NCBI RefSeq assembly: GCF_000968535.2 | Contig: NC_016112.1 | Location: 1,798,001 to 1,862,000 of the forward strand | Reading direction: 5' to 3' | Length of the DNA: 64,000 nt | DNA from: Methylotuvimicrobium alcaliphilum 20Z | Lineage (GTDB): Bacteria; Pseudomonadota; Gammaproteobacteria; Methylococcales; Methylomonadaceae | Shown: piece after piece, positions 1-64,000 of the stretch | Layout: each line of letters opens with the position of its first letter | How positions within the stretch are numbered: position 1 is the stretch's first letter | Made by a program: the position numbers and the translations under genes | The notes under the pieces: model-generated | The model's input: the letters and a program-made list of their open reading frames with translations, nothing else | What the model was told of the DNA's origin: nothing | The model's database searches: none

Positions 1-1326
1 GAATTCCATCGCTAGTACCGCTTCGGCAATTAATTCGGAAGCATTGGCTCCGATGATATGGATGCCTAAAATTAAATCGGTTTCCGCATGCGTGATTATT
101 TTGACCAAACCTTCGGTTTTGTCGATCGACTCGGCACGGCCATTCGATTTCAATGTAAATGTACCGGTCCGATATTTTTGTCCAATGGCTTGTAGGGCTT
201 GTTCGGTTTGTCCGACCCAGGCGATTTCAGGGTCTGTATAGATGACGCTCGGCATGATGTTATAGTTGATCGGATTGTGCCGGTTGGCGATGTGTTCGGC
301 GACGAATACGCCTTCTTCTAAGCCTTTATGCGCCAGCATCGGCCCGAGTAAGGTTAAATCGCCGATCGCATAAACGCCGGGAACCGTCGTGCAGCAGTTT
401 TCGTCGACATGGATATATCCGTTTTCATCCAAAAGCAGTTCGGCTTCGGGGGCTGCAATATTTTCCGAATTAGGCTTTCTACCCGTGGCCACGATCAGTT
501 TGTCGAGTCGTAGCGTATGGCTGCCTTCCGGATTTTGATAGTCGACGACGACCTTGTTATTAGTTTTTTTAGCCGAGGTGACGCGAGCTCCCAAACGTAA
601 ATCCAAGCCTTGTTCGGAATAGATTTTATAGGCTTCCGCAGCAATTTGGTGATCGACGATTGGTAAAAAAGATTCTTGCGCTTCTAACAAAATTACTTCG
701 GAACCCAAGCGATTCCATATTCCAGCAAGCTCTAGGCCGATGACGCCCGACCCGATGATTCCGAGTCTTTTGGGGATGCTGGTCATATTCAGTGCATAAG
801 TCGTATCGACGATAAACTCGTTGTCGATCGGCGCGCACGGTAAATCGATGGAGGTGGAGCCGGTCGCTAGTATTATATTGGGGGCATTGAGTTTGATTGG
901 TTTGGCACCGTCGGCGGGTGTCACGCTGACTTGGTCGGCGTTGAGCAGCTTTCCTTGCCCATGATAATAGTTGATTTTTTTTTCGGCGAAAACATTAAGG
1001 ATCTGCCGGCTTAATCGCGCTATCTTTTCATTTTTGCGATCTATCATCTTCGGCAAATCCAGTTTTATGTTCTCGACCGATATGCCATGATCGGCAAGCC
1101 CATGCCGCATTAAGTCGTAGATCTTGGCCGACTCGAGCAGCGCCATCGAGGAAACGCAACCGGCGTTGATATAAGTCCCGCCCAGACTTGGATCGCCATT
1201 AATATTGGTCCAATGATCAACACAGGCTGTTTTCAATCCTAATTGGGCGGCGCGGATCGCGGCGACATAGCCGGCAGGGCCGGCACCGACGACAATAACA
1301 TCATAAGTTGATTCGGGTTTTGACAT
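1..1326 (-). CDS. lpdA: dihydrolipoyl dehydrogenase (E3) of the 2-oxoglutarate dehydrogenase operon, partial, altered active site
   Basis: FAD/NAD pyridine nucleotide-disulfide oxidoreductase that would reoxidise the lipoyl groups of SucB. The start is ATG at 1326 (MSKPESTYDVIVVGAGPAGY, FAD-binding GxGxxG), 13 bases after the end of sucB; a second dinucleotide site reads IGSGVIGLELAG. The C-terminus, with the His-Glu pair, lies outside the window. The redox-active motif is abnormal: the family has GGTCLNVGCIPSK, here GGTYINAGCVSSM at residues 49-61. The first Cys is Tyr (codon at 1171-1173), the second Cys (57) is kept, and the following Lys is Met. The frame is intact before and after. A normal E3 cannot form its disulfide with this change, so either this copy is impaired, another E3 serves the complex, or there is a base error. 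Family assignment is firm; activity is doubtful. Confidence 0.93.
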   Translation of the reverse strand, partial: MSKPESTYDVIVVGAGPAGYVAAIRAAQLGLKTACVDHWTNINGDPSLGGTYINAGCVSSMALLESAKIYDLMRHGLADHGISVENIKLDLPKMIDRKNEKIARLSRQILNVFAEKKINYYHGQGKLLNADQVSVTPADGAKPIKLNAPNIILATGSTSIDLPCAPIDNEFIVDTTYALNMTSIPKRLGIIGSGVIGLELAGIWNRLGSEVILLEAQESFLPIVDHQIAAEAYKIYSEQGLDLRLGARVTSAKKTNNKVVVDYQNPEGSHTLRLDKLIVATGRKPNSENIAAPEAELLLDENGYIHVDENCCTTVPGVYAIGDLTLLGPMLAHKGLEEGVFVAEHIANRHNPINYNIMPSVIYTDPEIAWVGQTEQALQAIGQKYRTGTFTLKSNGRAESIDKTEGLVKIITHAETDLILGIHIIGANASELIAEAVLAMEF

Positions 1327-1339
1327 GACAGTGAACCGT

Positions 1340-2587
1340 TTATATGTTTAGCAATAAGTGCGCTGGAGATTCCAGGCACTCTTTGATGGTGACCAAAAAT
1401 TGCACCGCTTCGCGGCCGTCGACCAAGCGATGATCGTAAGATAAAGCAAGATACATGATTGGTCTAACGACTATTTGTCCATTTTCAACCACGGGCCGCT
1501 CCTTGATTGCATGCATGCCTAAGATCGCGCATTGCGGCGGATTTAATATCGGAGTCGATAGCATCGAGCCGAAAATGCCGCCATTGGTTATTGTAAACGT
1601 ACCGCCGGTCAGGTCTTCAAAACTAATGTTGCCTTCTTTGGCTTTTTTGCCGAAATTGGCGATATTTTTTTCGATGCCGGCAAAGTCTAATTGATCGGCA
1701 TCGCGAAGAACCGGCACAATCAATCCGCGCGGTGTACTGACCGCAATGCCGATATCGTAGTAGCCGTGATAGATAATGTCGTTACCGTCAATTGAGGCAT
1801 TAATAGTCGGGAATTTTTTCAAGGCCTCGATCGATGCTTTGACGAAAAAAGACATGAAGCCCAATTTGATATTGTGCGTTTGCTCGAAGCGGTTTTTATA
1901 TTGGTTTCGTAAATCCATCACATGATGCATGTCGACTTCGTTGAAAGTCGTTAGCATCGCGGCGTTTTGTTGCGCTTGCAGCAAGCGTTCGGCAATCTTG
2001 GCTCTAAGTCGAGTCATTGGGACCCGTTGTTCGGGTCTTAATGAAGCTGGAATCGTGGCCGGTTTCGAATCCGTTTGCACGGATTCCGGCGGTGTTTTTG
2101 TACGAGGCGAGGTTTCGAGAACCGGTTCGTCCTGCAAATATTCGAGAATATCGTTTTTGGTAATACGGCCGTGCTTTCCCGAGCCGCTAATGGCCGAGGG
2201 GTCGAGATTTTTTTCAACAACGAGCCTTCGAACCGCGGGGCTCAAAGGAATGTTGGCCGATGCGGTTTCCGGTTCTTTTTCGGCGGTCTGTTGCGGTTCA
2301 TTGTCGGTATCGCTTGCTGGCGTTGCGGCGCTTTCTTCTGTCGCGGCCGCTTGCGGGTCGATGATAGCCAGTACTTCGCTGCCGACAACAATGTCGCCGT
2401 CGTTTTTCAGGATTTTCGTTAAAACGCCTGATTCGGGCGCAGGCACTTCGAGCACGACTTTATCGGTTTCGAGATCGACGAGATTTTCGTTTTTTGTGAC
2501 TCTATCCCCGGGTTTTTTTTGCCAGTTAATGAGTGTGGCATCGGAAACGGATTCAGGCAGATTAGGAACGAGGACTTCAATGCTCAT
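1340..2587 (-). CDS. sucB: dihydrolipoyllysine-residue succinyltransferase (E2 of 2-oxoglutarate dehydrogenase)
   Basis: Core acyltransferase of the 2-oxoglutarate dehydrogenase complex, moving succinyl from E1 to CoA. Starting from ATG at 2587 the protein has 415 residues: a lipoyl domain (about 1-80, lipoylated Lys in ETDKVVLEV), an Ala/Pro/Glu-rich linker, a peripheral subunit-binding domain ([19 protein letters not shown], about 115-150) and the catalytic domain with the C-terminal HRLVDG motif carrying the active His and Asp. An in-frame start 60 bases upstream would lie inside sucA; the chosen ATG has AGGAAAA just before it and follows the sucA stop by one base, which indicates translational coupling. 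All catalytic and lipoylation residues are present, unlike in the E3 downstream. Confidence 0.95.
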
Positions 2588-2588
2588 G

Positions 2589-5414
2589 TTATTTTCCTGT
2601 GTGTTTTCCAAATAAAGCGGTGTTAACAACTTGTTGCTGTTGTTCAAGATGCTTCTTGAAATTGCCTACGGCGGGCGCGGCGGATGCCGGGCGTCCGGCG
2701 TATTGCAGATTGATTTCGGTTGCCAACGTATCGACGAAATGGTGTCGGATCTGATACCAAGCACCTTGATTTTTAGGCTCTTCTTGACACCAAATCAAGT
2801 GTTCCAAATTCGGGAAACGATCGATTTCTTGTTTAAATCGATTATTTGGAAACGGGTACAGCTGTTCTATCCTGACAATGGCCACATGGTCGATTTCGTG
2901 CTCCCGTCTGGCTTCCAAAAGATCATAATACACTTTGCCTGAACATAATATCAGACGGGTTACTTTATCCGGTTTTATCGGGTCTATTTCGCTGATAACC
3001 GTTTGGAATCGCCCTTTAGTAAGGCATTCCAGTGTCGACACGGCGAGCTTATGGCGCAATAAGCTTTTCGGAGTCATGACGATTAACGGTTTACGATAGG
3101 GGCGGAGTAATTGCCGGCGAAGTAGATGAAAGATTTGTGCCGGAGTCGTCGGTACGCAAACCTGGATATTTTGTTCGGCACAAAGCTGAAGATAGCGCTC
3201 CAGTCGGGCGGAGGAATGCTCGGGGCCTTGTCCTTCGTAACCGTGCGGCAGCAGCATCACGAGACCGCTCAAGCGCCCCCATTTGGTTTCGCCGGAACTA
3301 ATAAATTGATCGATAACTACCTGGGCTCCATTGGCGAAATCGCCGAACTGAGCTTCCCAAATTACCAGGGTTTCAGGGGCGGTCGTACTGTAGCCGTATT
3401 CAAAACCCAATACGCCCGCTTCGGAAAGTAACGAGTCGTAGATGTAAGCTCGTCCTTGTTCGGAATCCAGGTGGTTGATCGGCAGGTAGGTTTTGCCGTC
3501 AATCTGGTTATGTAAAACGGCATGTCTGTGAAAAAAAGTACCGCGCCCCACATCTTGCCCGGTCAAGCGGACATTGCGTTTTTCCAATAGCAAGGTGGCA
3601 TAAGCCATGTTTTCGGCAAATCCCCAGTCCAGCGGTTGAGCGCCGGCGGCCATTTTATTTCGGCTGTCCATGATTTTGGCAACCCTGGGGTGTAATTCGA
3701 AACCGGTCGGCAGGCACTGTGACCTTTTATTACAGAACCGGAGTACATCGAGCGATACCGAAGTTTTACAAGAAGCAGTCCACTTAGCGTGATGGTATTT
3801 TTCCCATAGCGCCGAATAGGAATAAACCTTGTTGCTGAGAACGGGGCGCGACACGACCATGCCGGCTTCCAGCATTGATACATAATCATTTTCGATATTT
3901 TGATCCTCTTCAGGCGTGATCAACGCTTCGGATATGAGTTTTTGAGCATAGATTTGCTGAGTGGTCTGATGTTTGCGGATTTTTTGATACATCAATGGTT
4001 GGGTTGTTGCCGGTTCATCGGCCTCGTTGTGGCCTAATCTCCGATAGCATATCAAGTCGATGACAACATCCCGGTTGAAAGTCATCCGAAAATCCAAGGC
4101 CAATTGCGCGACGAATGACACCGCTTCGGGGTCGTCTCCATTGACATGGAAGACCGGGATTTGCGCCATGCTGGCAATATCGGTGCAATAATAGGTCGAA
4201 CGGGCATCTCTTGGGTTGCTGGTGGTGAATCCGACTTGGTTGTTGATGACGACATGAATGGTGCCGCCGGTTGAGTAAGCACGGGTTCCAGCCATGTTTA
4301 AGGTTTCCATGACAACGCCTTGTCCGGAAAAGGCGGCGTCGCCGTGGATTAAAATAGGCAGGATGGTGTTGAAGCTATTGGGACCGTAACGATCTTGACG
4401 GGCTTTAACCGAACCTTCGACGACCGGGTTGATGATTTCCAAATGCGATGGATTGAAGGCCAGCGTGACATGAATAGGCCCGCCGGGGGTGGCAATATCC
4501 GACGAAAATCCCATGTGATATTTCACATCGCCGGAATTCATGCCGGGCGTTGAGGTGTGCATGCCTTTGAATTCGTCGAATAGGACGCTTGGGTTTTTTC
4601 CAAGAATATTGACCAAGACATTCAAACGCCCGCGATGGGCCATGCCGATGACGATTTCCTTGATTTGCTTGTCGCCGCCGCGTTGTACGATATTATCTAA
4701 AAAAGGGATCAGAGACTCGCCGCCTTCCAGTGAAAACCTTTTTTGCCCGACAAAAGTGCGATGCAAATATTTTTCGATGCTTTCCGCCGCAGTCAATTGC
4801 TTATGGATGGATAGTTTTTCCTCGGCTGTTAAGTTTGGCTTGGCGCGGGTGCCTTCGAGCCGGTTTTTAATCCAGCGTTTGACATCGGTATCCACGATAT
4901 GCATGTATTCGCTACCGATGCTACCACAATAAATTTCTTTCAGTCTGCTCAGGATTTCTCTGAGCGGAAGTCTGTCTTCACCATAGAGTGTGCCGGTATC
5001 GAAAAGTGTATCCATATCGAGCTCGGTCAGTCCGTAATACGCAGGCTCAAGATCCGGAACTGATGGAATCGATTTATTCAGTGGATTATTGTCGGCAATT
5101 TGATGGCCTCTAACCCGGTAATGATTGATAAGCCGCGCGACCGCCGATTGTTTTTTTACGCTTTCTTCGGTAAAGCCTTGCAACTTAGCCAGGCGGCCTT
5201 GAGATTGTTGGGCTAGGCTGGCGAATCTGTCAACGATCGGACTATGGATGATCTCCTGTGCCATGCCGTTATGCAGATTCTTGAACGTGTGTCTCCAACT
5301 GGGGTCGACCGAGTCGGGGTTTTGCAGGTACTTTTCATATAAGTCTTCGATAAATACGGCGTTTCCGCCATAAAGTGCGGAAGATTCTTGAAATAACTTG
5401 AGGAGTTCGCTCAT
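2589..5414 (-). CDS. sucA: 2-oxoglutarate dehydrogenase E1 component
   Basis: Thiamine-diphosphate-dependent decarboxylase that commits 2-oxoglutarate to the oxidative TCA cycle. At 941 residues it is full length for the family (about 930-945). Visible blocks are the N-terminal E1 segment with [40 protein letters not shown] (the conserved His residues), [10 protein letters not shown] (cofactor pocket), [12 protein letters not shown] and the C-terminal [12 protein letters not shown]. It leads the operon sucA-sucB-lpdA; the 5415-5566 gap to the divergent gene should hold the promoter. Type I methanotrophs were long described as lacking this enzyme activity, so an intact E1 and E2 next to an E3 with a lost cysteine is notable. 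Confidence 0.96.
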
Positions 5415-5566
5415 GGATGATTTCCGTTTAATCTGAAGCCAATGCCGATATCTTAGGGGGAAAATGCTATATTACCAAGTATTAAAGTGCCGCCTGTTAT
5501 AAAAACCAGCCTACATGACTGAATGCGGCGGCGCAAGGTTGTGACTTAGTGGACCGGGAAAAGTTT

Positions 5567-6262
5567 ATGGCAAATGCAAAAAAAATTGTAATCAAAATTA
5601 ATCGATCCGGAAGAGAACAAAGCAATATGCCGAGAAACTCGGCGCCTTCCGAAATTGTTATCTGGAATGTCAGGCGAATCGTATTGGCTGTAATTATTGC
5701 TATTTTATTTATAGTAATTCCTTATTTTTATCTAAGTAATGGATTAGAAGATAAAGTCGACAAAAAAAATGAACAGGCTTCGTCTGAAGTAATAGAGAAA
5801 GAATCTTCTCTTATTGAAAAAAAAGATCAACCGATTTCCGAAAGAAATCATCGGATTAAAGAGGTTATTCCTGAGTTGACAAAAGAAGAAGCTCCAGTTG
5901 ACCGGCGATTTAAGACAATAAATCATTATAAGATTACCAGAGGCTTATTAACTAACGCCATCGTTAATAAAGAACCGGTAAAAGAATTGGTTTCACCCTT
6001 CAATATCGGAGAAAAAAAATCAATTCATCTTTATTATTTTACTGAACTCAAAGATTTGAAAGACGAATCTTTTTTTCATCAATGGATTAAAGATGGCGTA
6101 CTTGTTGGGAAAATACCGATCAATCCGCAAGGCAATCGTTGGAGAGTCTCGACTAACAGAGTATTGACCTATACGGATGCAGGGCATTGGATAGTTCAGT
6201 TAATAGATAAAAATGGATTAATTTATAACGAAATTAAATTTGAGGTCATGACTGCTGACTGA
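5567..6262 (+). CDS. DUF2914 domain membrane-anchored protein
   Basis: A 231-residue protein with an N-terminal basic cytoplasmic stretch, one transmembrane helix (IVLAVIIAILFIVIPYFYL, about residues 40-60), a charged Lys/Glu-rich linker, and a C-terminal DUF2914-type domain (about 135-230) with the pattern of Trp-containing strands seen in that family (FFHQWIKDG, RWRVSTNRV, GHWIVQLIDKNG). The function of DUF2914 is not known; the topology puts the domain in the periplasm. ATG at 5567 is preceded by GGGAAAAG; an in-frame GTG at 5549 would add six residues. It is divergent from sucA. The gene is AT-rich compared with sucA, as is everything up to about 7.8 kb. Confidence 0.75.
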   Translation: MANAKKIVIKINRSGREQSNMPRNSAPSEIVIWNVRRIVLAVIIAILFIVIPYFYLSNGLEDKVDKKNEQASSEVIEKESSLIEKKDQPISERNHRIKEVIPELTKEEAPVDRRFKTINHYKITRGLLTNAIVNKEPVKELVSPFNIGEKKSIHLYYFTELKDLKDESFFHQWIKDGVLVGKIPINPQGNRWRVSTNRVLTYTDAGHWIVQLIDKNGLIYNEIKFEVMTAD

Positions 6263-6354
6263 GCTATACCCTTTTCTTGTCCGACGAATAAAACCGAAAA
6301 TGCGCATAGAGACTCTGATTTTGCGCTTATGAGGAGGTGGTGGCTCGATTGACG

Positions 6355-6500
6355 TAATTATTCACCCCCCCCCTATCATTCCCACGCTCTAGCGTGGGAA
6401 TGAAGACCGAGACGCTCTAGCGTCTCGTACCGCTGGAGCGGTACTCAGGCATTCCCATGTAGAGCGTGGGAACGATAATCGCCGGGGGACTGAATAGTTA
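6355..6500 (+). repeat. hairpin-rich MITE-like element (intact copy)
   Basis: Ends are imperfect inverted repeats (TAATTATTCACCCCCC at the left, GGGGGACTGAATAGTTA at the right). Inside are successive perfect hairpins: ATTCCCACGCTCTAGCGTGGGAAT, GAGACGCTCTAGCGTCTC and GTACCGCTGGAGCGGTAC. A second copy in the opposite orientation lies at 57039-57483 and is interrupted by two other elements; this copy shows the uninterrupted arrangement. Confidence 0.8.
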
Positions 6501-6567
6501 CTACTTCTCGGGAGAATATTTTGTGCATATTCCTAACCAAGAATGCAGCTTTTGGAATAAGCCGAGA

Positions 6568-6771
6568 TTATCTGATAATAAAGGTCAACCTTGATTTAAA
6601 AGTCATCGGGATAATATCTTTTTTTAATGATTTGAGTTGTTGCTCATTTAACGTTTTTTTAGTTACAATTAATAGCCATCTTTCCTTGAATAAAGAAAAA
6701 TCTCTTTTTGGGTCTATTAATCTTTGATCACTGGAAAACCTATTAAAAAAAAGCATGATTATTTGTCTCAT
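6568..6771 (-). pseudogene. possible remnant of an ISL3-type transposase
   Basis: A 67-residue open frame contains the segment FKERWLLIVTKKTLNEQQLK, which has the shape of the conserved block near the C-terminus of ISL3-family transposases (RWLLLKNPENLTEEQ-like). Nothing before or after it resembles the rest of such a transposase, and the DNA is AT-rich. It may equally be a chance frame. Confidence 0.25.
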
Positions 6772-6878
6772 GTGATTTTTATTAAACCAACGACTTAAGC
6801 ATTTATTATTTTTTACTTGAGTTGCTTTGGGTTTTAATAAAATTAATTGAAACTTTTACATTAAGTGAGAATTTACGT

Positions 6879-7196
6879 ATGACCGACTTTCAGAATCTTT
6901 CAGAAGATGAATTGCAGGCAGTTATTTTAAATGCAGAAAAAGCACTTAAAGCTAAGCAAGCAAATAAACGTAAAGAAGTTATGAATCAGATAAAAGAACT
7001 TGCCGCCTCGATCAATGTGGCAGTTGAATTTATTGATGATGAAAAGAAATCCGCTAGAAAAGGTATTAAGGTACCTGTTAAATATCGGCATCCAAACGAC
7101 CCTAGCAAAACATGGACTGGACGAGGGGTTATGCCTAAATGGCTTCAGTCTTTAGTTGAACAAGGTCATGACCGTTCGGAATTCGAAATTGATTAA
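6879..7196 (+). CDS. H-NS family nucleoid-associated protein
   Basis: A 105-residue DNA-binding protein of the H-NS histone-like family, which silences AT-rich DNA. The N-terminal half is a charged helical oligomerisation region (about 1-60); the C-terminal domain carries the family signature, here YRHPNDPSKTWTGRGVMPKW (about residues 72-91), containing the TWTGRG loop that enters the minor groove. ATG at 6879 gives a natural N-terminus; an in-frame upstream start would add 19 residues of AT-rich leader that do not match the family. The gene lies alone inside AT-rich DNA, which fits self-binding and autoregulation, though that is inference. Confidence 0.9.
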   Translation: MTDFQNLSEDELQAVILNAEKALKAKQANKRKEVMNQIKELAASINVAVEFIDDEKKSARKGIKVPVKYRHPNDPSKTWTGRGVMPKWLQSLVEQGHDRSEFEID

Positions 7197-7491
7197 GTAA
7201 TTTATAACGTAAACTACTCAGTTTATAAGCCGGTAAAATAACTTAATACTATAAGCTTGGTGTTAAGCTTTTTGTGCTTTTTATGGGGTGCCTGCTAATT
7301 ATGTTTATAAATAATTGCTAAGCCGGTAGGGAGGTTTTGTGGATGTGTAGGGACCAGCAATACAAAATTCCTATTTGTTGCCAGAGATGGTAACTTAATA
7401 GCTCAATGAGAAAGAGCTTCCAAGAAGCTAGTCTTGGAAGCTCTATAGTTAAAAGTTGAATTGTCGGTTTTGCTTCTATTACTCATATGTA
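7197..7491. other. intergenic, mostly featureless
   Basis: AT-rich spacer between the H-NS-like gene and the small minus-strand ORF. The only clear structure is the 12-bp stem hairpin at 7413-7444, which lies just beyond the stop of that ORF. No gene seen. Confidence 0.5.
7413..7444 (-). terminator. probable intrinsic terminator of the 54-aa ORF
   Basis: A perfect 12-bp stem (AGAGCTTCCAAG / CTTGGAAGCTCT) with an 8-nt loop. On the minus strand it is followed by TTCTCATT, a modest U-rich tail. It begins 48 bases after the stop codon of the small ORF at 7492-7656. Confidence 0.55.
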
Positions 7492-7656
7492 TCACAGACG
7501 CTCGCTTTTATTACGTTTGTGAGTCGCGTTAATATTTCCAGCAATAGCTGCCGTGGCGAATAAAGTAGAAGAGAGTATGAATTCTCCGGAAACAAAACCA
7601 AGCACGCCAGTGACAAATACTGCGCCAGTTAAAATGTCTTTTTGAAAATCGCTCAT
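7492..7656 (-). CDS. small hydrophobic protein, 54 aa, unknown function
   Basis: An unrecognised small open frame: ATG at 7656, stop TGA at 7492-7494. It begins MSDFQKDILTGAVFVTGVLG and continues through a hydrophobic stretch (about residues 9-45, including GFVSGEFILSSTLFATAAIA) to a basic tail (THKRNKSERL), consistent with one or two membrane helices. Three things support it as a real gene: a GAGG ribosome-binding site about 9 bases before the ATG, coding-like use of codons, and a strong hairpin after the stop in the right place for a terminator. Role unknown; a chance frame cannot be excluded. Confidence 0.5.
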   Translation of the reverse strand: MSDFQKDILTGAVFVTGVLGFVSGEFILSSTLFATAAIAGNINATHKRNKSERL

Positions 7657-7914
7657 TAGATGAATCCTCGTTTATTTAGTTAAAGGTTTAAATTACGGTT
7701 TAACTATACTGAAGAGGATTGAAGTAAACAATACCATTAAAAATAGACGGATTGTTTACCAAAATAGTACTAATGTTTAATGAACTTTTCCTATAAGACG
7801 ATTATGGTTATCTCAATTGGCTTTTTTACACTTTGCTAGTCAAATTTCGGCCCAGGGGAGGGATCGTCAAAAGCTGTCGTTCCCAATCATAAGCGCCTCT
7901 TAGGAATTCTTGAT

Positions 7915-8101
7915 AAATAACGTCCTGGAATTATGAGTTTTGTTGAGGGTTCGGTAACTCGCTTGACAGGACGCCGTGAACCCAGCACCTAAATTCCATA
8001 GGTCTTTAGCAATGATTCAAAATCATGGCTTATTTAGGTGCTGGATGAATTACCCAAGATAGTTAACCATGGCCAATGGGCTATGGAATTTAGGTGCTGG
8101 G
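7915..8101 (+). repeat. family-2 MITE left end with nested element (truncated copy)
   Basis: Begins AAATAACGTCCTGGAATTAT and continues through GAGGGTTCGGTAACTCG and GACGCCGTGAA exactly as the full copy at 61814-62038, then is interrupted by the CCCAGCACC element. The matching right terminal repeat is missing, so this copy is degraded or recombined. Confidence 0.65.
7981..8101 (+). repeat. nested CCCAGCACC palindromic element, 121 bp
   Basis: Terminal inverted repeats CCCAGCACCTAAATTCCATAG / CTATGGAATTTAGGTGCTGGG in full 21-bp agreement. It has an internal third copy of TTTAGGTGCTGG, which suggests two fused units. Flanked by TGAA on the left and TAAA on the right, a near-perfect 4-bp duplication. 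The reverse complement of almost the same sequence lies at 8836-8956. Confidence 0.75.
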
Positions 8102-8372
8102 TAAACCCATCCATGGGGGGTGGGCGGCAGCTCGAACGCCAGGGATGGCGTGAATGCAGATTTTGCAGGAGCAAAAATCTGCCCTGCTGCCGACATCCCT
8201 GCTAGCCACGCCCCACCTTCAAAAATTAGCCATTTTTTTGAGTATAAAGGGAGTGGTTGGCGTCTAAGCAGCGCTCAGTGCTTTCTTGCCTTAATCCGAA
8301 ATTTGATGAGAAGTCTAAAAGGCTTACAATGGCGATCGTTTTTTGAATAAAGTTGAAAAATACAAAATAAAT

Positions 8373-8696
8373 ATGCCGGTACAACAAATTTCACCCACCG
8401 ACTTAAATGTTAAGCTGCAAAGCGATACCCCGCCTTTTTTGCTTGATGTAAGAGAGCCTTACGAATTTGCTTATGCCCGGATTGCAGGCAGCGTGCTGAT
8501 TCCGTTACATCAAATTCCCGAGCGGTTGGATGAGTTGGATGCCGAGCAGGAAATTGTCGTGATTTGTCACCATGGCATACGTAGTCAGCAGGCGGCATCT
8601 TTTTTAGAACACCATTCGTTTCGAAAATTGCTGAACCTAAGAGGCGGAATTGATGCATGGTCTTGTGAATGCGATGCCTCGGTATCGAGATATTGA
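8373..8696 (+). CDS. rhodanese-like sulfurtransferase domain protein
   Basis: A single rhodanese domain of 107 residues, a family that transfers sulfane sulfur through a persulfide on the active Cys. LLDVREPYEFAYARIAGSVLIP is the CH2-type N-terminal signature in slightly varied form; the active-site loop reads CHHGIRS with the Cys at about residue 65, and the C-terminus has NLRGGIDAW. Cytoplasmic, no signal peptide. ATG at 8373 is preferred; an in-frame TTG at 8343 would add ten residues and neither has a good ribosome-binding site. It stands alone upstream of repeats and converges on moeA. Confidence 0.85.
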   Translation: MPVQQISPTDLNVKLQSDTPPFLLDVREPYEFAYARIAGSVLIPLHQIPERLDELDAEQEIVVICHHGIRSQQAASFLEHHSFRKLLNLRGGIDAWSCECDASVSRY

Positions 8697-8727
8697 TATT
8701 TAGGGCAATGCTTACTGTTTCCTAAAA

Positions 8728-9012
8728 TATACCTTTCGCACTTCAAATTTCGGCAGTGCCTAAGGAGGCACCGGGGTGCCTGGCAAAGGCTTTGCCGGCA
8801 TGGATACTGGCATAGAGCCTACATGGACGTATTTATCCAGCACCTAAATTCCATAGCCCATTGGCCATGGTTAATTGTCTTGGATAATTCATCCAGCACC
8901 TAAATAAGCCATGATTTTGAATCATTGCCAAAGACCTATGGAATTTAGGTGCTGGGTTCACGACCTCCTTTGCCGGACCCCCGGTGCCGAATTTTGATCT
9001 ACGATGGGTATA
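8728..9012 (+). repeat. family-1 MITE (TATACC ends), copy A, 285 bp
   Basis: Left end TATACCTTTCGCACTTCAAA, right end ending ACGATGGGTATA; the two ends are imperfect inverted repeats converging on TTCGGC. The interior has the shared core, here in reverse (AGCCTACATGGACGTATT). The core is split by a 121-bp CCCAGCACC-type element. Without the insert the element would be about 160 bp, as in copies B, C and D. Confidence 0.85.
8836..8956 (-). repeat. nested CCCAGCACC palindromic element, 121 bp, inverted copy
   Basis: Near-exact reverse complement of 7981-8101, with the same length. The right flank is TTCA, the target sequence seen at other insertions; the left flank is TTTA, one base off. It sits in the core of the family-1 element 8728-9012. 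Confidence 0.75.
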
Positions 9013-9039
9013 CTTCATGGTTAAAATGCCGCTTTTAGG

Positions 9040-10287
9040 TTAATCGATCCAAGTTGATAATGGCTCGACGATGACTCTATCGCCTTTTTTTATGCCTTCG
9101 CAATCGCTGGGAAATACAATGAAACAATTGGCGTGGCTCATGCTTGATAGTATATGTGAGCCTTGTTTTCCCGCCGAGCGGACTTGATGCCCGCCGTTAT
9201 CGGATTGCGATAAAATCCCCCTTATAAACTCAAGTCGACCGGGCGATTTCTTAATCGATTCCTGGCAAATGGCGGTTAATTGCAGCGGTTTTTTCGGTGA
9301 GAATCCAGCCATGAACTGAAGCCCCGGTATGACAATACGCTGAAAAGCTAAAACCACCGAGACCGGATTTCCCGGTAATCCGAAAAATCGGCAAGCGCCG
9401 ATCGAGCCAAACGCAAGCGGTTTTCCGGGTTTTACCGCTATTTTCCAAAGTTCGACCCGTCCGATTTTGTCTAGTATTTCTTGGATAAAATCAGCTTCGC
9501 CAACTGAAGCGCCGCCGGTGGTTATGATCGCATCATGAGTATCAGCTGCCGCAATTAATAGATTTTCGAGTTGAGCTTTATCGTCCGGCACAACGCCTAA
9601 ATCAGTAGTTGAGAAGGCTTCTTCTTTTAGTAATGCACTCAGCATATAGCGATTGCTGTCGTATATTTTTCCGGAAGTTAAGGGTTGACCAAGCGGCGTC
9701 AATTCATCTCCGGTCGATAGGAAAGCGATCTTAATTTTGCGTTTTACGTTGACTTGATAAATGCCGGCAGAAGCCAGCAAACCAAGATCGATAGCGGAGA
9801 GTTGTTTCGGTGCGGTTATCAGGATGGCATTTTTTGCGATATCTTCCCCGACAATTCTGACATGCTGCAAGGCTTGAACCTTGGCCGGAAAATGGACGGT
9901 TTCGCCGATTCTTTGCACGTGCTCTTGCATGACGACGGTATCGAGTGCTTCCGGTATCACGCCGCCGGTAAAAATTCTGACGCATTGCCCGGGTAAGATA
10001 CTTCCTTCATAGGGGCGCCCGGCCCATGACGTACCGATTAGGTTTAAGCTGAACGGATGGTCGGGATTGATATCGGAACTGGCTAACGCATAGCCGTCCA
10101 TTGAGGCATTATTATGATAAGGCAGATCGATAGGTGAAATGGCCGATTCCGCCAAAACTCTGCCTAACGCATCGTGTAAATTAACCTTTTCAGCGTCGTT
10201 TATAGGCTCTATTGACGATCTCATGCGGGTTAGCGTCTCTTCAAGGGTCAGCAGGCGGTCTTCTGTTTGAATACAGGCATCAATCAT
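9040..10287 (-). CDS. moeA: molybdopterin molybdenumtransferase MoeA
   Basis: Inserts molybdate into adenylylated molybdopterin in the last common step of molybdenum cofactor synthesis. At 415 residues it is full length. Visible are the N-terminal MoeA segment (DLPYHNNASMDGYALA), the MPT-binding core with TGGASVGEADF and WKIAVKPGKPLAFG, then FGLPGNPVSVVLAF, and the C-terminal beta domain. It overlaps the start of its upstream partner mobB by 8 bases, so the two form a translationally coupled pair. Confidence 0.95.
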   Translation of the reverse strand: MIDACIQTEDRLLTLEETLTRMRSSIEPINDAEKVNLHDALGRVLAESAISPIDLPYHNNASMDGYALASSDINPDHPFSLNLIGTSWAGRPYEGSILPGQCVRIFTGGVIPEALDTVVMQEHVQRIGETVHFPAKVQALQHVRIVGEDIAKNAILITAPKQLSAIDLGLLASAGIYQVNVKRKIKIAFLSTGDELTPLGQPLTSGKIYDSNRYMLSALLKEEAFSTTDLGVVPDDKAQLENLLIAAADTHDAIITTGGASVGEADFIQEILDKIGRVELWKIAVKPGKPLAFGSIGACRFFGLPGNPVSVVLAFQRIVIPGLQFMAGFSPKKPLQLTAICQESIKKSPGRLEFIRGILSQSDNGGHQVRSAGKQGSHILSSMSHANCFIVFPSDCEGIKKGDRVIVEPLSTWID

Positions 10288-10810
10288 GCTTGCGCTCCAA
10301 GAATTGGTTTAAAATGTAATCGGCTATCATGTTCGGATTGTTTAAGTCGAAACCGAGTAAATGTTTTGGTAATTCGAGCGGGCTATCCGATGCAACGGCG
10401 ATAATATTAGGGTCGTTTGGATACATTAGCGGTTTGTTTAGCGCCGGTCTATGGATTTCGATTTTTGGAAATAATTCAGCCTTGAAGCCTTCGACTAAAA
10501 TGAGATCCAGGTTGCCTTGATCAATAACTTGTAGCTGGTCGGCAAGCTTAGGTTCCTGTGCCGGTTCGATTTCAGTAATGATTGCGCGCCGGTGTTTTGA
10601 TGCCAATAGCACGGTTAGAGCCCCCGCCTTGCGCAGTCGATAACTGTCTTTGCCCGGCTGGTCTATCTCGAAATTATGATGGCTGTGTTTGATCAAACCG
10701 ATTCGTAGCTTATGATTTTTGAGGATGGGTATTAGTTGTGTCAATAAGGTAGTCTTACCGGTTCCGCTGAATGCTGCGAAACCGAGGATAGGAATATGAG
10801 TTTGTAGCAT
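10280..10810 (-). CDS. mobB: molybdopterin-guanine dinucleotide biosynthesis adaptor MobB
   Basis: GTP-binding helper protein for MobA in converting Mo-molybdopterin into the guanine dinucleotide form. It has 176 residues with the P-loop FSGTGKTTLL at about residues 14-23, the family block LIKHSHHNFEIDQPGKDSYR, and DLILVEGFK towards the middle. MobA itself is not in the window. First gene of the mobB-moeA pair; its upstream region contains the 100-bp palindromic element at 10911-11010. Confidence 0.93.
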   Translation of the reverse strand: MLQTHIPILGFAAFSGTGKTTLLTQLIPILKNHKLRIGLIKHSHHNFEIDQPGKDSYRLRKAGALTVLLASKHRRAIITEIEPAQEPKLADQLQVIDQGNLDLILVEGFKAELFPKIEIHRPALNKPLMYPNDPNIIAVASDSPLELPKHLLGFDLNNPNMIADYILNQFLERKHD

Positions 10811-10910
10811 GGTCGACTAATTACTGTAATCTGGAAAAATTCGGAACTAAGATAGGGTCTTAAGGTTTAATATGCAATTATTTGTAGCTATTCAGCGTAT
10901 TCGGTAGGTT

Positions 10911-11010
10911 GGTGTCAGGCATTGATTTCTAAGGACGCGTGAATACATCCCTGTAAGCTCTGACTGCAACGTCCTGTTGCAGACAGCCTTATAAATCAAT
11001 GCCTGACACC
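10911..11010 (+). repeat. 100-bp palindromic MITE (family 3)
   Basis: Perfect 18-bp terminal inverted repeats GGTGTCAGGCATTGATTT / AAATCAATGCCTGACACC. The interior contains the shared core GTGAATACATCCCTGTAAGC found in the family-1 and family-2 elements, followed by a CAACGTCCTGTTG hairpin. It lies between the divergent starts of mobB and the DnaJ-domain gene. Confidence 0.8.
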
Positions 11011-11082
11011 TTCTCATACATGACTTATGCTGAATAATTACAATTATTTCAATAAGCGGATCATTTTAATCGGAGAGTATTT

Positions 11083-11583
11083 TTGATTCGAATCTATTTG
11101 GCGATATTGGCGCTAGCCGTCTTTTTTTGGTTATTACGCGGGTTTTTAAGCCGTCCACCTGAAGTGGTGGCTCGTTATATAAAACTGATAATCGCCGTTT
11201 TCATCGGATTGGTTCTGCTATATCTTGGCGCGACAGGAAAGCTTAATTGGTTGATAGCACTTTTGGGTATCTTGGTTGCTGTTTTGACTAGGTTTGTTCC
11301 TGCTTTGCTGTACTATGCCCCGGCATTACAGAAACTTTGGTTTATGTTTAAATCCGGCAAGCAAAGCAGCGAAGGACGCCGTTATTCGAGCTCGAGCAAT
11401 GCCGCGATGTCGGTTGAAGAAGCTTACGAGATTTTAGGATTAAAACAAGGTGCAACTCGTCAGGATATTATTGCCGCGCATAGAAAGTTAATGCAAAAAC
11501 TACACCCGGATCGGGGGGGATCGGGTTATTTGTCGTCTAAGATCAATCAAGCAAAAGATTTATTATTAAAGTATGTAGCCTGA
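11083..11583 (+). CDS. membrane-anchored DnaJ-domain protein
   Basis: A 166-residue protein with two or three N-terminal membrane helices (about 1-20, 33-50 and 56-75) and a short C-terminal J domain (about 108-166) containing the essential HPD motif (KLHPDRGG). The arrangement resembles the TIM14/DjlC-like class, which tethers DnaK-type chaperones to a membrane; that role is inferred. The start is a TTG at 11083, supported by CGGAGAG ending about 6 bases upstream; no ATG lies at a sensible position. Its stop codon overlaps the ATG of the NlpD-like gene (TGATG), so the two are co-translated. Confidence 0.82.
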
Positions 11584-12374
11584 TGTTTTTATTTAAATTA
11601 GTTGCACGTCGCGATTGCTGGGTATTGATGCTTGCCGGGGTTGCTGTTTCTTGCGGGCAGGTCGTTTTGCCGGATTCGGAAGTTGCGACGATCCCTTCCA
11701 TATCAAGGCCCGAACCGGCTAAAACAGCTATTGACTCCGCTTATTATGTTGTCCAACCGGGCGATACGCTTTATTCGATCGGGTTTCGATCGGGTCATGG
11801 GTATCAGGTGCTTGCTGCCTGGAATGGGATTAAACCGCCTTACAAAATATTGGTCGGACAGAGGCTTAAAATGTTTGATCCAGGTCCCGAAAAACCTACT
11901 ATCGTTAAACCTTCAAATGACCCGGGAAGCTTAGTGCGGGCCCCAGTTGAAAAGAGAAATTCGTCACAAAAAAAATCAATAGTTTCAAATGATAAGAAAA
12001 AACTGTTAAAGTTGCACTGGCAGTGGCCGATTACCGGAATAATACTAAAAAACTTTTCCCAATCCGGTAGAAAAGGAATAGATATCTCAGGTCGTTTAGG
12101 TCAGTCGGTTAAGGCGACGGAAGCAGGTAAAGTCGTTTATAGCGGTACAGGTTTAATCGGCTATGGAAATCTACTCATCGTTAAACATAATGAAACATAC
12201 ATGAGTGCTTATGCTAATAACAGTCTATTGCTGGTCGAAGAAGGAGAGTATGTGGAAAAAGGCCAAAAAATAGCTGAAGTTGGTAAATTGGCGTCGGGGC
12301 AAGCCGCGCTGCACTTCGAAATAAGAAAAAACGGAAATCCGGTAAATCCGCTCGAGTATTTGCCGAAAAATTGA
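11583..12374 (+). CDS. nlpD: NlpD-like lipoprotein, LysM and degenerate LytM/M23 domain
   Basis: Outer-membrane lipoprotein of the type that activates amidases at the division septum. An N-terminal signal ends in a lipobox (VAVSC, Cys near residue 24); a LysM domain follows (YYVVQPGDTLYSIGF, about 54-98), then a linker, then a C-terminal M23 domain (about 150-260, GIDISGRLGQSVKATEAGKV and LHFEIRKNGNPVNPLEYLP). Two zinc ligands of active M23 peptidases are missing: the His before GID is absent, and the YAH motif reads YAN. This is the usual state of NlpD, which is a non-enzymatic activator. It directly precedes rpoS, as in other gammaproteobacteria, where promoters inside nlpD drive rpoS. Confidence 0.92.
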   Translation: MFLFKLVARRDCWVLMLAGVAVSCGQVVLPDSEVATIPSISRPEPAKTAIDSAYYVVQPGDTLYSIGFRSGHGYQVLAAWNGIKPPYKILVGQRLKMFDPGPEKPTIVKPSNDPGSLVRAPVEKRNSSQKKSIVSNDKKKLLKLHWQWPITGIILKNFSQSGRKGIDISGRLGQSVKATEAGKVVYSGTGLIGYGNLLIVKHNETYMSAYANNSLLLVEEGEYVEKGQKIAEVGKLASGQAALHFEIRKNGNPVNPLEYLPKN

Positions 12375-12419
12375 CGAAACCACTTCGGCAATAGCCGATT
12401 AACCTGGGGGTTAATAATA

Positions 12420-13400
12420 ATGAAAGAAGAATTCGTTGAGGTTACTTCCATTAAGCCGCACGGCACACTCTCGGATGATCTCGTTTTCGACGATGATGAA
12501 CAAAGTTTGTGTCTCGAGGAAGTGCCTGTCATAGAAGATGTATTGATTGATGATTCTCAAAATGATTATACATTCGATGCTACGCGCTTTTATTTAAATG
12601 AACTGGGTCGGTCGAAGTTACTGACTGCCGATCAAGAAAAAATGTACGGCAAAAGGGTTTTACGAGGCGATGAAGAGGCTCGTAAAATTATGATCGAAAG
12701 CAACCTTCGGCTAGTCGTTAAAATTTCTCGTCGCTATTTAAATAGAGGTTTGCCGTTGCTCGATCTGATCGAAGAAGGAAATCTCGGCTTGATTAGAGCT
12801 GTTGAAAAATTCGATCCCGAGCGTGGATTCAGATTTTCAACTTACGCTACTTGGTGGATAAGGCAGACCATCGAAAGAGCGATCATGAATCAGACCCGTA
12901 CGATTAGGCTTCCGATCCATATTGTTAAAGAGATGAACGTTTATCTCAAAGCGCAAAGACAATTAGCGCAAACTCTTGATCATGAGCCGAATGCCGAAGA
13001 TATCGCCCGTCATCTTGATAAGCCAGTCAAAACCGTCGAAAAAATGCTTAAACTAAACGAGCGCGTTAGCTCCGTGGATGTTCCGGCCGGAAAGGATTTC
13101 GATAAACCGTTGGTGGATTCAATTTCTGATGAATGGAGCATGTCCCCAACTGAAACCCTCCAAGAAGAAGGTATCAAGGATAATGTCACGAACTGGATCT
13201 ATCAGCTTTCGGAAAAGCAACGCGAAGTCATTTGTCGGCGCTATGGGTTGTGCGGTCATGAATCCGCAACTCTGGAACAAGTGGCTCAAGAGCTAGGGGT
13301 TACCCGGGAAAGAGTCAGGCAGATTCAGATGGACGGACTAAAAAGACTCAAAGAAATATTGGAATTCGGCGGCTATTCCTTTGAGTCTATTTTTCACTAA
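12420..13400 (+). CDS. rpoS: RNA polymerase sigma factor RpoS
   Basis: Stationary-phase and general stress sigma factor. At 326 residues it has an acidic N-terminal segment, region 1.2 ([16 protein letters not shown]), region 2 ([40 protein letters not shown]), region 3 and region 4 with the -35-binding helix ([19 protein letters not shown]). Its position after nlpD, 45 bases downstream, and the lack of the long N-terminal region of RpoD support RpoS. A GGGGG tract precedes ATG at 12420. It converges on the nitrilase gene with a 10-base gap, so any terminator must overlap one of the two genes. Confidence 0.95.
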
Positions 13401-13410
13401 CGGATTTGCT

Positions 13411-14274
13411 TTAAATGAATCTTTCTTGCAAAGGCCAATCTCTGTAATTAAAGACTTGGCCTTCTGCACGGACTTTTGCAATCCCGGTCAATGAAATATC
13501 GGCATAGACCCATTGCGTGACATTCAATTCGCCAATCGCTGCAATACCGTTGTCTGGAAACCCTCGATCGACCGGCGTATAAATCGCTGCCGCACCTACG
13601 TTGACATCGACCGCTTCGGACCATGGGGCGTTGCCTACTGTCGGTGACTGTACGACAAAACATTGATTTTCCAAGGCTCTTGCCTGACAGCCAATTCTAA
13701 CTCGATGATAACCTGCAACGGTGTCGGTACAACTCGGCACCAAAATCAGATTCGCGCCGGATTCGACTTGTTTTCTAGCTAGCAGCGGAAATTCGCTGTC
13801 ATAGCAAACATTGATCGCAATTTTGCCGTAGTCGGTGTCGAAACATTTTAATGCTTCACCGCTTTTAATCAACCACTGCTCGTTTTCGAAGCGCGTCATC
13901 TGCAGTTTATCCTGAAAATCGTAACGACCATCGGGCCAAAATAAATAAGCCCGATTTCGGTACTCGCCGTTTTCGATTTTGACTGGAAAAGTTCCAGCCT
14001 GAATATAGCAAGAATATTGCTGTGCCAGCGAGCGATATAAGTCGACATAGTCGTCATGCAGGCTTTGCATGGCATCCAGTTGTTTTTCCAGCGATTTGTA
14101 TATTTCTTCCGAAAAAAGCGAAGCTAATTCCATGCTGCCATATTCCGGGAAAACTAAAATTTTTGCGCCTTCATCGGCGGCTTCCCGAACCCAGCGTTCG
14201 ATTTTGCTTTGATAATTGGCCCAGTTTTCGAGAAAGCCGATATCGTATTGCGCAGCCGCTATTTTAATTGTCAT
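13411..14274 (-). CDS. carbon-nitrogen hydrolase (nitrilase superfamily)
   Basis: A 287-residue amidase/nitrilase-fold enzyme; the catalytic Glu-Lys-Cys triad is visible as LVFPEYGSMEL (Glu, about residue 44), KLQMTRFENEQW (Lys) and INVCYDSEFP (Cys, about residue 157). The substrate is not identifiable from sequence. Its start overlaps the end of the upstream GNAT gene by 11 bases. In some bacteria a GNAT domain and a nitrilase domain of this kind are fused in a single protein (for example YhcX of Bacillus); here they are adjacent coupled genes, so the two activities probably work on one substrate. Confidence 0.85.
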   Translation of the reverse strand: MTIKIAAAQYDIGFLENWANYQSKIERWVREAADEGAKILVFPEYGSMELASLFSEEIYKSLEKQLDAMQSLHDDYVDLYRSLAQQYSCYIQAGTFPVKIENGEYRNRAYLFWPDGRYDFQDKLQMTRFENEQWLIKSGEALKCFDTDYGKIAINVCYDSEFPLLARKQVESGANLILVPSCTDTVAGYHRVRIGCQARALENQCFVVQSPTVGNAPWSEAVDVNVGAAAIYTPVDRGFPDNGIAAIGELNVTQWVYADISLTGIAKVRAEGQVFNYRDWPLQERFI

Positions 14275-14863
14275 GTTTCAACCAGAATGTCATCAGCTTA
14301 GGGGTTTCGGTTTCATCGTCCAGGTCTTTCCAGGTATAGGTAGTTTGCAGTTCCGGGTGTTTGAAATAGCCGCGTTTGTTCCAGAACTTGTCGAGCGGTA
14401 TGTAATCGGCCGGACGGCGGGGATGGTCGGCAGGCCGCTCGACGCAACAAAAACAAATATGTTTGAAACCGCCAATGTCATCGGCGTGGGCTTCGCGTTC
14501 TTCGAAAAATTTAACGCCGATGCCAAGACCTCGATAATTTTTATTTAAAACCGACTCGCCGCAATAAAAAATTTCGTCCGGGTTATAGCCGTTTTCAATA
14601 AAAGGTTTTTTGACTTCGTCGGTTTCGTATTTCAATGGAATCGCGGTCGATGCGCCAATGATTTTTTCGCCATCGAAGGCCAGTACGATGACGCTTTCCG
14701 GGCAATCGATATAGGTTTGCAGATATTTTTTTTCATAGTCATAATCGCCATCGTAAAGATAGGGAAAATCATGAAAAACTTCGATACGAAGGCGCGCAAG
14801 GTCGGGGATGTATTTCTCCAAATCTTTGCCGCTCCATCTTTCAATGCGTATGTTTTTAGACAT
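14264..14863 (-). CDS. GNAT family N-acetyltransferase
   Basis: A 199-residue acetyl-CoA-dependent acetyltransferase. The central region carries the acetyl-CoA-binding motif A in the form VLNKNYRGLGIGVKFFEERE (about 107-126), preceded by a typical beta4 strand with IFYCGESV. Start ATG at 14863. The acceptor substrate is unknown. It is translationally coupled to the nitrilase-type hydrolase downstream by an 11-base overlap, and the pair mirrors fused GNAT-nitrilase proteins. Confidence 0.82.
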   Translation of the reverse strand: MSKNIRIERWSGKDLEKYIPDLARLRIEVFHDFPYLYDGDYDYEKKYLQTYIDCPESVIVLAFDGEKIIGASTAIPLKYETDEVKKPFIENGYNPDEIFYCGESVLNKNYRGLGIGVKFFEEREAHADDIGGFKHICFCCVERPADHPRRPADYIPLDKFWNKRGYFKHPELQTTYTWKDLDDETETPKLMTFWLKHDN

Positions 14864-14895
14864 CGTGTTAACCTGCTTTTAAAAAAACTAATATT

Positions 14896-15261
14896 TTAAC
14901 GGAAGCGACTGCGGGATGTGAATCGATACAGAATGAATAGTGCAATTGCGGCGCCTAACGTATCGGCAAGCCAATCGAGAACATCCGAAGAACGTCCGTC
15001 GACGAAAGATTGGTGCCATTCGTCGCTGATTCCGTATAAGCTGCAGAATATAAGGCTGACAACAGCCAAGTGCCGAGGATTGGAAATAAAGTGTATTAAT
15101 AAACGCCAGGTGAAAAAAGCCAGAATAAAATAGGCGCCGGCATGATACAGTTTGTCTTGATGTTCGAACCACATTGGTGCCGGCAGGGAAGGTTGATGCG
15201 ATAGCCAAAAAATAAAGCCGCAGTACAAAGCCAAGAGTGAAAAATCCCTAAATTTAGTCAT
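14896..15261 (-). CDS. VanZ-like membrane protein
   Basis: A 121-residue protein with four predicted membrane helices and the VanZ-family signatures HQDKLYHAGAYFILAFF and SLYGISDEWHQSFVDGRSSD. VanZ is linked to teicoplanin resistance in enterococci, but the function of proteobacterial members is unknown. ATG at 15261 gives the expected start; an in-frame upstream start would add 30 residues reaching across the divergent ferritin-like gene. The two divergent genes are only about 20 bases apart at their starts. Confidence 0.8.
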   Translation of the reverse strand: MTKFRDFSLLALYCGFIFWLSHQPSLPAPMWFEHQDKLYHAGAYFILAFFTWRLLIHFISNPRHLAVVSLIFCSLYGISDEWHQSFVDGRSSDVLDWLADTLGAAIALFILYRFTSRSRFR

Positions 15262-15280
15262 TCGTTTGAATTCCTTGGTA

Positions 15281-16075
15281 ATGAAAAACATATTTCGAAT
15301 AGCCGAAAACTGCTTGTTCCAAGCCTCGATTCCGGAAAAACTGTTGCACACTCATCAGGCTTGGCGGTACTGCGAGGACGACTTACTAAGCTATGAGTCG
15401 GTAGATACGCCAAAGACTATTGAAGCTACGCAATTTCCCGATAAACCTCGGTTATTGTCGCCGAAACAAATGCCGCGTCGGCAATTAACGACTCCAGAAG
15501 GCCTTGCAGCTTTTTTTCATGCTTTGGCGCATATCGAGTTCGTTGCAATTTATCTAGCCTGGGATATTATTTACCGATTTCGCGGCTTGCCCAACGAATT
15601 TTATCGGGATTGGCTACACGTGGCCGATGAAGAGGCGCAACATTTTACGTTATTAAGCGACCATCTTGCGACACTCGGTTGCGATTATGGCGATTTGCCG
15701 GCACATGGCGGTTTATGGGATCATGCTCAAGATACCCAGGGGGATTTATTGGCAAGATTGGCTATTGTGCCGCGTTGCTTGGAAGCGCGCGGTCTGGATG
15801 TGACGCCGTCGATGATCGAAAAACTTGAAGCATTGGGTCATACTGAAGGCGTGGCGATTTTAACCCGAATTTTGAATGATGAAGTCGGTCATGTGCAATT
15901 AGGTTCGAAATGGTTCGATTATCAGTGCCGCCAACAATCGCTCGCTCCTAGCGAAACCTATAAAAAACTCATCAATCATTACTTCAAAGGCAAACCGAAA
16001 GGCCCGTTTAATCGCGAAATGCGTATAATCGCAGGTTTCTCGGATGCTGAACTGGATTGGCTGGAATATGAATAA
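15281..16075 (+). CDS. ferritin-like di-iron protein of the DUF455 family
   Basis: A 264-residue all-helical protein with the conserved carboxylate/His set expected for a di-iron centre: AHIEFVAIYLAWD, HVADEEAQHF, PRCLEARGLDVTP and LNDEVGHVQLG. DUF455 members are uncharacterised; they resemble ferritin-like oxidases and hydroxylases such as MiaE. ATG at 15281 is chosen over a TTG at 15266. Its last codons overlap the start of the NnrS-family gene, so the two are coupled. A role together with NnrS in redox or nitrosative stress is only an inference from that overlap. Confidence 0.82.
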   Translation: MKNIFRIAENCLFQASIPEKLLHTHQAWRYCEDDLLSYESVDTPKTIEATQFPDKPRLLSPKQMPRRQLTTPEGLAAFFHALAHIEFVAIYLAWDIIYRFRGLPNEFYRDWLHVADEEAQHFTLLSDHLATLGCDYGDLPAHGGLWDHAQDTQGDLLARLAIVPRCLEARGLDVTPSMIEKLEALGHTEGVAILTRILNDEVGHVQLGSKWFDYQCRQQSLAPSETYKKLINHYFKGKPKGPFNREMRIIAGFSDAELDWLEYE

Positions 16076-17258
16076 GAACGATAATGCCTCGACGCCTGTA
16101 TTTGATTACCCGGTCTTTGGCTTGGGATTCAGGCCATTTTTTATATTGGCCGGTTTATTCGCGTTATTGCTGATTTTGTTATGGAATGCCATCTATAAAG
16201 GCGAATTATCGGTTCAAAATTATTATGCGCCAAATATCTGGCATGCGCATGAAATGCTGGCTGGTTATTCGGTGGCTGTCATTGCCGGCTTTTTGTTAAC
16301 TGCCGTGAAAAATTGGACCGGACAGGCAACGGCCAGCGGTGATCGTTTGGCCGGACTTTGTTTACTTTGGTTGTACGGCCGAATTTTACCGTTCTATGCC
16401 GAGTTATTACCGGATTTTATGATCGCGTTGACCGATTTTGCATTTTTGCCAGTGTTGGCTTATTCGGTTAGTCGGCCGATTCTGCGATCAGGTCATAACA
16501 AGAGCTTGGTTTTCATAGTCTTGTTGGCGTTGATGACGGCGGCTAATGCCTTGGTTCACCTTGAAATGCTTGATGTTTACGAAAGTACGGCCATGTTGGG
16601 ACTCAACATGCTCCTAGCGATTATCATCGTGATGATTCTTGTCGTTGCCGGACGTGTTTTTCCGTTTTTTACCGAACGCGGTTTAAAGGGCGTTATCGCG
16701 ATTCGGAATCCGCTTTTAGACGTCTTGTCGATTGTTTCAGCCGCCTCGGTTTTCTTGTTGCAAATGGCTGGTATATCCGGGCACATTCTTGCTGTGAGTG
16801 CGATTGCCGCTTTGGTAGTCAATCTTGTGCGTATTGCCGGTTGGCATGTGCGACAAGTTTGGTATGTGCCGCTGCTGTGGATATTATATATAGGTTATGG
16901 ATGGATCCTGCTGGGATTGGCCTTAAGCGCTTTGGCGGCTTATGCAATAATTTCCTATTCTTTGGTTTTGCATGCATTTACGCTTGGCGGAATTGGTGTG
17001 TTGACCTTGGGCATGATGGTCAGAGTGTCACTGGGGCATACAGGGCGAGTTATGAAGGTTTCGAATGTCATTGTCACCGCTTTTGTTCTGTTGAATTTAT
17101 CCGCTTTCGGTAGGGTTATTCTTCCCGCTTTGTTACCTGCTTGGTATGGTCAGTTTGTTTATATCTCGACACTGGCTTGGTTGGCGGCCTTTGCTCTGTT
17201 TGTGTTTGTTTACGCGCCGATTTTATTAGCGCCTAGACCCGATGGAAAACCCGATTAG
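16068..17258 (+). CDS. nnrS: NnrS family membrane protein
   Basis: An integral membrane protein of 396 residues with about 12 helices. NnrS proteins bind haem and copper and protect against nitric-oxide-derived stress on iron metabolism. The N-terminus has the family block FGLGFRPFFILAGLFAL, followed by NIWHAHEMLAGYSVAVIAGF with conserved His, and FPFFTERG in the middle; the last third has MMVRVSLGHTGR. ATG at 16068 overlaps the stop of the upstream ferritin-like gene. For a methanotroph, handling NO and hydroxylamine made from ammonia co-oxidation would be a sensible role, but this is inference. Confidence 0.9.
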   Translation: MNKNDNASTPVFDYPVFGLGFRPFFILAGLFALLLILLWNAIYKGELSVQNYYAPNIWHAHEMLAGYSVAVIAGFLLTAVKNWTGQATASGDRLAGLCLLWLYGRILPFYAELLPDFMIALTDFAFLPVLAYSVSRPILRSGHNKSLVFIVLLALMTAANALVHLEMLDVYESTAMLGLNMLLAIIIVMILVVAGRVFPFFTERGLKGVIAIRNPLLDVLSIVSAASVFLLQMAGISGHILAVSAIAALVVNLVRIAGWHVRQVWYVPLLWILYIGYGWILLGLALSALAAYAIISYSLVLHAFTLGGIGVLTLGMMVRVSLGHTGRVMKVSNVIVTAFVLLNLSAFGRVILPALLPAWYGQFVYISTLAWLAAFALFVFVYAPILLAPRPDGKPD

Positions 17259-17376
17259 AAAAGAGTGGGTAATATTTACGGGATTGCGCGTTCGGCATAG
17301 GGAAATACCGGCTCTTTTATGACAAAGAGACGATGTAGGTTGGATGTTTTTTAAAAATTAACTCATTGGAGATTGT

Positions 17377-17661
17377 ATGGCTGAAACTGTAGATGAATTG
17401 ACTGTCACCTACGAAGATGGCGGTATTGAAACCGTCAAGGAACTCGATAAAAAAGTATTGAGTAAAGGCGCATGGGCGACGGTGATCTATCGCTACCAAG
17501 ATTGGGATCGCAAGAAGGAAGCCTACGGCCCCGATAAATATACGATTCGCCGTTATCAAAAGCGCAACGGCGAATATCAGCAAAAATCCAAATTCAATAT
17601 TTCCAGTAAAGATCAAGCCAAAAGTATCATTGCTGCGTTGCAGGAATGGAACGAGGAATGA
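17377..17661 (+). CDS. conserved small protein of unknown function, 94 aa
   Basis: A small soluble protein, highly charged, beginning MAETVDELTVTYEDGG, with a central Tyr/Lys-rich segment (VIYRYQDWDRKKEAYGPDKY, TIRRYQKRNGEYQQKSKF) and a helical C-terminus. GGAG lies at a good distance before ATG at 17377. I recall similar short uncharacterised proteins in other proteobacteria but cannot assign a function. It follows nnrS by 118 bases and may be its own unit. Confidence 0.7.
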   Translation: MAETVDELTVTYEDGGIETVKELDKKVLSKGAWATVIYRYQDWDRKKEAYGPDKYTIRRYQKRNGEYQQKSKFNISSKDQAKSIIAALQEWNEE

Positions 17662-17970
17662 TCCGCTTTTTCCTATTCCATTGTGTAACAAAAATCGGCG
17701 CCGGCGCGCCCGTCAAAGACCCTGTACATAGCATTCATGAAGGCCTGGCAATCAACTTCGTATGATGAAAGCACTCGGGGAGGTTAGGGTGCGGTCCTAG
17801 CCTGTCGAAAGACTGATCTAGTCCGTTATTATTTTCCCCGATTTTTGGCTTTTATGTTTAAAAAATTCTTGGCGCTTTTTTCTTACCGTATAAGGGATAT
17901 TCTTCTCCTCCGAGTGTGCTAGATCTACTTGAAATGCTTTATTTAATGCCTGGTCAATCACCGCTTCTTT
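17662..17970. other. intergenic, repeat remnant and left flank of an insertion sequence
   Basis: The stretch at about 17733-17795 (ATTCATGAAGGCCTGGCAATCA through GGGTGCGGTCC) matches a stretch at 45748-45812, so it is a decayed dispersed repeat. CTAGCCTGTCGAAA at 17797-17810 has a 13-of-14 inverted match at 19604-19617 and may mark the left end of the insertion sequence. No gene seen. Confidence 0.5.
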
Positions 17971-19206
17971 TCAACTGCCACGTAAAGCAGGAATCAATAT
18001 CACGGAGCGATTCATGTCGGCTTGCGGACTGCGTTCAAGCATGTATTTATAATTTCCAAACAGCGTTTCAATAATATCGCTACTGCTTAACAACGGCAGT
18101 TCGGTCAGCTCTGCTTGAATCTGCACATGCTTTTTTAACCAAGCTTGTAGGTGTGTTTTGACTTTAGAATTTCGCGGCAATGTTTTTGATAATTGGTAAC
18201 ATTGTTGGTAGGTGACTTTGTTAAGCCCTTTGTTTTTAATGATTTCCATCACCTCTGAGACTATTTTAGTCGTCAACGCGAAGCGCTCAATAAAGGGTTT
18301 CATCCGTAAAAAGCCCGGAAACACCGTCCGTAATTTAGCTAACACGCTGCCTTTCTTCGCGCCGCCTTTAACGGCAAAGACATCCAGCATTTTAGCCCCC
18401 CATTCACCGAGTTTACTGATGCTTTGAAAACGCCCTTTAGTCCGTAATTTAGGGGGTGTCAAACAGGCAAATTCTGTCTGTCTCAGGCATTTCGCACCTT
18501 GACCCAGTGCCGCAGTAAAGGCTTTATAATCCGCTGTTTTTTCAAATTGACTTTTCAGCGCGCTGGCCATGCAGTGACCGATGTCATCAATGACGGGCAC
18601 CGGTTTTTCTTGTTTGGCCGACCACTGTCGCACACCTTTTGCTAGCGTGTAGTCGCAGTCTTTAACAATCGCTTGAGGTACGCCGGCGATAGCAAAAATG
18701 TCCTCTAAGTCCTGGCAAACCGTCTGATGATTAACCGTTTCACGCACCTTAAGACCGATACATTCACAATCTTGCAATTGAATGGCGCTGCCGCGTTGGC
18801 ATAGAGACTGTGTTTTTACGCGGAGCACGACCAGTGCTTTTTTAGTCCCTATATCAATGGAGTAATCAATAATCGCAATCCAAGGCTCGCACGTTGGGCA
18901 CACTTGGCGCAGTAACCCTAAACCAACGCGCAAACTCCAGTTAATCACCGAAGTAAAATGTGGCGTCCACGGTAATTCAAGCGATGTTTGTGAATGAAAT
19001 AATTCAAGAATGCGCGGAACGCTACGAAAAGAAACCACCGCATCAAGCACGATAAGCACGCATAAAAGTCGCGTTTGCTGAGCTTGTGTTATGTCAATAA
19101 CCGTTGAAGTATTCGCGGGTACAACAGCAATATCCTGGGTTGCTAGGGTTGACTGATGCTCGAAGGTAATGTTTTTTTTGCTTCGACAAGCTGTTCTAAC
19201 TGGCAA
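17971..19206 (-). CDS. transposase catalytic frame (orfB), expressed by -1 frameshift
   Basis: A 411-codon frame with no convincing start of its own: its first residues (MPVRTACRSKK) are an out-of-frame reading of the upstream frame. Candidate acidic residues of a DDE nuclease are seen in WIAIIDYSIDIGTKKALVVL, PVIDDIGHCMASALK and SSDIIETLFGNYKYMLE. The family could not be named; a DDE assignment is inference. The frame is -1 relative to orfA, and at 19172-19179 the minus strand reads GCA AAA AAA AC, so ribosomes slipping on A-AAA-AAA would make a 457-residue fusion with the coiled-coil segment. Confidence 0.7.
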   Translation of the reverse strand: MPVRTACRSKKNITFEHQSTLATQDIAVVPANTSTVIDITQAQQTRLLCVLIVLDAVVSFRSVPRILELFHSQTSLELPWTPHFTSVINWSLRVGLGLLRQVCPTCEPWIAIIDYSIDIGTKKALVVLRVKTQSLCQRGSAIQLQDCECIGLKVRETVNHQTVCQDLEDIFAIAGVPQAIVKDCDYTLAKGVRQWSAKQEKPVPVIDDIGHCMASALKSQFEKTADYKAFTAALGQGAKCLRQTEFACLTPPKLRTKGRFQSISKLGEWGAKMLDVFAVKGGAKKGSVLAKLRTVFPGFLRMKPFIERFALTTKIVSEVMEIIKNKGLNKVTYQQCYQLSKTLPRNSKVKTHLQAWLKKHVQIQAELTELPLLSSSDIIETLFGNYKYMLERSPQADMNRSVILIPALRGS

Positions 19207-19343
19207 TTATTCCGTTTCAGTTCCGCTATTTTTTTCAAATGACGTTTTTGTGTTTTTCTAAGCTCACGAAGCTCAGCTGCGCGCTCAGTCGCTTTGTTTT
19301 TCCATTCATCGCGGCTGTTTAGTAGTTTTGACATTTGAAGCAT
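19143..19343 (-). CDS. coiled-coil N-terminal frame (orfA) of the transposase
   Basis: A 66-codon frame, ATG at 19343, encoding a charged heptad-like helix (MSKLLNSRDEWKNKATERAA, ELRELRKTQKRHLKKIAELK). On its own it ends shortly after the slippery run, with KKTLPSSISQP. In the -1 frameshift product residues 1-57 are followed directly by NITFEHQ of orfB. Such short coiled-coil leaders in two-frame insertion sequences usually mediate DNA binding or dimerisation. Confidence 0.65.
   Translation of the reverse strand: MLQMSKLLNSRDEWKNKATERAAELRELRKTQKRHLKKIAELKRNNCQLEQLVEAKKTLPSSISQP
19172..19179 (-). promoter_or_regulatory. candidate -1 ribosomal frameshift site
   Basis: Run of eight A on the minus strand within GAAGCAAAAAAAACATT. 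In the orfA frame the codons are GCA AAA AAA ACA, which fits the canonical A AAA AAA heptamer; slipping by -1 continues as AAC ATT ACC in the orfB frame. A downstream stimulatory structure was not worked out. Confidence 0.65.
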
Positions 19344-20176
19344 AGTATTTGGGGGATGGGTTAAAATAAGACCTATTTATACCGCATACAGCGATAATTT
19401 TAAATCCACAAGCTGAGGAAATAAAATCACTGTAAAGTGAACAATTATAAGCCATTCAGGTGTGCTTCTTTTAGCTAAGTCATTGATTAGTCGCTTTATG
19501 AGCAAAATAAAAGCGGCTTAAGCTGTCGTTTTGGTCAAACGATTGCGTCCAGAATGATTTTAAGTTATTGAATATTAATAAGGTATGTGATTTGATGCAT
19601 GCGTTTCGACAGCCTAGTGCGGTCCTCGGTAGACGCACCCCATACCTTTTAATCTTAGACGGTTTTTCGACCAAAAGAGAGCAAGTCAGGGCGAACGCAT
19701 TAAAACAATCAACATATCAATATGTTATCCTGTTTCTTAGAACGCTTAGTCAATTCGGCTTAACTTATGGCACCCCTCCCCGGGCCCCGTCAGCGCGCAG
19801 GATGCAGCGGCCTTCGGGTGTCTGCTGACTCGCGCCATCCGGGCGCTCGCACTTCGTGCGCCTTTGGCGTCCCAATCCGCTCCCGGCGGATTGGTCTTTT
19901 GGATACTTTTCTTTGGACAAGCAAAGACAAAATCGCTTGGAGCGATTTTGAACAGCTTTAGCTGGCCCGTAGGGCGAAACCCATGAATGGGTTTCGTAGC
20001 AGTATCGCGGTTGTCGGTCCGCGAACCGACTACACATAAGCGTCGCGATAGCGACACAAAGCCTTATTTAGGTTTCAAATAAATTAAATCTTATAGTTAA
20101 CCAGGAAAAAAGGAATATTTTAACTATTTGATTTTCTATAGCGTTTTAATGCGTTTGCCCTGGAGAGTAAGTCCTT
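19344..20176. other. long intergenic region, insertion sequence flank and hairpin array
   Basis: 19344-19760 is AT-rich with no recognisable gene; short overlapping frames on both strands lack family features. 19775-20055 is GC-rich and made of successive short hairpins, listed separately. 20060-20176 is plain AT-rich sequence after the mscK-like stop. Confidence 0.55.
19872..20055. repeat. array of five short hairpins
   Basis: Successive perfect stems: CCAATCCGC/GCGGATTGG (19872-19894), CAAAATCGC/GCGATTTTG (19928-19950), CGAAACCCAT/ATGGGTTTCG (19975-19996), GTCGGT/ACCGAC (20013-20030) and GTCGC/GCGAC (20042-20055). The block is GC-rich against AT-rich surroundings. Open frames across it on both strands are translations of the repeat, not genes. 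Confidence 0.65.
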
Positions 20177-23100
20177 TCAGTAGCTCGGAATGTTCGTATT
20201 AGGCTCAAAAATCGGAGTCGGCTCGCTTGTCGGTCTTTCGACGATCGAGCGGACATGTATGTCGCGCTGCGGGAATGGAATTTCTATATTATGCTCACGG
20301 AAGGCATGATTAATTCGGAAATGGATATCATGGGTAACCGGCAGTCGGTGACCCAATTCGCTAACATAAACCCGTATAGAAAAATCTAAAGAACTATCGC
20401 CGAAGCCAAGCATCAACACACTGGGTTCTGGATCTTGCAAAACCAATGGTGTAGATCTAACCGTTTCCAGCATGACTTTATGGGCTAGCTCGATATCGGA
20501 ACCATAGGCTATACCGATTGGGATCACTACCCGTGTCGTCGGATCGGTCAAGGTCCAATTGATCATTTTTTCGGTGATGAATGCTTTGTTCGGTACGATC
20601 AATTCCTTTTGATCCCAATCGGTGATGGTTGTGGCACGCATTTGAATGCGGCTGACTTTGCCGCTGATATCGCTGATAGTCACGGTATCGCCGACTCGTA
20701 TCGGCCGCTCGAACAGAATAATAATACCGGAAACCATGTTCGCGAAGATCTCTTGCAGACCGAAACCCAAGCCTAAACTGAGTGCGGCGACTAACCATTG
20801 CACCTGAGACCAACTGCCGCCTAGTTCATTCGCGACCACGATAAAGCCGATCGAAATCAATAAATATTTGGCCAAGTGATTGACCGCATAGCGAAAACCG
20901 GCATCGACCGTTATGCGCCGAAAAATCAACAACTCCATAACGCCCGGAAAATTGCGGATCGCAACACCGACAATGAAGGCATAGAGGCCGGCTAGAAACA
21001 AATTGGTCAGGGTTATAGGCTGATAGGCTTCTTGGTTATCAATCATGACGAGGTGTTGCCACAACGTGATGTTGTCGAGAAACGCGAAGGCCGGCAAAAT
21101 ATTTCGCCATATCATCCATGATCCGATAATAAGCGTAAATCCGATAAACACATTCAGTAGCGCTTTGGTTTGGGCATTGATCTTAGGGATATCCAGCAGT
21201 TCTTCCTCGGCGGTTACAACATTATCTTCCGAGCCAGTGGTTGTCGGTTTCGAACTTTGCGCGGCAGCAGTCTTGCGTTTTTGTCGTGCGTTTTTCAGGG
21301 CTAGTTGGCGGTTAGCCAAAGTTAGCCAACGCAGCACCAAGTCATAAATAATAATACTGATAAATATCATCCTCAGCGTTACGATCAATTTGTGCTGCAA
21401 TTCCAAAGCGCTTAGATAATAGCCTGCGGCTGCAAATCCGATAATGGTTAGGGGTATGACGACCGACGCTGGATACCAAATATAGCGCGATCGATAAAGC
21501 CATCCGTTCGGATTCGTTTCAAGATAATTCTGCAGCACTCCTTTCGATGGCTTGAGGATAATGAATAAAAACGCGGCTAAAGAAAGCATTAAGATAATGA
21601 CTGCCAGTCGTCCGAGATTATCGCTATGCGATGCTATAGCGGGGCTTCCGCTCAGTTCGGTCAGAAACACGCTCGGCACGGCAACAAATCGTACCCAAGC
21701 GATTTGTTTGCGAAATACCCCGGCATTTTTGGCCTTCCATTGAAAATGTTGCTGAGCAACGCCTTCCGGTGCGAACAGTCGGTAAAAAATCGAAAGCGTT
21801 AATAACGGTATTGAAGCGGCTTGCAATCCTGCTCCGATTGCTTGACTAAAGTCGGCAACATGAGGATTGTCGACCAATAACCAGCCGACTAAAAAAATCA
21901 GGAGGGGCAGAGGCAGTGCTAAAACGAAAATGTCGCCCATCGCGATCAATGTATAGGAAAATTTGTCGGTATAGACTTTTCCGATTCGGTTTGAAATGGC
22001 TGTCAATTGCTGTTTGACTTTAGCCTTGATCGTCATGAGTGCGATCAGAATTATTATCGAAAAGGCGCTAAATAGCGATTTGGATAGTGCGGCTTTAACG
22101 ATGTCTTTTGTAAAGCTTAACCAGTTTAGAGGCGACAGCAGCCATTGAAATGAACCGAATAAGTCGATGAGGTAATGGGTATCGATCGGAGCTGAACTCG
22201 GTACCCACAACAAACGTTCATCAAGATAAGCGGCAAATTTTTCAGCTTGACTAAGCATTTGTTGTCTTGCGAAATCCAGATCGCCGAGGCTTCGCAAATA
22301 AGTCGTGTAAGCAATCGATAATCGGTTCAATAAATCTTTTTGACTATTCAGTAATACGCGCAATTCGGCCTGTATCATCATTCGTTCATTGGCCGGTAGC
22401 TTGCTGTCGACTTCCGAACCCATGATGCTATGCAGTTCCTGATCAATATCAGCCAATTGCTTCAGTCGGTCCTCAACCTTGAATTGCGCAAGACCGGTTT
22501 GAGCGGTTTCGTCTTGGATGGTCTGGGATTGAAATGAGAATTGCCCGGAGGTCGGTAAATTACGTCGTTGTTCTCTAAGTATTTTGCCGAGTGCAGGACT
22601 GAGTCCGGCTAAGCTGATTTTACGTTCGGCACTTTTGAAATCGGTTTCAATCTCGGCAGATTTGCTATCGATTTTGTTTTTCTGTTCGCCGCTTTGTTCT
22701 ATCTTGGCTGTGATAGTCTGAAGATCGCGGCTGTATTGAATGTTGTCACGGGTAACGACTTGTATGACCGGATGTTTATCGGCCAATTCCCGTTCGGCTT
22801 GATCGAGGGCTTCCTGCATTTCCTTGGCTTCTTGTTGGCGGCGTTCGGACAGGGTGTTTTCTATTGCAGCGATAACCGGGGCGAGCAAATTCTTCTGTAT
22901 ATCCAACAATTGCAGTTCGGATTTGATGGCTTCGGTCCTAAGCGGATTGCTGGCAGCCTCGATTTCCAGTTTTTTTAATTCGGCCGTGCGTGATTCGATC
23001 AAGGTTTTTAAATGAATCTGCCGGGCTTCGATTTCCAGCTTCGATTCTGCAGATGTTGGCGGGATTTCGAGCTTATTTCGGGCGGCATCGAGATCTTGTT

Positions 23101-23638
23101 TGGCCTCAACCGTTTCTTGGCGAATCTGCTGCGGACGATTGTTTTGTTCGGCTAAGAGCGCGTCGAGTCTTTTGATTTGTTGGTCGAGGTTGCTAATTTT
23201 GCCTTTTTCGATAATCAGGCGTTGCTCGAGTTCTTCGATGGGGATGTGACTGAAGTCCTCTTGCTTTTGTTTCTCCAGTTTTTGTTGGGTTTGTTTGATT
23301 TCATTTTGTAAGGTTTTAATTCTATCGGGCGCTTGTTGCAGGGCTTTTTGATAGTTTTCGCTGCGAAAATTAAACTCTCCGGTATTGGCAAGATTGTCTA
23401 AAGCAGATTGATAATATTTAAGTGTTTTGGTTTTTACGCCTTCGTCGAGGCCTTCCCGTGCGGTCAGTGCTTCGATTTTGTTGCGTAGATTCTCCGGGAC
23501 ATATTCGGATGTTACTGGCTTGCCGGTTTGGCTTTGAGCCAAAACGACTTGGGGCAATAAGCCGCTTAGTAAAATAAAATTAAGCAAGAGAATAATAAAC
23601 AAGGATATCGCTTGGTTCGTTGAGTAGATAATTTTCAT
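20177..23638 (-). CDS. mscK: MscK/KefA-type mechanosensitive channel
   Basis: Large multi-domain small-conductance mechanosensitive channel that releases solutes on hypo-osmotic shock. Starting from ATG at 23638 it has 1153 residues, similar to E. coli MscK. Order: signal peptide (cut after VVLAQ), long periplasmic coiled-coil region (about 30-470), eight or more membrane helices (about 510-950), and the MscS-type core with the pore helix (SLGLGFGLQEIFANMVSGII), the beta domain (FERPIRVGDTVTISDISGKV) and the C-terminal alpha/beta domain (about 1040-1120). A TTG 24 bases upstream is an alternative start; neither has a clear ribosome-binding site. A role in osmotic adaptation is expected from the family. 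Confidence 0.93.
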   Translation of the reverse strand: MKIIYSTNQAISLFIILLLNFILLSGLLPQVVLAQSQTGKPVTSEYVPENLRNKIEALTAREGLDEGVKTKTLKYYQSALDNLANTGEFNFRSENYQKALQQAPDRIKTLQNEIKQTQQKLEKQKQEDFSHIPIEELEQRLIIEKGKISNLDQQIKRLDALLAEQNNRPQQIRQETVEAKQDLDAARNKLEIPPTSAESKLEIEARQIHLKTLIESRTAELKKLEIEAASNPLRTEAIKSELQLLDIQKNLLAPVIAAIENTLSERRQQEAKEMQEALDQAERELADKHPVIQVVTRDNIQYSRDLQTITAKIEQSGEQKNKIDSKSAEIETDFKSAERKISLAGLSPALGKILREQRRNLPTSGQFSFQSQTIQDETAQTGLAQFKVEDRLKQLADIDQELHSIMGSEVDSKLPANERMMIQAELRVLLNSQKDLLNRLSIAYTTYLRSLGDLDFARQQMLSQAEKFAAYLDERLLWVPSSAPIDTHYLIDLFGSFQWLLSPLNWLSFTKDIVKAALSKSLFSAFSIIILIALMTIKAKVKQQLTAISNRIGKVYTDKFSYTLIAMGDIFVLALPLPLLIFLVGWLLVDNPHVADFSQAIGAGLQAASIPLLTLSIFYRLFAPEGVAQQHFQWKAKNAGVFRKQIAWVRFVAVPSVFLTELSGSPAIASHSDNLGRLAVIILMLSLAAFLFIILKPSKGVLQNYLETNPNGWLYRSRYIWYPASVVIPLTIIGFAAAGYYLSALELQHKLIVTLRMIFISIIIYDLVLRWLTLANRQLALKNARQKRKTAAAQSSKPTTTGSEDNVVTAEEELLDIPKINAQTKALLNVFIGFTLIIGSWMIWRNILPAFAFLDNITLWQHLVMIDNQEAYQPITLTNLFLAGLYAFIVGVAIRNFPGVMELLIFRRITVDAGFRYAVNHLAKYLLISIGFIVVANELGGSWSQVQWLVAALSLGLGFGLQEIFANMVSGIIILFERPIRVGDTVTISDISGKVSRIQMRATTITDWDQKELIVPNKAFITEKMINWTLTDPTTRVVIPIGIAYGSDIELAHKVMLETVRSTPLVLQDPEPSVLMLGFGDSSLDFSIRVYVSELGHRLPVTHDIHFRINHAFREHNIEIPFPQRDIHVRSIVERPTSEPTPIFEPNTNIPSY

Positions 23639-23707
23639 CGTTGATGGACGGTTTGATAACAAGAAATAAAGTGGACCCCAACGTCAATACAGAAAATGGT
23701 CGGCTAC

Positions 23708-23811
23708 TCACTTAACTCGGGACAGTTTAAGGTTAATCCGTTCGGGTGAGCCTGTCGAAGGGCTCAAGGCGAACGGTTAATCCTTAGTGCTTTTGTCCCG
23801 CCTTAAGTGGG
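23708..23811. repeat. palindromic repeat with CCGTTCG/CGAACGG core
   Basis: Imperfect terminal inverted repeats (TCACTTAACTCGGGACA / TGTCCCGCCTTAAGTGG) enclose TTAATCCGTTCG and CGAACGGTTAA with GAGCCTGTCGAAGG between them. The inner part resembles the interior of the inserted element at 57083-57216. It lies between the mscK-like start and the stop of dctM. Confidence 0.65.
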
Positions 23812-23879
23812 AAGTCAAATGGTCTAATTTAAGATGGAACCTGCTCTTTAAAAATAAATCATTTAATGCCTTCATAAAG

Positions 23880-25178
23880 TTAACTAATTTTTGAGTATGA
23901 AGGGAGTAGCCAAGCCGGCAAGCCTAATGTGAGCGCCGGCCAATAAGTGATGATCAGCACGGCCAACAGCAGAATGAAGAAAAAAGGCAATGTGGCTTGG
24001 TATAGCTGTAATAGAGGTCGCTGGAACCGGTAACTGGCGATAAACAAGTTCATGCCTACCGGCGGCGTGAAATAGCCGATTTGCATATTCGCCAGAAAAA
24101 TAATGCCCAAATGCACGGGGTCTACGCCGTAACCGACCGCGATCGGCAGCAGTAACGGAATCATGATGACCAACGCGGCGAAAATGTCGAGCATCATGCC
24201 CAAGATCAGCAAAAACACGTTCAGCGCGATAAGAAAGGTCAATCGGCTCGAGATGTGATCGTGAACGAATTCGAATAAACGCCCCGGCACATCGGCATCG
24301 ATCATCACGTTCGTCGAGGCCAGCGAAACGCCTAAAATCACCAGAATGCCTCCGACCATGACCATTGCGCTTCGCATCACGGCAGGCAATTGGCTTAGAC
24401 TGATTTCGCGGTGAATCAAGACTTCGACGATCAGCACATAGACCGTCGTGACTGCGGCCGCTTCCGATACCGCGAAATAGCCGCTGTAAATGCCGCCCAG
24501 CACGATAAACGGCAAAGGCAGTTCCCAGCGCGATTCGCGCAAAGCCTGCCAGGCTTCGTTTACGGTGAATCGGGTCAGTCCTATTTTGCGGTTACGCCAA
24601 TAACTCCAAGCCGACAACATGATTAGCATCAGCAGGCCCGGCATCACGCCGGCCAAAAACAACTCATCGATCGTAAACGGCCGGCCCACGCTCATTTGCT
24701 GGGCGATAACGCCGTATAATATCAGCGGTAATGAAGGGGCGAACAGTAAACCCAAGCTGCCGGATGTCGTCACCAAGCCGAGGCTGAAATTTTCACGGTA
24801 ACCGGCTTTGATCAAGGCCGGATAAAGTAAGGCGCCCAATGCGACGATTGTGACGCCCGAAGCGCCGGTAAACGCCGTCAACAATGCGCAAGCCGTTAAT
24901 GAAACCATGGCCAGGCCGCCGGGCAACCAGCCCAGCAGCGCTTGTGTCAGGCGCATCAGCCTTGCCGGTGCTTGGCTTTCGCTTAATAAGAAACCTGCAA
25001 ACGTAAACAGCGGAATTGCCAGCAATATCGACATATCGGCCAATCGATAAAATTCGATCGCCACGACCATTAAGTCGATTTCGTTATGATAAAAACCGAG
25101 TAGGGCGCTGGCGGCGATAATCGCGAACAATGGAGTGCCCAATAGCGCCAGAATAATTAGCGCAACTACGATGAGCAT
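23880..25178 (-). CDS. dctM: TRAP transporter large permease (DctM)
   Basis: Main transport subunit of a TRAP (tripartite ATP-independent periplasmic) system, using ion gradients to import substrates delivered by the binding protein. It has 432 residues, about 12 hydrophobic helices, and the family blocks SAGFL-like LLSESQAPARLMRL, TGASGVTIVALGALLYPALIKAGY, SGSLGLLFAPSLPLILYG and YFTPPVGMNLFI. The start overlaps the end of dctQ by one base. It is the last gene of a same-strand run that begins at unbL; the substrate is unknown. Confidence 0.94.
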   Translation of the reverse strand: MLIVVALIILALLGTPLFAIIAASALLGFYHNEIDLMVVAIEFYRLADMSILLAIPLFTFAGFLLSESQAPARLMRLTQALLGWLPGGLAMVSLTACALLTAFTGASGVTIVALGALLYPALIKAGYRENFSLGLVTTSGSLGLLFAPSLPLILYGVIAQQMSVGRPFTIDELFLAGVMPGLLMLIMLSAWSYWRNRKIGLTRFTVNEAWQALRESRWELPLPFIVLGGIYSGYFAVSEAAAVTTVYVLIVEVLIHREISLSQLPAVMRSAMVMVGGILVILGVSLASTNVMIDADVPGRLFEFVHDHISSRLTFLIALNVFLLILGMMLDIFAALVIMIPLLLPIAVGYGVDPVHLGIIFLANMQIGYFTPPVGMNLFIASYRFQRPLLQLYQATLPFFFILLLAVLIITYWPALTLGLPAWLLPSYSKIS

Positions 25179-25657
25179 CAGGGCGCCTCTCTATCCATCA
25201 AGGCCGAAATTCCATGCAACACAAAGCGCAGACTCATGATGCCGAAGCCGAATGGGATAATGAGTTGGCAAATCCACACAGGAACCGAGGCGAATGCCGT
25301 AGTCGCATCTTGATAGTCCATCAACGTCAATCGCGCGCCTTGCCAAGCCAGTAGTGCGCAAATGATAGCGGTAAACCAGTGGCTGATGAGTTGAGCGGGT
25401 ATTTTCAGAAATGGGGGCAGGTACTTGCTAAGGACATCGATGCTGATATGGTTATTATCGCGGGTTGCGGCCATCGCCCCGAGCAGCGCGATCCATAGCA
25501 CTAGGATACGCAGCAGCGGGTCGGCCCAGTCCAAGCCGGCGCCCCAAACGTTTCGCAGCACGACCTGGCCGATGGCCAGCAAAATCATCGCGGCGAGTAC
25601 TAACGCCAAAATACCGTCTTCTAGCCGCCTTAAACCGTTGGTGAGACGCCGACACAT
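25178..25657 (-). CDS. dctQ: TRAP transporter small permease (DctQ)
   Basis: Small membrane subunit of the TRAP transporter, 159 residues with four predicted helices. The family motif is seen in QVVLRNVWGAGLDWADPLLRI followed by LVLWIALLGAMAATRDNNHI. It is positioned between the binding protein gene (4-base gap) and dctM (1-base overlap), the standard arrangement. Confidence 0.92.
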   Translation of the reverse strand: MCRRLTNGLRRLEDGILALVLAAMILLAIGQVVLRNVWGAGLDWADPLLRILVLWIALLGAMAATRDNNHISIDVLSKYLPPFLKIPAQLISHWFTAIICALLAWQGARLTLMDYQDATTAFASVPVWICQLIIPFGFGIMSLRFVLHGISALMDREAP

Positions 25658-25661
25658 GGAG

Positions 25662-26666
25662 CTAGTGGACTGAGCCTTGGCGAAAGTCGTTTAAATGCCG
25701 TCTTAGGGTCTCGATAATCGATTGGCTGAGAATGCCTTCCCGTTCCATTTTCGATTTAGTGTCTTCGAGCATCGCCTGCCAGTTTTTTCGATCGTTTTCA
25801 TCGGTTGCGACGAATTGAATGCCTTGGTTGCGTAAAACCCTGAGCGCTTCGGCATTATCGCGGCGATTGATACTGTTGAATTCCTTATAAACCGCGCCGA
25901 TTACATCGCGAACGATTCGTTGATCGTCCGGCCTTAATCGCGAGAAGGCCCGTGCTTGAACGATCATCGTGCCGTACAAATAAGCCAACGGTTCATCGGT
26001 AACAAATTTGACGCGGGCGTGCCATTGCAGCGCAATCGCGCCCATCGGCGAGCTGGCGACCGTATTGATCAGGCCGGTTTGCAGTGCGGTCATTACGTCG
26101 GTTAACGGCAGCGATATCGGGGATACGCCGATGGTTTGAAAAGCGCTTCGGCTGATGTAATCGCCTTCGGGAATCCATATCTTTTGGCCTTTCAGGTCTT
26201 CGACCCGCGACACCGGTTTGTCCGACATCAAATAGGCAAAACCGCCTTCGCTCAGACCGAAGCTGATAAAACCGTTTTGCTCGAGTCCCTTGACGATCAA
26301 ATCGTCCATGCGCGAGCGCACATAATCGACTTCGTCGAAAGAGCGAAAAATCAACGGCAAGCTATACACCTGCGAATCCGGGTAAATGTCCTTCAAACCG
26401 CCGCCGGGAATAATGCCGCCTTGTAATTGATTGACATTGATTTTACGCATCACGCTGGCGTCGTTGCCCATGATACCGCCCGGGTAAAACCGAAAGGTAA
26501 CGCGACCGTTCGTGCGCCGTTTAATCTCGTCGGCAGCTTCGCGCATTTTTTCCATCCAGACCGTACCGTCCGGCGAAGCTGTTGCGATTTTGAGCATTTG
26601 CGATAGGGCCGGCGGCGAAAAAACCGTCAGGCACATTAAAAACAGAGTCGCGATTAAATGATGCAT
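25662..26666 (-). CDS. dctP: TRAP transporter substrate-binding protein (DctP)
   Basis: Periplasmic solute receptor of 334 residues with a signal peptide (cleavage near ALSQ). The DctP fold is recognised from IATASPDGTVWMEKMREAAD, TFRFYPGGIMGNDASVMRKI, and EVDYVRSRMDDLIVKGLEQN. The usual organic-acid-binding Arg lies in the segment around PEGDYISRSAFQTIGVSPI or nearby, but the substrate cannot be read from the sequence. It follows the TatT gene by 3 bases, an arrangement seen in TatT-type (TRAP-associated TPR) systems, where the TPR partner is proposed to hand the ligand to DctP. Confidence 0.93.
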   Translation of the reverse strand: MHHLIATLFLMCLTVFSPPALSQMLKIATASPDGTVWMEKMREAADEIKRRTNGRVTFRFYPGGIMGNDASVMRKINVNQLQGGIIPGGGLKDIYPDSQVYSLPLIFRSFDEVDYVRSRMDDLIVKGLEQNGFISFGLSEGGFAYLMSDKPVSRVEDLKGQKIWIPEGDYISRSAFQTIGVSPISLPLTDVMTALQTGLINTVASSPMGAIALQWHARVKFVTDEPLAYLYGTMIVQARAFSRLRPDDQRIVRDVIGAVYKEFNSINRRDNAEALRVLRNQGIQFVATDENDRKNWQAMLEDTKSKMEREGILSQSIIETLRRHLNDFRQGSVH

Positions 26667-26669
26667 AAG

Positions 26670-27530
26670 TCACTCTTGGAAGTAGCTGTCGGATTCGGCC
26701 AGTAATTGTTGGGCTTCTTGTTGCGCCATGGTATTGGAAAGGGACAGGCCCGGCACATTCGGGTCAGCCTGCAGTACTTCGCGCAGCAAACGGTCGTGGA
26801 GATCACGATCATACAGCATCCGAGCATAATTGCGTGCCAAGGCGACCTTGACGGCCAGATCGTTACCGCGCGACAGTTCTATCGCGCGCTCGAAATGGCT
26901 TTTAGCGGTTTCCGGATCGCCGCCCAAAGCCGGCGATAATTGCGAGCGGAGCAGTCCCAGATAGAAATGCGCCCGTCCGGAATCGAAGGACTCGTCCAAT
27001 TCGAGTATTCTTTCGAATAACGATTCGATTTTCGGTCGGTCGGCAATCGCATCCCAATCGCGGCTGTGAGCTTGCAGCCACGAAGCCCAAGTCAGTCCGT
27101 AGGTGTACAGAACATTCAAGGATGCACGATCGGCATTTTGCAAAGCCGGTGCGAAAGCGTCATGAGGCAATCGGTCGATCCGACATAGGGAGGGCCGTTC
27201 CAAACACAGAGCCCGTTCGGCGTAAGCGCGCGCTTTATTGCTGAGGTTACGGGCACGGGACGTCTCCCTCACCAATTCCGATGCATACAATGCATAGAGC
27301 TTAGCGCCGGAAACCAGCAGGTCCGTATTTTCCGGTTGTTGCTCGATCAATCCGTCGGTCATCAATAGATAAGCCGGCAAGCCTTCGCGCACGATCTCGA
27401 TGTCGTTCTGATCGAGAATTGCCGAGGACAGAGAGTCGGAAAGGTTTTGAAGGGAAGCGCTCACGCAGCCCATCAAAAACGCCGATAAAACCGGCAATAA
27501 AATAAATCGGGTTATTTTCGCTATGGGCAT
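26670..27530 (-). CDS. tatT: TRAP transporter TatT component (TPR lipoprotein)
   Basis: Periplasmic helical protein of the TatT (TP0956-like) family, which pairs with DctP-type receptors and may bind a hydrophobic ligand. It has 286 residues, a lipoprotein signal with lipobox LMGC (Cys at about 22), then TPR-like helices; the family blocks EIVREGLPAYLLMTDGLIEQ, YGLTWASWLQAHS and HFYLGLLRSQLSPALGGDPE are visible. First gene of the TRAP block, 155 bases downstream of the enediyne thioesterase on the same strand. TatT systems have been suggested to move amphipathic molecules, which makes its place next to a polyketide cassette interesting. Confidence 0.9.
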   Translation of the reverse strand: MPIAKITRFILLPVLSAFLMGCVSASLQNLSDSLSSAILDQNDIEIVREGLPAYLLMTDGLIEQQPENTDLLVSGAKLYALYASELVRETSRARNLSNKARAYAERALCLERPSLCRIDRLPHDAFAPALQNADRASLNVLYTYGLTWASWLQAHSRDWDAIADRPKIESLFERILELDESFDSGRAHFYLGLLRSQLSPALGGDPETAKSHFERAIELSRGNDLAVKVALARNYARMLYDRDLHDRLLREVLQADPNVPGLSLSNTMAQQEAQQLLAESDSYFQE

Positions 27531-27685
27531 AGGATTATTCAGAAAAATTCGATATTCGGCCGGTCATTATACCTTTATTGATCAGCGAAAGAATACAGAA
27601 GCTAAAAGCGGATCGCTAAAGAGTAGCATCTATAATCGCTGCTTCGGGGTTGCATAAATTCGGAGTTGAATCCAAGATTGAATTT

Positions 27686-28111
27686 TCAGATTTCAAATTC
27701 GTATAACGCCAAGCGTAGCGATTGAGGAAGTGGCGTAGGGCGCATTGTCGTTCCCTCTTTCATCATAGAGGCGATTTGTTGTTCGCCGCTGGCGATCAAT
27801 TCTTCAGTGTTTTCTTGACGGACTCTTAGATAATCAAATTTCATCGTAACGCGATTTTGTGTGATCTGAGTTGCAAACATTTTTATGAGCACTTCGTCCA
27901 ATGCGAACAACTCCTGAAAATATTCGCACGATACCCGCGTCGTTACTAGGCTTAACCCTTGCCCAAGCGCATCGATCACGTCGGGTGCATAATCGCGTAG
28001 AAATATTTCACGTACTCGGCCTTGCCAACGTATATGGTTGGCGAAATAGACATTGCCGACCAAGTTGGTTTCTTCAAAACTAACGATGTGCCGATATTCG
28101 TAGGCTTTCAT
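27686..28111 (-). CDS. enediyne-type hotdog thioesterase
   Basis: Acyl-ACP thioesterase of 141 residues that releases the polyene from the iterative enediyne synthase (the E10/CalE7/DynE7 family). The N-terminus YEYRHIVSFEETNLVGNVYF is the characteristic signature, followed by NHIRWQGRVREIFLRDYAP, with the Asn and Arg used in place of a catalytic acid in this family. ATG at 28111 is one base after the synthase stop, with GGAAG just upstream, so the two genes are coupled. This gene next to the synthase is one of the strongest markers of an enediyne cassette. Confidence 0.92.
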   Translation of the reverse strand: MKAYEYRHIVSFEETNLVGNVYFANHIRWQGRVREIFLRDYAPDVIDALGQGLSLVTTRVSCEYFQELFALDEVLIKMFATQITQNRVTMKFDYLRVRQENTEELIASGEQQIASMMKEGTTMRPTPLPQSLRLALYEFEI

Positions 28112-28112
28112 A

Positions 28113-31100
28113 TTACTTCCCGAATGCTGCCGGCGATTTTGATTGGCGATTTTGTTCGATCAATACCGAAAACATCAATGGCGAAGAAGTGCCTTTGAGC
28201 TTTGCGATGTAGGTGGCAATGACGAAAGGGCCGGCTGTAAAAGTGACCCATCCGTCTTTTTCAGCCGATTGTAAGGTCAACGGGTGATTGGCGCTTGCGC
28301 CTGCTTTTTTCAAGCATTCGATGGCACCCCAAACGCGGGTCGCCGTTCGATCCAGGTTTTCTCCGAATTGTTCGACGGTCAACCGCGCCAATGCAAAGCG
28401 TTCTTTGCCGAGTAAGTCTTCCCACGCGGTAATCGGCCGATCGGTAACGGTTTCTAAATCGCAAGCGACTTGTGATTCGCTTGTAACCGCGAAAACCCAA
28501 CCCTCAGCATGTGCTACGGAAATCGTTCGGCCATCGACGGATTCGGGTTTGCCGTCGCTACGGCGCAAAATAGTGTTTTTATTGCCCAAGGCCAATTGGA
28601 TTGCAGTCTTGGTCGGTTCTTCGGCAGCATGGCTGTCTTTGCGTAACAAGACGAAGTTCAAATCGTGTGGTTTAACGATTGCATAAATCTTGCGCTGCAG
28701 ATAAGGCGCAATTAAACCAACAGGCCAAGTTTCCCAATCGATGTTCGTAATCTCGCGCAAATGTAGGCCTTGCCAAATTTCTTTCAAAAAGCCCGCATGG
28801 CTTCGAATTTCGAGGTCGTAGCAAAATTCATCGTGTCGTTGCCACCGTTCTCGGGCTAAGACATATATCGGGCCGTCGATATTCAAGTCTTTCGGTATCC
28901 AGCGTTCTAAGGCGGTGGGTAACACGATTGCATGCGGAATGCAGGCTTGAATCGCGTGGAGGGCTGCATCTCGAGTACCGGGATCGCCTATCAGTAAGGT
29001 TTGCGGCAAAAAGCGGGCAAACCAAGTTTCTTTCGAAAGGTCTGTGCCGATATCGGCAGTACATTGAAATGCGGAAAGCTGCCGATAGGCTTTTACTTGT
29101 CGAAAGCGGCCATCTTGAAAAAATAAAGGGCCGTAAAGTTCGGCGTCCGGGTCGATGGCTATTTTATGTGGATTAGTTGAATTCTCCTGAGCTGCTTCGT
29201 CGCGATAATTATTCGGACAGGCATCGAATCTTAATATCGCATGGAAGTGATCGATTTGGAATGCGGTCTGGCTGAAACGTAGAGCGACCTCGATGCTCTG
29301 GTCCTCTTTAACTAAAGCAACGGTGCGCAACGTAACGATCTCGTTGGGAGGCACTACGATCGGGTGGGCAAAACGCAAGTCCTGGAAGGAAGGAGTTTCA
29401 GTCCGGCCAGTGACCGACCGGGCTGCTTGCACCATAGCTTCCATTCCGATGACAGCCGGAAAAATATGTTCGCCTTGGTAAACATGATCGTTCAAATAAG
29501 GATCGTTGTTTAATGAAATTTCAGAATCGGTCACTAATTCGATTCCCGGATAAAATAGCCCGGGCTTTTCTATAAATCGAAGAAAAGGTAATTCGTTGGT
29601 CGGCAGAACCGGCAAAGGCGGAGTAATGCCTAAACGGCCGCTTATTACCACGTTTGAACTCGGCAATTCCAAATCCAGCAACCGGTTCAACCATTCGATG
29701 CCTTGTTCCGGCGATATCGGGCTAATCCCTTCACGTAATAAAGTGTCGATACGGCCTAAGCGCTCACCCATGCCGACGCCCGACCATATAGACCATTCGA
29801 GAGAAAGGCAACGACAAGCGGGGTTACGCTCTTTGAACGAATCGGTTTCATGGCTCAGCCAAGCATTCGCCAATGCATAATCTGCTTCGCCACGCATTCC
29901 AACGCGGCCAATAATCGAGCTGAAGTTAATTAATAGCTTGAGTTTGCCGGAGTCGACCGATGCCAGTAGATGCTTAAGGCCGGATATTTTGGGAGACAAT
30001 GTGCGCTTTAGAATCTCAATATCCAAGTCGTGGATCAATCTGGGCTCATTGACGCCTGCGCCATGTAAAATAGCGGTAATCGCGCCGAATTCGGATTCCG
30101 CTTGCTTTACGGCGTTGTGAATACTATCCGCATCGCCGACATCGGCGGCATAATAGCGGAATGCTATGTCGGCCTCACTGAAACGCATCAGGTTTTCATC
30201 TAACACGGTATCGTTTTCCGGTAATGCGCGTCCCAAGAGTATCAAGCGTAGACCATGCACGCGCGCCAGCGAAAAGGCGCATTCGGCGGCGATGCCTTTA
30301 CCGCCGCCACTGACTAACAGCACATCGCCCGATGTTAATAACGAATTTCCGCTATCGTCGGCAAGAGTGGCAATTAAACGCAAAACCCGTTCCGATCGTT
30401 GTCCTGAACTATCGTAAATCGCTTCACAAAAACCGTCGGCAGCAAGCGTTTCGGCAACAATCCAAGATAACGCTTCTTGGCGATAGGGCGTATCGATAAC
30501 GCTAACGGATAATCCATCGGCTTCTTCAAACAAGGTTCTTGCAAATGCCGAGGCAAAACCGTTGTGCTGAACCAGAATGAAAGACCTTGGCGTTCCGTCT
30601 TGTTCCAACGCGACTTGTGCCGCATCCAACAGTAATCGGTCGTATCCGGAGTCTGGGGTGGGAGGGAGACAGAGCAAAACGCCCGTGCCGCCGATCGACT
30701 CAAGCCGCTTTAATAAAGGGGCGGCCAGTATATGATCTTCAGGGGCAAATACACGCCAAGACGAAGGCTGTTGTCTTTGACGGTCATTAGAAGAGGGCTT
30801 GGCTGGCTTTAATTCGCAGGGGCGCTGTTCGATAGTGAAGGCTCTTACCCAATTTTCTAGTCCTTGAGGCGCTGTATGTCGTTCGATATCGGCGTCATTA
30901 TTAACGGTGCGCATCGATTCCAGAAATCGGGCTGCTTGGCCAACGGTGGCGTGTGCGTATTCCGTCGGCGCCAACGAAACCGGCAGATTCAGTTTCCGTG
31001 CGGCGTCGGCCATAATTTGTCCGATGCTGATCGAGTTAAGATGCAAATCCCGTAATAAATGATGTTGGTCTTGAATTTCCGAAGCGGGCAGTTCAACTTT

Positions 31101-33941
31101 TTGAGCCAGCATTTGACGAAGTAACTGTAAAGCGTCGAGGCGTTCGGAGGTTTTCGGTAAAGCCTCATTCCGCGGATCACGGATAAGGGCTTCGGTGTTC
31201 GTTTTCGGCGCCGAGTCGTTTAAACGGTTTTCGATAGTATCTGTTGGTGCTGCCTCGCAAGGGTTGGATAAAAACGACAAGGGTCGTAACGGGTCGAAAT
31301 ACCGTGTAAATCGATCCGCGAACAAGCCTCGGGTTTTGATTGGCTGCCCAAGTGCGTAAGCCGCGCCGATTGCCATGAGCAGCCCTTGTAAAGACGGCCC
31401 CGAGGAATCGAGCGCCACGACAGGCGTGGTGTGGTCGGTTTTAAGTAAGCCGCTGAGTATGCGTCCAGGGCCGACTTCCAGACAAAGATCGCAATGCGGT
31501 AGCAGTTTGGTGAGCGCTTCGGTGAAACGAACCGGAGAAGTTAATTGTTCCCCAAGATGTTTTGGAAAATGAATGTCCGACAAAAAACCGCCAGTTACGG
31601 TCGATACGACGGGCCGGATAATTGAATGAAAATTCTCGGATTCCAGAGACCGGGTCAATTGCTCGGCGGCAAGCGCCATCGAAGGCGAATGAAAGGCATG
31701 TGTAATCGGTAACAGGGTAAATGCAATATCTTGCGCTTGAGCGAGAGTCATCACACGGCGAATGGCATCGGTATCGCCGGCTATCACGCATTGGTTACTG
31801 CTGTTCAAACCGGCAACGACGACGCCGGATTCTTGGCCGATTAGCGCTTGCGTGTTGGCTTCATTGGCTCCTATAACCGCCATTGCACCTTCAGACCGTT
31901 TATCGGCAGACATGATCGCGCCACGCCGGCGAACGATGCGCATCAAAGCCTGTTCGTCTAAAGCGCCGGCCCAATGCAGGGCAGTTAATTCGCCCAAGCT
32001 GTGACCAGCTGCTATTTGCGCTTCGATACCGACGGCGTCAAGTAAGCGCAAGCCTGCGATTTCAGCGAGGGCGATCGCCGGTTGAGCATGACCGGTATCT
32101 TCAGGATCGCCTGGTAGCGGCGGTTGTTGGTCATAATATAAGCTGTCGATTTCGCTAAAGCGTTTGCCCATCGCGCCGCCTGTGAACCGTACAGGCGAAG
32201 CTTGGCCGGGAAATAAAAAGGCGATGCGCGGAGCCGTTTCGCCACAGCCTAAAAACACGCCTGCTTCGGTATCGAATCCGGAGCTTTTTTCTTCGTCAAG
32301 CCAACCGTGCAAAATGCCGAGGTTTTCTTCCAGTTGTTTCGGAGTTGCAGCGACGACAGCAGCGCGGACGCTGCAGGGCTTGATCGCGTTTGTCAGCGCG
32401 GCGGCCAAATCGGTCAATTCGGCATAAGAAAGAGAAGGTGCTAATTGCCGCAAGTGTTCGGTCGATTCGATTAGAGCGACCGGGGTTTCGGCGCAGAAAA
32501 TAAACAACTCGCAATCTTGTCGGCTGCGTATTAGTGCGGTTTCGCGTGACGTTAAGCTTTTTCGGCGAGCCGTCGATGCGCCTTCCAAGGTGACATGTAC
32601 ATTAATACCGCCGAAACCGAAAGAACTGACACCGGCTCTTAACGGCTGTTCTTCTGGCCAGCTAACGCCTGTTTCCAGAAGGCGTAGATTTCCTTGCTCG
32701 AATACCCGATGAGGACTGTCGATGGCGGTGGCGGGTGGTAAAATTTGGCTATGCAAAGCCATGAGTGCTTTTGTGAGTCCGGCCATGCCCGCCGCGGCCT
32801 TGGTATGGCCGATATTGGCTTTTATCGAACCGATCGTTGCGGGTGTTCGGTTGTCCGCCAGTAATTCGGACAAAGCATTCAGTTCGACTTCATCGCCGAC
32901 CGCCGTGCCGGTGCCGTGACCTTCAAACAAAGGCACGGTGCCGATTCCATAGCCGGCTCGCCGGTAAGCGCGTTGCATGGCGAGTTGTTGTCCCGATAGT
33001 TCAGGGCGGGTCATGCCTCCGCTGCCGTCGGATGAAATTCCCCAGCCGCGAATAAAGCCATAACAACGAAGCCCCCTGCCTAAGGCTTCGTCATGTCGCA
33101 TTAATAAAGCGAAGCCGCAGCCTTCGCCGGGTAAAAATCCGCTTGGATTTCTATCGTAAACCCGCATGCTGCCGCGGGAAAGAGCGCCGACGCGAGAAAA
33201 ACCGATCAGTTCGAAAGGATCGAGGCTCAAATCGACACCGCCGACCAATGCGGCATCCAAATCGCCCGATTGCAAAGCGGTGCAGGCTTGTGCAACGGCA
33301 AGCAACGACGAACTGCAAGCACCGTCAACGGTAAATCCGCCGCCCTGGAAATTGAAAAAGTTGCAGATTCGTCCCGCTATCGTGTTGGCGAGACCGCCTG
33401 CCAAGGTTTCCTCGCCGACCGGCTCGAAAGGGGCTTTATAATGTTGTTCCATGAGCCGCAAGAAATCGCGGCGTTTGTCGTTGTCCCAACCTTCGGCGGT
33501 CAAGCGTTCGTTTAGCACTCTTTGAACATAGGGCCAGCGCAAACGCATCAAAGCTGCTCGAGAGAACTCTCCGGTCAGCGTATTACCGACAATGACGCCG
33601 GTGCTTTCTTTCGGTAAGCCGATACCGTTCGGCAGACCGGCGTCCTCGAGTGCGCGAGCGGCAATATCGAGCGCCAGCCAATGTGTCGTATCGGTGCTAC
33701 GAAAAGTCGAACCGGCAATGCGGAACTTTTGCCGGTCGAATGAATAACCCTCGAGCACGGCCGCCTCTTTGACGTATATCGAGTCGGAATGCTCGGTCCG
33801 GTTCTCTAAATAGTCCTGCAGGTTGAGCCGTTCGGACGGCAAACGCCTAAACGCGCGGCGTTGGGCTAATACGTTTTCCCACAGCGCTTGCGGCGAGTCG
33901 GCATCGGGGTAACGGCATGCAATTCCGACAATCGCGATCAT
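28113..33941 (-). CDS. pksE: iterative type I enediyne polyketide synthase (KS-AT-ACP-KR-DH-PPTase)
   Basis: Builds a linear polyene precursor by iterative condensation of malonyl units. ATG at 33941 overlaps the unbU stop as ATGA and gives 1942 residues, close to SgcE and CalE8; an upstream in-frame start would add 29 residues inside unbU. Domains in order: KS (about 1-450; Cys209 in DGACSSS, His342 in EGHGTGT, His379 in NIGHTK); AT (about 570-870; Ser648 in GHSLGE, His751); ACP (about 930-1010; Ser970 in RDLHLNSI, the enediyne-type sequence); KR (about 1200-1410; nucleotide motif GGGKGIAA, Tyr1355); DH (about 1475-1690; His1486 in NDHVYQGEHIFP); C-terminal phosphopantetheinyl transferase (about 1780-1940; VACDLE with Asp1828, WGAIECLKKAG with Glu1875). 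All key residues are present, so the enzyme looks active and able to modify its own ACP. Confidence 0.95.
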   Translation of the reverse strand: MIAIVGIACRYPDADSPQALWENVLAQRRAFRRLPSERLNLQDYLENRTEHSDSIYVKEAAVLEGYSFDRQKFRIAGSTFRSTDTTHWLALDIAARALEDAGLPNGIGLPKESTGVIVGNTLTGEFSRAALMRLRWPYVQRVLNERLTAEGWDNDKRRDFLRLMEQHYKAPFEPVGEETLAGGLANTIAGRICNFFNFQGGGFTVDGACSSSLLAVAQACTALQSGDLDAALVGGVDLSLDPFELIGFSRVGALSRGSMRVYDRNPSGFLPGEGCGFALLMRHDEALGRGLRCYGFIRGWGISSDGSGGMTRPELSGQQLAMQRAYRRAGYGIGTVPLFEGHGTGTAVGDEVELNALSELLADNRTPATIGSIKANIGHTKAAAGMAGLTKALMALHSQILPPATAIDSPHRVFEQGNLRLLETGVSWPEEQPLRAGVSSFGFGGINVHVTLEGASTARRKSLTSRETALIRSRQDCELFIFCAETPVALIESTEHLRQLAPSLSYAELTDLAAALTNAIKPCSVRAAVVAATPKQLEENLGILHGWLDEEKSSGFDTEAGVFLGCGETAPRIAFLFPGQASPVRFTGGAMGKRFSEIDSLYYDQQPPLPGDPEDTGHAQPAIALAEIAGLRLLDAVGIEAQIAAGHSLGELTALHWAGALDEQALMRIVRRRGAIMSADKRSEGAMAVIGANEANTQALIGQESGVVVAGLNSSNQCVIAGDTDAIRRVMTLAQAQDIAFTLLPITHAFHSPSMALAAEQLTRSLESENFHSIIRPVVSTVTGGFLSDIHFPKHLGEQLTSPVRFTEALTKLLPHCDLCLEVGPGRILSGLLKTDHTTPVVALDSSGPSLQGLLMAIGAAYALGQPIKTRGLFADRFTRYFDPLRPLSFLSNPCEAAPTDTIENRLNDSAPKTNTEALIRDPRNEALPKTSERLDALQLLRQMLAQKVELPASEIQDQHHLLRDLHLNSISIGQIMADAARKLNLPVSLAPTEYAHATVGQAARFLESMRTVNNDADIERHTAPQGLENWVRAFTIEQRPCELKPAKPSSNDRQRQQPSSWRVFAPEDHILAAPLLKRLESIGGTGVLLCLPPTPDSGYDRLLLDAAQVALEQDGTPRSFILVQHNGFASAFARTLFEEADGLSVSVIDTPYRQEALSWIVAETLAADGFCEAIYDSSGQRSERVLRLIATLADDSGNSLLTSGDVLLVSGGGKGIAAECAFSLARVHGLRLILLGRALPENDTVLDENLMRFSEADIAFRYYAADVGDADSIHNAVKQAESEFGAITAILHGAGVNEPRLIHDLDIEILKRTLSPKISGLKHLLASVDSGKLKLLINFSSIIGRVGMRGEADYALANAWLSHETDSFKERNPACRCLSLEWSIWSGVGMGERLGRIDTLLREGISPISPEQGIEWLNRLLDLELPSSNVVISGRLGITPPLPVLPTNELPFLRFIEKPGLFYPGIELVTDSEISLNNDPYLNDHVYQGEHIFPAVIGMEAMVQAARSVTGRTETPSFQDLRFAHPIVVPPNEIVTLRTVALVKEDQSIEVALRFSQTAFQIDHFHAILRFDACPNNYRDEAAQENSTNPHKIAIDPDAELYGPLFFQDGRFRQVKAYRQLSAFQCTADIGTDLSKETWFARFLPQTLLIGDPGTRDAALHAIQACIPHAIVLPTALERWIPKDLNIDGPIYVLARERWQRHDEFCYDLEIRSHAGFLKEIWQGLHLREITNIDWETWPVGLIAPYLQRKIYAIVKPHDLNFVLLRKDSHAAEEPTKTAIQLALGNKNTILRRSDGKPESVDGRTISVAHAEGWVFAVTSESQVACDLETVTDRPITAWEDLLGKERFALARLTVEQFGENLDRTATRVWGAIECLKKAGASANHPLTLQSAEKDGWVTFTAGPFVIATYIAKLKGTSSPLMFSVLIEQNRQSKSPAAFGK

Positions 33942-34879
33942 TTTCCGGCACTCTCGGCAAGTTGCGCATTCTGGAACAGTCGTTGGCGGTGTGCGATCAG
34001 ATACAGCCCGGCTCCCCGGCAAGCGCAAACGGCAAATAATGCGATAAACAATCCGAACACGATATTTTCAATCAGCAACAGTGCATAAACGGCGGCAACG
34101 GCCAGGCCGAACAGGATTTGGCGGAATGGATTTAAAGGCGTCGTGGCCGGATCCGGAATCATATAAAGCGTAAACAGGATAAAAGCGGCGCTGGTCATGG
34201 GAATCAGAGGTACGATCCAAGGAATATCGAAATACCAACTGCGTAGAAAGGCTTGCAGCAAAAAACCGCCGATCCAGGCGATGCATAACGGTAGACGACC
34301 GGTAAAATAAGCATGAACAATAATACCGCTGATTAAAATGAACCCCGGAATAATCCAATGCCAAAGGCCGGTGACGTTTTCGGTGAATTGATAGGGCGGA
34401 GCGAGGCCGATCCATGGAAATAGCAGCAAGGTTACCGTAATACCGAAATTCGATGGATTGAAAATATGCTGCGAACCTTGACCGACAGGCGCCCTAAAAA
34501 CGATTTTGGACGCGATCGATAACGCGGAAGCGAAAATCATCGGCCAAAGCAGTTCGTTCGGATAAATCAGCATACCGACAGCAAGCCCCGGTATTAGGGC
34601 CGGCAGCAAAAAGATAAATCGGTCCGATAGGCTGTTTCCGTATCGCGGCGCGCGTCGGGTCGAACGGCTATCCACCCACTCCAAGAGCCAATGCGTGAAA
34701 CACGCGCTTGCCACGGCGACGATCGGTTGCAGACCGGATTGCTCGAATCCGAGCACGGTATGTCCAAGAATCGTCCAAAGCGTAATGAGAGCGGCAAAAT
34801 AGCCTAATGCGAACAGGCGTAACTTAGGGCTGCCTTTCGGATAAAAAAAACGGGTCGTGATCGTTTCGTTAATATTCAT
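33938..34879 (-). CDS. unbU: enediyne cassette membrane protein UnbU (E5)
   Basis: One of three conserved but biochemically unassigned proteins that always accompany enediyne synthases. It has 313 residues and about 8-10 membrane helices. HIFNPSNFGITVTLLLFP and MIPDPATTPLNPFRQILFG recall the membrane subunits of Na+-NQR and Rnf complexes (NqrB/RnfD), though the flavin attachment residue is not certain. Both ends overlap the neighbours by four bases (ATGA), tying it to unbV and pksE in one coupled unit. A role in electron transfer or export is inference. Confidence 0.9.
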   Translation of the reverse strand: MNINETITTRFFYPKGSPKLRLFALGYFAALITLWTILGHTVLGFEQSGLQPIVAVASACFTHWLLEWVDSRSTRRAPRYGNSLSDRFIFLLPALIPGLAVGMLIYPNELLWPMIFASALSIASKIVFRAPVGQGSQHIFNPSNFGITVTLLLFPWIGLAPPYQFTENVTGLWHWIIPGFILISGIIVHAYFTGRLPLCIAWIGGFLLQAFLRSWYFDIPWIVPLIPMTSAAFILFTLYMIPDPATTPLNPFRQILFGLAVAAVYALLLIENIVFGLFIALFAVCACRGAGLYLIAHRQRLFQNAQLAESAGK

Positions 34880-36831
34880 AAATTTTCCGCCTCTGCTTCG
34901 CCGAGTATTACAGTGTGCCAGCCCTGTTCGAGGTTGAGCGTCTTACGGTGCATGCTGCCGGCTTGTCCGCGCCAACGCAGTTCAATCTCCAAAGGAGCAT
35001 TACCGGACAGTTTTCCAAGTCCGAAATGGAGATCGGGGCTACGTTGACCGGAATGACCGTTTCCACCGTCGACTTGAGCGACTATTTTTTTTCCATTCGG
35101 TAAATAAACGGTTGCTTGGGCTCCGATTGCCGGATAAGCGGAAATGTCATGATCCGGATGTCCCTCGATAATTCGAGTATGCGCCGAATCGCCGGCGATT
35201 CGAAGGTGTAGACCGATAAAATCGCCGCAGTCAGGGCATTCGTTCCGAAAGAAATACGATCTTTCCCATTGATTGGCTACGACAAAATCCAAGTCGCCGT
35301 CTCCGTCGACATCGGCCACGGCAATGCCGCGACTGACCATCGGATCGTCCAGTTGAAGTTCCGATGCTAAATTGTAGAAACGACCGTCCTCGGCGCGCAC
35401 AAAAAAACCGTTGGCTTCATGGCCACTTAAATCGTCGCCGAGTTTGAAAGAGGGCCAATGCCGAGGATTACTCATCATGCGGTCGTTTCCGGTGCCTAAC
35501 GCTTGCAATTTTGCCCAACGAGGCGTTTCGCCCTTGACGAAACCGGTCGCGACCAGTGCTTCCGGATAACCGCTGTTATCGAAGTCGGCTAGACGCGTGT
35601 CCCAACCCCAACCGGCTCTGGAAAGGCCGAGCTTTTCACTGGCTTGAACATAGGGGGCAACGCCGTCGCGCATGCGTTCCGGCTCGCCGGTGCTCAACCA
35701 TAATAAATTGCTCTCTTGCAAAGCCCATTCGCTGGTGATATTGCTGACGAATAAATCCAATAGGCCATCGCCGTTGAGATCGCCGAAATCGACGCCCATG
35801 CCTTTAAAGGAATCCTGACCCAGCACGAACGATTTCGGCGTGGCGAGGCCCGCTTTACCGCGCAATTCGACCCAATTTAAGCGCCCCGGGGTCGAACGGT
35901 TGTGCAGTAAGCGGTCCGGGCCGAAGTCATGCCCTAAATAAAGTTCCGGCAACAAGTCGCCATCCAAGTCGGCCGCGCCGACCGCCAAGGCCCAGCCGTG
36001 CTCGGTCGCCGGGTCGAGCACGCCGGTTACGGCTCGATAACGAACATTGGGTTGTTCACCGCTTTCGGCACCGTCCCAAAGCAATAAATGCGTTTTGCCG
36101 CCGCTGAACGAACGGGACTTGGTGTCGTGCATCCGCTCGATGCCTGTGCCGCTTGCATCGAGAATTTGCGCGCCGTCCGAAAAATAGTTGCCGATAACCA
36201 AGTCGATATGGCCGTCGCCATCTAAGTCGGCTAGCGTTGCGGCATTGGTAAACCAACGCTCGTTGCCGGGAAAGATATCCACCGGTTTAAAGCTTTCCGC
36301 GGTGAGACCGGTGCTATCGCCACGCTGTAAAAAGGCGACCGGAGTGCGCCCCCAGTAATAAATGATAGCATCGAGTAAGCCATCCTCGTTGAGATCGCCG
36401 AATAGGCAGCCCATCGGCGCCATCGTCGCGGCATCGAATGCCACGGGCGCCGGATGCAATTCGAATGGCGTATAGCGTTCGCCGGTTTCCGGAACGGGCG
36501 CGATGATAACCGAATCGAAGCGCGGATCGACATGGCAGAGATCGTTCGGCAGGCCGTCGCCGTCAAGGTCGCCGAGCGCAACGCTCGCACCGACCGATGA
36601 GATCCACGCGGAAATATGTTCCAAGCTTGGATGAACGTTTCTTACCGAACGCGGGTTTTTTCCGGACGGCTCCGGTAACGCCAAGCGGGTAAAGTCGAAG
36701 CGTCCGGCGATGGCTTTTCGTTCCGAAGGGCTCAAGCTCGGCGGTTGCATAAAGCCGTAAAGAAGGCCGATCCAAACCAGGGCGGCCAACAGCGTCGCGC
36801 GGCGGCGTAGAAGTGGATAAATGCTATTCAT
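34876..36831 (-). CDS. unbV: enediyne cassette FG-GAP/ASPIC-UnbV protein (E4)
   Basis: Secreted or membrane-anchored beta-propeller protein that accompanies enediyne synthases. Starting from ATG at 36831 it has 651 residues: a hydrophobic N-terminal helix (TLLAALVWIGLLYGF), then at least six FG-GAP-type calcium-binding repeats (ALGDLDGDGLPND, FGDLNEDGLLDA, ADLDGDGHIDLVIGN, DFGDLNGDGLLDLFVSN, ADVDGDGDLDFVVAN) and a C-terminal ASPIC/UnbV domain (about 545-650, IGAQATVYLPNGKKIVAQVD). An in-frame start 72 bases upstream would overlap unbL; the chosen one places a signal anchor at the N-terminus. Its biochemical role is unknown. Confidence 0.9.
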   Translation of the reverse strand: MNSIYPLLRRRATLLAALVWIGLLYGFMQPPSLSPSERKAIAGRFDFTRLALPEPSGKNPRSVRNVHPSLEHISAWISSVGASVALGDLDGDGLPNDLCHVDPRFDSVIIAPVPETGERYTPFELHPAPVAFDAATMAPMGCLFGDLNEDGLLDAIIYYWGRTPVAFLQRGDSTGLTAESFKPVDIFPGNERWFTNAATLADLDGDGHIDLVIGNYFSDGAQILDASGTGIERMHDTKSRSFSGGKTHLLLWDGAESGEQPNVRYRAVTGVLDPATEHGWALAVGAADLDGDLLPELYLGHDFGPDRLLHNRSTPGRLNWVELRGKAGLATPKSFVLGQDSFKGMGVDFGDLNGDGLLDLFVSNITSEWALQESNLLWLSTGEPERMRDGVAPYVQASEKLGLSRAGWGWDTRLADFDNSGYPEALVATGFVKGETPRWAKLQALGTGNDRMMSNPRHWPSFKLGDDLSGHEANGFFVRAEDGRFYNLASELQLDDPMVSRGIAVADVDGDGDLDFVVANQWERSYFFRNECPDCGDFIGLHLRIAGDSAHTRIIEGHPDHDISAYPAIGAQATVYLPNGKKIVAQVDGGNGHSGQRSPDLHFGLGKLSGNAPLEIELRWRGQAGSMHRKTLNLEQGWHTVILGEAEAENL

Positions 36832-36869
36832 ATTGCTGGTATCCTCTAAGGTGAGGCTGCGATACAGGC

Positions 36870-37811
36870 TTAAATAAAGTGTCGCCGTATCCGTTGCCGC
36901 CAATGTTCGTAAGCCGGCAGCGCGTTATCGGCAGGCACTTTCCGCAAGGCATCGTCCGTTAATTGCGCGGCATGTTCGGCGCTTAAATTGCAAAAGATGC
37001 GGCAGGCCAGCTTGGTATGATCGGCCGGATTGCCGGCCCGTTGCCGGGCTTTGGCTGCAAATGCAGCGCCTTGAGCGAGATGCGCAAGAAAGTCGCCGGC
37101 CAAAACTTTCAGACGCTCTAAAACGTCCGGTTCGACACCGCCGGCATAAGCGCCGGCCAAGCCGACGCCGCTCCACAAGTCGCCCTGCCTATCCGTCGGA
37201 AAGTCTTGCAGCGCCGATACGATACGCTCGGGATCGGCTCCCATGACGAACCACAGACTGCGTCCTAAACCTTGGTCGAAAGCCCTCTTTTCATAGCCTT
37301 GTAGGCATGAAGGACGCTGTTGACGGCCGATACTGTCCGGCCAATGAAAATAGCCTTCGTGGAAGCCGTAACCGTCAAGGACCAGCCAACGGAGTAGGCA
37401 GTCCATGCGCGAGGTCAGGCTTGCCGGCGACACCGGCAAGCGGGCCAAAGCCCAACCGGCGCCGACATGCAACATATAGGCGTGATGCTGCGCCGGGCCT
37501 GTCAAAAATGCTTGAAAACGGCTCGGTCGCCACGGGCAAAGGAAATCCGATATCACCAAGCCCATCGCGGCACCTTCGAAGAGGAAACCGCGCAATTCGT
37601 TGTCGTCGATTGAGTTCAAATGCTCGGTAAGGCGCAACGGATCGTTATCGAGCAAGGCGGCATGATAACCTTCGACAAAACTCTTGCCGATGCGCTCGAT
37701 TCGCGCCTTGACCCGGTCGTCGCCGACCTTGAAGCCGCGCAGTTCGATTCGGGTTTCGGCATCCGAAATGCCGAATAAAGCGTGTCGGCAGCGTCCGAAA
37801 AATGCAACCAT
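36870..37811 (-). CDS. unbL: enediyne cassette protein UnbL (E3, DUF1702 family)
   Basis: First gene of the cassette, 313 residues, belonging to the DUF1702 family found with enediyne synthases. Family blocks are FLFEGAAMGLVISDFLCPW, HVGAGWALARLPVSP, LLRWLVLDGYGFHEGYFHWP and LGRSLWFVMGADPERI. No membrane helix is evident and no catalytic motif is recognised. The order unbL-unbV-unbU-pksE-thioesterase is that of the classical cassette. The 73-base gap to the PEP-CTERM gene upstream may hold the operon promoter, or the cassette could be read through from further up. Confidence 0.9.
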   Translation of the reverse strand: MVAFFGRCRHALFGISDAETRIELRGFKVGDDRVKARIERIGKSFVEGYHAALLDNDPLRLTEHLNSIDDNELRGFLFEGAAMGLVISDFLCPWRPSRFQAFLTGPAQHHAYMLHVGAGWALARLPVSPASLTSRMDCLLRWLVLDGYGFHEGYFHWPDSIGRQQRPSCLQGYEKRAFDQGLGRSLWFVMGADPERIVSALQDFPTDRQGDLWSGVGLAGAYAGGVEPDVLERLKVLAGDFLAHLAQGAAFAAKARQRAGNPADHTKLACRIFCNLSAEHAAQLTDDALRKVPADNALPAYEHWRQRIRRHFI

Positions 37812-37884
37812 AGAAAATTTTTATCGTTATTAAAGCCAAAAGCTTAGCAAAAAGCGCCGAAGGACTCGGCGCATAGTCTTACGC

Positions 37885-38856
37885 TTAAGCGAGGGGTTTG
37901 CGGCGATGTTGCCAGCCGAACAATGCTAGTCCTGCGGACAGTAGCATGAATGTGGTGGGTTCAGGGACAATGTGTTTGGCGTCAATTGCAAATACGGAGG
38001 GAAGATCAAGATCAGCAGATGTTATTTCAGTTCTGTCAGGGTTAATGAAAAATAGATCCAGTGGTGGAGGACATGCTTCCTCGACGACTGCATCAAAAGT
38101 TCCGATCGATGGATCCAATGCACTTACTTTTCCTGAGCAAATATATTGAGTCCACTTCGGTGGCGGAACATCTTCTATTTCAGCAAACATTCTCAGAGCA
38201 TAGCTATCTAGTATGCTATCGCCGGATAAATCACGAACATCGTTACTCACTACCTCCCCTACATCAACAATGCCATCGTTATTGAAATCGATCCAAACGT
38301 CAAAGAAGATATCGAAAATGCTATTTGCTGGAAAGTCGATATTGCCATCTGGAAGACCGGCCAAATCTTGGATTTGCCCGCGAGAATGATCGAGACCGAT
38401 AAGGTCTGTGAATATCAAATCATCAAAGAAAGACCAGCCTTCCCCAACCCGAATTTCAGTATGAAACCCCATTGTTTTACCGACAAGATGAAGACTTACC
38501 ATCTCAGTCATGATGGTATCAAGCCCATTTTGTTCGAACGGTGTTTGGTAGCAATCTGATTTTTCGCCAAGATAAACACAATCGCGGATCACCTGCGTTG
38601 GGCCCGTGCCCTCAAAAATTACTCGTTGACCACCGATATCAAGCTCTTTGATACCTATAGAATTAAAGCTATCTTTAATATCGAATGGTTGCTGCCAAAT
38701 AGCTGCGGCATTGGAATCAGTTGATAACAACGTGGCAACCAATGCAAATGGTAGAGCGAAATATTTTAAGTCGCGAAATACTTGAGTACTTGATAGATAA
38801 GAGTGATAAAAAGACCGCCTTGTTTTATAGGACGAAAGATTAAAGAGTAAGAACAT
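37885..38856 (-). CDS. PEP-CTERM sorting-signal protein, unknown function
   Basis: A 323-residue secreted protein with an N-terminal hydrophobic signal (FALPFALVATLLS, cut near SNAA) and a C-terminal PEP-CTERM tripartite signal: VPEP, a hydrophobic helix (TTFMLLSAGLALFGW) and the basic tail QHRRKPLA. Such proteins are processed by exosortase and are common in exopolysaccharide-producing bacteria, including methanotrophs. The middle contains acidic DFNNDGIVDVGE, a dockerin- or EF-like calcium loop. ATG at 38856 follows a GGGGGAG stretch very closely; an in-frame start 111 bases upstream would precede the signal by many residues. Function unknown. Confidence 0.85.
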   Translation of the reverse strand: MFLLFNLSSYKTRRSFYHSYLSSTQVFRDLKYFALPFALVATLLSTDSNAAAIWQQPFDIKDSFNSIGIKELDIGGQRVIFEGTGPTQVIRDCVYLGEKSDCYQTPFEQNGLDTIMTEMVSLHLVGKTMGFHTEIRVGEGWSFFDDLIFTDLIGLDHSRGQIQDLAGLPDGNIDFPANSIFDIFFDVWIDFNNDGIVDVGEVVSNDVRDLSGDSILDSYALRMFAEIEDVPPPKWTQYICSGKVSALDPSIGTFDAVVEEACPPPLDLFFINPDRTEITSADLDLPSVFAIDAKHIVPEPTTFMLLSAGLALFGWQHRRKPLA

Positions 38857-39074
38857 AACTCCCCCAAATTTTTTAAAATTGAAGTCAAGTTTCAACGAAA
38901 ATCGATATAAGTTGCTTTTTCGCCATGTGTTAGCATGAGTGTCTATTCGCCAACAAATTAAGAACACACAATATTGATACCAAAAGGCCTAGGTCATACG
39001 GTGCGTCATTGTGCTTGTCGCACGATTCAGGCGGAACGTAGCGTTAACGACCGTTATTCAACAGTAGCAAAACG

Positions 39075-39533
39075 ATGAAACGACAAGATCTAAGCCATAA
39101 TCGTCTGGTGCTTATCGAGACGTTAAATAAATATTTAAATAAATCGCGATCCGCGCGTTTTCAATATCGATTACAGATCTTGATTTTAGCGACGGCGGGA
39201 CTGAGTTACGAACGGATTGCCCAATGTTTCGACATCAGTATTCGAAGCGTTCAACGCTGGGTGCGTTTTTACCGAATATTCGGACTGGAAGGCCTTAAGG
39301 ATGACAAGAAGACCGGTCGGCTTACCGTTTTGAAACAAGACGAGAAGCTCAAGGTGAAGCTCGATTTGTCCCATTCGCCGATCGAGTTAGGCTATCGGGA
39401 TCAAAACTGGAGCGGCGGTTTATTGAAATCGCATTTACACGAAAACTATGGCGTTAATCTCAGTCTTAGGCAATGTCAGCGCATATTGAAGGATTATCGA
39501 GACGATTTAAACAGTAAGGAGCCTGCGCCATAG
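39075..39533 (+). pseudogene. truncated IS630-type transposase, HTH half only
   Basis: 152 residues with the N-terminal helix-turn-helix pair of IS630/Tc1-type transposases (LSYERIAQCFDISIRSVQRW) and the winged-helix linker (WSGGLLKSHLHENYGVNLSL, RQCQRIL). The catalytic DDE half is missing: the frame ends at 39533 and the family-1 element starts two bases later. Either the element's insertion cut the gene, or this is a stand-alone HTH protein, since the end after RDDLNSKEPAP is clean and some genomes carry such short proteins. No terminal repeats of an IS were seen. Confidence 0.65.
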
Positions 39534-39964
39534 TTATACCCATCGCAGATCAAAATTCGGAACCAGGGTGTTCGTCAAAGGACGCCGTGAATACATTCCT
39601 GTAGACTCTATGTCAGCTCCATGCTGGCAAAGCCTTTGCCGCACATCCTGGCGCCTCCTCAGGCACTGCCAAAATTTGAAGTGCGAAAGGTATAATGGTT
39701 TTGCGACAAGTATTTTGTCGCTAGTACTAAAGTACAATTGACTTGTTACTGAGCGGAATAAAGATTATGTCGATCTGTAAAAATTATGGACATTCCGGCA
39801 TCGTTTGTGTGGATGTGTTTATTATACCTTTACGTTTCCAATCTAACGGCGTAGCTTTGAAGTTATCAATGATTCAGCAAAACAATACCTTAGAAGAATA
39901 AGTCAATTCGAGTTGTCTGCCTAGAGTGTAAAAAAAGCTGACAGTTAGCCCGGCTAAATTGAGC
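39534..39964. other. intergenic, family-1 element and AT-rich tail
   Basis: 39535-39694 is the family-1 element copy B. The remaining 270 bases hold a small hairpin (GCGACAAGTATTTTGTCGC) and a 44-codon frame from about 39767 that has no family features and is probably chance. Confidence 0.55.
39535..39694 (-). repeat. family-1 MITE, copy B, 160 bp
   Basis: Reverse orientation of copy A: begins TATACCCATCG and ends TTGAAGTGCGAAAGGTATA. Contains the core GTGAATACATTCCTGTAGAC. No nested element. It abuts the truncated IS630-type gene. Confidence 0.85.
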
Positions 39965-42310
39965 TCATTTGCGATTATTCGCATCGCCGTCCCACAGCAT
40001 CAATAAAGGCGGCAGCAGTAATAAATCCAAGAACAAGGCGATGGTTAGCGTTATCGCGGTCATTAACCCCATTTCCGAATTTATCGTAAAAGGCGAAAAA
40101 CTCAAGACGATAAATCCGCAGATCAAAACCGCTGACGTGATCCAGATCGCTTCGCCGACGGTCGAAAAGGCGTGTCGTATTGCCTCCCTGCAGCCATAGT
40201 TTTTTTCCAGTCGTGCATGCCGGTATTTGCTGATGAAATGAATCGTATCGTCGACTACGATGCCAAGCGTGATGCTTGCCACCACGGATAGGCTCAAACC
40301 CACGCGCCCGTCGATGAGCGCCCAAATACCGAAAGCGGCAATAGAAGGCGTTAAATTCGGAATAATGCTGATAAGTCCTAAACTTAGCGAACGAAATGCA
40401 CCGATTAGAATAAACGAAATAAAGACGAGTACGAGCAAGGTTCCTGTAATCATGCTGCGGATATTGCGTTGCCCGACATGGGCGAACATCAATGCCGTGC
40501 TGCCGGTTTCAATGCTCGTTTCCGGCATGTCGGTTTTTAACCATGCTTTCGAGCGCGATTCGAATGCCAGCATTTGTTTAGAGCTCAAATTCTTCAAGGT
40601 GACGATGACCCGCGTACCTGATTTATCGGCGTTGATTTGATCGTTTAAGTCCAAGCCGTATGGCAACGACAATTCGTACATTAAAAGGTATTGAGAGGCG
40701 AGTTCGCGCCGGTCGGGTAAAGCGTAATATTTCGGGTCGTCGTCATGCATGTTTTTATTGAGTCGTTTGAATATATCGGTCACGGTATTGACATGCACGG
40801 TTTCGGGTTGTTTTTTCAGCCAATCGTTAAATCGGTCGAGATTTCGCAAAAAAACGGGTTCTTGTACTCCGCCTTCCTGTTGAGTATCAAGCGAATATTC
40901 GATCGTGTATATGCCTCCGAGATGTTGGCTGAGAAAATCGGTGTCTTGCCTGAATTCGATCGATTTCCCGAAATAGTTGACGAATTCGTCGTTCAATTCG
41001 TTGTCGGGTGCATAGCCGATCAGAATCATGGCAAGCAGACCGTTGATCGGTAGCAATGCTTTACGATAACGGATCACGAATATGGCCAAATGATGCATGG
41101 GCCTTTCGGTACGTTGTTGTTTTAACCGGGGTCTTATTGGCAATAGCGTTATCAGCGAGGGTAACAACGTAAGTGTTAAGAATAGCGCAGCCGCAACGCC
41201 GGTTGCGACGATATTGCCGAAGTCCCTAAAAGGAGGCGCTTCGCTGAAGTTCATGCCGAGAAACCCGAGCATCGTACTAACGCTGGTGAGTAAAATCGGC
41301 TGAAAATTCGAGTGTAGGCTTTCTTGAATGGCTTGTTTTTTTTCTTGCCCCGCCTCCATATTTTGACGTATCGCAAGCAATACATGGAGGCAGTCGGCTA
41401 CCGCAACCGTCATGATGATGGTCGGCGCGACCGCCGAGGTAGGCGTTAAGTGGCCATGAAACCATCCGAATGTTCCTAACGCGGAAGCCATTGCCAACAT
41501 AATGAGCAAGACGACGGCGAATGTCGCCGATAGCGATCTCAAGCTTAGCCATAATACCCCAATGATAACGCTATACATCAGCGGCAATAATTTCAGATTA
41601 TCGCTCATCGCCACCTCAACAAAGGCATTACTCATCATTGCTATGCCGCTGATTCGAATTTTAACGCCGGGATATTGACTCTCGATTTCGCCTGCGAGCT
41701 TTCGTGCTCGTTCGGCAAGACGAATCGATTCCATCGGGCTTTTTCCAGGCAAATGCACATTAACATTGACGCCTGCGACATGGCCGTTTACAGATACCAG
41801 TCTATTAACCAGCAGGGGCTCATTCAGTGCCGTTTTCTTTATGGATAGAATTTCGGTTTCGGTCAAAGCCTTCGGGTCGGGAATCAAGTCGGCGATGATT
41901 ATGTTTTCGTTGTCCGAATAACTATGTTGAAAATTAACGATAGAATCGACTCTGCTCGAATAAGGAAGCTGCCAGGCGGCTTGAGTCAATTGCGCGATGG
42001 CCTGAAGGGAGGAAAGATTAAAAATGGAATCGTTCGGCGGTTGAATGACAAAAAATACGCTATCGGTTCTATTATAAACGGCCTCTAAGGCCTCAAAAGC
42101 AAGAAGCCGCGGATTTTCCTTGCTGAAATAGACCCGTGAATCGCTATTGAACCCAAGATTCATCGCGCCGGACGATAATGCAACAACGACCGAAAAGACA
42201 AGCAAAAGAACGCGCCAAGGATAATACGTTACCCAGTGTGACAATCTATGACTGACGCTTTTCCAAGGCATATAAATGATTTGTTGTTTGAGGTTGGCGA
42301 GATTGTGCAT
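39965..42310 (-). CDS. RND superfamily exporter (MMPL type)
   Basis: A 781-residue inner-membrane exporter of the RND superfamily, with twelve membrane helices in two repeats (about 35-50 and 245-400; about 415-430 and 610-770) separated by two large periplasmic loops. Each half has the usual sequence around helix 4, for example VAPTIIMTVAVADCLHVLLA and SVVASITLGIVVDDTIHFIS with the conserved acidic residues used for proton coupling. MMPL proteins export lipids or other hydrophobic molecules; no substrate can be read. No adaptor or outer-membrane partner is adjacent. ATG at 42310 is used; an internal ATG at 42271 is possible. Confidence 0.88.
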   Translation of the reverse strand: MHNLANLKQQIIYMPWKSVSHRLSHWVTYYPWRVLLLVFSVVVALSSGAMNLGFNSDSRVYFSKENPRLLAFEALEAVYNRTDSVFFVIQPPNDSIFNLSSLQAIAQLTQAAWQLPYSSRVDSIVNFQHSYSDNENIIIADLIPDPKALTETEILSIKKTALNEPLLVNRLVSVNGHVAGVNVNVHLPGKSPMESIRLAERARKLAGEIESQYPGVKIRISGIAMMSNAFVEVAMSDNLKLLPLMYSVIIGVLWLSLRSLSATFAVVLLIMLAMASALGTFGWFHGHLTPTSAVAPTIIMTVAVADCLHVLLAIRQNMEAGQEKKQAIQESLHSNFQPILLTSVSTMLGFLGMNFSEAPPFRDFGNIVATGVAAALFLTLTLLPSLITLLPIRPRLKQQRTERPMHHLAIFVIRYRKALLPINGLLAMILIGYAPDNELNDEFVNYFGKSIEFRQDTDFLSQHLGGIYTIEYSLDTQQEGGVQEPVFLRNLDRFNDWLKKQPETVHVNTVTDIFKRLNKNMHDDDPKYYALPDRRELASQYLLMYELSLPYGLDLNDQINADKSGTRVIVTLKNLSSKQMLAFESRSKAWLKTDMPETSIETGSTALMFAHVGQRNIRSMITGTLLVLVFISFILIGAFRSLSLGLISIIPNLTPSIAAFGIWALIDGRVGLSLSVVASITLGIVVDDTIHFISKYRHARLEKNYGCREAIRHAFSTVGEAIWITSAVLICGFIVLSFSPFTINSEMGLMTAITLTIALFLDLLLLPPLLMLWDGDANNRK

Positions 42311-42675
42311 GAAAAATTTAAATGCACAAACTGAAAGTTATTAACGGTAAAAGGTAATTTAAAAATTCTGTCTAAAATAACTTTCGGATTTTGCTCCCTT
42401 GTCCTTCGGGATAGGAATAGTCCTTGGCAGGAGGACGGTTTTTCAATTAAGGATTTGGCCGTAAATAACTTCCCTATTTTAAGGAGGGTTCGGTTGCTCG
42501 ATTGGCAGGTGTCAGCGGCAGGGCAGATTTTTGCTCCTCGGCAATTGCTCCTGCATTGCCCTAATACACGCCATCCATGGCAATCAGTCACCGCCGTCAA
42601 GCCTGCACGGACGTATTCACGGTTTCCTGTCAAGCGAGTTACCGAACCCGCTATAAAACTCATAGCATCAGGAAG
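42311..42675. other. intergenic, mostly family-2 element
   Basis: Contains the upstream region of the RND exporter gene (42311-42460) and most of the family-2 element at 42463-42681, whose last bases include the mutM stop. No gene; the short frames here translate the repeat. Confidence 0.6.
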
Positions 42676-42681
42676 TTATTT
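42463..42681 (-). repeat. family-2 MITE, 219 bp, overlapping the mutM stop codon
   Basis: Outer ends AAATAAC / GTTATTT; the longer inverted repeat runs AAATAACTTCC ... GAGGGTTCGG on the left and CCGAACCCG ... GGAAGTTATTT on the right. The core is present in reverse (GACGTATTCACGG). The TTA at 42676-42678, within the right terminal repeat, is the stop codon of mutM. Compare 61814-62038. Confidence 0.75.
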
Positions 42682-43491
42682 TTGACACTGTTTGCAAAAA
42701 ACCGAGCTTCTGTTGGCGATGCGGATTTCGGTGAGCGGCGTCAAGCAGGTGCGGCAGGGGGCTCCGGCTCTTCCGTAGACTTGTAACTGTTGTTTAAAAT
42801 AACCCGGTTTTCCGGTTTCGTTGACGAAGTCTCTCAGCGTCGTGCCGCCTTGTTCAATGGCGCTGCTCAAAACGTTGCGGATACAGTCGGCGAGTGTTCG
42901 ATAACGGGCAAGCGATATGAGGCCGGCAGCGCGGGTCGGTTTGATGCCGGCCATGAACAAGGCCTCGTTGGCATAGATATTACCGACGCCGACCACGATA
43001 TGGCTGTCCATGATGAACGATTTGACCGCAAGGCCTCGCTTTTTAGACAATCGGTAAAGATAGTCGCCGTTAAAATCGGTTAGCAGGGGTTCGGGGCCGA
43101 GTTCTTTCAACAAAGGATGCTCGGTAATCGCTTCGGAAGTCCACAGCACCGCGCCGAAGCGTCTCGGGTCGTTGAAACGCAGTATCGTCGTATCGGAAAA
43201 TATCCAGTCGATATGATCGTGTTTCTTGATTTCTTGTTCGCGGTTGACGATGCGTAGACTCCCCGACATACCCAAATGAATGATCAGCACGCCTTTTTCG
43301 GTGTGCAGCAATAAATATTTTGCCCGCCGGTCGACTCGTTCGATGCGAAGTCCGTTCAATAGGCGATCTAAACGGTCCGGCACCGGCCAGCGCAAGCTCG
43401 ATTGGCGCACCACCGTTTCTTGGATGGTTCTGCCTTCGATATGAGGCTTGATGCCTCGGCAGGTTGTTTCGACTTCAGGTAATTCAGGCAT
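42676..43491 (-). CDS. mutM: formamidopyrimidine-DNA glycosylase (Fpg/MutM)
   Basis: Base-excision repair enzyme that removes 8-oxoguanine and formamidopyrimidines and cuts the abasic site. It has 271 residues with the N-terminal MPELPEVET (Pro2 as nucleophile, Glu3), the conserved Lys in AKYLLLHTEKGVLIIHLGMS, and the C-terminal zinc finger CRTCLTPLTEIRIANRSSVF plus CKQC with the Arg used for lesion binding. The final stop TAA lies within the terminal repeat of a family-2 element. Confidence 0.96.
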   Translation of the reverse strand: MPELPEVETTCRGIKPHIEGRTIQETVVRQSSLRWPVPDRLDRLLNGLRIERVDRRAKYLLLHTEKGVLIIHLGMSGSLRIVNREQEIKKHDHIDWIFSDTTILRFNDPRRFGAVLWTSEAITEHPLLKELGPEPLLTDFNGDYLYRLSKKRGLAVKSFIMDSHIVVGVGNIYANEALFMAGIKPTRAAGLISLARYRTLADCIRNVLSSAIEQGGTTLRDFVNETGKPGYFKQQLQVYGRAGAPCRTCLTPLTEIRIANRSSVFCKQCQK

Positions 43492-43533
43492 GATAAAGTT
43501 GTCGCATTAAATCCAGTGTGGCAAGCCGGCTTT

Positions 43534-44841
43534 TCAACGGCGTCTACGCCGGTACCAAATCAACCAGCCGGTTATCAGCAATACTATCGGAATAATCAAC
43601 AGAAAGCCGAAGCCCATCAAAGTGACCGATAGTGGAGTCAGCTGCAGATGCCGATCCGGAGCGGATTTGACCGGAATTGCGACATAGCGGTCGTCGCGGA
43701 GTAGCCAATTGATCATTCTTAGGCCCAGTTCAAGGTTGCCGACGTTGCCAAGGTAGGCATTGGCGAGAAAATCGCCGTCGCCGATCACGATGATGCGTTG
43801 TTCGGTCGTTTCATCGATTTGGCGGGTTAAGGCGTAAGCCAGACTTAACGGGCCTTTGCGTTCTTCGGCGTCGGTCCATGATTTATCGGAGCTTTTTATT
43901 AAGACCTCGCTGTCGAATGAGCTTTCCTCGCGGCTTTGCAGCGCCGCCGCGGCGGGAAATAGCGTCATCGTCTGTAGATTTTGCGTGATCGGATGGCCCG
44001 GGTATTTGGGGATTATCACGAAACTCGGGTCATTTATGCCGTAGAGTCCGGCGCTCATATCGACGATCGCGCCGGGCAAGCGGTCGATGCCTAGGTAATC
44101 AGACAAGCCGCTTGGAATTAGGGTGTCGGGATCCGCCAACCAAAATAAATGGCCGCCTTGTTCGAGATAGTCATGCAAAATGCTGACTTCTCCAGGTAAT
44201 AAGTCGACGCGCGGGCCGGCGATGATCAATAATTCCGAATTATCCGGAATAGCCGGTATTTCGGCCCAGTTGAGCGTTTGCGCTTTGATATTGCGTTGCG
44301 CCAGCTCTTCGCCGAAGCGACTCAGGTCGAAATTAGCTTGCCCTTCGGGAGATCTTTCGCCGTGGCCGGTCAGAAAACTGATCCAACGGACATGAGCGCC
44401 GGTCAATTGTTGTAAGGCATTGGTAAGTGTCGACTCGTCCAGAAAATTGATACGTTCGGTGCGGCCTAGATAATCGACAATGATAGCGCCCGAGGCGCCG
44501 ATTTCCAGTTTCCGCGTTTTTTCCGGCGTCGAGTCGGGATCGATGAAAGTCAATTCGATATCGGGCTTGTGGAGCTTAAAGCGATCGATCAATTGCTTGA
44601 TCTGGGATCTGAGTGCCGGATCTTTTTTGATATAAGCCGTCACGACGATTTTATCGGTCAACGAATTTAAGACATTTTGACTGACCGAAGATAGGGTATT
44701 GCGCGATCCGGCGCTGATGTCAAAGTGAATAGGGCGCAGCGTGCTCAACCATGCCAAACCGAAAAGAATGCTAAGCCAAAGCGTGGTATGAAACAGGTTT
44801 TTAATGCGAAGTTGCCGGTGAATATGGCGCGAAATTTTCAT
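43534..44841 (-). CDS. GldG-type ABC transport system auxiliary protein
   Basis: A 435-residue membrane-anchored protein of the GldG/ABC_transp_aux family: an N-terminal helix (TTLWLSILFGLAWL), a periplasmic domain with HFDISAGSRNTLSSVSQNVL and WISFLTGHGERSPEGQANF typical of the family, and a C-terminal helix (LTPLSVTLMGFGFLLIIPIV) with a basic tail. Its start overlaps the permease gene upstream by 4 bases (ATGA). GldG works with GldF (permease) and GldA (ATPase); only the permease is present here. The transported substrate is unknown. Confidence 0.85.
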   Translation of the reverse strand: MKISRHIHRQLRIKNLFHTTLWLSILFGLAWLSTLRPIHFDISAGSRNTLSSVSQNVLNSLTDKIVVTAYIKKDPALRSQIKQLIDRFKLHKPDIELTFIDPDSTPEKTRKLEIGASGAIIVDYLGRTERINFLDESTLTNALQQLTGAHVRWISFLTGHGERSPEGQANFDLSRFGEELAQRNIKAQTLNWAEIPAIPDNSELLIIAGPRVDLLPGEVSILHDYLEQGGHLFWLADPDTLIPSGLSDYLGIDRLPGAIVDMSAGLYGINDPSFVIIPKYPGHPITQNLQTMTLFPAAAALQSREESSFDSEVLIKSSDKSWTDAEERKGPLSLAYALTRQIDETTEQRIIVIGDGDFLANAYLGNVGNLELGLRMINWLLRDDRYVAIPVKSAPDRHLQLTPLSVTLMGFGFLLIIPIVLLITGWLIWYRRRRR

Positions 44842-45590
44842 TTTTGCAGCCGGTCGTTATCGAGGTTACGAATGCTGAGGATCAGGAAAGTCGCGATAAA
44901 TAACGCGAAATAGATTAGGTCGACGGTGTTGATCAACCCGCTTTGCAGGTTTTGAAAATGCCTCAGCAAGGATAGGTATTCGAATAATTCGCTTTTATCG
45001 TCGCGAAGCCCGGCCGACCAGTCCACAATCCATAAGAGCATTAACAGCCCGAATGCGCCCATCGCTGCAACGGTCGGATGTCCCGAGAGACACGACATGA
45101 ATAGGCCGACCGAGCTGAAGGCGGCCAGCAATAACAGCAATGCCAGTATATTCGCCAGCAGTTTGCCGAAATCGAGCGTGCCGCCGGCGAGCAGCGATAG
45201 GGGCATTAACGTGATCATCAAGAGCACAGTCAGCATTAAGCCTAAAATTCCCAGATATTTGCCGATGACGATTTCGGTGCTCGATACCGGCGCCGAAAGC
45301 AACAGGGCCAAGGTTTTATTGCGCCGTTCTTCGCAAATCAGGCGCATCGTCAACATCGGCGTTACCAACATGAAGATAATCGCGGCATTGCCGTACAGCG
45401 GGGCGGCGATAACATCGGTCAAGCCGGGAGCATTATCCAAGCCTTCGAGTTGAGGCTGGAGGATGATGAAGGTTTCGACTTGGGTGAGAAACAAATAGGC
45501 TAGGATAAATTGTAAAATCGCTAGTATGGACCAGGCCAACGGCGATAAAAACAGGCTTTTGAATTCGCGTAAGGCTATTGCTGTAATCAT
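44838..45590 (-). CDS. ABC transporter permease, GldF-like
   Basis: A 250-residue membrane subunit with six helices of the ABC-2 type, starting MITAIALREFKSLFLSPLAW and with RLICEERRNKTLALLLSAPV as the family coupling segment (about 85-104). Starting at ATG 45590 removes 20 implausible upstream residues. It is coupled to the GldG-like gene. The ATPase that normally precedes it is absent: the DNA upstream is repeats up to the DASS symporter gene. Confidence 0.85.
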   Translation of the reverse strand: MITAIALREFKSLFLSPLAWSILAILQFILAYLFLTQVETFIILQPQLEGLDNAPGLTDVIAAPLYGNAAIIFMLVTPMLTMRLICEERRNKTLALLLSAPVSSTEIVIGKYLGILGLMLTVLLMITLMPLSLLAGGTLDFGKLLANILALLLLLAAFSSVGLFMSCLSGHPTVAAMGAFGLLMLLWIVDWSAGLRDDKSELFEYLSLLRHFQNLQSGLINTVDLIYFALFIATFLILSIRNLDNDRLQK

Positions 45591-45796
45591 TATTGACGAT
45601 GGTATATTAGGCCGAAATTGAAATTCATGCGGTCGACAGTGTAAGCGCAAACGTGTTCAGAGACAATTTTAAACCCTGTGTTATATCTATCGTATATCAA
45701 AATTCGGCCGCGATATTTGACTCGCAAGTAGGTTATTAACCTAACGTTCATGAAAGCCTGGCAATCACCCCGGCAAATGAAAGTACGAGACGTGGG

Positions 45797-45882
45797 GAGG
45801 GCGCGGTCACTCGCCCGACAGGACGCCGTGAATACGTCCATGTAGGCTCGATGGCGGCTGTCGATCGAGCAACCGCACCCTC
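45797..45882 (+). repeat. partial family-2-like palindrome
   Basis: GAGGGCGCGGTCACTCG on the left pairs with CGAGCAACCGCACCCTC on the right and encloses the shared core GACGCCGTGAATACGTCCA. The outer AAATAAC ends of full family-2 elements are missing. Confidence 0.6.
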
Positions 45883-45989
45883 TTCGGAACCGGCTTAACC
45901 AGGCCGGTGAAAGTGTTGTAGCCCCTTCATGCTTCGACTTTACTCAGCACGAACGGTCTACAACACATGCCAACTGCTCTTTTTAGGAT

Positions 45990-46150
45990 TATACCTTTCG
46001 CACTTCAAATTTCGGCATTGCCTATGGAGGTGCCGGGGTGTTCGGCAAAGGCTTTGATAGCATGGATGCTATCATAGAGCCTACATGGACGTATTTACGG
46101 CGTCCTTTGACGGGCCCCCCGGCACCGAAATTTGACAAGCAAAGGGTATA
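45990..46150 (+). repeat. family-1 MITE, copy C, 161 bp
   Basis: TATACCTTTCGCACTTCAAA at the left and AAAGGGTATA at the right, with an internal hairpin GATAGCATGGATGCTATC and the core in reverse (AGCCTACATGGACGTATT). No nested element. Confidence 0.85.
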
Positions 46151-46170
46151 AATGATAACCGGGTCACTCG

Positions 46171-47520
46171 CTACCGAATCACGGCTGCGATTCCGAATAA
46201 CACCGGCAGAATGAATAGGCTGACCCATAAACCGCTACGGATCATTTGTTTTTGCGACACTAAGCCGCTACCGAAAACTATCGCATTCGGCGGCGTCGCG
46301 ACCGGAAGCAAGAAGGCGCAAGAAGTCGTAATGGCCACTACGATAGCGATCGATTGATTATCGATCTGAGGCGCTATACCGATAAACAAAGGTATCAGCA
46401 GTGCCGCAGTAGCCGTGTTACTGGCAACTTCGGTAAGCAGCATGGCGAACATGATCATCAGCATAAGACTGCCTAATACGGGCATCGCGGCAAAAGGGCC
46501 GCCGAGTTGTCCGGCGAGCCATGCGCCCGCACCGCTAGAGGACAAAACGAGACTGAGTGTAAGGCCTCCGCCGAATAGCAGCAATACGCCCCAGTCGACA
46601 TTGTTCTCAATATCTTTCCAATGAACTAAACGCAATCCGTGCATCAAAATCAGCGAGAATAGGGCTACCGCCGCATCGTAACCGCGGCCGATACCCAGCC
46701 ATCGAGTCAGCGGTGCTCCGAATGCCCAAAGTCCTACCGTCAGGAAAAATACCGCCAGCATTAAAGTATGAGATCGAGACCAAAGGATTTCGTGCTCCGG
46801 AGTTTCTATATCGACCTGTAAATTCGGACGAATCGCAATGCGTAAGGCCAATTCCATTAGCGGCATCATGAGCAATACAGTGGGTAGACCGAACAGCATC
46901 CATTGGCCGAAATCGATACCGACAGTGGATGCCGCAATAGCGTTTGGCGGGCTTCCGACAAGGGTTCCTATGCCGCCGATGTTGGCTGAGAACGCTACTC
47001 CGAGCAGGATGTAGATGTAGGTCGAGCGGAATTCCTTGGGGTTTAAAGGCGATAACAGGCCGAGCGCCAGCGGTAGCATCATCGCGGTGGTTGCGGTGTT
47101 GCTGATCCACATCGATAAGACGGCGGTTAACCAGAATAGATAGCGCGATGCGATATCGACACGGCTGCCCGCCTTTGCAATCACCGAGGCCGCAATCCAG
47201 CGATCAAGTCCTTGTTTCTGTAAGCCGCCAGCGAGAGCGAAGCTGCCGAGAAATAGAAAAATAACCGGGTCGGCAAATTGGCTAAGCGCCTCGTCAAAAG
47301 CCATTATGCCGCTCGCCGAGGCCAGCAAGGGGACTAGTAGCGCGGTCACGCTGATATGGAGTGCTTCGCTAATCCATAACCAAGCGATAGTGATCAATAT
47401 GGCAATACCGCCGCCGGCAAGGCCGATTTCGCCGCCCAACCAGTGACTCAGACTCAAATACAGCACGATCGCAATGGCAAGATTAATCGATCGTAACATT
47501 TGAGAGGATTTTCGGCTCAC
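46171..47520 (-). CDS. DASS/SLC13 family sodium-anion symporter
   Basis: An inner-membrane symporter of 449 residues with 11-12 helices, from the family that moves di- and tricarboxylates or sulfate with sodium. Both SNT motifs that form the ion sites are intact (WISNTATTAMMLPLALGLL and VASNTATAALLIPLFIGIA), each near its helical hairpin, together with GGIGTLVGSPPNAI and LLPVATPPNAIVF. The substrate cannot be told apart. Monocistronic, between repeats and the psd gene. Confidence 0.9.
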   Translation of the reverse strand: MSRKSSQMLRSINLAIAIVLYLSLSHWLGGEIGLAGGGIAILITIAWLWISEALHISVTALLVPLLASASGIMAFDEALSQFADPVIFLFLGSFALAGGLQKQGLDRWIAASVIAKAGSRVDIASRYLFWLTAVLSMWISNTATTAMMLPLALGLLSPLNPKEFRSTYIYILLGVAFSANIGGIGTLVGSPPNAIAASTVGIDFGQWMLFGLPTVLLMMPLMELALRIAIRPNLQVDIETPEHEILWSRSHTLMLAVFFLTVGLWAFGAPLTRWLGIGRGYDAAVALFSLILMHGLRLVHWKDIENNVDWGVLLLFGGGLTLSLVLSSSGAGAWLAGQLGGPFAAMPVLGSLMLMIMFAMLLTEVASNTATAALLIPLFIGIAPQIDNQSIAIVVAITTSCAFLLPVATPPNAIVFGSGLVSQKQMIRSGLWVSLFILPVLFGIAAVIR

Positions 47521-47606
47521 GCTGCTGTACTCATCGCTGTTCTAAAATTAGACGACGGGATTCCCCTCGGCGGGACGGGTTTATAACTCGTCCTCAATGT
47601 TTCTTT

Positions 47607-48467
47607 TTACCCTAAGGTCTTTCCGATCAATTGACCTAATTTCACCGGGTTGTCGGCCGTGAAATCCGATTGCCAGTCGGCTTTGTTTTTGCCGAACAAG
47701 ACGATGATCGTCGAGCCCATGTTGAAACGCCCCATTTCTTCGCCGATATTCAAGTGCGGAGCATCGGTTTCGTAATGCCAGGTTCTGACTTTTTCGATCG
47801 TCGGCGGCGTGACCACACCGTGCCAAACCGTTTCGACACTCGATACGAAGATCGCGCCGACCAATACTAAAGCCATCGGGCCCGCTTCGGTATCGAAGAT
47901 TGCCGCGACGCGTTCGTTGCGCGCGAACAGCCCGGGTACGCTGTTGGTCGTTGCGGCATTGACGCTGAATAAACGGCCTGGAATATGGATCATTTCTTTC
48001 AAGGTTCCGGTCAACGGCATGTGCAAACGGTGGTAATCGCGAGGCGACAAATAAATGGTTGCGAACGAACCGTCTTTGAATGCTTCGGCGCGTTCGCCAT
48101 CGCCGCCGAGTAGCTGCGTTGCGGTAAAGCTTTTACCTTTGGCCTGGAAAATATCGCCGTCCATGATTTTGCCTGCCTGGCTGACGACGCCGTCGGCCGG
48201 CGAAACGATCGCGCCGGGTTCGTTAGCAATCGGTCTGGCTTCGGGTTTTAATTGGCGCGTAAAAAACTCGTTGAAGCTGGCATAGGCGTCGATATTCGGC
48301 TCGAGCGCCTCGCTCATGTCGACGCCGTAGTGCCGTATGATTTGCTTGATGAACAGGTTTTTCCAACGCTTGTTTTCGCAATGGGTCAGTTTGCTCATCA
48401 ACTGCGAGAGCGTATGATGAGGCAAAACATATTGGGGCAGGGTGGTTAGGGTTTCTTTAATCGTCAT
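47607..48467 (-). CDS. psd: phosphatidylserine decarboxylase proenzyme
   Basis: Makes phosphatidylethanolamine from phosphatidylserine at the inner membrane. At 286 residues it is full length. Blocks: FNEFFTRQLKPEARPI, SPADGVVSQAGKI and DYHRLHMPLTGTL with the catalytic Asp and His, and near the C-terminus the self-cleavage site, here MGST rather than the commoner LGST (FNMGSTIIVLFG). The Ser becomes the pyruvoyl group. The start overlaps the upstream FlhB-C-like gene by 11 bases. Confidence 0.95.
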   Translation of the reverse strand: MTIKETLTTLPQYVLPHHTLSQLMSKLTHCENKRWKNLFIKQIIRHYGVDMSEALEPNIDAYASFNEFFTRQLKPEARPIANEPGAIVSPADGVVSQAGKIMDGDIFQAKGKSFTATQLLGGDGERAEAFKDGSFATIYLSPRDYHRLHMPLTGTLKEMIHIPGRLFSVNAATTNSVPGLFARNERVAAIFDTEAGPMALVLVGAIFVSSVETVWHGVVTPPTIEKVRTWHYETDAPHLNIGEEMGRFNMGSTIIVLFGKNKADWQSDFTADNPVKLGQLIGKTLG

Positions 48468-48750
48468 GGTTCGTGAAATTTTCAGGAGTTTTGCCGCTCA
48501 GAAAGTAAGCGAACGCGATCACTTGCGCGACCGCGATATAGAGTTCTCGGGGGATTTCCTCGCCTAGCGGTACCTGAGCCAGAATTCGGGCCAACTCGGG
48601 TTCGGCTTGCAGCGGAATGCCGTGTTGGTCGGCAATGGCCATTATCTGTTCGGCGGTTAGACCTTCGCCTTTTGCGGTGACTTTCGGCGCATGCTTGCCG
48701 TCGTATTTGAGCGCGACGGCAATATCGGCATTGTAATAGGTCTTCGCCAT
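48457..48750 (-). CDS. stand-alone FlhB C-terminal domain homologue
   Basis: A 97-residue protein matching the cytoplasmic C-terminal domain of the flagellar export switch FlhB (AVALKYDGKHAPKVTAKGEG, AEQIMAIADQHGIPLQAEPE, LARILAQVPLGEEIPRELYI). Short FlhB-C homologues occur as separate genes in many bacteria and their function is unclear. The NPTH autocleavage motif just before AVALKYD is replaced (here YYNADI), so it should not self-cleave. No flagellar gene is nearby. Coupled to psd by overlap and lies 8 bases after queF. Confidence 0.8.
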   Translation of the reverse strand: MAKTYYNADIAVALKYDGKHAPKVTAKGEGLTAEQIMAIADQHGIPLQAEPELARILAQVPLGEEIPRELYIAVAQVIAFAYFLSGKTPENFTNHDD

Positions 48751-48758
48751 CGAAAAAT

Positions 48759-49148
48759 TTAGGGCAGATGCACCGGTTCCGGCGCTTGCCAGTCGGGGTT
48801 TTTATGTTCGGCGATCACATTCGTGTAAATGCCGCCGCGCACATTGAAATTCGCGCGGATACGCATGAAGTTAGGATGGATCGCCGCGGCTATATGATCG
48901 AGAATTTCGTTCGTGACCGCTTCATGAAATGCGCCCCGGTCGCGGAAGGACCACATATAGAGTTTGAGCGATTTGAGTTCGACGCAGAGTTGACTTGGAA
49001 CATATTCGATTGTTAGCGTCGCGAAATCGGGTTGGCCGGTTTTAGGGCACAGGCAGGTGAATTCCGGGATGTCGATGCGAATCGTAAAATCCCTGCCGGG
49101 TCTTGGGTTGTCGAAGGTTTCGAGCTGTGTGCTGGGTTGTGTCGTCAT
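48759..49148 (-). CDS. queF: NADPH-dependent 7-cyano-7-deazaguanine reductase
   Basis: Reduces preQ0 to preQ1 in the queuosine tRNA-modification pathway. The 129-residue unimodular form: the active Cys and Asp are in [13 protein letters not shown] (Cys about residue 35), and [14 protein letters not shown] has the substrate-binding His and Glu. Lead gene of a tight three-gene unit queF, FlhB-C-like, psd, with a spacer of about 100 bases to the divergent smc. Confidence 0.94.
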
Positions 49149-49249
49149 GAATCGATGATAAAAAGCAAAAATAAAAAGTCGAAGTTAATTCGGATATCGT
49201 TAATAATACGCGGTTATTTCCATTTAAACCAAGCAGCATTGTACCAGTA

Positions 49250-52200
49250 ATGAAACTGGAAAAAATCAAACTTTCAGGATTTAAATCGTTTGTCGACCCG
49301 ACCGTGATCCCGATTGCCGGAAATTTAACCGCGATCGTCGGGCCCAATGGCTGCGGCAAGTCCAATATCATCGATGCGGTTCGCTGGGTGATGGGGGAGA
49401 GTTCGGCCAAGCATTTGCGCGGCGGCAGCATGGTCGATGTGATATTCAACGGTTCGGCATCGCGTAAACCGGTCGGTACCGCATCGGTCGAATTAATATT
49501 CGATAACAGCGAAGGCAAGGCCGGCGGCGAGTTCGCGAAATACAACACGATTTCGATCAAACGCCAGGTCAGCCGTGACGGGCAATCATTGTATGCCTTA
49601 AATAATGCACGCTGCAGACGCAAGGACATTACCGACCTGTTTCTCGGCACCGGTCTAGGTTCGAGAAGTTATGCGATCATCGAACAGGGCACGATTTCGC
49701 GCATGGTCGAAGCCAAGCCGGAAGAACTTCGTGTGCATATCGAGGAAGCGGCAGGCGTTTCCAAGTACAAGGAGCGGCGTCAGGAAACCGAGTCGCGCAT
49801 GCAGCATACGCGGGAAAATCTGGAACGTTTGACCGACTTGCGCGATGAAGTCGAAAAACAATTGAAACATCTGCAAAAACAAGCCGAAAAAGCCGAAAAA
49901 TATACCGGCCTAAAGCAGCAAGAGCGTCAATTCAAATTGGAATTGCTCGCGATGCGTTGGAATGGTTATCATCAATCCTTGCGGAAATTGGATGATCAGT
50001 TACGTGAAGTTGCCGAAGAACATAATCGCTTGTTCGTTGCGGCGCGCGAGACCGACGCCGCGATCGAAGCCGCGCGCGCCGAACATAAGAATCGGCAAGC
50101 GGCGATGAATCGCACGCAAGGCGACTATTATCAGGCGTCCTCCGAAGTCGGTCGTTTGGAGCAAACGATCAAGTTGAATCAAAAAAGCCATGAGGAGATC
50201 GTGGTCGAGATTGACCGGCTCAGGCGGCAACTCGAGCAGTCGGCTAACGAGCTTGATAACGATCAACTGCAGTTGGAGGAAATTAAACAAGCCTTGTTCG
50301 AAGCCGATGAAGCATTGGCGCTGAGCCAGGAGCGCGCCGAGGATGCGGACGCGGCGCGCCAACAAGCGCAGGATGAAAAAAGTACTTGGCAACGGCAATG
50401 GGAGTCTTATCTTGCGACAAGTTCGGGCGCTAAGGAACAAGCAGAAATCGAACGGGTTAAAATCCAACAGTTGGATAGTCAAAGTCGCCAACTGCAAGGG
50501 CGCTTGGATAAACTGTATACCGAGCAGGGCGAATTGACCGCAAGCCATTTACAAGCGGCTATCGAAGACTTGTCCGCAACGGTCGAATTACTTCAAGATC
50601 AGCGCGATGAGATGCATGGGCAACTGGAGGATTTATTGGCACGCATCCAGGAACAACGCCAACAGCTTAAGCAAAATAATCATGAGTTGCACGGCTTGCG
50701 CTCCGAGCTGCATGGTATCAACGGCAAGATTTCATCGCTGGAGTTGTTGCAGCAACATGCGATGGGGAAGGATAACAAGCATTTGGCCGGATGGTTGGAT
50801 CGAGCCCAATTGACGGATAATAAACGTCTGGCGGAGTTGCTCGAAGTCGAAAGCGGCTGGGATCATGCGCTCGAAACCGTTCTGGGTGCTTATCTCGAGG
50901 CGGTTTGCGTTGAGGATGCCGAGTCACTGTTTCCAGTATTGCAAAACCTGACCGAGGATTCGGTGACGCTGTTTCAAACTCGAGAGTTCAACGGCGATTC
51001 GCAACAAGGCTCATTGCCGGCATTGATCTACAAAGTTAAGTCACCTTGGAATTTGGATGGCTTGTTGACCGGTATTTATTGTGCGAACGATTTGGCCGCT
51101 GCAAAGGCGATGGCGTCTTCGCTCAAGCCTTATGAATCGATTATTCTACCCGACGGCACTTGGATCGGTTGCGGTTGGCTGCGTATCATTCGGACTAAAG
51201 ACAGCAAAACCGGCGTGTTACAGCGCGAAAAGGAATTGCGGTCGTTAAAACTTCGCCAATCGGAATTGCAACAACAAATTGAGCAACTCGAGGAGCGGGT
51301 CGAAGATGCCGAGCAAGCCTTGAAAGATGCCGAAGCTCATCGGGAAACCTGGCAGCGCGAGGAAAAAGCACTCGGATCGGAACTATCGGCTAAAAGCGCC
51401 GAATTGAGCGCGGAATCGGCCCGGCACGAGCAGCAACAACGGCGCTTGGCGCAGGTTCGTCACGAAATCGATGAAATCGTCGCCGAAACCGCCGAACAGG
51501 CCGAAATGCAAGCCGAAGCCGAAATGAAATTGCAACAAGCCGAGCAACATTTGTATCGACTAGATGAACAAAAAGAAGCCTTGGAAGAGGCTAACCGGGT
51601 TTTGCAAACTAAGCTGCAAACCGCCGAAGCTCGAGCTTCGGAAATTAAGCAACAGGTTTTCAGTTATCAGTCGAAGATCGAATCATTGCGTTCTTCAGAG
51701 TCTTTGACGACAAAACAAATCGAACGCTTAAGCCTGCAAAATCGACAAGCCGGCGAGCGTATCGCAGAACTGGAACAAAAGCTCGTCGACACGGCCGCGC
51801 CGATTGACGATGAAAAGCTCTTATTGCAACAATACCGTACCGATAAAGAAAAACTTGAGAAGGATCTGAAGGCCGCGAGAAAATTACTCGAGGAAACCGA
51901 ACAAACCATCGCCGGTTTAACCGAGAGACATACGCAAATTCAGCGCGACTTGGAAAAACGGAAAGCAAGCTTGGACAAGCTTCGTTTCGAGCAGCAAGAG
52001 TGTCAGGTTCGGCGGCAAACAATCACCGAACAGTTAAATGAAATCGATGCCGAGCCCGAACAGGTATTACAGCGAATACCGGAAGACGCTAATGAAGAGG
52101 GCTGGAAATCGCAAGTCGATGCATTAGCAACTCAAATCGATAAGTTGGGTGCGATTAACCTGAGCGCGATCGATGAATATCAAGTTCAGTCGGAACGCCT

Positions 52201-52759
52201 GAAGTTTCTCGACGATCAGCATGCCGATTTGACCGAAGCCTTGGATACTCTCACGGAAGCGATCAATAAAATAGATAAAGAAAGCCGGCAGCGTTTTAGG
52301 GAAACATTCGATAAAATAAACAGCGGTTTGCAAGAAAAATTCCCGAAGCTATTCGGAGGAGGGCAGGCTTACCTGGAATTGACTGAAGTCGATGTATTGG
52401 AGGCCGGTGTCAATATCATCGCCCGTCCGCCCGGTAAGCGGAACAGTTCGATTCATTTGTTATCGGGCGGCGAAAAAGCGTTGACGGCGGTTGCGTTGGT
52501 ATTTTCTATCTTTGAGCTCAATCCGGCGCCGTTTTGTTTGTTGGACGAGGTCGATGCGCCACTGGACGATGCTAACGTGGGCCGTTTTTCGAAAATGGTC
52601 GAAGAAATGTCTGCGGCCGTGCAGTTTTTATTTATATCGCATAACAAGGTGACGATGGAGATTGCAAAACAATTGGCAGGTGTTACGATGAGAGAGCCCG
52701 GAGTGTCGCGCATGGTCGCGGTGGATATCGAAGAAGCAATGAGTCTGGCGGAAAGCTAA
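49250..52759 (+). CDS. smc: chromosome segregation protein SMC
   Basis: Condensin ATPase that compacts and separates chromosomes. It has 1169 residues: an N-terminal ATPase half with Walker A (GPNGCGKSNIIDAVRW, about 32-47), a long coiled coil (about 165-500), the hinge (about 515-640), a second coiled coil (about 670-1020), and the C-terminal half with signature LLSGGEKALTAVAL and Walker B FCLLDEVDAPLDDANV. No gap or frame change is visible. Its stop overlaps the ATG of zipA (TAATG), which couples segregation and division genes. Confidence 0.97.
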   Translation: MKLEKIKLSGFKSFVDPTVIPIAGNLTAIVGPNGCGKSNIIDAVRWVMGESSAKHLRGGSMVDVIFNGSASRKPVGTASVELIFDNSEGKAGGEFAKYNTISIKRQVSRDGQSLYALNNARCRRKDITDLFLGTGLGSRSYAIIEQGTISRMVEAKPEELRVHIEEAAGVSKYKERRQETESRMQHTRENLERLTDLRDEVEKQLKHLQKQAEKAEKYTGLKQQERQFKLELLAMRWNGYHQSLRKLDDQLREVAEEHNRLFVAARETDAAIEAARAEHKNRQAAMNRTQGDYYQASSEVGRLEQTIKLNQKSHEEIVVEIDRLRRQLEQSANELDNDQLQLEEIKQALFEADEALALSQERAEDADAARQQAQDEKSTWQRQWESYLATSSGAKEQAEIERVKIQQLDSQSRQLQGRLDKLYTEQGELTASHLQAAIEDLSATVELLQDQRDEMHGQLEDLLARIQEQRQQLKQNNHELHGLRSELHGINGKISSLELLQQHAMGKDNKHLAGWLDRAQLTDNKRLAELLEVESGWDHALETVLGAYLEAVCVEDAESLFPVLQNLTEDSVTLFQTREFNGDSQQGSLPALIYKVKSPWNLDGLLTGIYCANDLAAAKAMASSLKPYESIILPDGTWIGCGWLRIIRTKDSKTGVLQREKELRSLKLRQSELQQQIEQLEERVEDAEQALKDAEAHRETWQREEKALGSELSAKSAELSAESARHEQQQRRLAQVRHEIDEIVAETAEQAEMQAEAEMKLQQAEQHLYRLDEQKEALEEANRVLQTKLQTAEARASEIKQQVFSYQSKIESLRSSESLTTKQIERLSLQNRQAGERIAELEQKLVDTAAPIDDEKLLLQQYRTDKEKLEKDLKAARKLLEETEQTIAGLTERHTQIQRDLEKRKASLDKLRFEQQECQVRRQTITEQLNEIDAEPEQVLQRIPEDANEEGWKSQVDALATQIDKLGAINLSAIDEYQVQSERLKFLDDQHADLTEALDTLTEAINKIDKESRQRFRETFDKINSGLQEKFPKLFGGGQAYLELTEVDVLEAGVNIIARPPGKRNSSIHLLSGGEKALTAVALVFSIFELNPAPFCLLDEVDAPLDDANVGRFSKMVEEMSAAVQFLFISHNKVTMEIAKQLAGVTMREPGVSRMVAVDIEEAMSLAES

Positions 52760-53484
52760 TGGATAAAGAAATTTTAAGAATGGTTATTATTGTCATGGGG
52801 TTGATTGTGATCGCGGTCATGTTGCTGTGGTCTTATTTCAAAGGCAAAAAATCCCGGCGGGATGGTTTTTATTTCGATGATAAGGAGTCGGTACGGAATA
52901 TCGATCCGTCTCTGGCCTTGCATCCCGAACACGACGAATTCGACATCGTGCCGCTCGACTCTGCGCAAGACAATGATGATTCGGTCGATTTCAAGGATTA
53001 TTCGACTGAAACGCGATACGGCTACGAGCCCGGCAAACAATCGGCAGCCGATGTTTCGACGCAGTCGCATCAAGCCAAAAAATCGAAAGATCAATTGCCT
53101 GCGTTGATTCAATTTAGTTTGATAGCTGCCGAGGATGAAGGATTTAACGGCACCGATCTAGCTTTGGCTTTCGACAGTGTCGGATTGGTCTACGGCAATA
53201 TTAAGATTTACGAACGATTGGATAGCAGAGGCTTGGTTGATTTCGGCGTGGCTAGCATGGTTGAGCCGGGCATATTTCCCGACCGGGATATGGAGAAATT
53301 CACGACACCGGGTTTGGTGTTTTTTATGCAGCCGCGTGAAGTCGACGATCCTGTGGCGGTATTCGACGATTTTATCGAAACGATCGATATTTTAGCCGAG
53401 GAGTTGGATGGCGTGCCATGGGACGATAAGCGGCAGCCGTTGACCGACGATACGGTAGAAGTATTGAGGAATCGCTTGTCCTGA
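52759..53484 (+). CDS. zipA: cell division protein ZipA
   Basis: Membrane-anchored FtsZ-binding protein of the divisome. 241 residues: an N-terminal helix (LRMVIIVMGLIVIAVMLLWSYF, residues 5-26) followed by basic KGKKSRRDGFYFD, a charged linker (about 40-110), and a C-terminal FtsZ-binding domain (about 112-241) with the conserved GFNGTDLALAFDSVGL and PGLVFFMQPREVDDP. The smc-zipA order is standard in gammaproteobacteria; the ligA gene that often follows is missing, and a strong hairpin ends the unit. Confidence 0.93.
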   Translation: MDKEILRMVIIVMGLIVIAVMLLWSYFKGKKSRRDGFYFDDKESVRNIDPSLALHPEHDEFDIVPLDSAQDNDDSVDFKDYSTETRYGYEPGKQSAADVSTQSHQAKKSKDQLPALIQFSLIAAEDEGFNGTDLALAFDSVGLVYGNIKIYERLDSRGLVDFGVASMVEPGIFPDRDMEKFTTPGLVFFMQPREVDDPVAVFDDFIETIDILAEELDGVPWDDKRQPLTDDTVEVLRNRLS

Positions 53485-53486
53485 TT

Positions 53487-53524
53487 AACAAGGTTCGAGA
53501 CGGATGTCCGTCTCGAACCTTGTT
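53487..53524. terminator. perfect 18-bp stem hairpin after zipA
   Basis: Arms AACAAGGTTCGAGACGGA and TCCGTCTCGAACCTTGTT with only TG between them, starting 2 bases after the zipA stop. There is no U-run after it, so it may act as a bidirectional RNA-end stabiliser or cruciform as well as a terminator. Confidence 0.55.
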
Positions 53525-53557
53525 ATGAGCTTTGTTGCGTTTTCGGTTACCCGATAA

Positions 53558-53707
53558 TATACCTTTCGCACTTCAAATTTCGGCGATGCTTAAGTAGATC
53601 GGTAAAGGCTTTGCCAGCATGGATGTTGGCAAAGAGCCTACATGGACGTATTCACGGCGTCCTTTGACGATCACCCCGGCGCCGAATTTTGATCCACGAT
53701 GGGTATA
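53558..53707 (+). repeat. family-1 MITE, copy D, 150 bp
   Basis: TATACCTTTCGCACTTCAAA at the left and ACGATGGGTATA at the right; core in reverse (AGCCTACATGGACGTATT), followed by TTCACGGCGTCC, the uninterrupted form of the site where other copies carry the nested element. Ends 6 bases before the stop of the SmbP-like gene. Confidence 0.85.
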
Positions 53708-53713
53708 AATTGT

Positions 53714-54157
53714 TTATTGATTTATTTTCTTATAGCCGGTGACTGGCCATTTGCCTGATGACGATTTTGGAGTCTCTTTAGGAGCTTCAATCGCAATTTC
53801 TCCCGCAGCAGCCGACCCTTTGGCTTGAGTCGATTTTTGAATGTGTTCAACTGCTTCTTCGGCTGGTGGCGTTGCTATGTCGGCATGATCCATCTTGCCA
53901 TGTTCGATGGAATATTCCAGTACTTTAATGGCGGCTTCCAAATGCGCTTTTTCCTCGCCTTCCGCGCTTTCCATTGCTTTCAATGCATGCTCTAAAGCAG
54001 CTTCGGCGTGCTCGACCAGAATCGGAGCGTGACCCAGTTTGCCGTGCTCGACCGCGGCATGCGCATGTTCCAATGCCACCGCGGAATGATCTTCCGCCAT
54101 AACCAATTGGCTAGCGCCCATCAATAAACCTATGGTCATTGTTTTTAATAGTTTCAT
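53714..54157 (-). CDS. SmbP-like His-rich periplasmic metal-binding protein
   Basis: A 147-residue protein with a signal peptide (cut at VMA/EDH) and repeated Ala/His/Glu helical units (ALEHAHAAVEHGKLGHAPIL, VEHAEAALEHALKAMESAEG) like the small metal-binding protein SmbP of Nitrosomonas, which binds copper and other divalent metals. For a methanotroph, handling periplasmic copper is a plausible job, but this is inferred. The C-terminal Lys/Ser-rich segment is an extension. ATG at 54157 has GAGG 8 bases upstream; an earlier in-frame start would add 16 residues before the signal. Confidence 0.82.
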   Translation of the reverse strand: MKLLKTMTIGLLMGASQLVMAEDHSAVALEHAHAAVEHGKLGHAPILVEHAEAALEHALKAMESAEGEEKAHLEAAIKVLEYSIEHGKMDHADIATPPAEEAVEHIQKSTQAKGSAAAGEIAIEAPKETPKSSSGKWPVTGYKKINQ

Positions 54158-54695
54158 ATTAATATCCTCTTTTATGATGTTGTTATAGTAAATTTTAAGG
54201 AACATAACTAAATATAGCTTTAGCGACCGATTGCATGTGTAACATAATTAAACGTTCACTTGATTATCCTCGTGTAGTCGAGCAAAGCCTAAGCAAAGCC
54301 GCTTGAAATTCCCTTATGCCACCCAGTTCGACCAGATAGGCATTTCGAATCGGTTGCCGAAGTTTTAGGTTGTTTCCGTCCCTTAGTCGATAAATATGCC
54401 GTGATGGTTTATTTATCGGTTTCATTGTAAAAACGAAATTTTCCAATGTATTCAGTTTTAATGACATTGTTGTAAGTCATTAATATTAAGGCGACTTCAT
54501 GTCTCCGCTTAAGGATAACGACTCTGCGCCTTGAGGCAAATTAGGCCCGAGCCGTTACGCCACATATCCTTTTTAAGATCGAGTCGAACTTTATTTGATA
54601 ACTTAAGTCCGCGATGAATAACCCTACACCTTTTTAGTGAGCTTTAGCAAGGTCTTTAGCCTATTTTGTTTCCAAGAAAATGAAATTGCGGTTCA
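54158..54695. other. intergenic, no clear gene
   Basis: AT-rich upstream region of the SmbP-like gene followed by about 400 bases without family-recognisable coding. A 67-codon minus-strand frame at 54264-54467, ending GIREFQAALLRLCSTTRG, has no supporting start signal or known domain and is not called. Confidence 0.5.
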
Positions 54696-55367
54696 TCAAT
54701 GCGCTATTTGAATCGGTTGAATGCAAGCTTCATCGTTATGAACCGGATTATTGACATGCTGGCTAATCGGCGTCAATTCCATTTGTTGATAAGAAAAGGT
54801 TTGATCGAATGCGAGCACGTCGATTTCGAGTGTTTGTTTATTCAACCAATCGCCATAATTTTCAAGGTTGATAATAACCGGCATACGTTCATGAATGTCT
54901 GAAACCGGTGCTAAGGCCGGGCAGGTAATGATCGTGCAGGAATAGATGGTTTCGTTGCTGTTTTCCCAATGCTCCCATAACCCTGCGAACGCGAAGAGCC
55001 GATTATCTGGAAAATGCACATGATAAGGTTGTTTGCCGGTTTCGGTTTGTTGCCATTCGTAAAAGCCGGTAGCGGGAATCAGGCAACGGCGTTTAGAATA
55101 AGCGGATCTGAACGAGGGTTTGTCGGCCAAGGTCTCGGCTCTGGCATTGATTAAGCGGTTGGCGATTTTTGTGTCTTTGCTCCAGGACGGTATCAAGCCC
55201 CAATGCAAATAGACGCTTTTGTTGCTGCCGTCTTCCAACTGCACGATGTTGAGTATTTTTTGGCCCGGCGGAATATTAAAGTCGGTCCGGTATTTCGGCA
55301 AACGCTTCAATCGGAAATGTTCGATGATCGTGTCGCTCGTCGCGATTAAATTAAACCGTCCGCACAT
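54696..55367 (-). CDS. HMCES/YedK-type abasic-site processing protein (SRAP domain)
   Basis: Forms a covalent cross-link with abasic sites in single-stranded DNA through its N-terminal cysteine, shielding them at replication forks. 223 residues starting MCGRFNL, so Cys2 is the catalytic residue after Met removal, which fixes the start. Other conserved elements are RLINARAETLADKPSF, CLIPATGFYEWQ (catalytic Glu) and HERMPVI (active His). The start codon is only two bases from that of the divergent desulfhydrase gene. Confidence 0.93.
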   Translation of the reverse strand: MCGRFNLIATSDTIIEHFRLKRLPKYRTDFNIPPGQKILNIVQLEDGSNKSVYLHWGLIPSWSKDTKIANRLINARAETLADKPSFRSAYSKRRCLIPATGFYEWQQTETGKQPYHVHFPDNRLFAFAGLWEHWENSNETIYSCTIITCPALAPVSDIHERMPVIINLENYGDWLNKQTLEIDVLAFDQTFSYQQMELTPISQHVNNPVHNDEACIQPIQIAH

Positions 55368-55369
55368 AG

Positions 55370-56266
55370 ATGCACCCTAAACTTATCTCACTCGAAAATC
55401 AATTTGCACGTTCGATTTTAACAAAGGTTTCAGCCCCGTGTCTGGACAGAAGGCAGGTCGAGTTATGGATTAAACGCGATGACTTGTTGCATCCTATCGT
55501 ATCCGGCAACAAATGGCGTAAACTTAAATACATACTCAACCATGCCTTGTCGCAAGGTGCGATTAAAATCGTCAGCATGGGCGGCGCCTATTCGAATCAT
55601 TTACATGCCTTGGCCTATGTCGGACATCGGCTCGGTATTCAAACGGAAGGTTTTATTCGCGGCGAGCCGCAGTCGAATCCAACCTTAAGCGATTTGCGGC
55701 GCTGGGGAATGCGTCTGCAATTTGTATCGCGTGAAGACTATCGCAATCTCAGGCAATACAAACATTGGAATAGTTTGCCGGGAATCGATACCAACGCTTA
55801 TTGGCTGCCGGAGGGGGGGGCGGTCGATTTGGCTTTGCAAGGCGTGGCCGAGCTGGTTTCGGAAATCGATATTCAATACGATGTCGTTTGTTGTCCTTGC
55901 GGAACCGGAACAACCTTGGCGGGCATTATCGAAGCGGTTCGGCCCGATGTTCGAGTCATCGGTTTCTCGGCGCTGAAAGGCGGCTCTTTTTTGAAGCGTG
56001 ATGTAGAGGCGCTGTTGACTCAGCCCCGGGAGAATTGGGATATCGTCACCGATTATCATTTCGGCGGTTTTGCGCGAACCAAGCCTGAATTAATCGAATT
56101 TATCGAGCAATTTTTATACGAGACCTCGGTGCTACTGGAACCGATTTATACCGGAAAAATGTTTTACGGGATCTACGACCTAATCGAGAAAGGCTTCTTT
56201 CCTGCCGGTCGACGAATTGTCGCCATACATACCGGCGGCCTACAAGGCAACAGAGGTTTTGCTTAG
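55370..56266 (+). CDS. PLP-dependent D-cysteine desulfhydrase/ACC deaminase family enzyme
   Basis: A fold-type II pyridoxal phosphate enzyme of 298 residues. WIKRDDLLHPIVSGNKWRKL contains the Lys that binds the cofactor, followed by SMGGAYSNHLHALAY (substrate and phosphate contacts) and CPCGTGTTLAGI (phosphate loop). The family includes D-cysteine desulfhydrases and 1-aminocyclopropane-1-carboxylate deaminases; the two are not separable from this sequence alone. ATG at 55370 is chosen, but other starts within the first 30 residues are possible; this one is divergent from, and two bases from, the HMCES start. Confidence 0.88.
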   Translation: MHPKLISLENQFARSILTKVSAPCLDRRQVELWIKRDDLLHPIVSGNKWRKLKYILNHALSQGAIKIVSMGGAYSNHLHALAYVGHRLGIQTEGFIRGEPQSNPTLSDLRRWGMRLQFVSREDYRNLRQYKHWNSLPGIDTNAYWLPEGGAVDLALQGVAELVSEIDIQYDVVCCPCGTGTTLAGIIEAVRPDVRVIGFSALKGGSFLKRDVEALLTQPRENWDIVTDYHFGGFARTKPELIEFIEQFLYETSVLLEPIYTGKMFYGIYDLIEKGFFPAGRRIVAIHTGGLQGNRGFA

Positions 56267-56268
56267 TA

Positions 56269-56988
56269 ATGATGAATAAACTCGAAATAAGCCCAGAGCA
56301 TCAGCATTATAACCACCGATTATTGCAGCGAATACTTGAGCCTGAATTGATGGAAGATCCCAAACAGGTGCAAGCCTATGCGCAAGCCGATTTTTCGGAG
56401 CCCAATGATCATTTTATGCAACATTTGAACGCCTTGGTTGGCGTTAGTGGTTTCGATGGTTATGCATTGGATTTGGGCTGCGGTCCGGGCGATATCAGTT
56501 GCCGTTTTGCAAAGATTTACCCATCGGCTCTGGTCGATGCCTTGGACGGGTCGAAAGCGATGCTTGACTATGCCGAATCAATTATGCCGAGTGAGTTGAG
56601 CGCGCGCGTTCGTTTTATTCACGGTAAATTACCAACGGTTTCATTGTCTCGAAGCCGTTATGATTTGATTTTTAGCAATAGTCTGTTACACCATTTGCCG
56701 GAACCGCAAGCCTTGTGGCACTTTATCAAGCGCTACGCCGGCAATGGAACCAGGATTGCCATTATGGATTTATTCCGACCTCAAAGCGATCGGCAAGCCA
56801 TAGAAATTGTTGAAAAATATGCCGCTAAGGAGCCCGAAATTTTACAACACGATTTTTATCATTCGTTATTGGCGGCATTTACCCCTGAAGAAATCGAGGA
56901 ACAATTGCGCGAAGCCGGCCTAAATTTCGAAGTCGAACGTATTAGTGACCGGCATGTTTTTATTTCGGGAACTATTATTTTCAAATAA
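56269..56988 (+). CDS. class I SAM-dependent methyltransferase
   Basis: A 239-residue methyltransferase with motif I ALDLGCGPGDISCRFAKIYP (about residues 65-84), the acidic end of strand 2 in VDALDGSKAMLDYAE, and motif IV as IFSNSLLHHLPEPQALW. The substrate is unknown; the Met-11 type fold is common for small-molecule targets. It follows the desulfhydrase gene by two bases, so the two are probably co-transcribed. Two adjacent ATG codons at 56269 and 56272 are both usable. Confidence 0.87.
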   Translation: MMNKLEISPEHQHYNHRLLQRILEPELMEDPKQVQAYAQADFSEPNDHFMQHLNALVGVSGFDGYALDLGCGPGDISCRFAKIYPSALVDALDGSKAMLDYAESIMPSELSARVRFIHGKLPTVSLSRSRYDLIFSNSLLHHLPEPQALWHFIKRYAGNGTRIAIMDLFRPQSDRQAIEIVEKYAAKEPEILQHDFYHSLLAAFTPEEIEEQLREAGLNFEVERISDRHVFISGTIIFK

Positions 56989-57082
56989 TTAAGATCCTAA
57001 GCGGCACTCAGTATCGTCAGGCAAATTAACAAAAATCGTAGCTAGTTAGTCCCCCGGCACTTATCGTTCCCATGCTCTGCGT

Positions 57083-57216
57083 CACTGCCATTAAGTTAAG
57101 CCGTTCGTGGTGAGCCTGTCGAACCATGGACGGCTTAACTTATCGACCCAGGATTTTTCCATTCACCCTTCGACAGGCTCAGGGCGAACGGAAAAATCCT
57201 TAACTTAATGGCAGTG
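57083..57216. repeat. inserted palindromic element, 134 bp, with 11-bp target duplication
   Basis: Perfect 18-bp terminal inverted repeats CACTGCCATTAAGTTAAG / CTTAACTTAATGGCAGTG. The 11-base sequence ATGCTCTGCGT occurs at 57072-57082 and again at 57217-57227. The interior has the common GAGCCTGTCGAA / TTCGACAGGCTC repeat, also seen at 23708-23811. Confidence 0.85.
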
Positions 57217-57297
57217 ATGCTCTGCGTGGGAATGCTTGAGTACCGCTCCAGCGGTACGAGACGCTAGAGCGTCTCGGTCTTCATTCCCACGCTGGAG

Positions 57298-57446
57298 AGT
57301 CTGTGAAAGTATTGGTGAATACATCATAAAAAATTTATTCACCATGAAGAACATGAAGGAAATGAAGGTAAAATCAATAATATAACTCTTTATGTTACTT
57401 CATGCTCTTCATGGTTATTTCGTAATCTTAAATACTTTTACAGCCT
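57298..57446. repeat. second inserted palindromic element, 149 bp
   Basis: Imperfect terminal inverted repeats AGTCTGTGAAAGTATT / AATACTTTTACAGCCT, flanked by CTGGAG at 57292-57297 and 57447-57452. The interior forms a hairpin between ACCATGAAGAACATGAAG and CTTCATGCTCTTCATGGT. Confidence 0.8.
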
Positions 57447-57511
57447 CTGGAGCGTGGGAGCGATAGGGGGGCGTGAATAATTAACAATAATCTATTACGG
57501 AAATTAATAGT

Positions 57512-59611
57512 ATGGAAAAAGAAAACGAAATCGGCGAGGCGATTAATCTCGATAGTTATGACCTGTATCTGAACCGCGAGCTTAGCCTGCTTGAATTCAA
57601 TCAAAGAGTCCTCGCGCAAGCTAAGGATGCTCGTGTACCGTTATTGGAACGGCTGAATTATTTATGCATTTCTTGCTCGAATCTCGATGAGTTTTTCGAA
57701 GTCCGGGTCGCGAGTCTTTTGCAAATGGCCGAAATGGACCCTAAGGCCATCGGCGTCGACGGTTTGTCTCCGCATGAACAGCTCGAAAGGATTTCGGCCA
57801 AGGCGCATGGTCTGGTCGAAGACCAGTATCGGGTCTTGAATGACATTTTGTTGCCGGCCTTGGCTGAGGAAAATATACATTTTATCCGACGAACGGAATG
57901 GACCGCTAAACAGCTCAAATGGTTGGAGAATTACTTTAACGAAGAATTACTGCCGATTTTGACGCCGGTCGGATTGGATTCTGCCCACCCGTTTCCACGT
58001 ATTCTCAACAAGAGTTTGAATTTCATCATTTCATTAACCGGCAAGGATGCCTTCGGCCGAAATAGCGGTCGGGCGGTTTTGCAAGCTCCACGAGCTTTGC
58101 CAAGGATCATTCAATTGCCGGCCGACGCGACCGGCAGCGGACCTCATGATTTTGTGTTTCTGTCGTCAATTATTCACGCCTTTGTCGATCAATTGTTCAA
58201 TGGCATGAATGTCAAAGGCTGCTATCAGTTTCGGGTGACCCGAAATAGCGATTTTTTTGTCGATGACGATGCGATAGACGATTTGTTGCTTGCGGTCGAA
58301 GGCGAATTGGCTATGCGCAATTACGGCGATGAAGTCAGGCTTGAGATTGCTTCGAATTGTCCTGAAGAAACCGTCAATTTTTTGATGGCCCGTTTTGAAT
58401 TGACACAGGATCGCTTGTATTTGGTCGATGGGCCGGTCAATTTGAATCGCTTGCAAGAAATCATTAATCATGTAGAAAGGCCCGAATTGAAATTTACGCC
58501 GTTTAAGCCGGCAGTACCGCCGCAGCTGGCTCGTAACAAAAACATTTTTGCCGCTATTGAAAAGCAAGACATTCTTTTGCATCACCCGTTCGAATCGTTT
58601 TTGCCGGTTGTTGAGTTTTTGAAGCAGGCCGCCGCCGATCCCGATGTCTTGGCGATCAAGCAAACGCTGTATCGTACCGGCGTGGATTCGCCGATTGTCA
58701 GCGCATTGGTAAAAGCCGCTAGGGCCGGTAAGGAAGTTACGGTAGTGATTGAGCTGCGCGCTCGGTTCGATGAAAAAGCCAATATTAATTTGGCTGCAAA
58801 GTTACAGGAAGCGGCCGTGCATGTCGTTTATGGGGTCGTGGGCTATAAAACACATGCCAAAATGTGTCTGGTGCTACGCAAAGAAGGTAAAAAATTGCGT
58901 AATTATGTGCATCTCGGTAGCGGTAATTATCACCCGAAAACAGCGTTGCTTTATACCGATTACGGTTTGTTTTCATGCGACAAGGAACTTGGCGAGGACG
59001 TTCGCCGCGTCTTCGCTCAATTGACCAGTCTCGGTAAGGTGACCAAGCTGAATAAGCTATTGCAATCGCCTTTTACGCTGCATAGCGGTTTGATCGAGAA
59101 GATCGAACGTGAAATTGATCATGCTCAAGCGGGAAAGCCGTCCGGAATCATTATTAAAGTTAACGCTATAGTCGAACAACAGTTGACCAAAGCCTTGTAT
59201 CAGGCCTCGCAGGCCGGCGTCAAAATTAACTTGATTGTCAGGGGTATTTGTTGCCTTAAGCCGGGTATTCCAGGTGTTTCCGAAAATATTGTCGTACGGT
59301 CAATTATCGGCCGATTCCTTGAGCACACCCGTGTGTACGCGTTTGAAAACGATGGTAATCCGGAAGTCTATGTTGCTAGCGCCGATATGATGGGGCGCAA
59401 TATGTTTAAAAGAGTCGAGACCGGCTTTCCGATAGAGAATAAACGATTACATCAACGGGTTAGAAGCGACTTAGAGTTATATTTAAAAGATAATTGTCAA
59501 GCGTGGCTCTTGCAACCGGACGGCCAATATGTGCAGTTGTCGCCGGTAGAAGAGGAAGAAGCGATTCAGGCTCAGTCGGAACTCTTGGCGTCTTTGCAGC
59601 ATCAAGGTTGA
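57512..59611 (+). CDS. ppk1: polyphosphate kinase 1
   Basis: Makes inorganic polyphosphate from ATP in a reversible reaction through a phosphohistidine. 699 residues: the N-terminal domain (LNRELSLLEFNQRVLAQAKD), head domain, and the two C-terminal phospholipase-D-like domains with the phospho-accepting His in GYKTHAKMCLVLRKEG (about residue 449) and HLGSGNYHPKTALLYTDYGL. Its upstream region is the nested repeat, so expression signals must lie close to the ATG or inside the repeat. Followed by a family-1 element. Confidence 0.96.
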   Translation: MEKENEIGEAINLDSYDLYLNRELSLLEFNQRVLAQAKDARVPLLERLNYLCISCSNLDEFFEVRVASLLQMAEMDPKAIGVDGLSPHEQLERISAKAHGLVEDQYRVLNDILLPALAEENIHFIRRTEWTAKQLKWLENYFNEELLPILTPVGLDSAHPFPRILNKSLNFIISLTGKDAFGRNSGRAVLQAPRALPRIIQLPADATGSGPHDFVFLSSIIHAFVDQLFNGMNVKGCYQFRVTRNSDFFVDDDAIDDLLLAVEGELAMRNYGDEVRLEIASNCPEETVNFLMARFELTQDRLYLVDGPVNLNRLQEIINHVERPELKFTPFKPAVPPQLARNKNIFAAIEKQDILLHHPFESFLPVVEFLKQAAADPDVLAIKQTLYRTGVDSPIVSALVKAARAGKEVTVVIELRARFDEKANINLAAKLQEAAVHVVYGVVGYKTHAKMCLVLRKEGKKLRNYVHLGSGNYHPKTALLYTDYGLFSCDKELGEDVRRVFAQLTSLGKVTKLNKLLQSPFTLHSGLIEKIEREIDHAQAGKPSGIIIKVNAIVEQQLTKALYQASQAGVKINLIVRGICCLKPGIPGVSENIVVRSIIGRFLEHTRVYAFENDGNPEVYVASADMMGRNMFKRVETGFPIENKRLHQRVRSDLELYLKDNCQAWLLQPDGQYVQLSPVEEEEAIQAQSELLASLQHQG

Positions 59612-59874
59612 GCGCTATGCTATCTTTTTTAAGTTGGAAATCCCGATTATACCTTTCGTACTTCAAATTTCGGCAGTGCCTGAGGAGGCGCCGGGGTGCT
59701 CGGCAAAGGCTTTGCCAGCATGGAGCTGGCAGAGCCTACAGGGATGTATTCACCCAGCACCTAAATTATCCAAGATAGTTGACCATAGTCAATGGACTTT
59801 GGACTTTGGACTTTGGAGTTTAGGTGCTGGGTTCACGGCGTCCTTTGGCGGGCACCCCGGTGCCGAATTTTGAT
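59612..59874. other. intergenic, family-1 element copy E
   Basis: Almost all of it is the family-1 element 59648-59888, with its nested element. The gap lies between the convergent ends of ppk1 and the 618-aa gene. No gene. Confidence 0.7.
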
Positions 59875-59888
59875 CTACGATGGGTATG
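59648..59888 (+). repeat. family-1 MITE, copy E, 241 bp, with nested element
   Basis: TATACCTTTCGTACTTCAAA at the left and ACGATGGGTATG at the right. The core is interrupted by the CCCAGCACC element at 59753-59831 with TTCA on both sides. The right end overlaps the last codons and the stop of the minus-strand gene that ends at 59875. Confidence 0.85.
59753..59831 (-). repeat. nested CCCAGCACC palindromic element, 79 bp
   Basis: CCCAGCACCTAAAT / GTTTAGGTGCTGGG ends, with TTCA immediately before and after, a clean 4-bp target duplication. The interior includes a short tandem of GGACTTT. Confidence 0.8.
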
Positions 59889-61731
59889 ATTCAGGAAAGG
59901 CGCATGCCTTTGAGTCCAAATAAGACTGGGCTTCGCTACAAGCTCTAAGGACAAACAATGAGGTCGATATTTCGCTGCCTACCAAAATACGCGTCGGGTG
60001 GCGCATGCGATTCCATTCATAGGCTTTGAAAGGATGTCCGTTCCCACCTTCACCCAAATGATCGTTGATAACCTTGAGCCCTGCGGAGATAACCCCGTCT
60101 TGTTTGGGTTCATATTCAAGCTGCACTAGAGTGGAAACGGCCAATGCTGCGTCGAACACATTCAGAGTCTGACCGATAAGATCGTCCTTACAGTATTGCA
60201 GAGCTATTTCGCGCATTGTTTCGACCTTTCGCTCGGGGTCGAAAAGCTGCCGCTCTTCGGCACTGAGCGTGCGGTAAGTTTGATAGAAACGCCCTAAGTA
60301 ATAGGTGTATATTTCAGGCAGATAGTAAATGAAGGCGCTCTCATGACGGAAGTTATCGCTCACAAATGCTCGAAAGTGAAAATCGAGCAGTTTATGCAAA
60401 AAGATCAAGTTTTCTCCCGTCAATGCATGCCATTGTCGCCGGTTGATGAGAATCGAATCCAATATATCCAGGTTATGCCCTGGACAAATCTCATTGCCTA
60501 ATACTTCCCGGTGAATGTTTCCGTCGGTATCGGTAAACGCTTTTTCAAACCAGATCGGCACGGCCCCGTCATAATCCAAAGGACGGGCCAGTTTGATAGT
60601 TGGCAAATTTGATTCATAGCTTCCGCCAACCTGGTATTCGGCAATGATCTCGACCCAGGGAAAAGCCAACATGGACTCACATTCGTCAAGTAATGAACGG
60701 TCGACTTGCAAGTTTTCTTTTTGTACAAAGTTTATCCATTTTTTGGCCATGGCTAGTGCCAGAAATGTCGTGTCGGTATCAGGCACATAGTCGCCAAATC
60801 CCAAGTCCCGTTTTTTTTGCCAAGACGAGTCGGATAATCGGCATAATTGTTTGCCTTTGGCATCGACCGGTAGGCAAGTTATGGCAGGATGCCGGATATG
60901 CTTGTTAGGGGTTGTTAACCACTCACGGCTTGTGCTCAACGAATAATGGAGTAAGTTTTCCAAAATCGGGATAAGTCGCTCGTTATATTGTCGGTGTGCG
61001 GCATTCGATTCCAAAAAAACGAGCAAATGCTCAAAAAAATTAACGTCAGAAAAGGCAATTCTGTGCCAGATCCAGGAAAATCTTGCCGACATTGGTTCGC
61101 AAATACCCCGGTAAGGTTTCCGAAACCATTTAAGTCGATTTGGATTAGGCATTAAAAAACAGCGGATTAATGCAAATAACAGCGTAATGTTTTTATATTC
61201 GTAAGAGCCTACGCCTTGAAGTACATCTAACAAGTTTTTGCCATCCATATGATCGTCGCCCGATAATTGAACTTGAGCGCCGACCGGAAACCATGGGTCG
61301 TTTTTATCTTGATTCCAAACACGAAAGATGTCTTGAAGACAAGCATCGATAATGACGTGGCAGTCGATTTGAGATGTTTTTGCTTGACTCGGATTGCTTG
61401 AGTCGCGGATCTGCCAATCGCGATTTTCGATAGTGTCGAGTAGGTGTGCCAACGGCTGAAAAGTCGATGTTATCCATTGTTTGTCTTGCCATTGCTCGGT
61501 ACTGGCTTGCATGGCTTCCTGCATCATAGATTGATAGATGGGGATTTGTTCAAAATTGATGCTGGGATGACGACAGCCTTTTAGAATAAAATATTTTAGT
61601 GCAGGATGTCCGATCGTTTTTTTATAGATCAGTCTAAGATTCTGTCCGGGAGTGCTTGGGGATTCGGTTTTAAGGATGGGGTTGTCGCAAATGTCATAGA
61701 GGTTTGCGTTTTTTGTCACTAATATCTCCAT
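59875..61731 (-). CDS. protein of unknown function, 618 aa
   Basis: I do not recognise this protein. It appears soluble, helical and globular, with no signal peptide or membrane helix. VPDTDTTFLALAMAKKW (about residues 311-327) and NVFDAALAVSTLVQLEY recall the alpha-barrel folds of terpene-cyclase-like or glycoside-processing enzymes, and the DTDTT stretch is a possible acidic site; this is only a resemblance. Other notable segments are GNEICPGHNLDILDSILINR and LDCESMLAFPW-like acidic patches. ATG at 61731 has a plausible upstream region. The last codons (TAC CCA TCG TAG) come from the right end of the family-1 element, so the natural C-terminus may have been altered by insertion. Confidence 0.6.
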   Translation of the reverse strand: MEILVTKNANLYDICDNPILKTESPSTPGQNLRLIYKKTIGHPALKYFILKGCRHPSINFEQIPIYQSMMQEAMQASTEQWQDKQWITSTFQPLAHLLDTIENRDWQIRDSSNPSQAKTSQIDCHVIIDACLQDIFRVWNQDKNDPWFPVGAQVQLSGDDHMDGKNLLDVLQGVGSYEYKNITLLFALIRCFLMPNPNRLKWFRKPYRGICEPMSARFSWIWHRIAFSDVNFFEHLLVFLESNAAHRQYNERLIPILENLLHYSLSTSREWLTTPNKHIRHPAITCLPVDAKGKQLCRLSDSSWQKKRDLGFGDYVPDTDTTFLALAMAKKWINFVQKENLQVDRSLLDECESMLAFPWVEIIAEYQVGGSYESNLPTIKLARPLDYDGAVPIWFEKAFTDTDGNIHREVLGNEICPGHNLDILDSILINRRQWHALTGENLIFLHKLLDFHFRAFVSDNFRHESAFIYYLPEIYTYYLGRFYQTYRTLSAEERQLFDPERKVETMREIALQYCKDDLIGQTLNVFDAALAVSTLVQLEYEPKQDGVISAGLKVINDHLGEGGNGHPFKAYEWNRMRHPTRILVGSEISTSLFVLRACSEAQSYLDSKACAFPESYPS

Positions 61732-61813
61732 TTAGTTGTGTTTTAACAATGCGTAAGGTTTGTTTTTTTGCAATCTTGGCGGTTTGAAGGGCTATATCTT
61801 AGGATTTCGTGAT

Positions 61814-62038
61814 AAATAACATCCTGGAACTATGAGCTTTGTTGAGGGTTCGGTAACTTGCTTGACAGGACGCCGTGAACCCAGCACCTAAATTCCATAG
61901 TCCATTGGCTATGGTTAACTATCTTGGATAATTTAGGTGCTGGGTGAATATGTCCTTGTAGGCTTGACGGCGGCTTTCCCTGCCGCCGACACTTGCCAAT
62001 CGAGCTACCGAACCCTCCATAAAATAAGGAAGTTATTT
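61814..62038 (+). repeat. family-2 MITE, 225 bp, complete copy with nested element
   Basis: AAATAACATCC ... GAGGGTTCGGTAACTTG on the left; CGAGCTACCGAACCCTC ... GGAAGTTATTT on the right. The core GACGCCGTGAA is interrupted by a CCCAGCACC element at 61880-61944 and resumes as TGAATATGTCCTTGTAGGC. Confidence 0.85.
61880..61944 (+). repeat. nested CCCAGCACC palindromic element, 65 bp
   Basis: CCCAGCACCTAAAT / ATTTAGGTGCTGGG ends with TGAA on both sides (61876-61879 and 61945-61948). The shortest of the four copies. Confidence 0.82.
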
Positions 62039-62170
62039 TCGACCAAATCCTTAGTAAAAATTTTGAAAAAGAGGGGTTAGGCGAGGTTATTTAAATAAAT
62101 CTCCCCCTTTTTCAAGAGGAGGTAAATTAACAATCCATTTTAAATGCAGGGGTCTGAACAGTTACATCGC

Positions 62171-63007
62171 TTATAAATTATTAGAGCATCGCTGTTGTTT
62201 GATCGCCCAAGCGACGTCGACTGCCTGCCTATTTTCTTTGATATCGTGGACGCGGAATAGCTTGACGCCGGCCATGACGCCCAATGCCGTGGTGACGGCT
62301 GTGGCGGTGATCAATTCGGTAGGTTCGGCGACATCCAAAATCGAACCCATGAAGCGCTTACGGCTAGTGCCCAGCAAAACCGGATAACCGCTTTCGACGA
62401 AGCGATCCAAGTGCGCCAATAAATCCAAATTGTCTTGTTTACGTTTACCGAAACCGATGCCGGGGTCGATCGCAATAGTGCTTCGATCAACGCCTTGTTC
62501 GATTGCTTGATTGATGCGCTGCATCAAATGATTCAGCACTTCGCCTACGACGTCTTGGTAATGAGGCTTATCCTGCATCGTTTTGGGTGTGCCTTGTTTG
62601 TGCATCAAGATGATAGGAACCTGATGTTTTGCGGTCAGCTCAAAAATCATGGCGTCGTCTTCGCCGGCCGAAATATCGTTGATGATATCGGCGCCGGCCG
62701 ACAGTGCCGCTTCGGCGACCGGGCTCTGTGTCGTATCGATGCTGATTAGTATATCCGAGGCAAGATGCTTCCGGATGGCTTCGATGACCGGCACGACGCG
62801 GTCGATTTGTTGCGCGGCGCTCACCGGGTCGGAGCCGGGGCGGGTCGATTCGCCGCCGATATCGATGATGTCGGCGCCTTCGGCGAGCATTTTACGGCAT
62901 TGCTCCAATGCGTTATCAAGGCTGTAATGCCGCCCGCCGTCGGAAAAGCTGTCGGGCGTGACATTTAAGATGCCCATGATCAGCGGTTTTTCTATCGTGT
63001 TAAACAT
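62171..63007 (-). CDS. folP: dihydropteroate synthase
   Basis: Condenses p-aminobenzoate with hydroxymethyl-dihydropterin diphosphate in folate synthesis. 278 residues: MGILNVTPDSFSDGGRHYSL (pterin and phosphate loops), DIIDIGGESTRPGSDPVSAA, ADIINDISAGEDDAMI, and GIGFGKRKQDNLDLLAHLDR with the conserved Lys. Start ATG at 63007; divergent from the flavoprotein gene across an 80-base gap. The folate pathway is separate from the methanopterin genes next door, though they share pterin chemistry. Confidence 0.95.
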   Translation of the reverse strand: MFNTIEKPLIMGILNVTPDSFSDGGRHYSLDNALEQCRKMLAEGADIIDIGGESTRPGSDPVSAAQQIDRVVPVIEAIRKHLASDILISIDTTQSPVAEAALSAGADIINDISAGEDDAMIFELTAKHQVPIILMHKQGTPKTMQDKPHYQDVVGEVLNHLMQRINQAIEQGVDRSTIAIDPGIGFGKRKQDNLDLLAHLDRFVESGYPVLLGTSRKRFMGSILDVAEPTELITATAVTTALGVMAGVKLFRVHDIKENRQAVDVAWAIKQQRCSNNL

Positions 63008-63086
63008 AAATAAAATTTCGGCTGTATTCGAAGTGGCCTTTGAGGATCGGGTATAATAGCGGACTATTTAAATTTTGATCGAATAA

Positions 63087-63632
63087 ATGGATAAACCGCG
63101 TTTAGCTTGGGCTGTCACCGGCTCCGGGCATTATATCGAAGAATGCCTGGAATTTTTGATGACATTGGATAGTGTCGACCTTTACCTGAGCCAAGCCGGC
63201 GAGGAGGTTTTAAAGATGTACGGCATCAAACTCGAAGAGGTTCGCGCCAGAATGCCGGTTTTTCGCGATAAGGCTGCTTCGTCGCCGCCGGTCGGTCGTT
63301 TTTATACCGGCTATTATCATAGCTTCGTGATGGCGCCGACGACCTCGAACACCGTAGCCAAATGCATATTGGGCATTGCCGACTCGCTGGTGACCAATCT
63401 TTATTCTCAGGCCGGAAAATGCCGCGTCCCCAGCATCGTCTATCCGTGCGATATCGCGCCAGAAATGGAAACCACCGCGCCGGGCGGTAAGAAGGTCATG
63501 GTATATCCGCGTCCGGTCGATCTGGATGCGACCGATAAACTCCGCGTCTTCCCTTATACACAAGTCGTCGAAAGCGTCGACGAATTGATCGAGGCGGTCA
63601 ATCGGCGCCTGAAATCATTGGGTGTGGCATGA
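63087..63632 (+). CDS. flavoprotein of the dihydromethanopterin reductase (DmrB/AfpA) type
   Basis: A 181-residue FMN-binding flavoprotein. WAVTGSGHYIEECLEFLMTL has the Ser/Thr-rich phosphate loop of the HFCD-like fold, followed by SFVMAPTTSNTVAKCILGIA with the conserved Asn, and VPSIVYPCDIAPEMET. In methylotrophs, proteins of this type are found in tetrahydromethanopterin-linked C1 gene clusters and can reduce dihydromethanopterin; that role here is by analogy. It overlaps the next gene by 4 bases (ATGA), and the pair is divergent from folP. Confidence 0.85.
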   Translation: MDKPRLAWAVTGSGHYIEECLEFLMTLDSVDLYLSQAGEEVLKMYGIKLEEVRARMPVFRDKAASSPPVGRFYTGYYHSFVMAPTTSNTVAKCILGIADSLVTNLYSQAGKCRVPSIVYPCDIAPEMETTAPGGKKVMVYPRPVDLDATDKLRVFPYTQVVESVDELIEAVNRRLKSLGVA

Positions 63633-64000
63633 GCGAGCACATCTTGTTTTTGACCGGAAAATTGGCCGAAAAACAATTACACCAGATTCTGGAAAAAATG
63701 CAGCCGGAGTTTACCTATACGGTGCATCAGTTGGGTATTAAAGTTGCCGCGTTGATGACCACGGACATGATTTGCCGTCGGTTAAAGGAAACCTATCAAG
63801 CCGACCGAATGATTCTGCCCGGACGATGTCGGGGCGATCTGGATAAGGTGATACAACAATTCGGTTTACCGGTCGAGCGTGGCCCCGATGAGTTAAAAGA
63901 CTTACCTTTATTTTTCGGCAAGGAAGCGCACAAGCCCGACCTCAGCGACTATCGCGTGAAAATATTTGCCGAAATTGTCGATGCGCCGAATGTTTCTGTC
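63629..64000 (+). CDS. DUF6513-type dihydropteroate-synthase-like protein, partial
   Basis: Only the first 124 residues are in the window (MSEHILFLTGKLAEKQLHQI onward). The sequence resembles the N-terminal DUF6513 part of dihydropteroate-synthase-related proteins in the methanopterin clusters of methylotrophs (LGIKVAALMTTDMICRRLKE, ADRMILPGRCRGDLD). ATG at 63629 overlaps the stop of the flavoprotein gene. The catalytic pterin-binding half would lie beyond the edge, so the assignment rests on the first quarter and on context. Confidence 0.75.
   Translation, partial: MSEHILFLTGKLAEKQLHQILEKMQPEFTYTVHQLGIKVAALMTTDMICRRLKETYQADRMILPGRCRGDLDKVIQQFGLPVERGPDELKDLPLFFGKEAHKPDLSDYRVKIFAEIVDAPNVSV

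Follow-up and report, generated by a model that had tools for sequence, protein, structure and literature searches.

Gene content of the locus

The window analysed here is a stretch of 64,000 nucleotides from Methylotuvimicrobium alcaliphilum 20Z (contig NC_016112.1, positions 1,798,001 to 1,862,000). It holds a complete and intact enediyne-type core cassette, in which all five gene types (E3/E4/E5/E/E10) are present and contiguous (Table 1). Coordinates (27686-37811) and Pfam matches place the genes on the minus strand and confirm the order unbL-unbV-unbU-pksE-thioesterase that a sequence-only reading had proposed, and the neighbours of the synthase match the UnbL/V/U domain models (DUF1702, ASPIC/UnbV and NQR2/RnfD). 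That reading had all five genes joined by ATGA overlaps and a 1-nt gap. This holds for UnbV/UnbU and UnbU/synthase, which overlap by 4 nt, and for the 1-nt gap between synthase and thioesterase, but there is no ATGA joint between UnbL and UnbV: from coordinates and translations, UnbL ends at 36870 and the start of UnbV is either an overlapping TTG at 36903 or an ATG that follows the UnbL stop by about 38 nt. The cassette is not a chance match, since UnbL matches DUF1702 at E=1.9e-122 and DUF1702 is found in just 4 of 369 genomes of a class-wide draw.

Table 1. Features of the cassette and its upstream flank (positions in the window)
Feature	Position	Strand	Basis
UnbL / E5-type protein, DUF1702, 313 aa	36870..37811	-	PF08012 E=1.9e-122
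UnbV / E3-type protein, FG-GAP repeats and ASPIC/UnbV domain	34876..36903	-	PF13517, PF07593
UnbU / E4-type membrane protein, NQR2/RnfD-like, 313 aa	33938..34879	-	PF03116 E=3.1e-7
Enediyne-type iterative polyketide synthase, KS-AT-ACP-KR-DH-PPTase, 1942 aa	28113..33941	-	Pfam, active sites, trees
E10-type hot-dog thioesterase, 141 aa	27686..28111	-	PF13279
Secreted PEP-CTERM protein, directly upstream of unbL	37885..38967	-	PEP-CTERM tail and position
Terminator-like hairpin between PEP-CTERM gene and unbL	37854..37872	-	8 pairs, 6 G-C, then TTTTT (consensus match only)
MMPL/HAE3-type RND transporter; possible exporter, weak link	39965..42310	-	PF03176

The catalytic residues listed for the synthase in the sequence-only reading are all in place (numbered from MIAIVG over 1942 aa). 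Cys209, Ser648, Ser970, Tyr1355 and His1486 are invariant in 49 of 49 aligned synthases, a set that includes the window's own and the near-identical copy of the relative G004, whilst, counting only rows without a gap at the position, Asp1828 is kept in 42 of 43 and Glu1875 in 41 of 42. The enediyne-type ACP sequence RDLHLNSI is likewise present. Pfam recovers the KS-AT-ACP-KR-DH domains; the PPTase is without a Pfam match and rests on alignment. The AT domain matches that of DynE8. The thioesterase carries the expected EETNLVGNVYF signature, and its closest solved structures are SgcE10 (3e-36), CalE7 (2.4e-35) and DynE7 (2.4e-34). In UnbU, the HxFNPSN and DPxTTP residues are conserved in at least 95% of 34 aligned rows.

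In quick trees with SH-aLRT support only, whose non-enediyne references are three PfaA proteins and other type I synthases, the window synthase falls in the enediyne clade, apart from those references, with a support of 100. SgcE falls in a separate actinobacterial clade. The first tree gave a long-branch warning at its deep joins, and L135, which had been entered there as an outgroup row, turned out to have the same sequence as the L043 enediyne synthase; the second tree was built without L135, the remaining generic or UnbL-linked synthases, and the divergent L059 and L090.

The MMPL transporter was at first favoured as a dedicated exporter, on the strength of a 43% relative that adjoins the thioesterase in genome G087 and of some MMPL match in 9 of 84 loci. 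It was then given less weight, because relatives are spread over 59 of 151 genomes (those closer than the G087 protein lying away from cassettes), the window's genome encodes a 56% paralogue elsewhere and the copy beside the G087 cassette shares just 43% identity. A TRAP transporter and TAtT genes were rejected as cassette parts, being present in 1 of 84 loci, that of the near-identical relative G004.

Secreted neighbours of enediyne-type cassettes

Directly upstream of unbL lies a gene for a secreted PEP-CTERM protein that was missed in the sequence-only reading. Such proteins are the commonest extra neighbours of the cassettes: with strict profiles, one type (A) is found at 21 of 84 loci, across several phyla, and another (B) at 6 of 84. 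Leaving out one locus at a time, the type A profile recovers the omitted member at E=8e-23 or better in 19 of 19 loci tested. An iterated profile places the secreted gene 0-1.1 kb from a cassette gene in all 33 loci with a member, and on the same strand as the cassette in 28 of them; this count comes from an iterated, mixed profile, and the strict counts are therefore given too. Counting against the link, 36 of 62 synthase-bearing loci, some of them short, lack the gene, as do 17 of 49 cassette genomes. That many non-actinomycete cassettes adjoin a gene for a secreted surface protein seems to be a new observation.

The idea of a single family for all the secreted proteins is weakened by comparisons made with signal peptides and tails removed, in which types A and B are linked weakly (a score of 26.4 against a null maximum of 16.5, and 0.1% in another comparison). 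Searched against the PDB, type A alignment A5 gave 0 matches up to E=10, and tblastn of one type A protein gave no match in plasmids. Of 10 proteins scanned, 4 match the flocculation PEP-CTERM protein PepA (NF033554) weakly over part of the body, at values between 2.5e-5 and 0.0075 and at 16-24 bits against a cut-off of 80.

The window's own protein is a positional counterpart of these cassette-flanking proteins, and its kinship with them in sequence appears modest and is partly contradicted. The mixed family profile A2, which contains its G004 orthologue, matches it at 4e-9, the only match in its genome; a value of 1e-39 was set aside, since the profile concerned already contained the window member. 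Single-sequence searches gave E values of 0.0011 and 0.0033, and in one of them the G004 orthologue had no match. In hhalign the protein aligns with A3 at 88% (E=2.8e-6, score 44.5), whilst 12 other PEP-CTERM proteins, each as a single sequence, score at most 25.3. Against this, the strict type A and type B profiles do not match it at E<1, so that by the type A profile it falls outside type A, and hhalign gives 1.1% (E=0.048) with the gammaproteobacterial type A rows and 3.0% with all type A, at a score of 22.4 where a permuted null reaches 21.1. The genome encodes one exosortase. The terminator-like hairpin separates the gene from unbL and was counted against the link.

Alternatively, some genomes may encode so many PEP-CTERM proteins that ordinary surface proteins of this kind fall next to cassettes by chance. 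A rough pattern does find tails resembling PEP-CTERM widely in these loci, in 74 ORFs, and the window's member is divergent. However, type A already speaks against chance by its recurrence over several phyla, the best secreted-protein match per genome falls on the cassette locus in 22 of the 30 loci returned, and profile A2 finds matches in 3 of 151 relatives, which are exactly the three with the synthase. A chance neighbourhood is thus somewhat unlikely.

Comparison with C-1027 and the probable product

The C-1027 (sgc) plasmid SGLP1 of Streptomyces globisporus encodes counterparts of all five cassette proteins, which are 36-46% identical to those of the window: SgcE matches the synthase at 45% over nearly its full length, two DUF1702 proteins match UnbL at 36% and 40%, a CRTAC1 protein matches UnbV at 46% and an RnfD-like protein matches UnbU at 44%. 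E10 lies apart from the synthase in C-1027, whereas the two genes adjoin in the window. The sequence-only reading had found no tailoring genes nearby, and this is borne out: 21 of the 27 C-1027-stretch proteins tested, being all those outside the cassette, have no match within the window at E<=1e-6, amongst them the accessory proteins flavin reductase E6, P450, GMC oxidase, DUF5987 and TIGR03084. Pfam likewise finds no neocarzinostatin-family apoprotein amongst 10 neighbouring proteins. The absence of C-1027 finishing genes beside the window cassette seems to be new.

If tailoring genes in other parts of the 4.8-Mb genome completed the product, it could be a true enediyne that damages DNA. This would fit the intactness of all five universal genes, their conserved active sites and the place of the synthase in the enediyne clade. 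Set against it are the lack of any window match to the 21 non-cassette C-1027 proteins and the nature of the sole P450 match in the genome, a ferredoxin-fused protein some 0.98 Mb from the cassette which we take to be CYP51-like. Such an outcome is unlikely. Since nothing in the window matches the C-1027 accessory genes, a 9-membered enediyne of the classical type is unlikely, and a polyene, polyyne or new enediyne-like compound appears the more likely product. The likeliest is a polyene or polyyne handled at the membrane, which may be a new enediyne.

By analogy with characterised relatives, the self-activating synthase would build an ACP-bound conjugated polyene of the C15 type from malonyl-CoA, the E10 thioesterase would release it, and UnbL together with the FG-GAP/RnfD-like pair UnbV/UnbU may act on it or move it at the membrane. 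Outside the cytoplasm, the secreted PEP-CTERM protein could then retain or transport the product or render it harmless, a role in carriage or self-protection that we infer. DynF of dynemicin is, to our knowledge, not a surface-sorted protein. It is comparable with the window's secreted protein as a cluster protein proposed, in the text of PMC8725005 available here, to bind the polyene.

The reading that we favour, and regard as probable, is thus of an intact, patchily distributed cassette of non-actinobacterial lineage, with a polyene, polyyne or new enediyne-like product and the secreted protein as its proposed partner. A bolder version is distinctly unlikely as it stands: that the non-actinomycete cassette is a different, self-contained system of five core genes and a dedicated secreted PEP-CTERM protein where actinomycetes have tailoring genes. 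On the cell surface that protein would bind the reactive product, a polyyne or enediyne, and so be the Gram-negative equivalent of the actinomycete apoprotein. Should the conserved secreted partner bind the product, it would represent a new type of carrier or self-protection protein, and its gene could help to track down such pathways in many phyla. Methylotuvimicrobium strains can be grown, and the genus offers a cassette without C-1027 accessory matches around it, which makes the product of the five universal enediyne genes by themselves a question that experiments can approach.

Distribution and lineage

The sequence-only reading had described the cassette as lying in a putative methanotroph; an enediyne-type cassette in these bacteria is not new. 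An sgcE-type cassette with the same five gene types is described for Methyloprofundus sp. INp10 and, citing Rudolf 2016, for two Methylotuvimicrobium species in the excerpts of PMC8788690 used here, where PEP-CTERM is mentioned separately and a flanking secreted gene is not mentioned. G087 may be the genome of the INp10 strain. Enediyne KSs or synthases of the same kind, in lineages defined by KS phylogeny, are reported from Cyanobacteria, Proteobacteria, Chloroflexi and other non-actinobacterial phyla in the part of PMC10308959 consulted, which does not mention neighbouring secreted genes.

The cassette is patchily distributed and of non-actinobacterial lineage. It occurs in 3 of 151 relative genomes. 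Within the genus, 2 of 6 genomes searched carry it, and among those without it one is 79% complete. In an empty-site comparison, 400 kb of G002 held no flank collinear with the window. This patchiness within the genus could mean that horizontal transfer left the cassette as a relic, silent or in decay, as could the IS630-related fragment near the cassette, the higher G+C of the cassette relative to its left flank and the transcription of the Methyloprofundus cassette, given as low to very low in the excerpts of PMC8788690, which also weighs against the favoured reading. Yet all reading frames are intact, the catalytic residues are all kept and the cassette proteins of G004 are at least 99% identical to those of the window, so that a relic is quite improbable. 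An assignment of the synthase to the PUFA-like or aryl-polyene enzymes can hardly be right, since its 444.6 bits against the PfaA model fall far under the cut-off of 1010.1 and the trees part it from the three PfaA proteins.

The enediyne-type cassette and its kin

The five-gene cassette is real and is already known; what is added here is the lack of C-1027 accessory-gene matches around it, together with a recurrent secreted partner. The five open reading frames proposed in the sequence-only reading were found where it had placed them, all on one strand, and the Pfam matches are those in the table. The seven active-site residues it had listed are likewise all in place; an alignment of 49 synthases shows no variation at the KS Cys, AT Ser, ACP Ser, KR Tyr or DH His, and of the rows with a letter at the PPTase sites 42/43 retain the Asp and 41/42 the Glu. 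The junctions, described as ATGA overlaps or a 1-nt gap, are so except at UnbL/UnbV, which lacks the ATGA overlap.

Features of the cassette and its immediate surroundings in the window
Feature	Coordinates	Strand	Match or position
TAtT protein; TRAP transporter genes DctP, DctQ, DctM	23880-27530		Directly 3' of thioesterase
Thioesterase	27686-28111	minus	Pfam: thioesterase
Synthase ORF	28113-34028	minus	Pfam: KS-AT-ACP-KR-DH; 1942 aa counted from MIAIVG at 33941
UnbU	33938-34879	minus	Pfam: NQR2_RnfD_RnfE
UnbV	34876-36903	minus	Pfam: FG-GAP and ASPIC/UnbV
UnbL	36870-37811	minus	Pfam: DUF1702, 1.9e-122
Secreted PEP-CTERM gene	37885-38967		Directly upstream of unbL
IS630 transposase-related fragment	39075-39533		Between PEP-CTERM and MMPL genes; 63 bits, cut-off 100

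The closest solved structures to the thioesterase are SgcE10, CalE7 and DynE7 (3e-36 to 2.4e-34), and the AT region of the synthase matches DynE8 (1.6e-58). A synthase phylogeny, one of the checks suggested at the outset, places the enzyme with enediyne synthases and apart from three PfaA sequences with support of 100 in both of two trees, which are quick, carry SH-aLRT support only and contain no named 10-membered synthase. The branch in the first (KS-AT) tree separates 52 enediyne-type rows from the three PfaA, from six synthases linked to UnbL and from five more of type I; the program flagged long branches at joins this deep. The split from PfaA recurs in the second tree, where the three PfaA rows are the outgroup. 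The window synthase falls in a nine-row clade (support 96) that combines Methylococcales with other Proteobacteria and one FCB bin, away from SgcE of the C-1027 producer, which the second tree places in a six-row actinobacterial clade (support 96). In the pair L028 and L030, the synthase of a bin named Rhizobium lies about 0.07 changes per column from that of the cyanobacterium Microseira wollei, possibly through binning error or recent transfer.

DUF1702 is found in four of 151 relatives: the window's own genome, its near-identical relative G004 and G087, all with the synthase, and G150, where the match is weak and the 8.3-kb contig has no cassette gene match. Within the genus it is present in the first two genomes and was not found in G001 (79% complete), G002, G003 or G005; the UnbL of a M. 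buryatense 5G scaffold is 99% identical to that of the window. Broader draws gave 4/369 genomes for the class and 1/398 for the phylum, the latter being the own genome. At least 492 confirmed UnbL relatives occur among named genomes, and the best 80 of these span many phyla; because these 80 were taken, the locus set is skewed to kin of the query.

In Streptomyces, Herpetosiphon and Ktedonobacteria, UnbL relatives (L081, L087, L088, L093, also L075 and L086) adjoin a type I synthase of another kind, which is 27-32% to the query and falls outside the enediyne clade; neither UnbV nor UnbU is matched on the available stretches. L081, L087, L088 and L093 have a gene cluster in common, whose single scanned member is FAD-oxidoreductase-like. 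UnbL genes are also present on Candidatus Parabeggiatoa contigs (L017, L022, L026, L029, L053; L022 and L053 are one genome), the other cassette genes being unmatched on the stretches examined. The Verrucomicrobiales bin behind L065 is possibly mixed: its contig L118 (G932) has exact 50-mers in common with Cyanothece L052 (7/54 tested). The TAtT/TRAP genes beside the cassette occur in the G004 locus only, among 84 loci compared.

Comparison with the C-1027 cluster

The reference came from the S. globisporus C-1027 plasmid SGLP1: a stretch of 45.8 kb with 39 annotated features, which may not span the whole cluster, since no apoprotein is annotated in it. When 27 proteins from it (one cut) were searched against the window at E<=1e-6, six matched: two DUF1702 proteins, both hitting the single UnbL, a CRTAC1, an RnfD-like protein, SgcE (45% to the window synthase) and E10. 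The other 21 of the 27 had no match there. Across the set of 84 loci, SgcE6, DUF5987 and TIGR03084 are matched in actinobacterial loci only (4, 2 and 1, respectively), and P450 and GMC in actinobacterial and three Chloroflexota loci, a comparison that covers the neighbourhood only, because flanks are at most 10 kb and often shorter. A single P450 match occurs in the own genome, ferredoxin-fused and about 0.98 Mb off, which we take to be CYP51-like. An MMPL family transporter is annotated near the C-1027 genes too (L183:44606-45766); the portion inside the compared stretch has no match in the window.

A recurrent secreted partner

Clustering of 951 ORFs from the 84 loci and part of the window gave, beyond the five cassette genes, a top cluster of secreted proteins of about 270 aa, mostly PEP-CTERM-tailed, in 17 loci. 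Clusters of 14 and 11 loci follow, which we interpret as shadow ORFs lying opposite UnbL and UnbV; after them come the MMPL (8 loci, window and G004 included) and AraC (8) families. An iterated mixed profile has members in the window and 33/84 loci (G004 included), the nearest being within 0-1.1 kb of a cassette gene in all 33 and on the same strand in 28. Reversed sequences yielded zero matches. Synthase-bearing loci number 62, with a member in 26 and none in 36, some of the latter being short. Pfam gave no match for L007:9782-10618 or two longer neighbours related to the profile, and only tail models of NCBIfam reached cut-off in the 10 proteins scanned. With signal peptides and tails removed, the members fall into two types, A with 21 loci at 1e-10 and B with 6, weakly linked to each other; omitted type A loci were recovered at <=8e-23 in 19/19 tests.

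A mixed profile, A2, matches three of the 151 relatives, exactly those that carry the synthase, each time at a single place next to it; A2 includes rows from two of the three, and the independent cases are two, since two of the genomes are near relatives. A3 excludes Methylococcales and other NCBI-called gammaproteobacteria and keeps three rows from two betaproteobacterial bins (same class per GTDB). It matches 3/369 genomes of the class, of which G451 and G004 have the cassette and G377 lacks it, and leaves the DUF1702-bearing own genome and G182 unmatched. A similar 28-row profile, with one row from an unclassified proteobacterial bin (L041), matches cassette neighbours in L013, L015, L038, L007, L019 and L016 (5e-30 to 8e-14). 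A family match is found in 32/49 cassette genomes, and for 22 of the 30 loci returned the best match falls at the cassette itself. Mapped on the first tree, the gene's pattern of occurrence requires at least 10 changes over 46 scored rows (22 present, 24 absent, 5 unscored; our own scoring, on loci only, with L064 taken as present from genome searches), and the gene is thus a recurrent, non-universal companion of the cassette.

The window gene itself is separated from unbL by a terminator-like hairpin. Two profiles built without it and its orthologue match it at E = 0.0011 and 0.0033; the G004 orthologue is matched by the first (4.7e-5) and not by the second. Neither of the strict profiles, A or B, matches the window gene. 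Aligned to A3 with hhalign, the window and G004 pair gave 88% (E = 2.8e-6, score 44.5); 12 further PEP-CTERM proteins, entered one sequence at a time, scored no more than 25.3. Type B alone gave 35.6-41.4% (score 32.4-33.8; permuted nulls at most 25.2), gammaproteobacterial type A 1.1%, and all type A a score of 22.4, which is no signal over its nulls, as these reach 21.1. We take the gene to be the positional counterpart, its sequence support being modest and mixed. The type-A-only tests and the missed orthologue count against its membership; for this reason the overall explanation of the locus and its most novel version are held with slightly less confidence, and the rivals of a chance neighbour and of a relic cassette gain slightly.

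SgcE and SgcE10 together give a conjugated heptaene, as stated in PMC8725005. The NQR2/RnfD kinship of UnbU and the FG-GAP repeats of UnbV would fit membrane and periplasmic steps, and a secreted, surface-sorted partner would suit a product that the cell handles beyond the cytoplasm; such a partner may equally be a carrier, a sink or a means of self-protection. The genome has one exosortase match. Three cassette-bearing bins, G911, G929 and G933 (L124, L122, L130), hold open frames of about 2250-2580 aa with several secreted-family profile matches.
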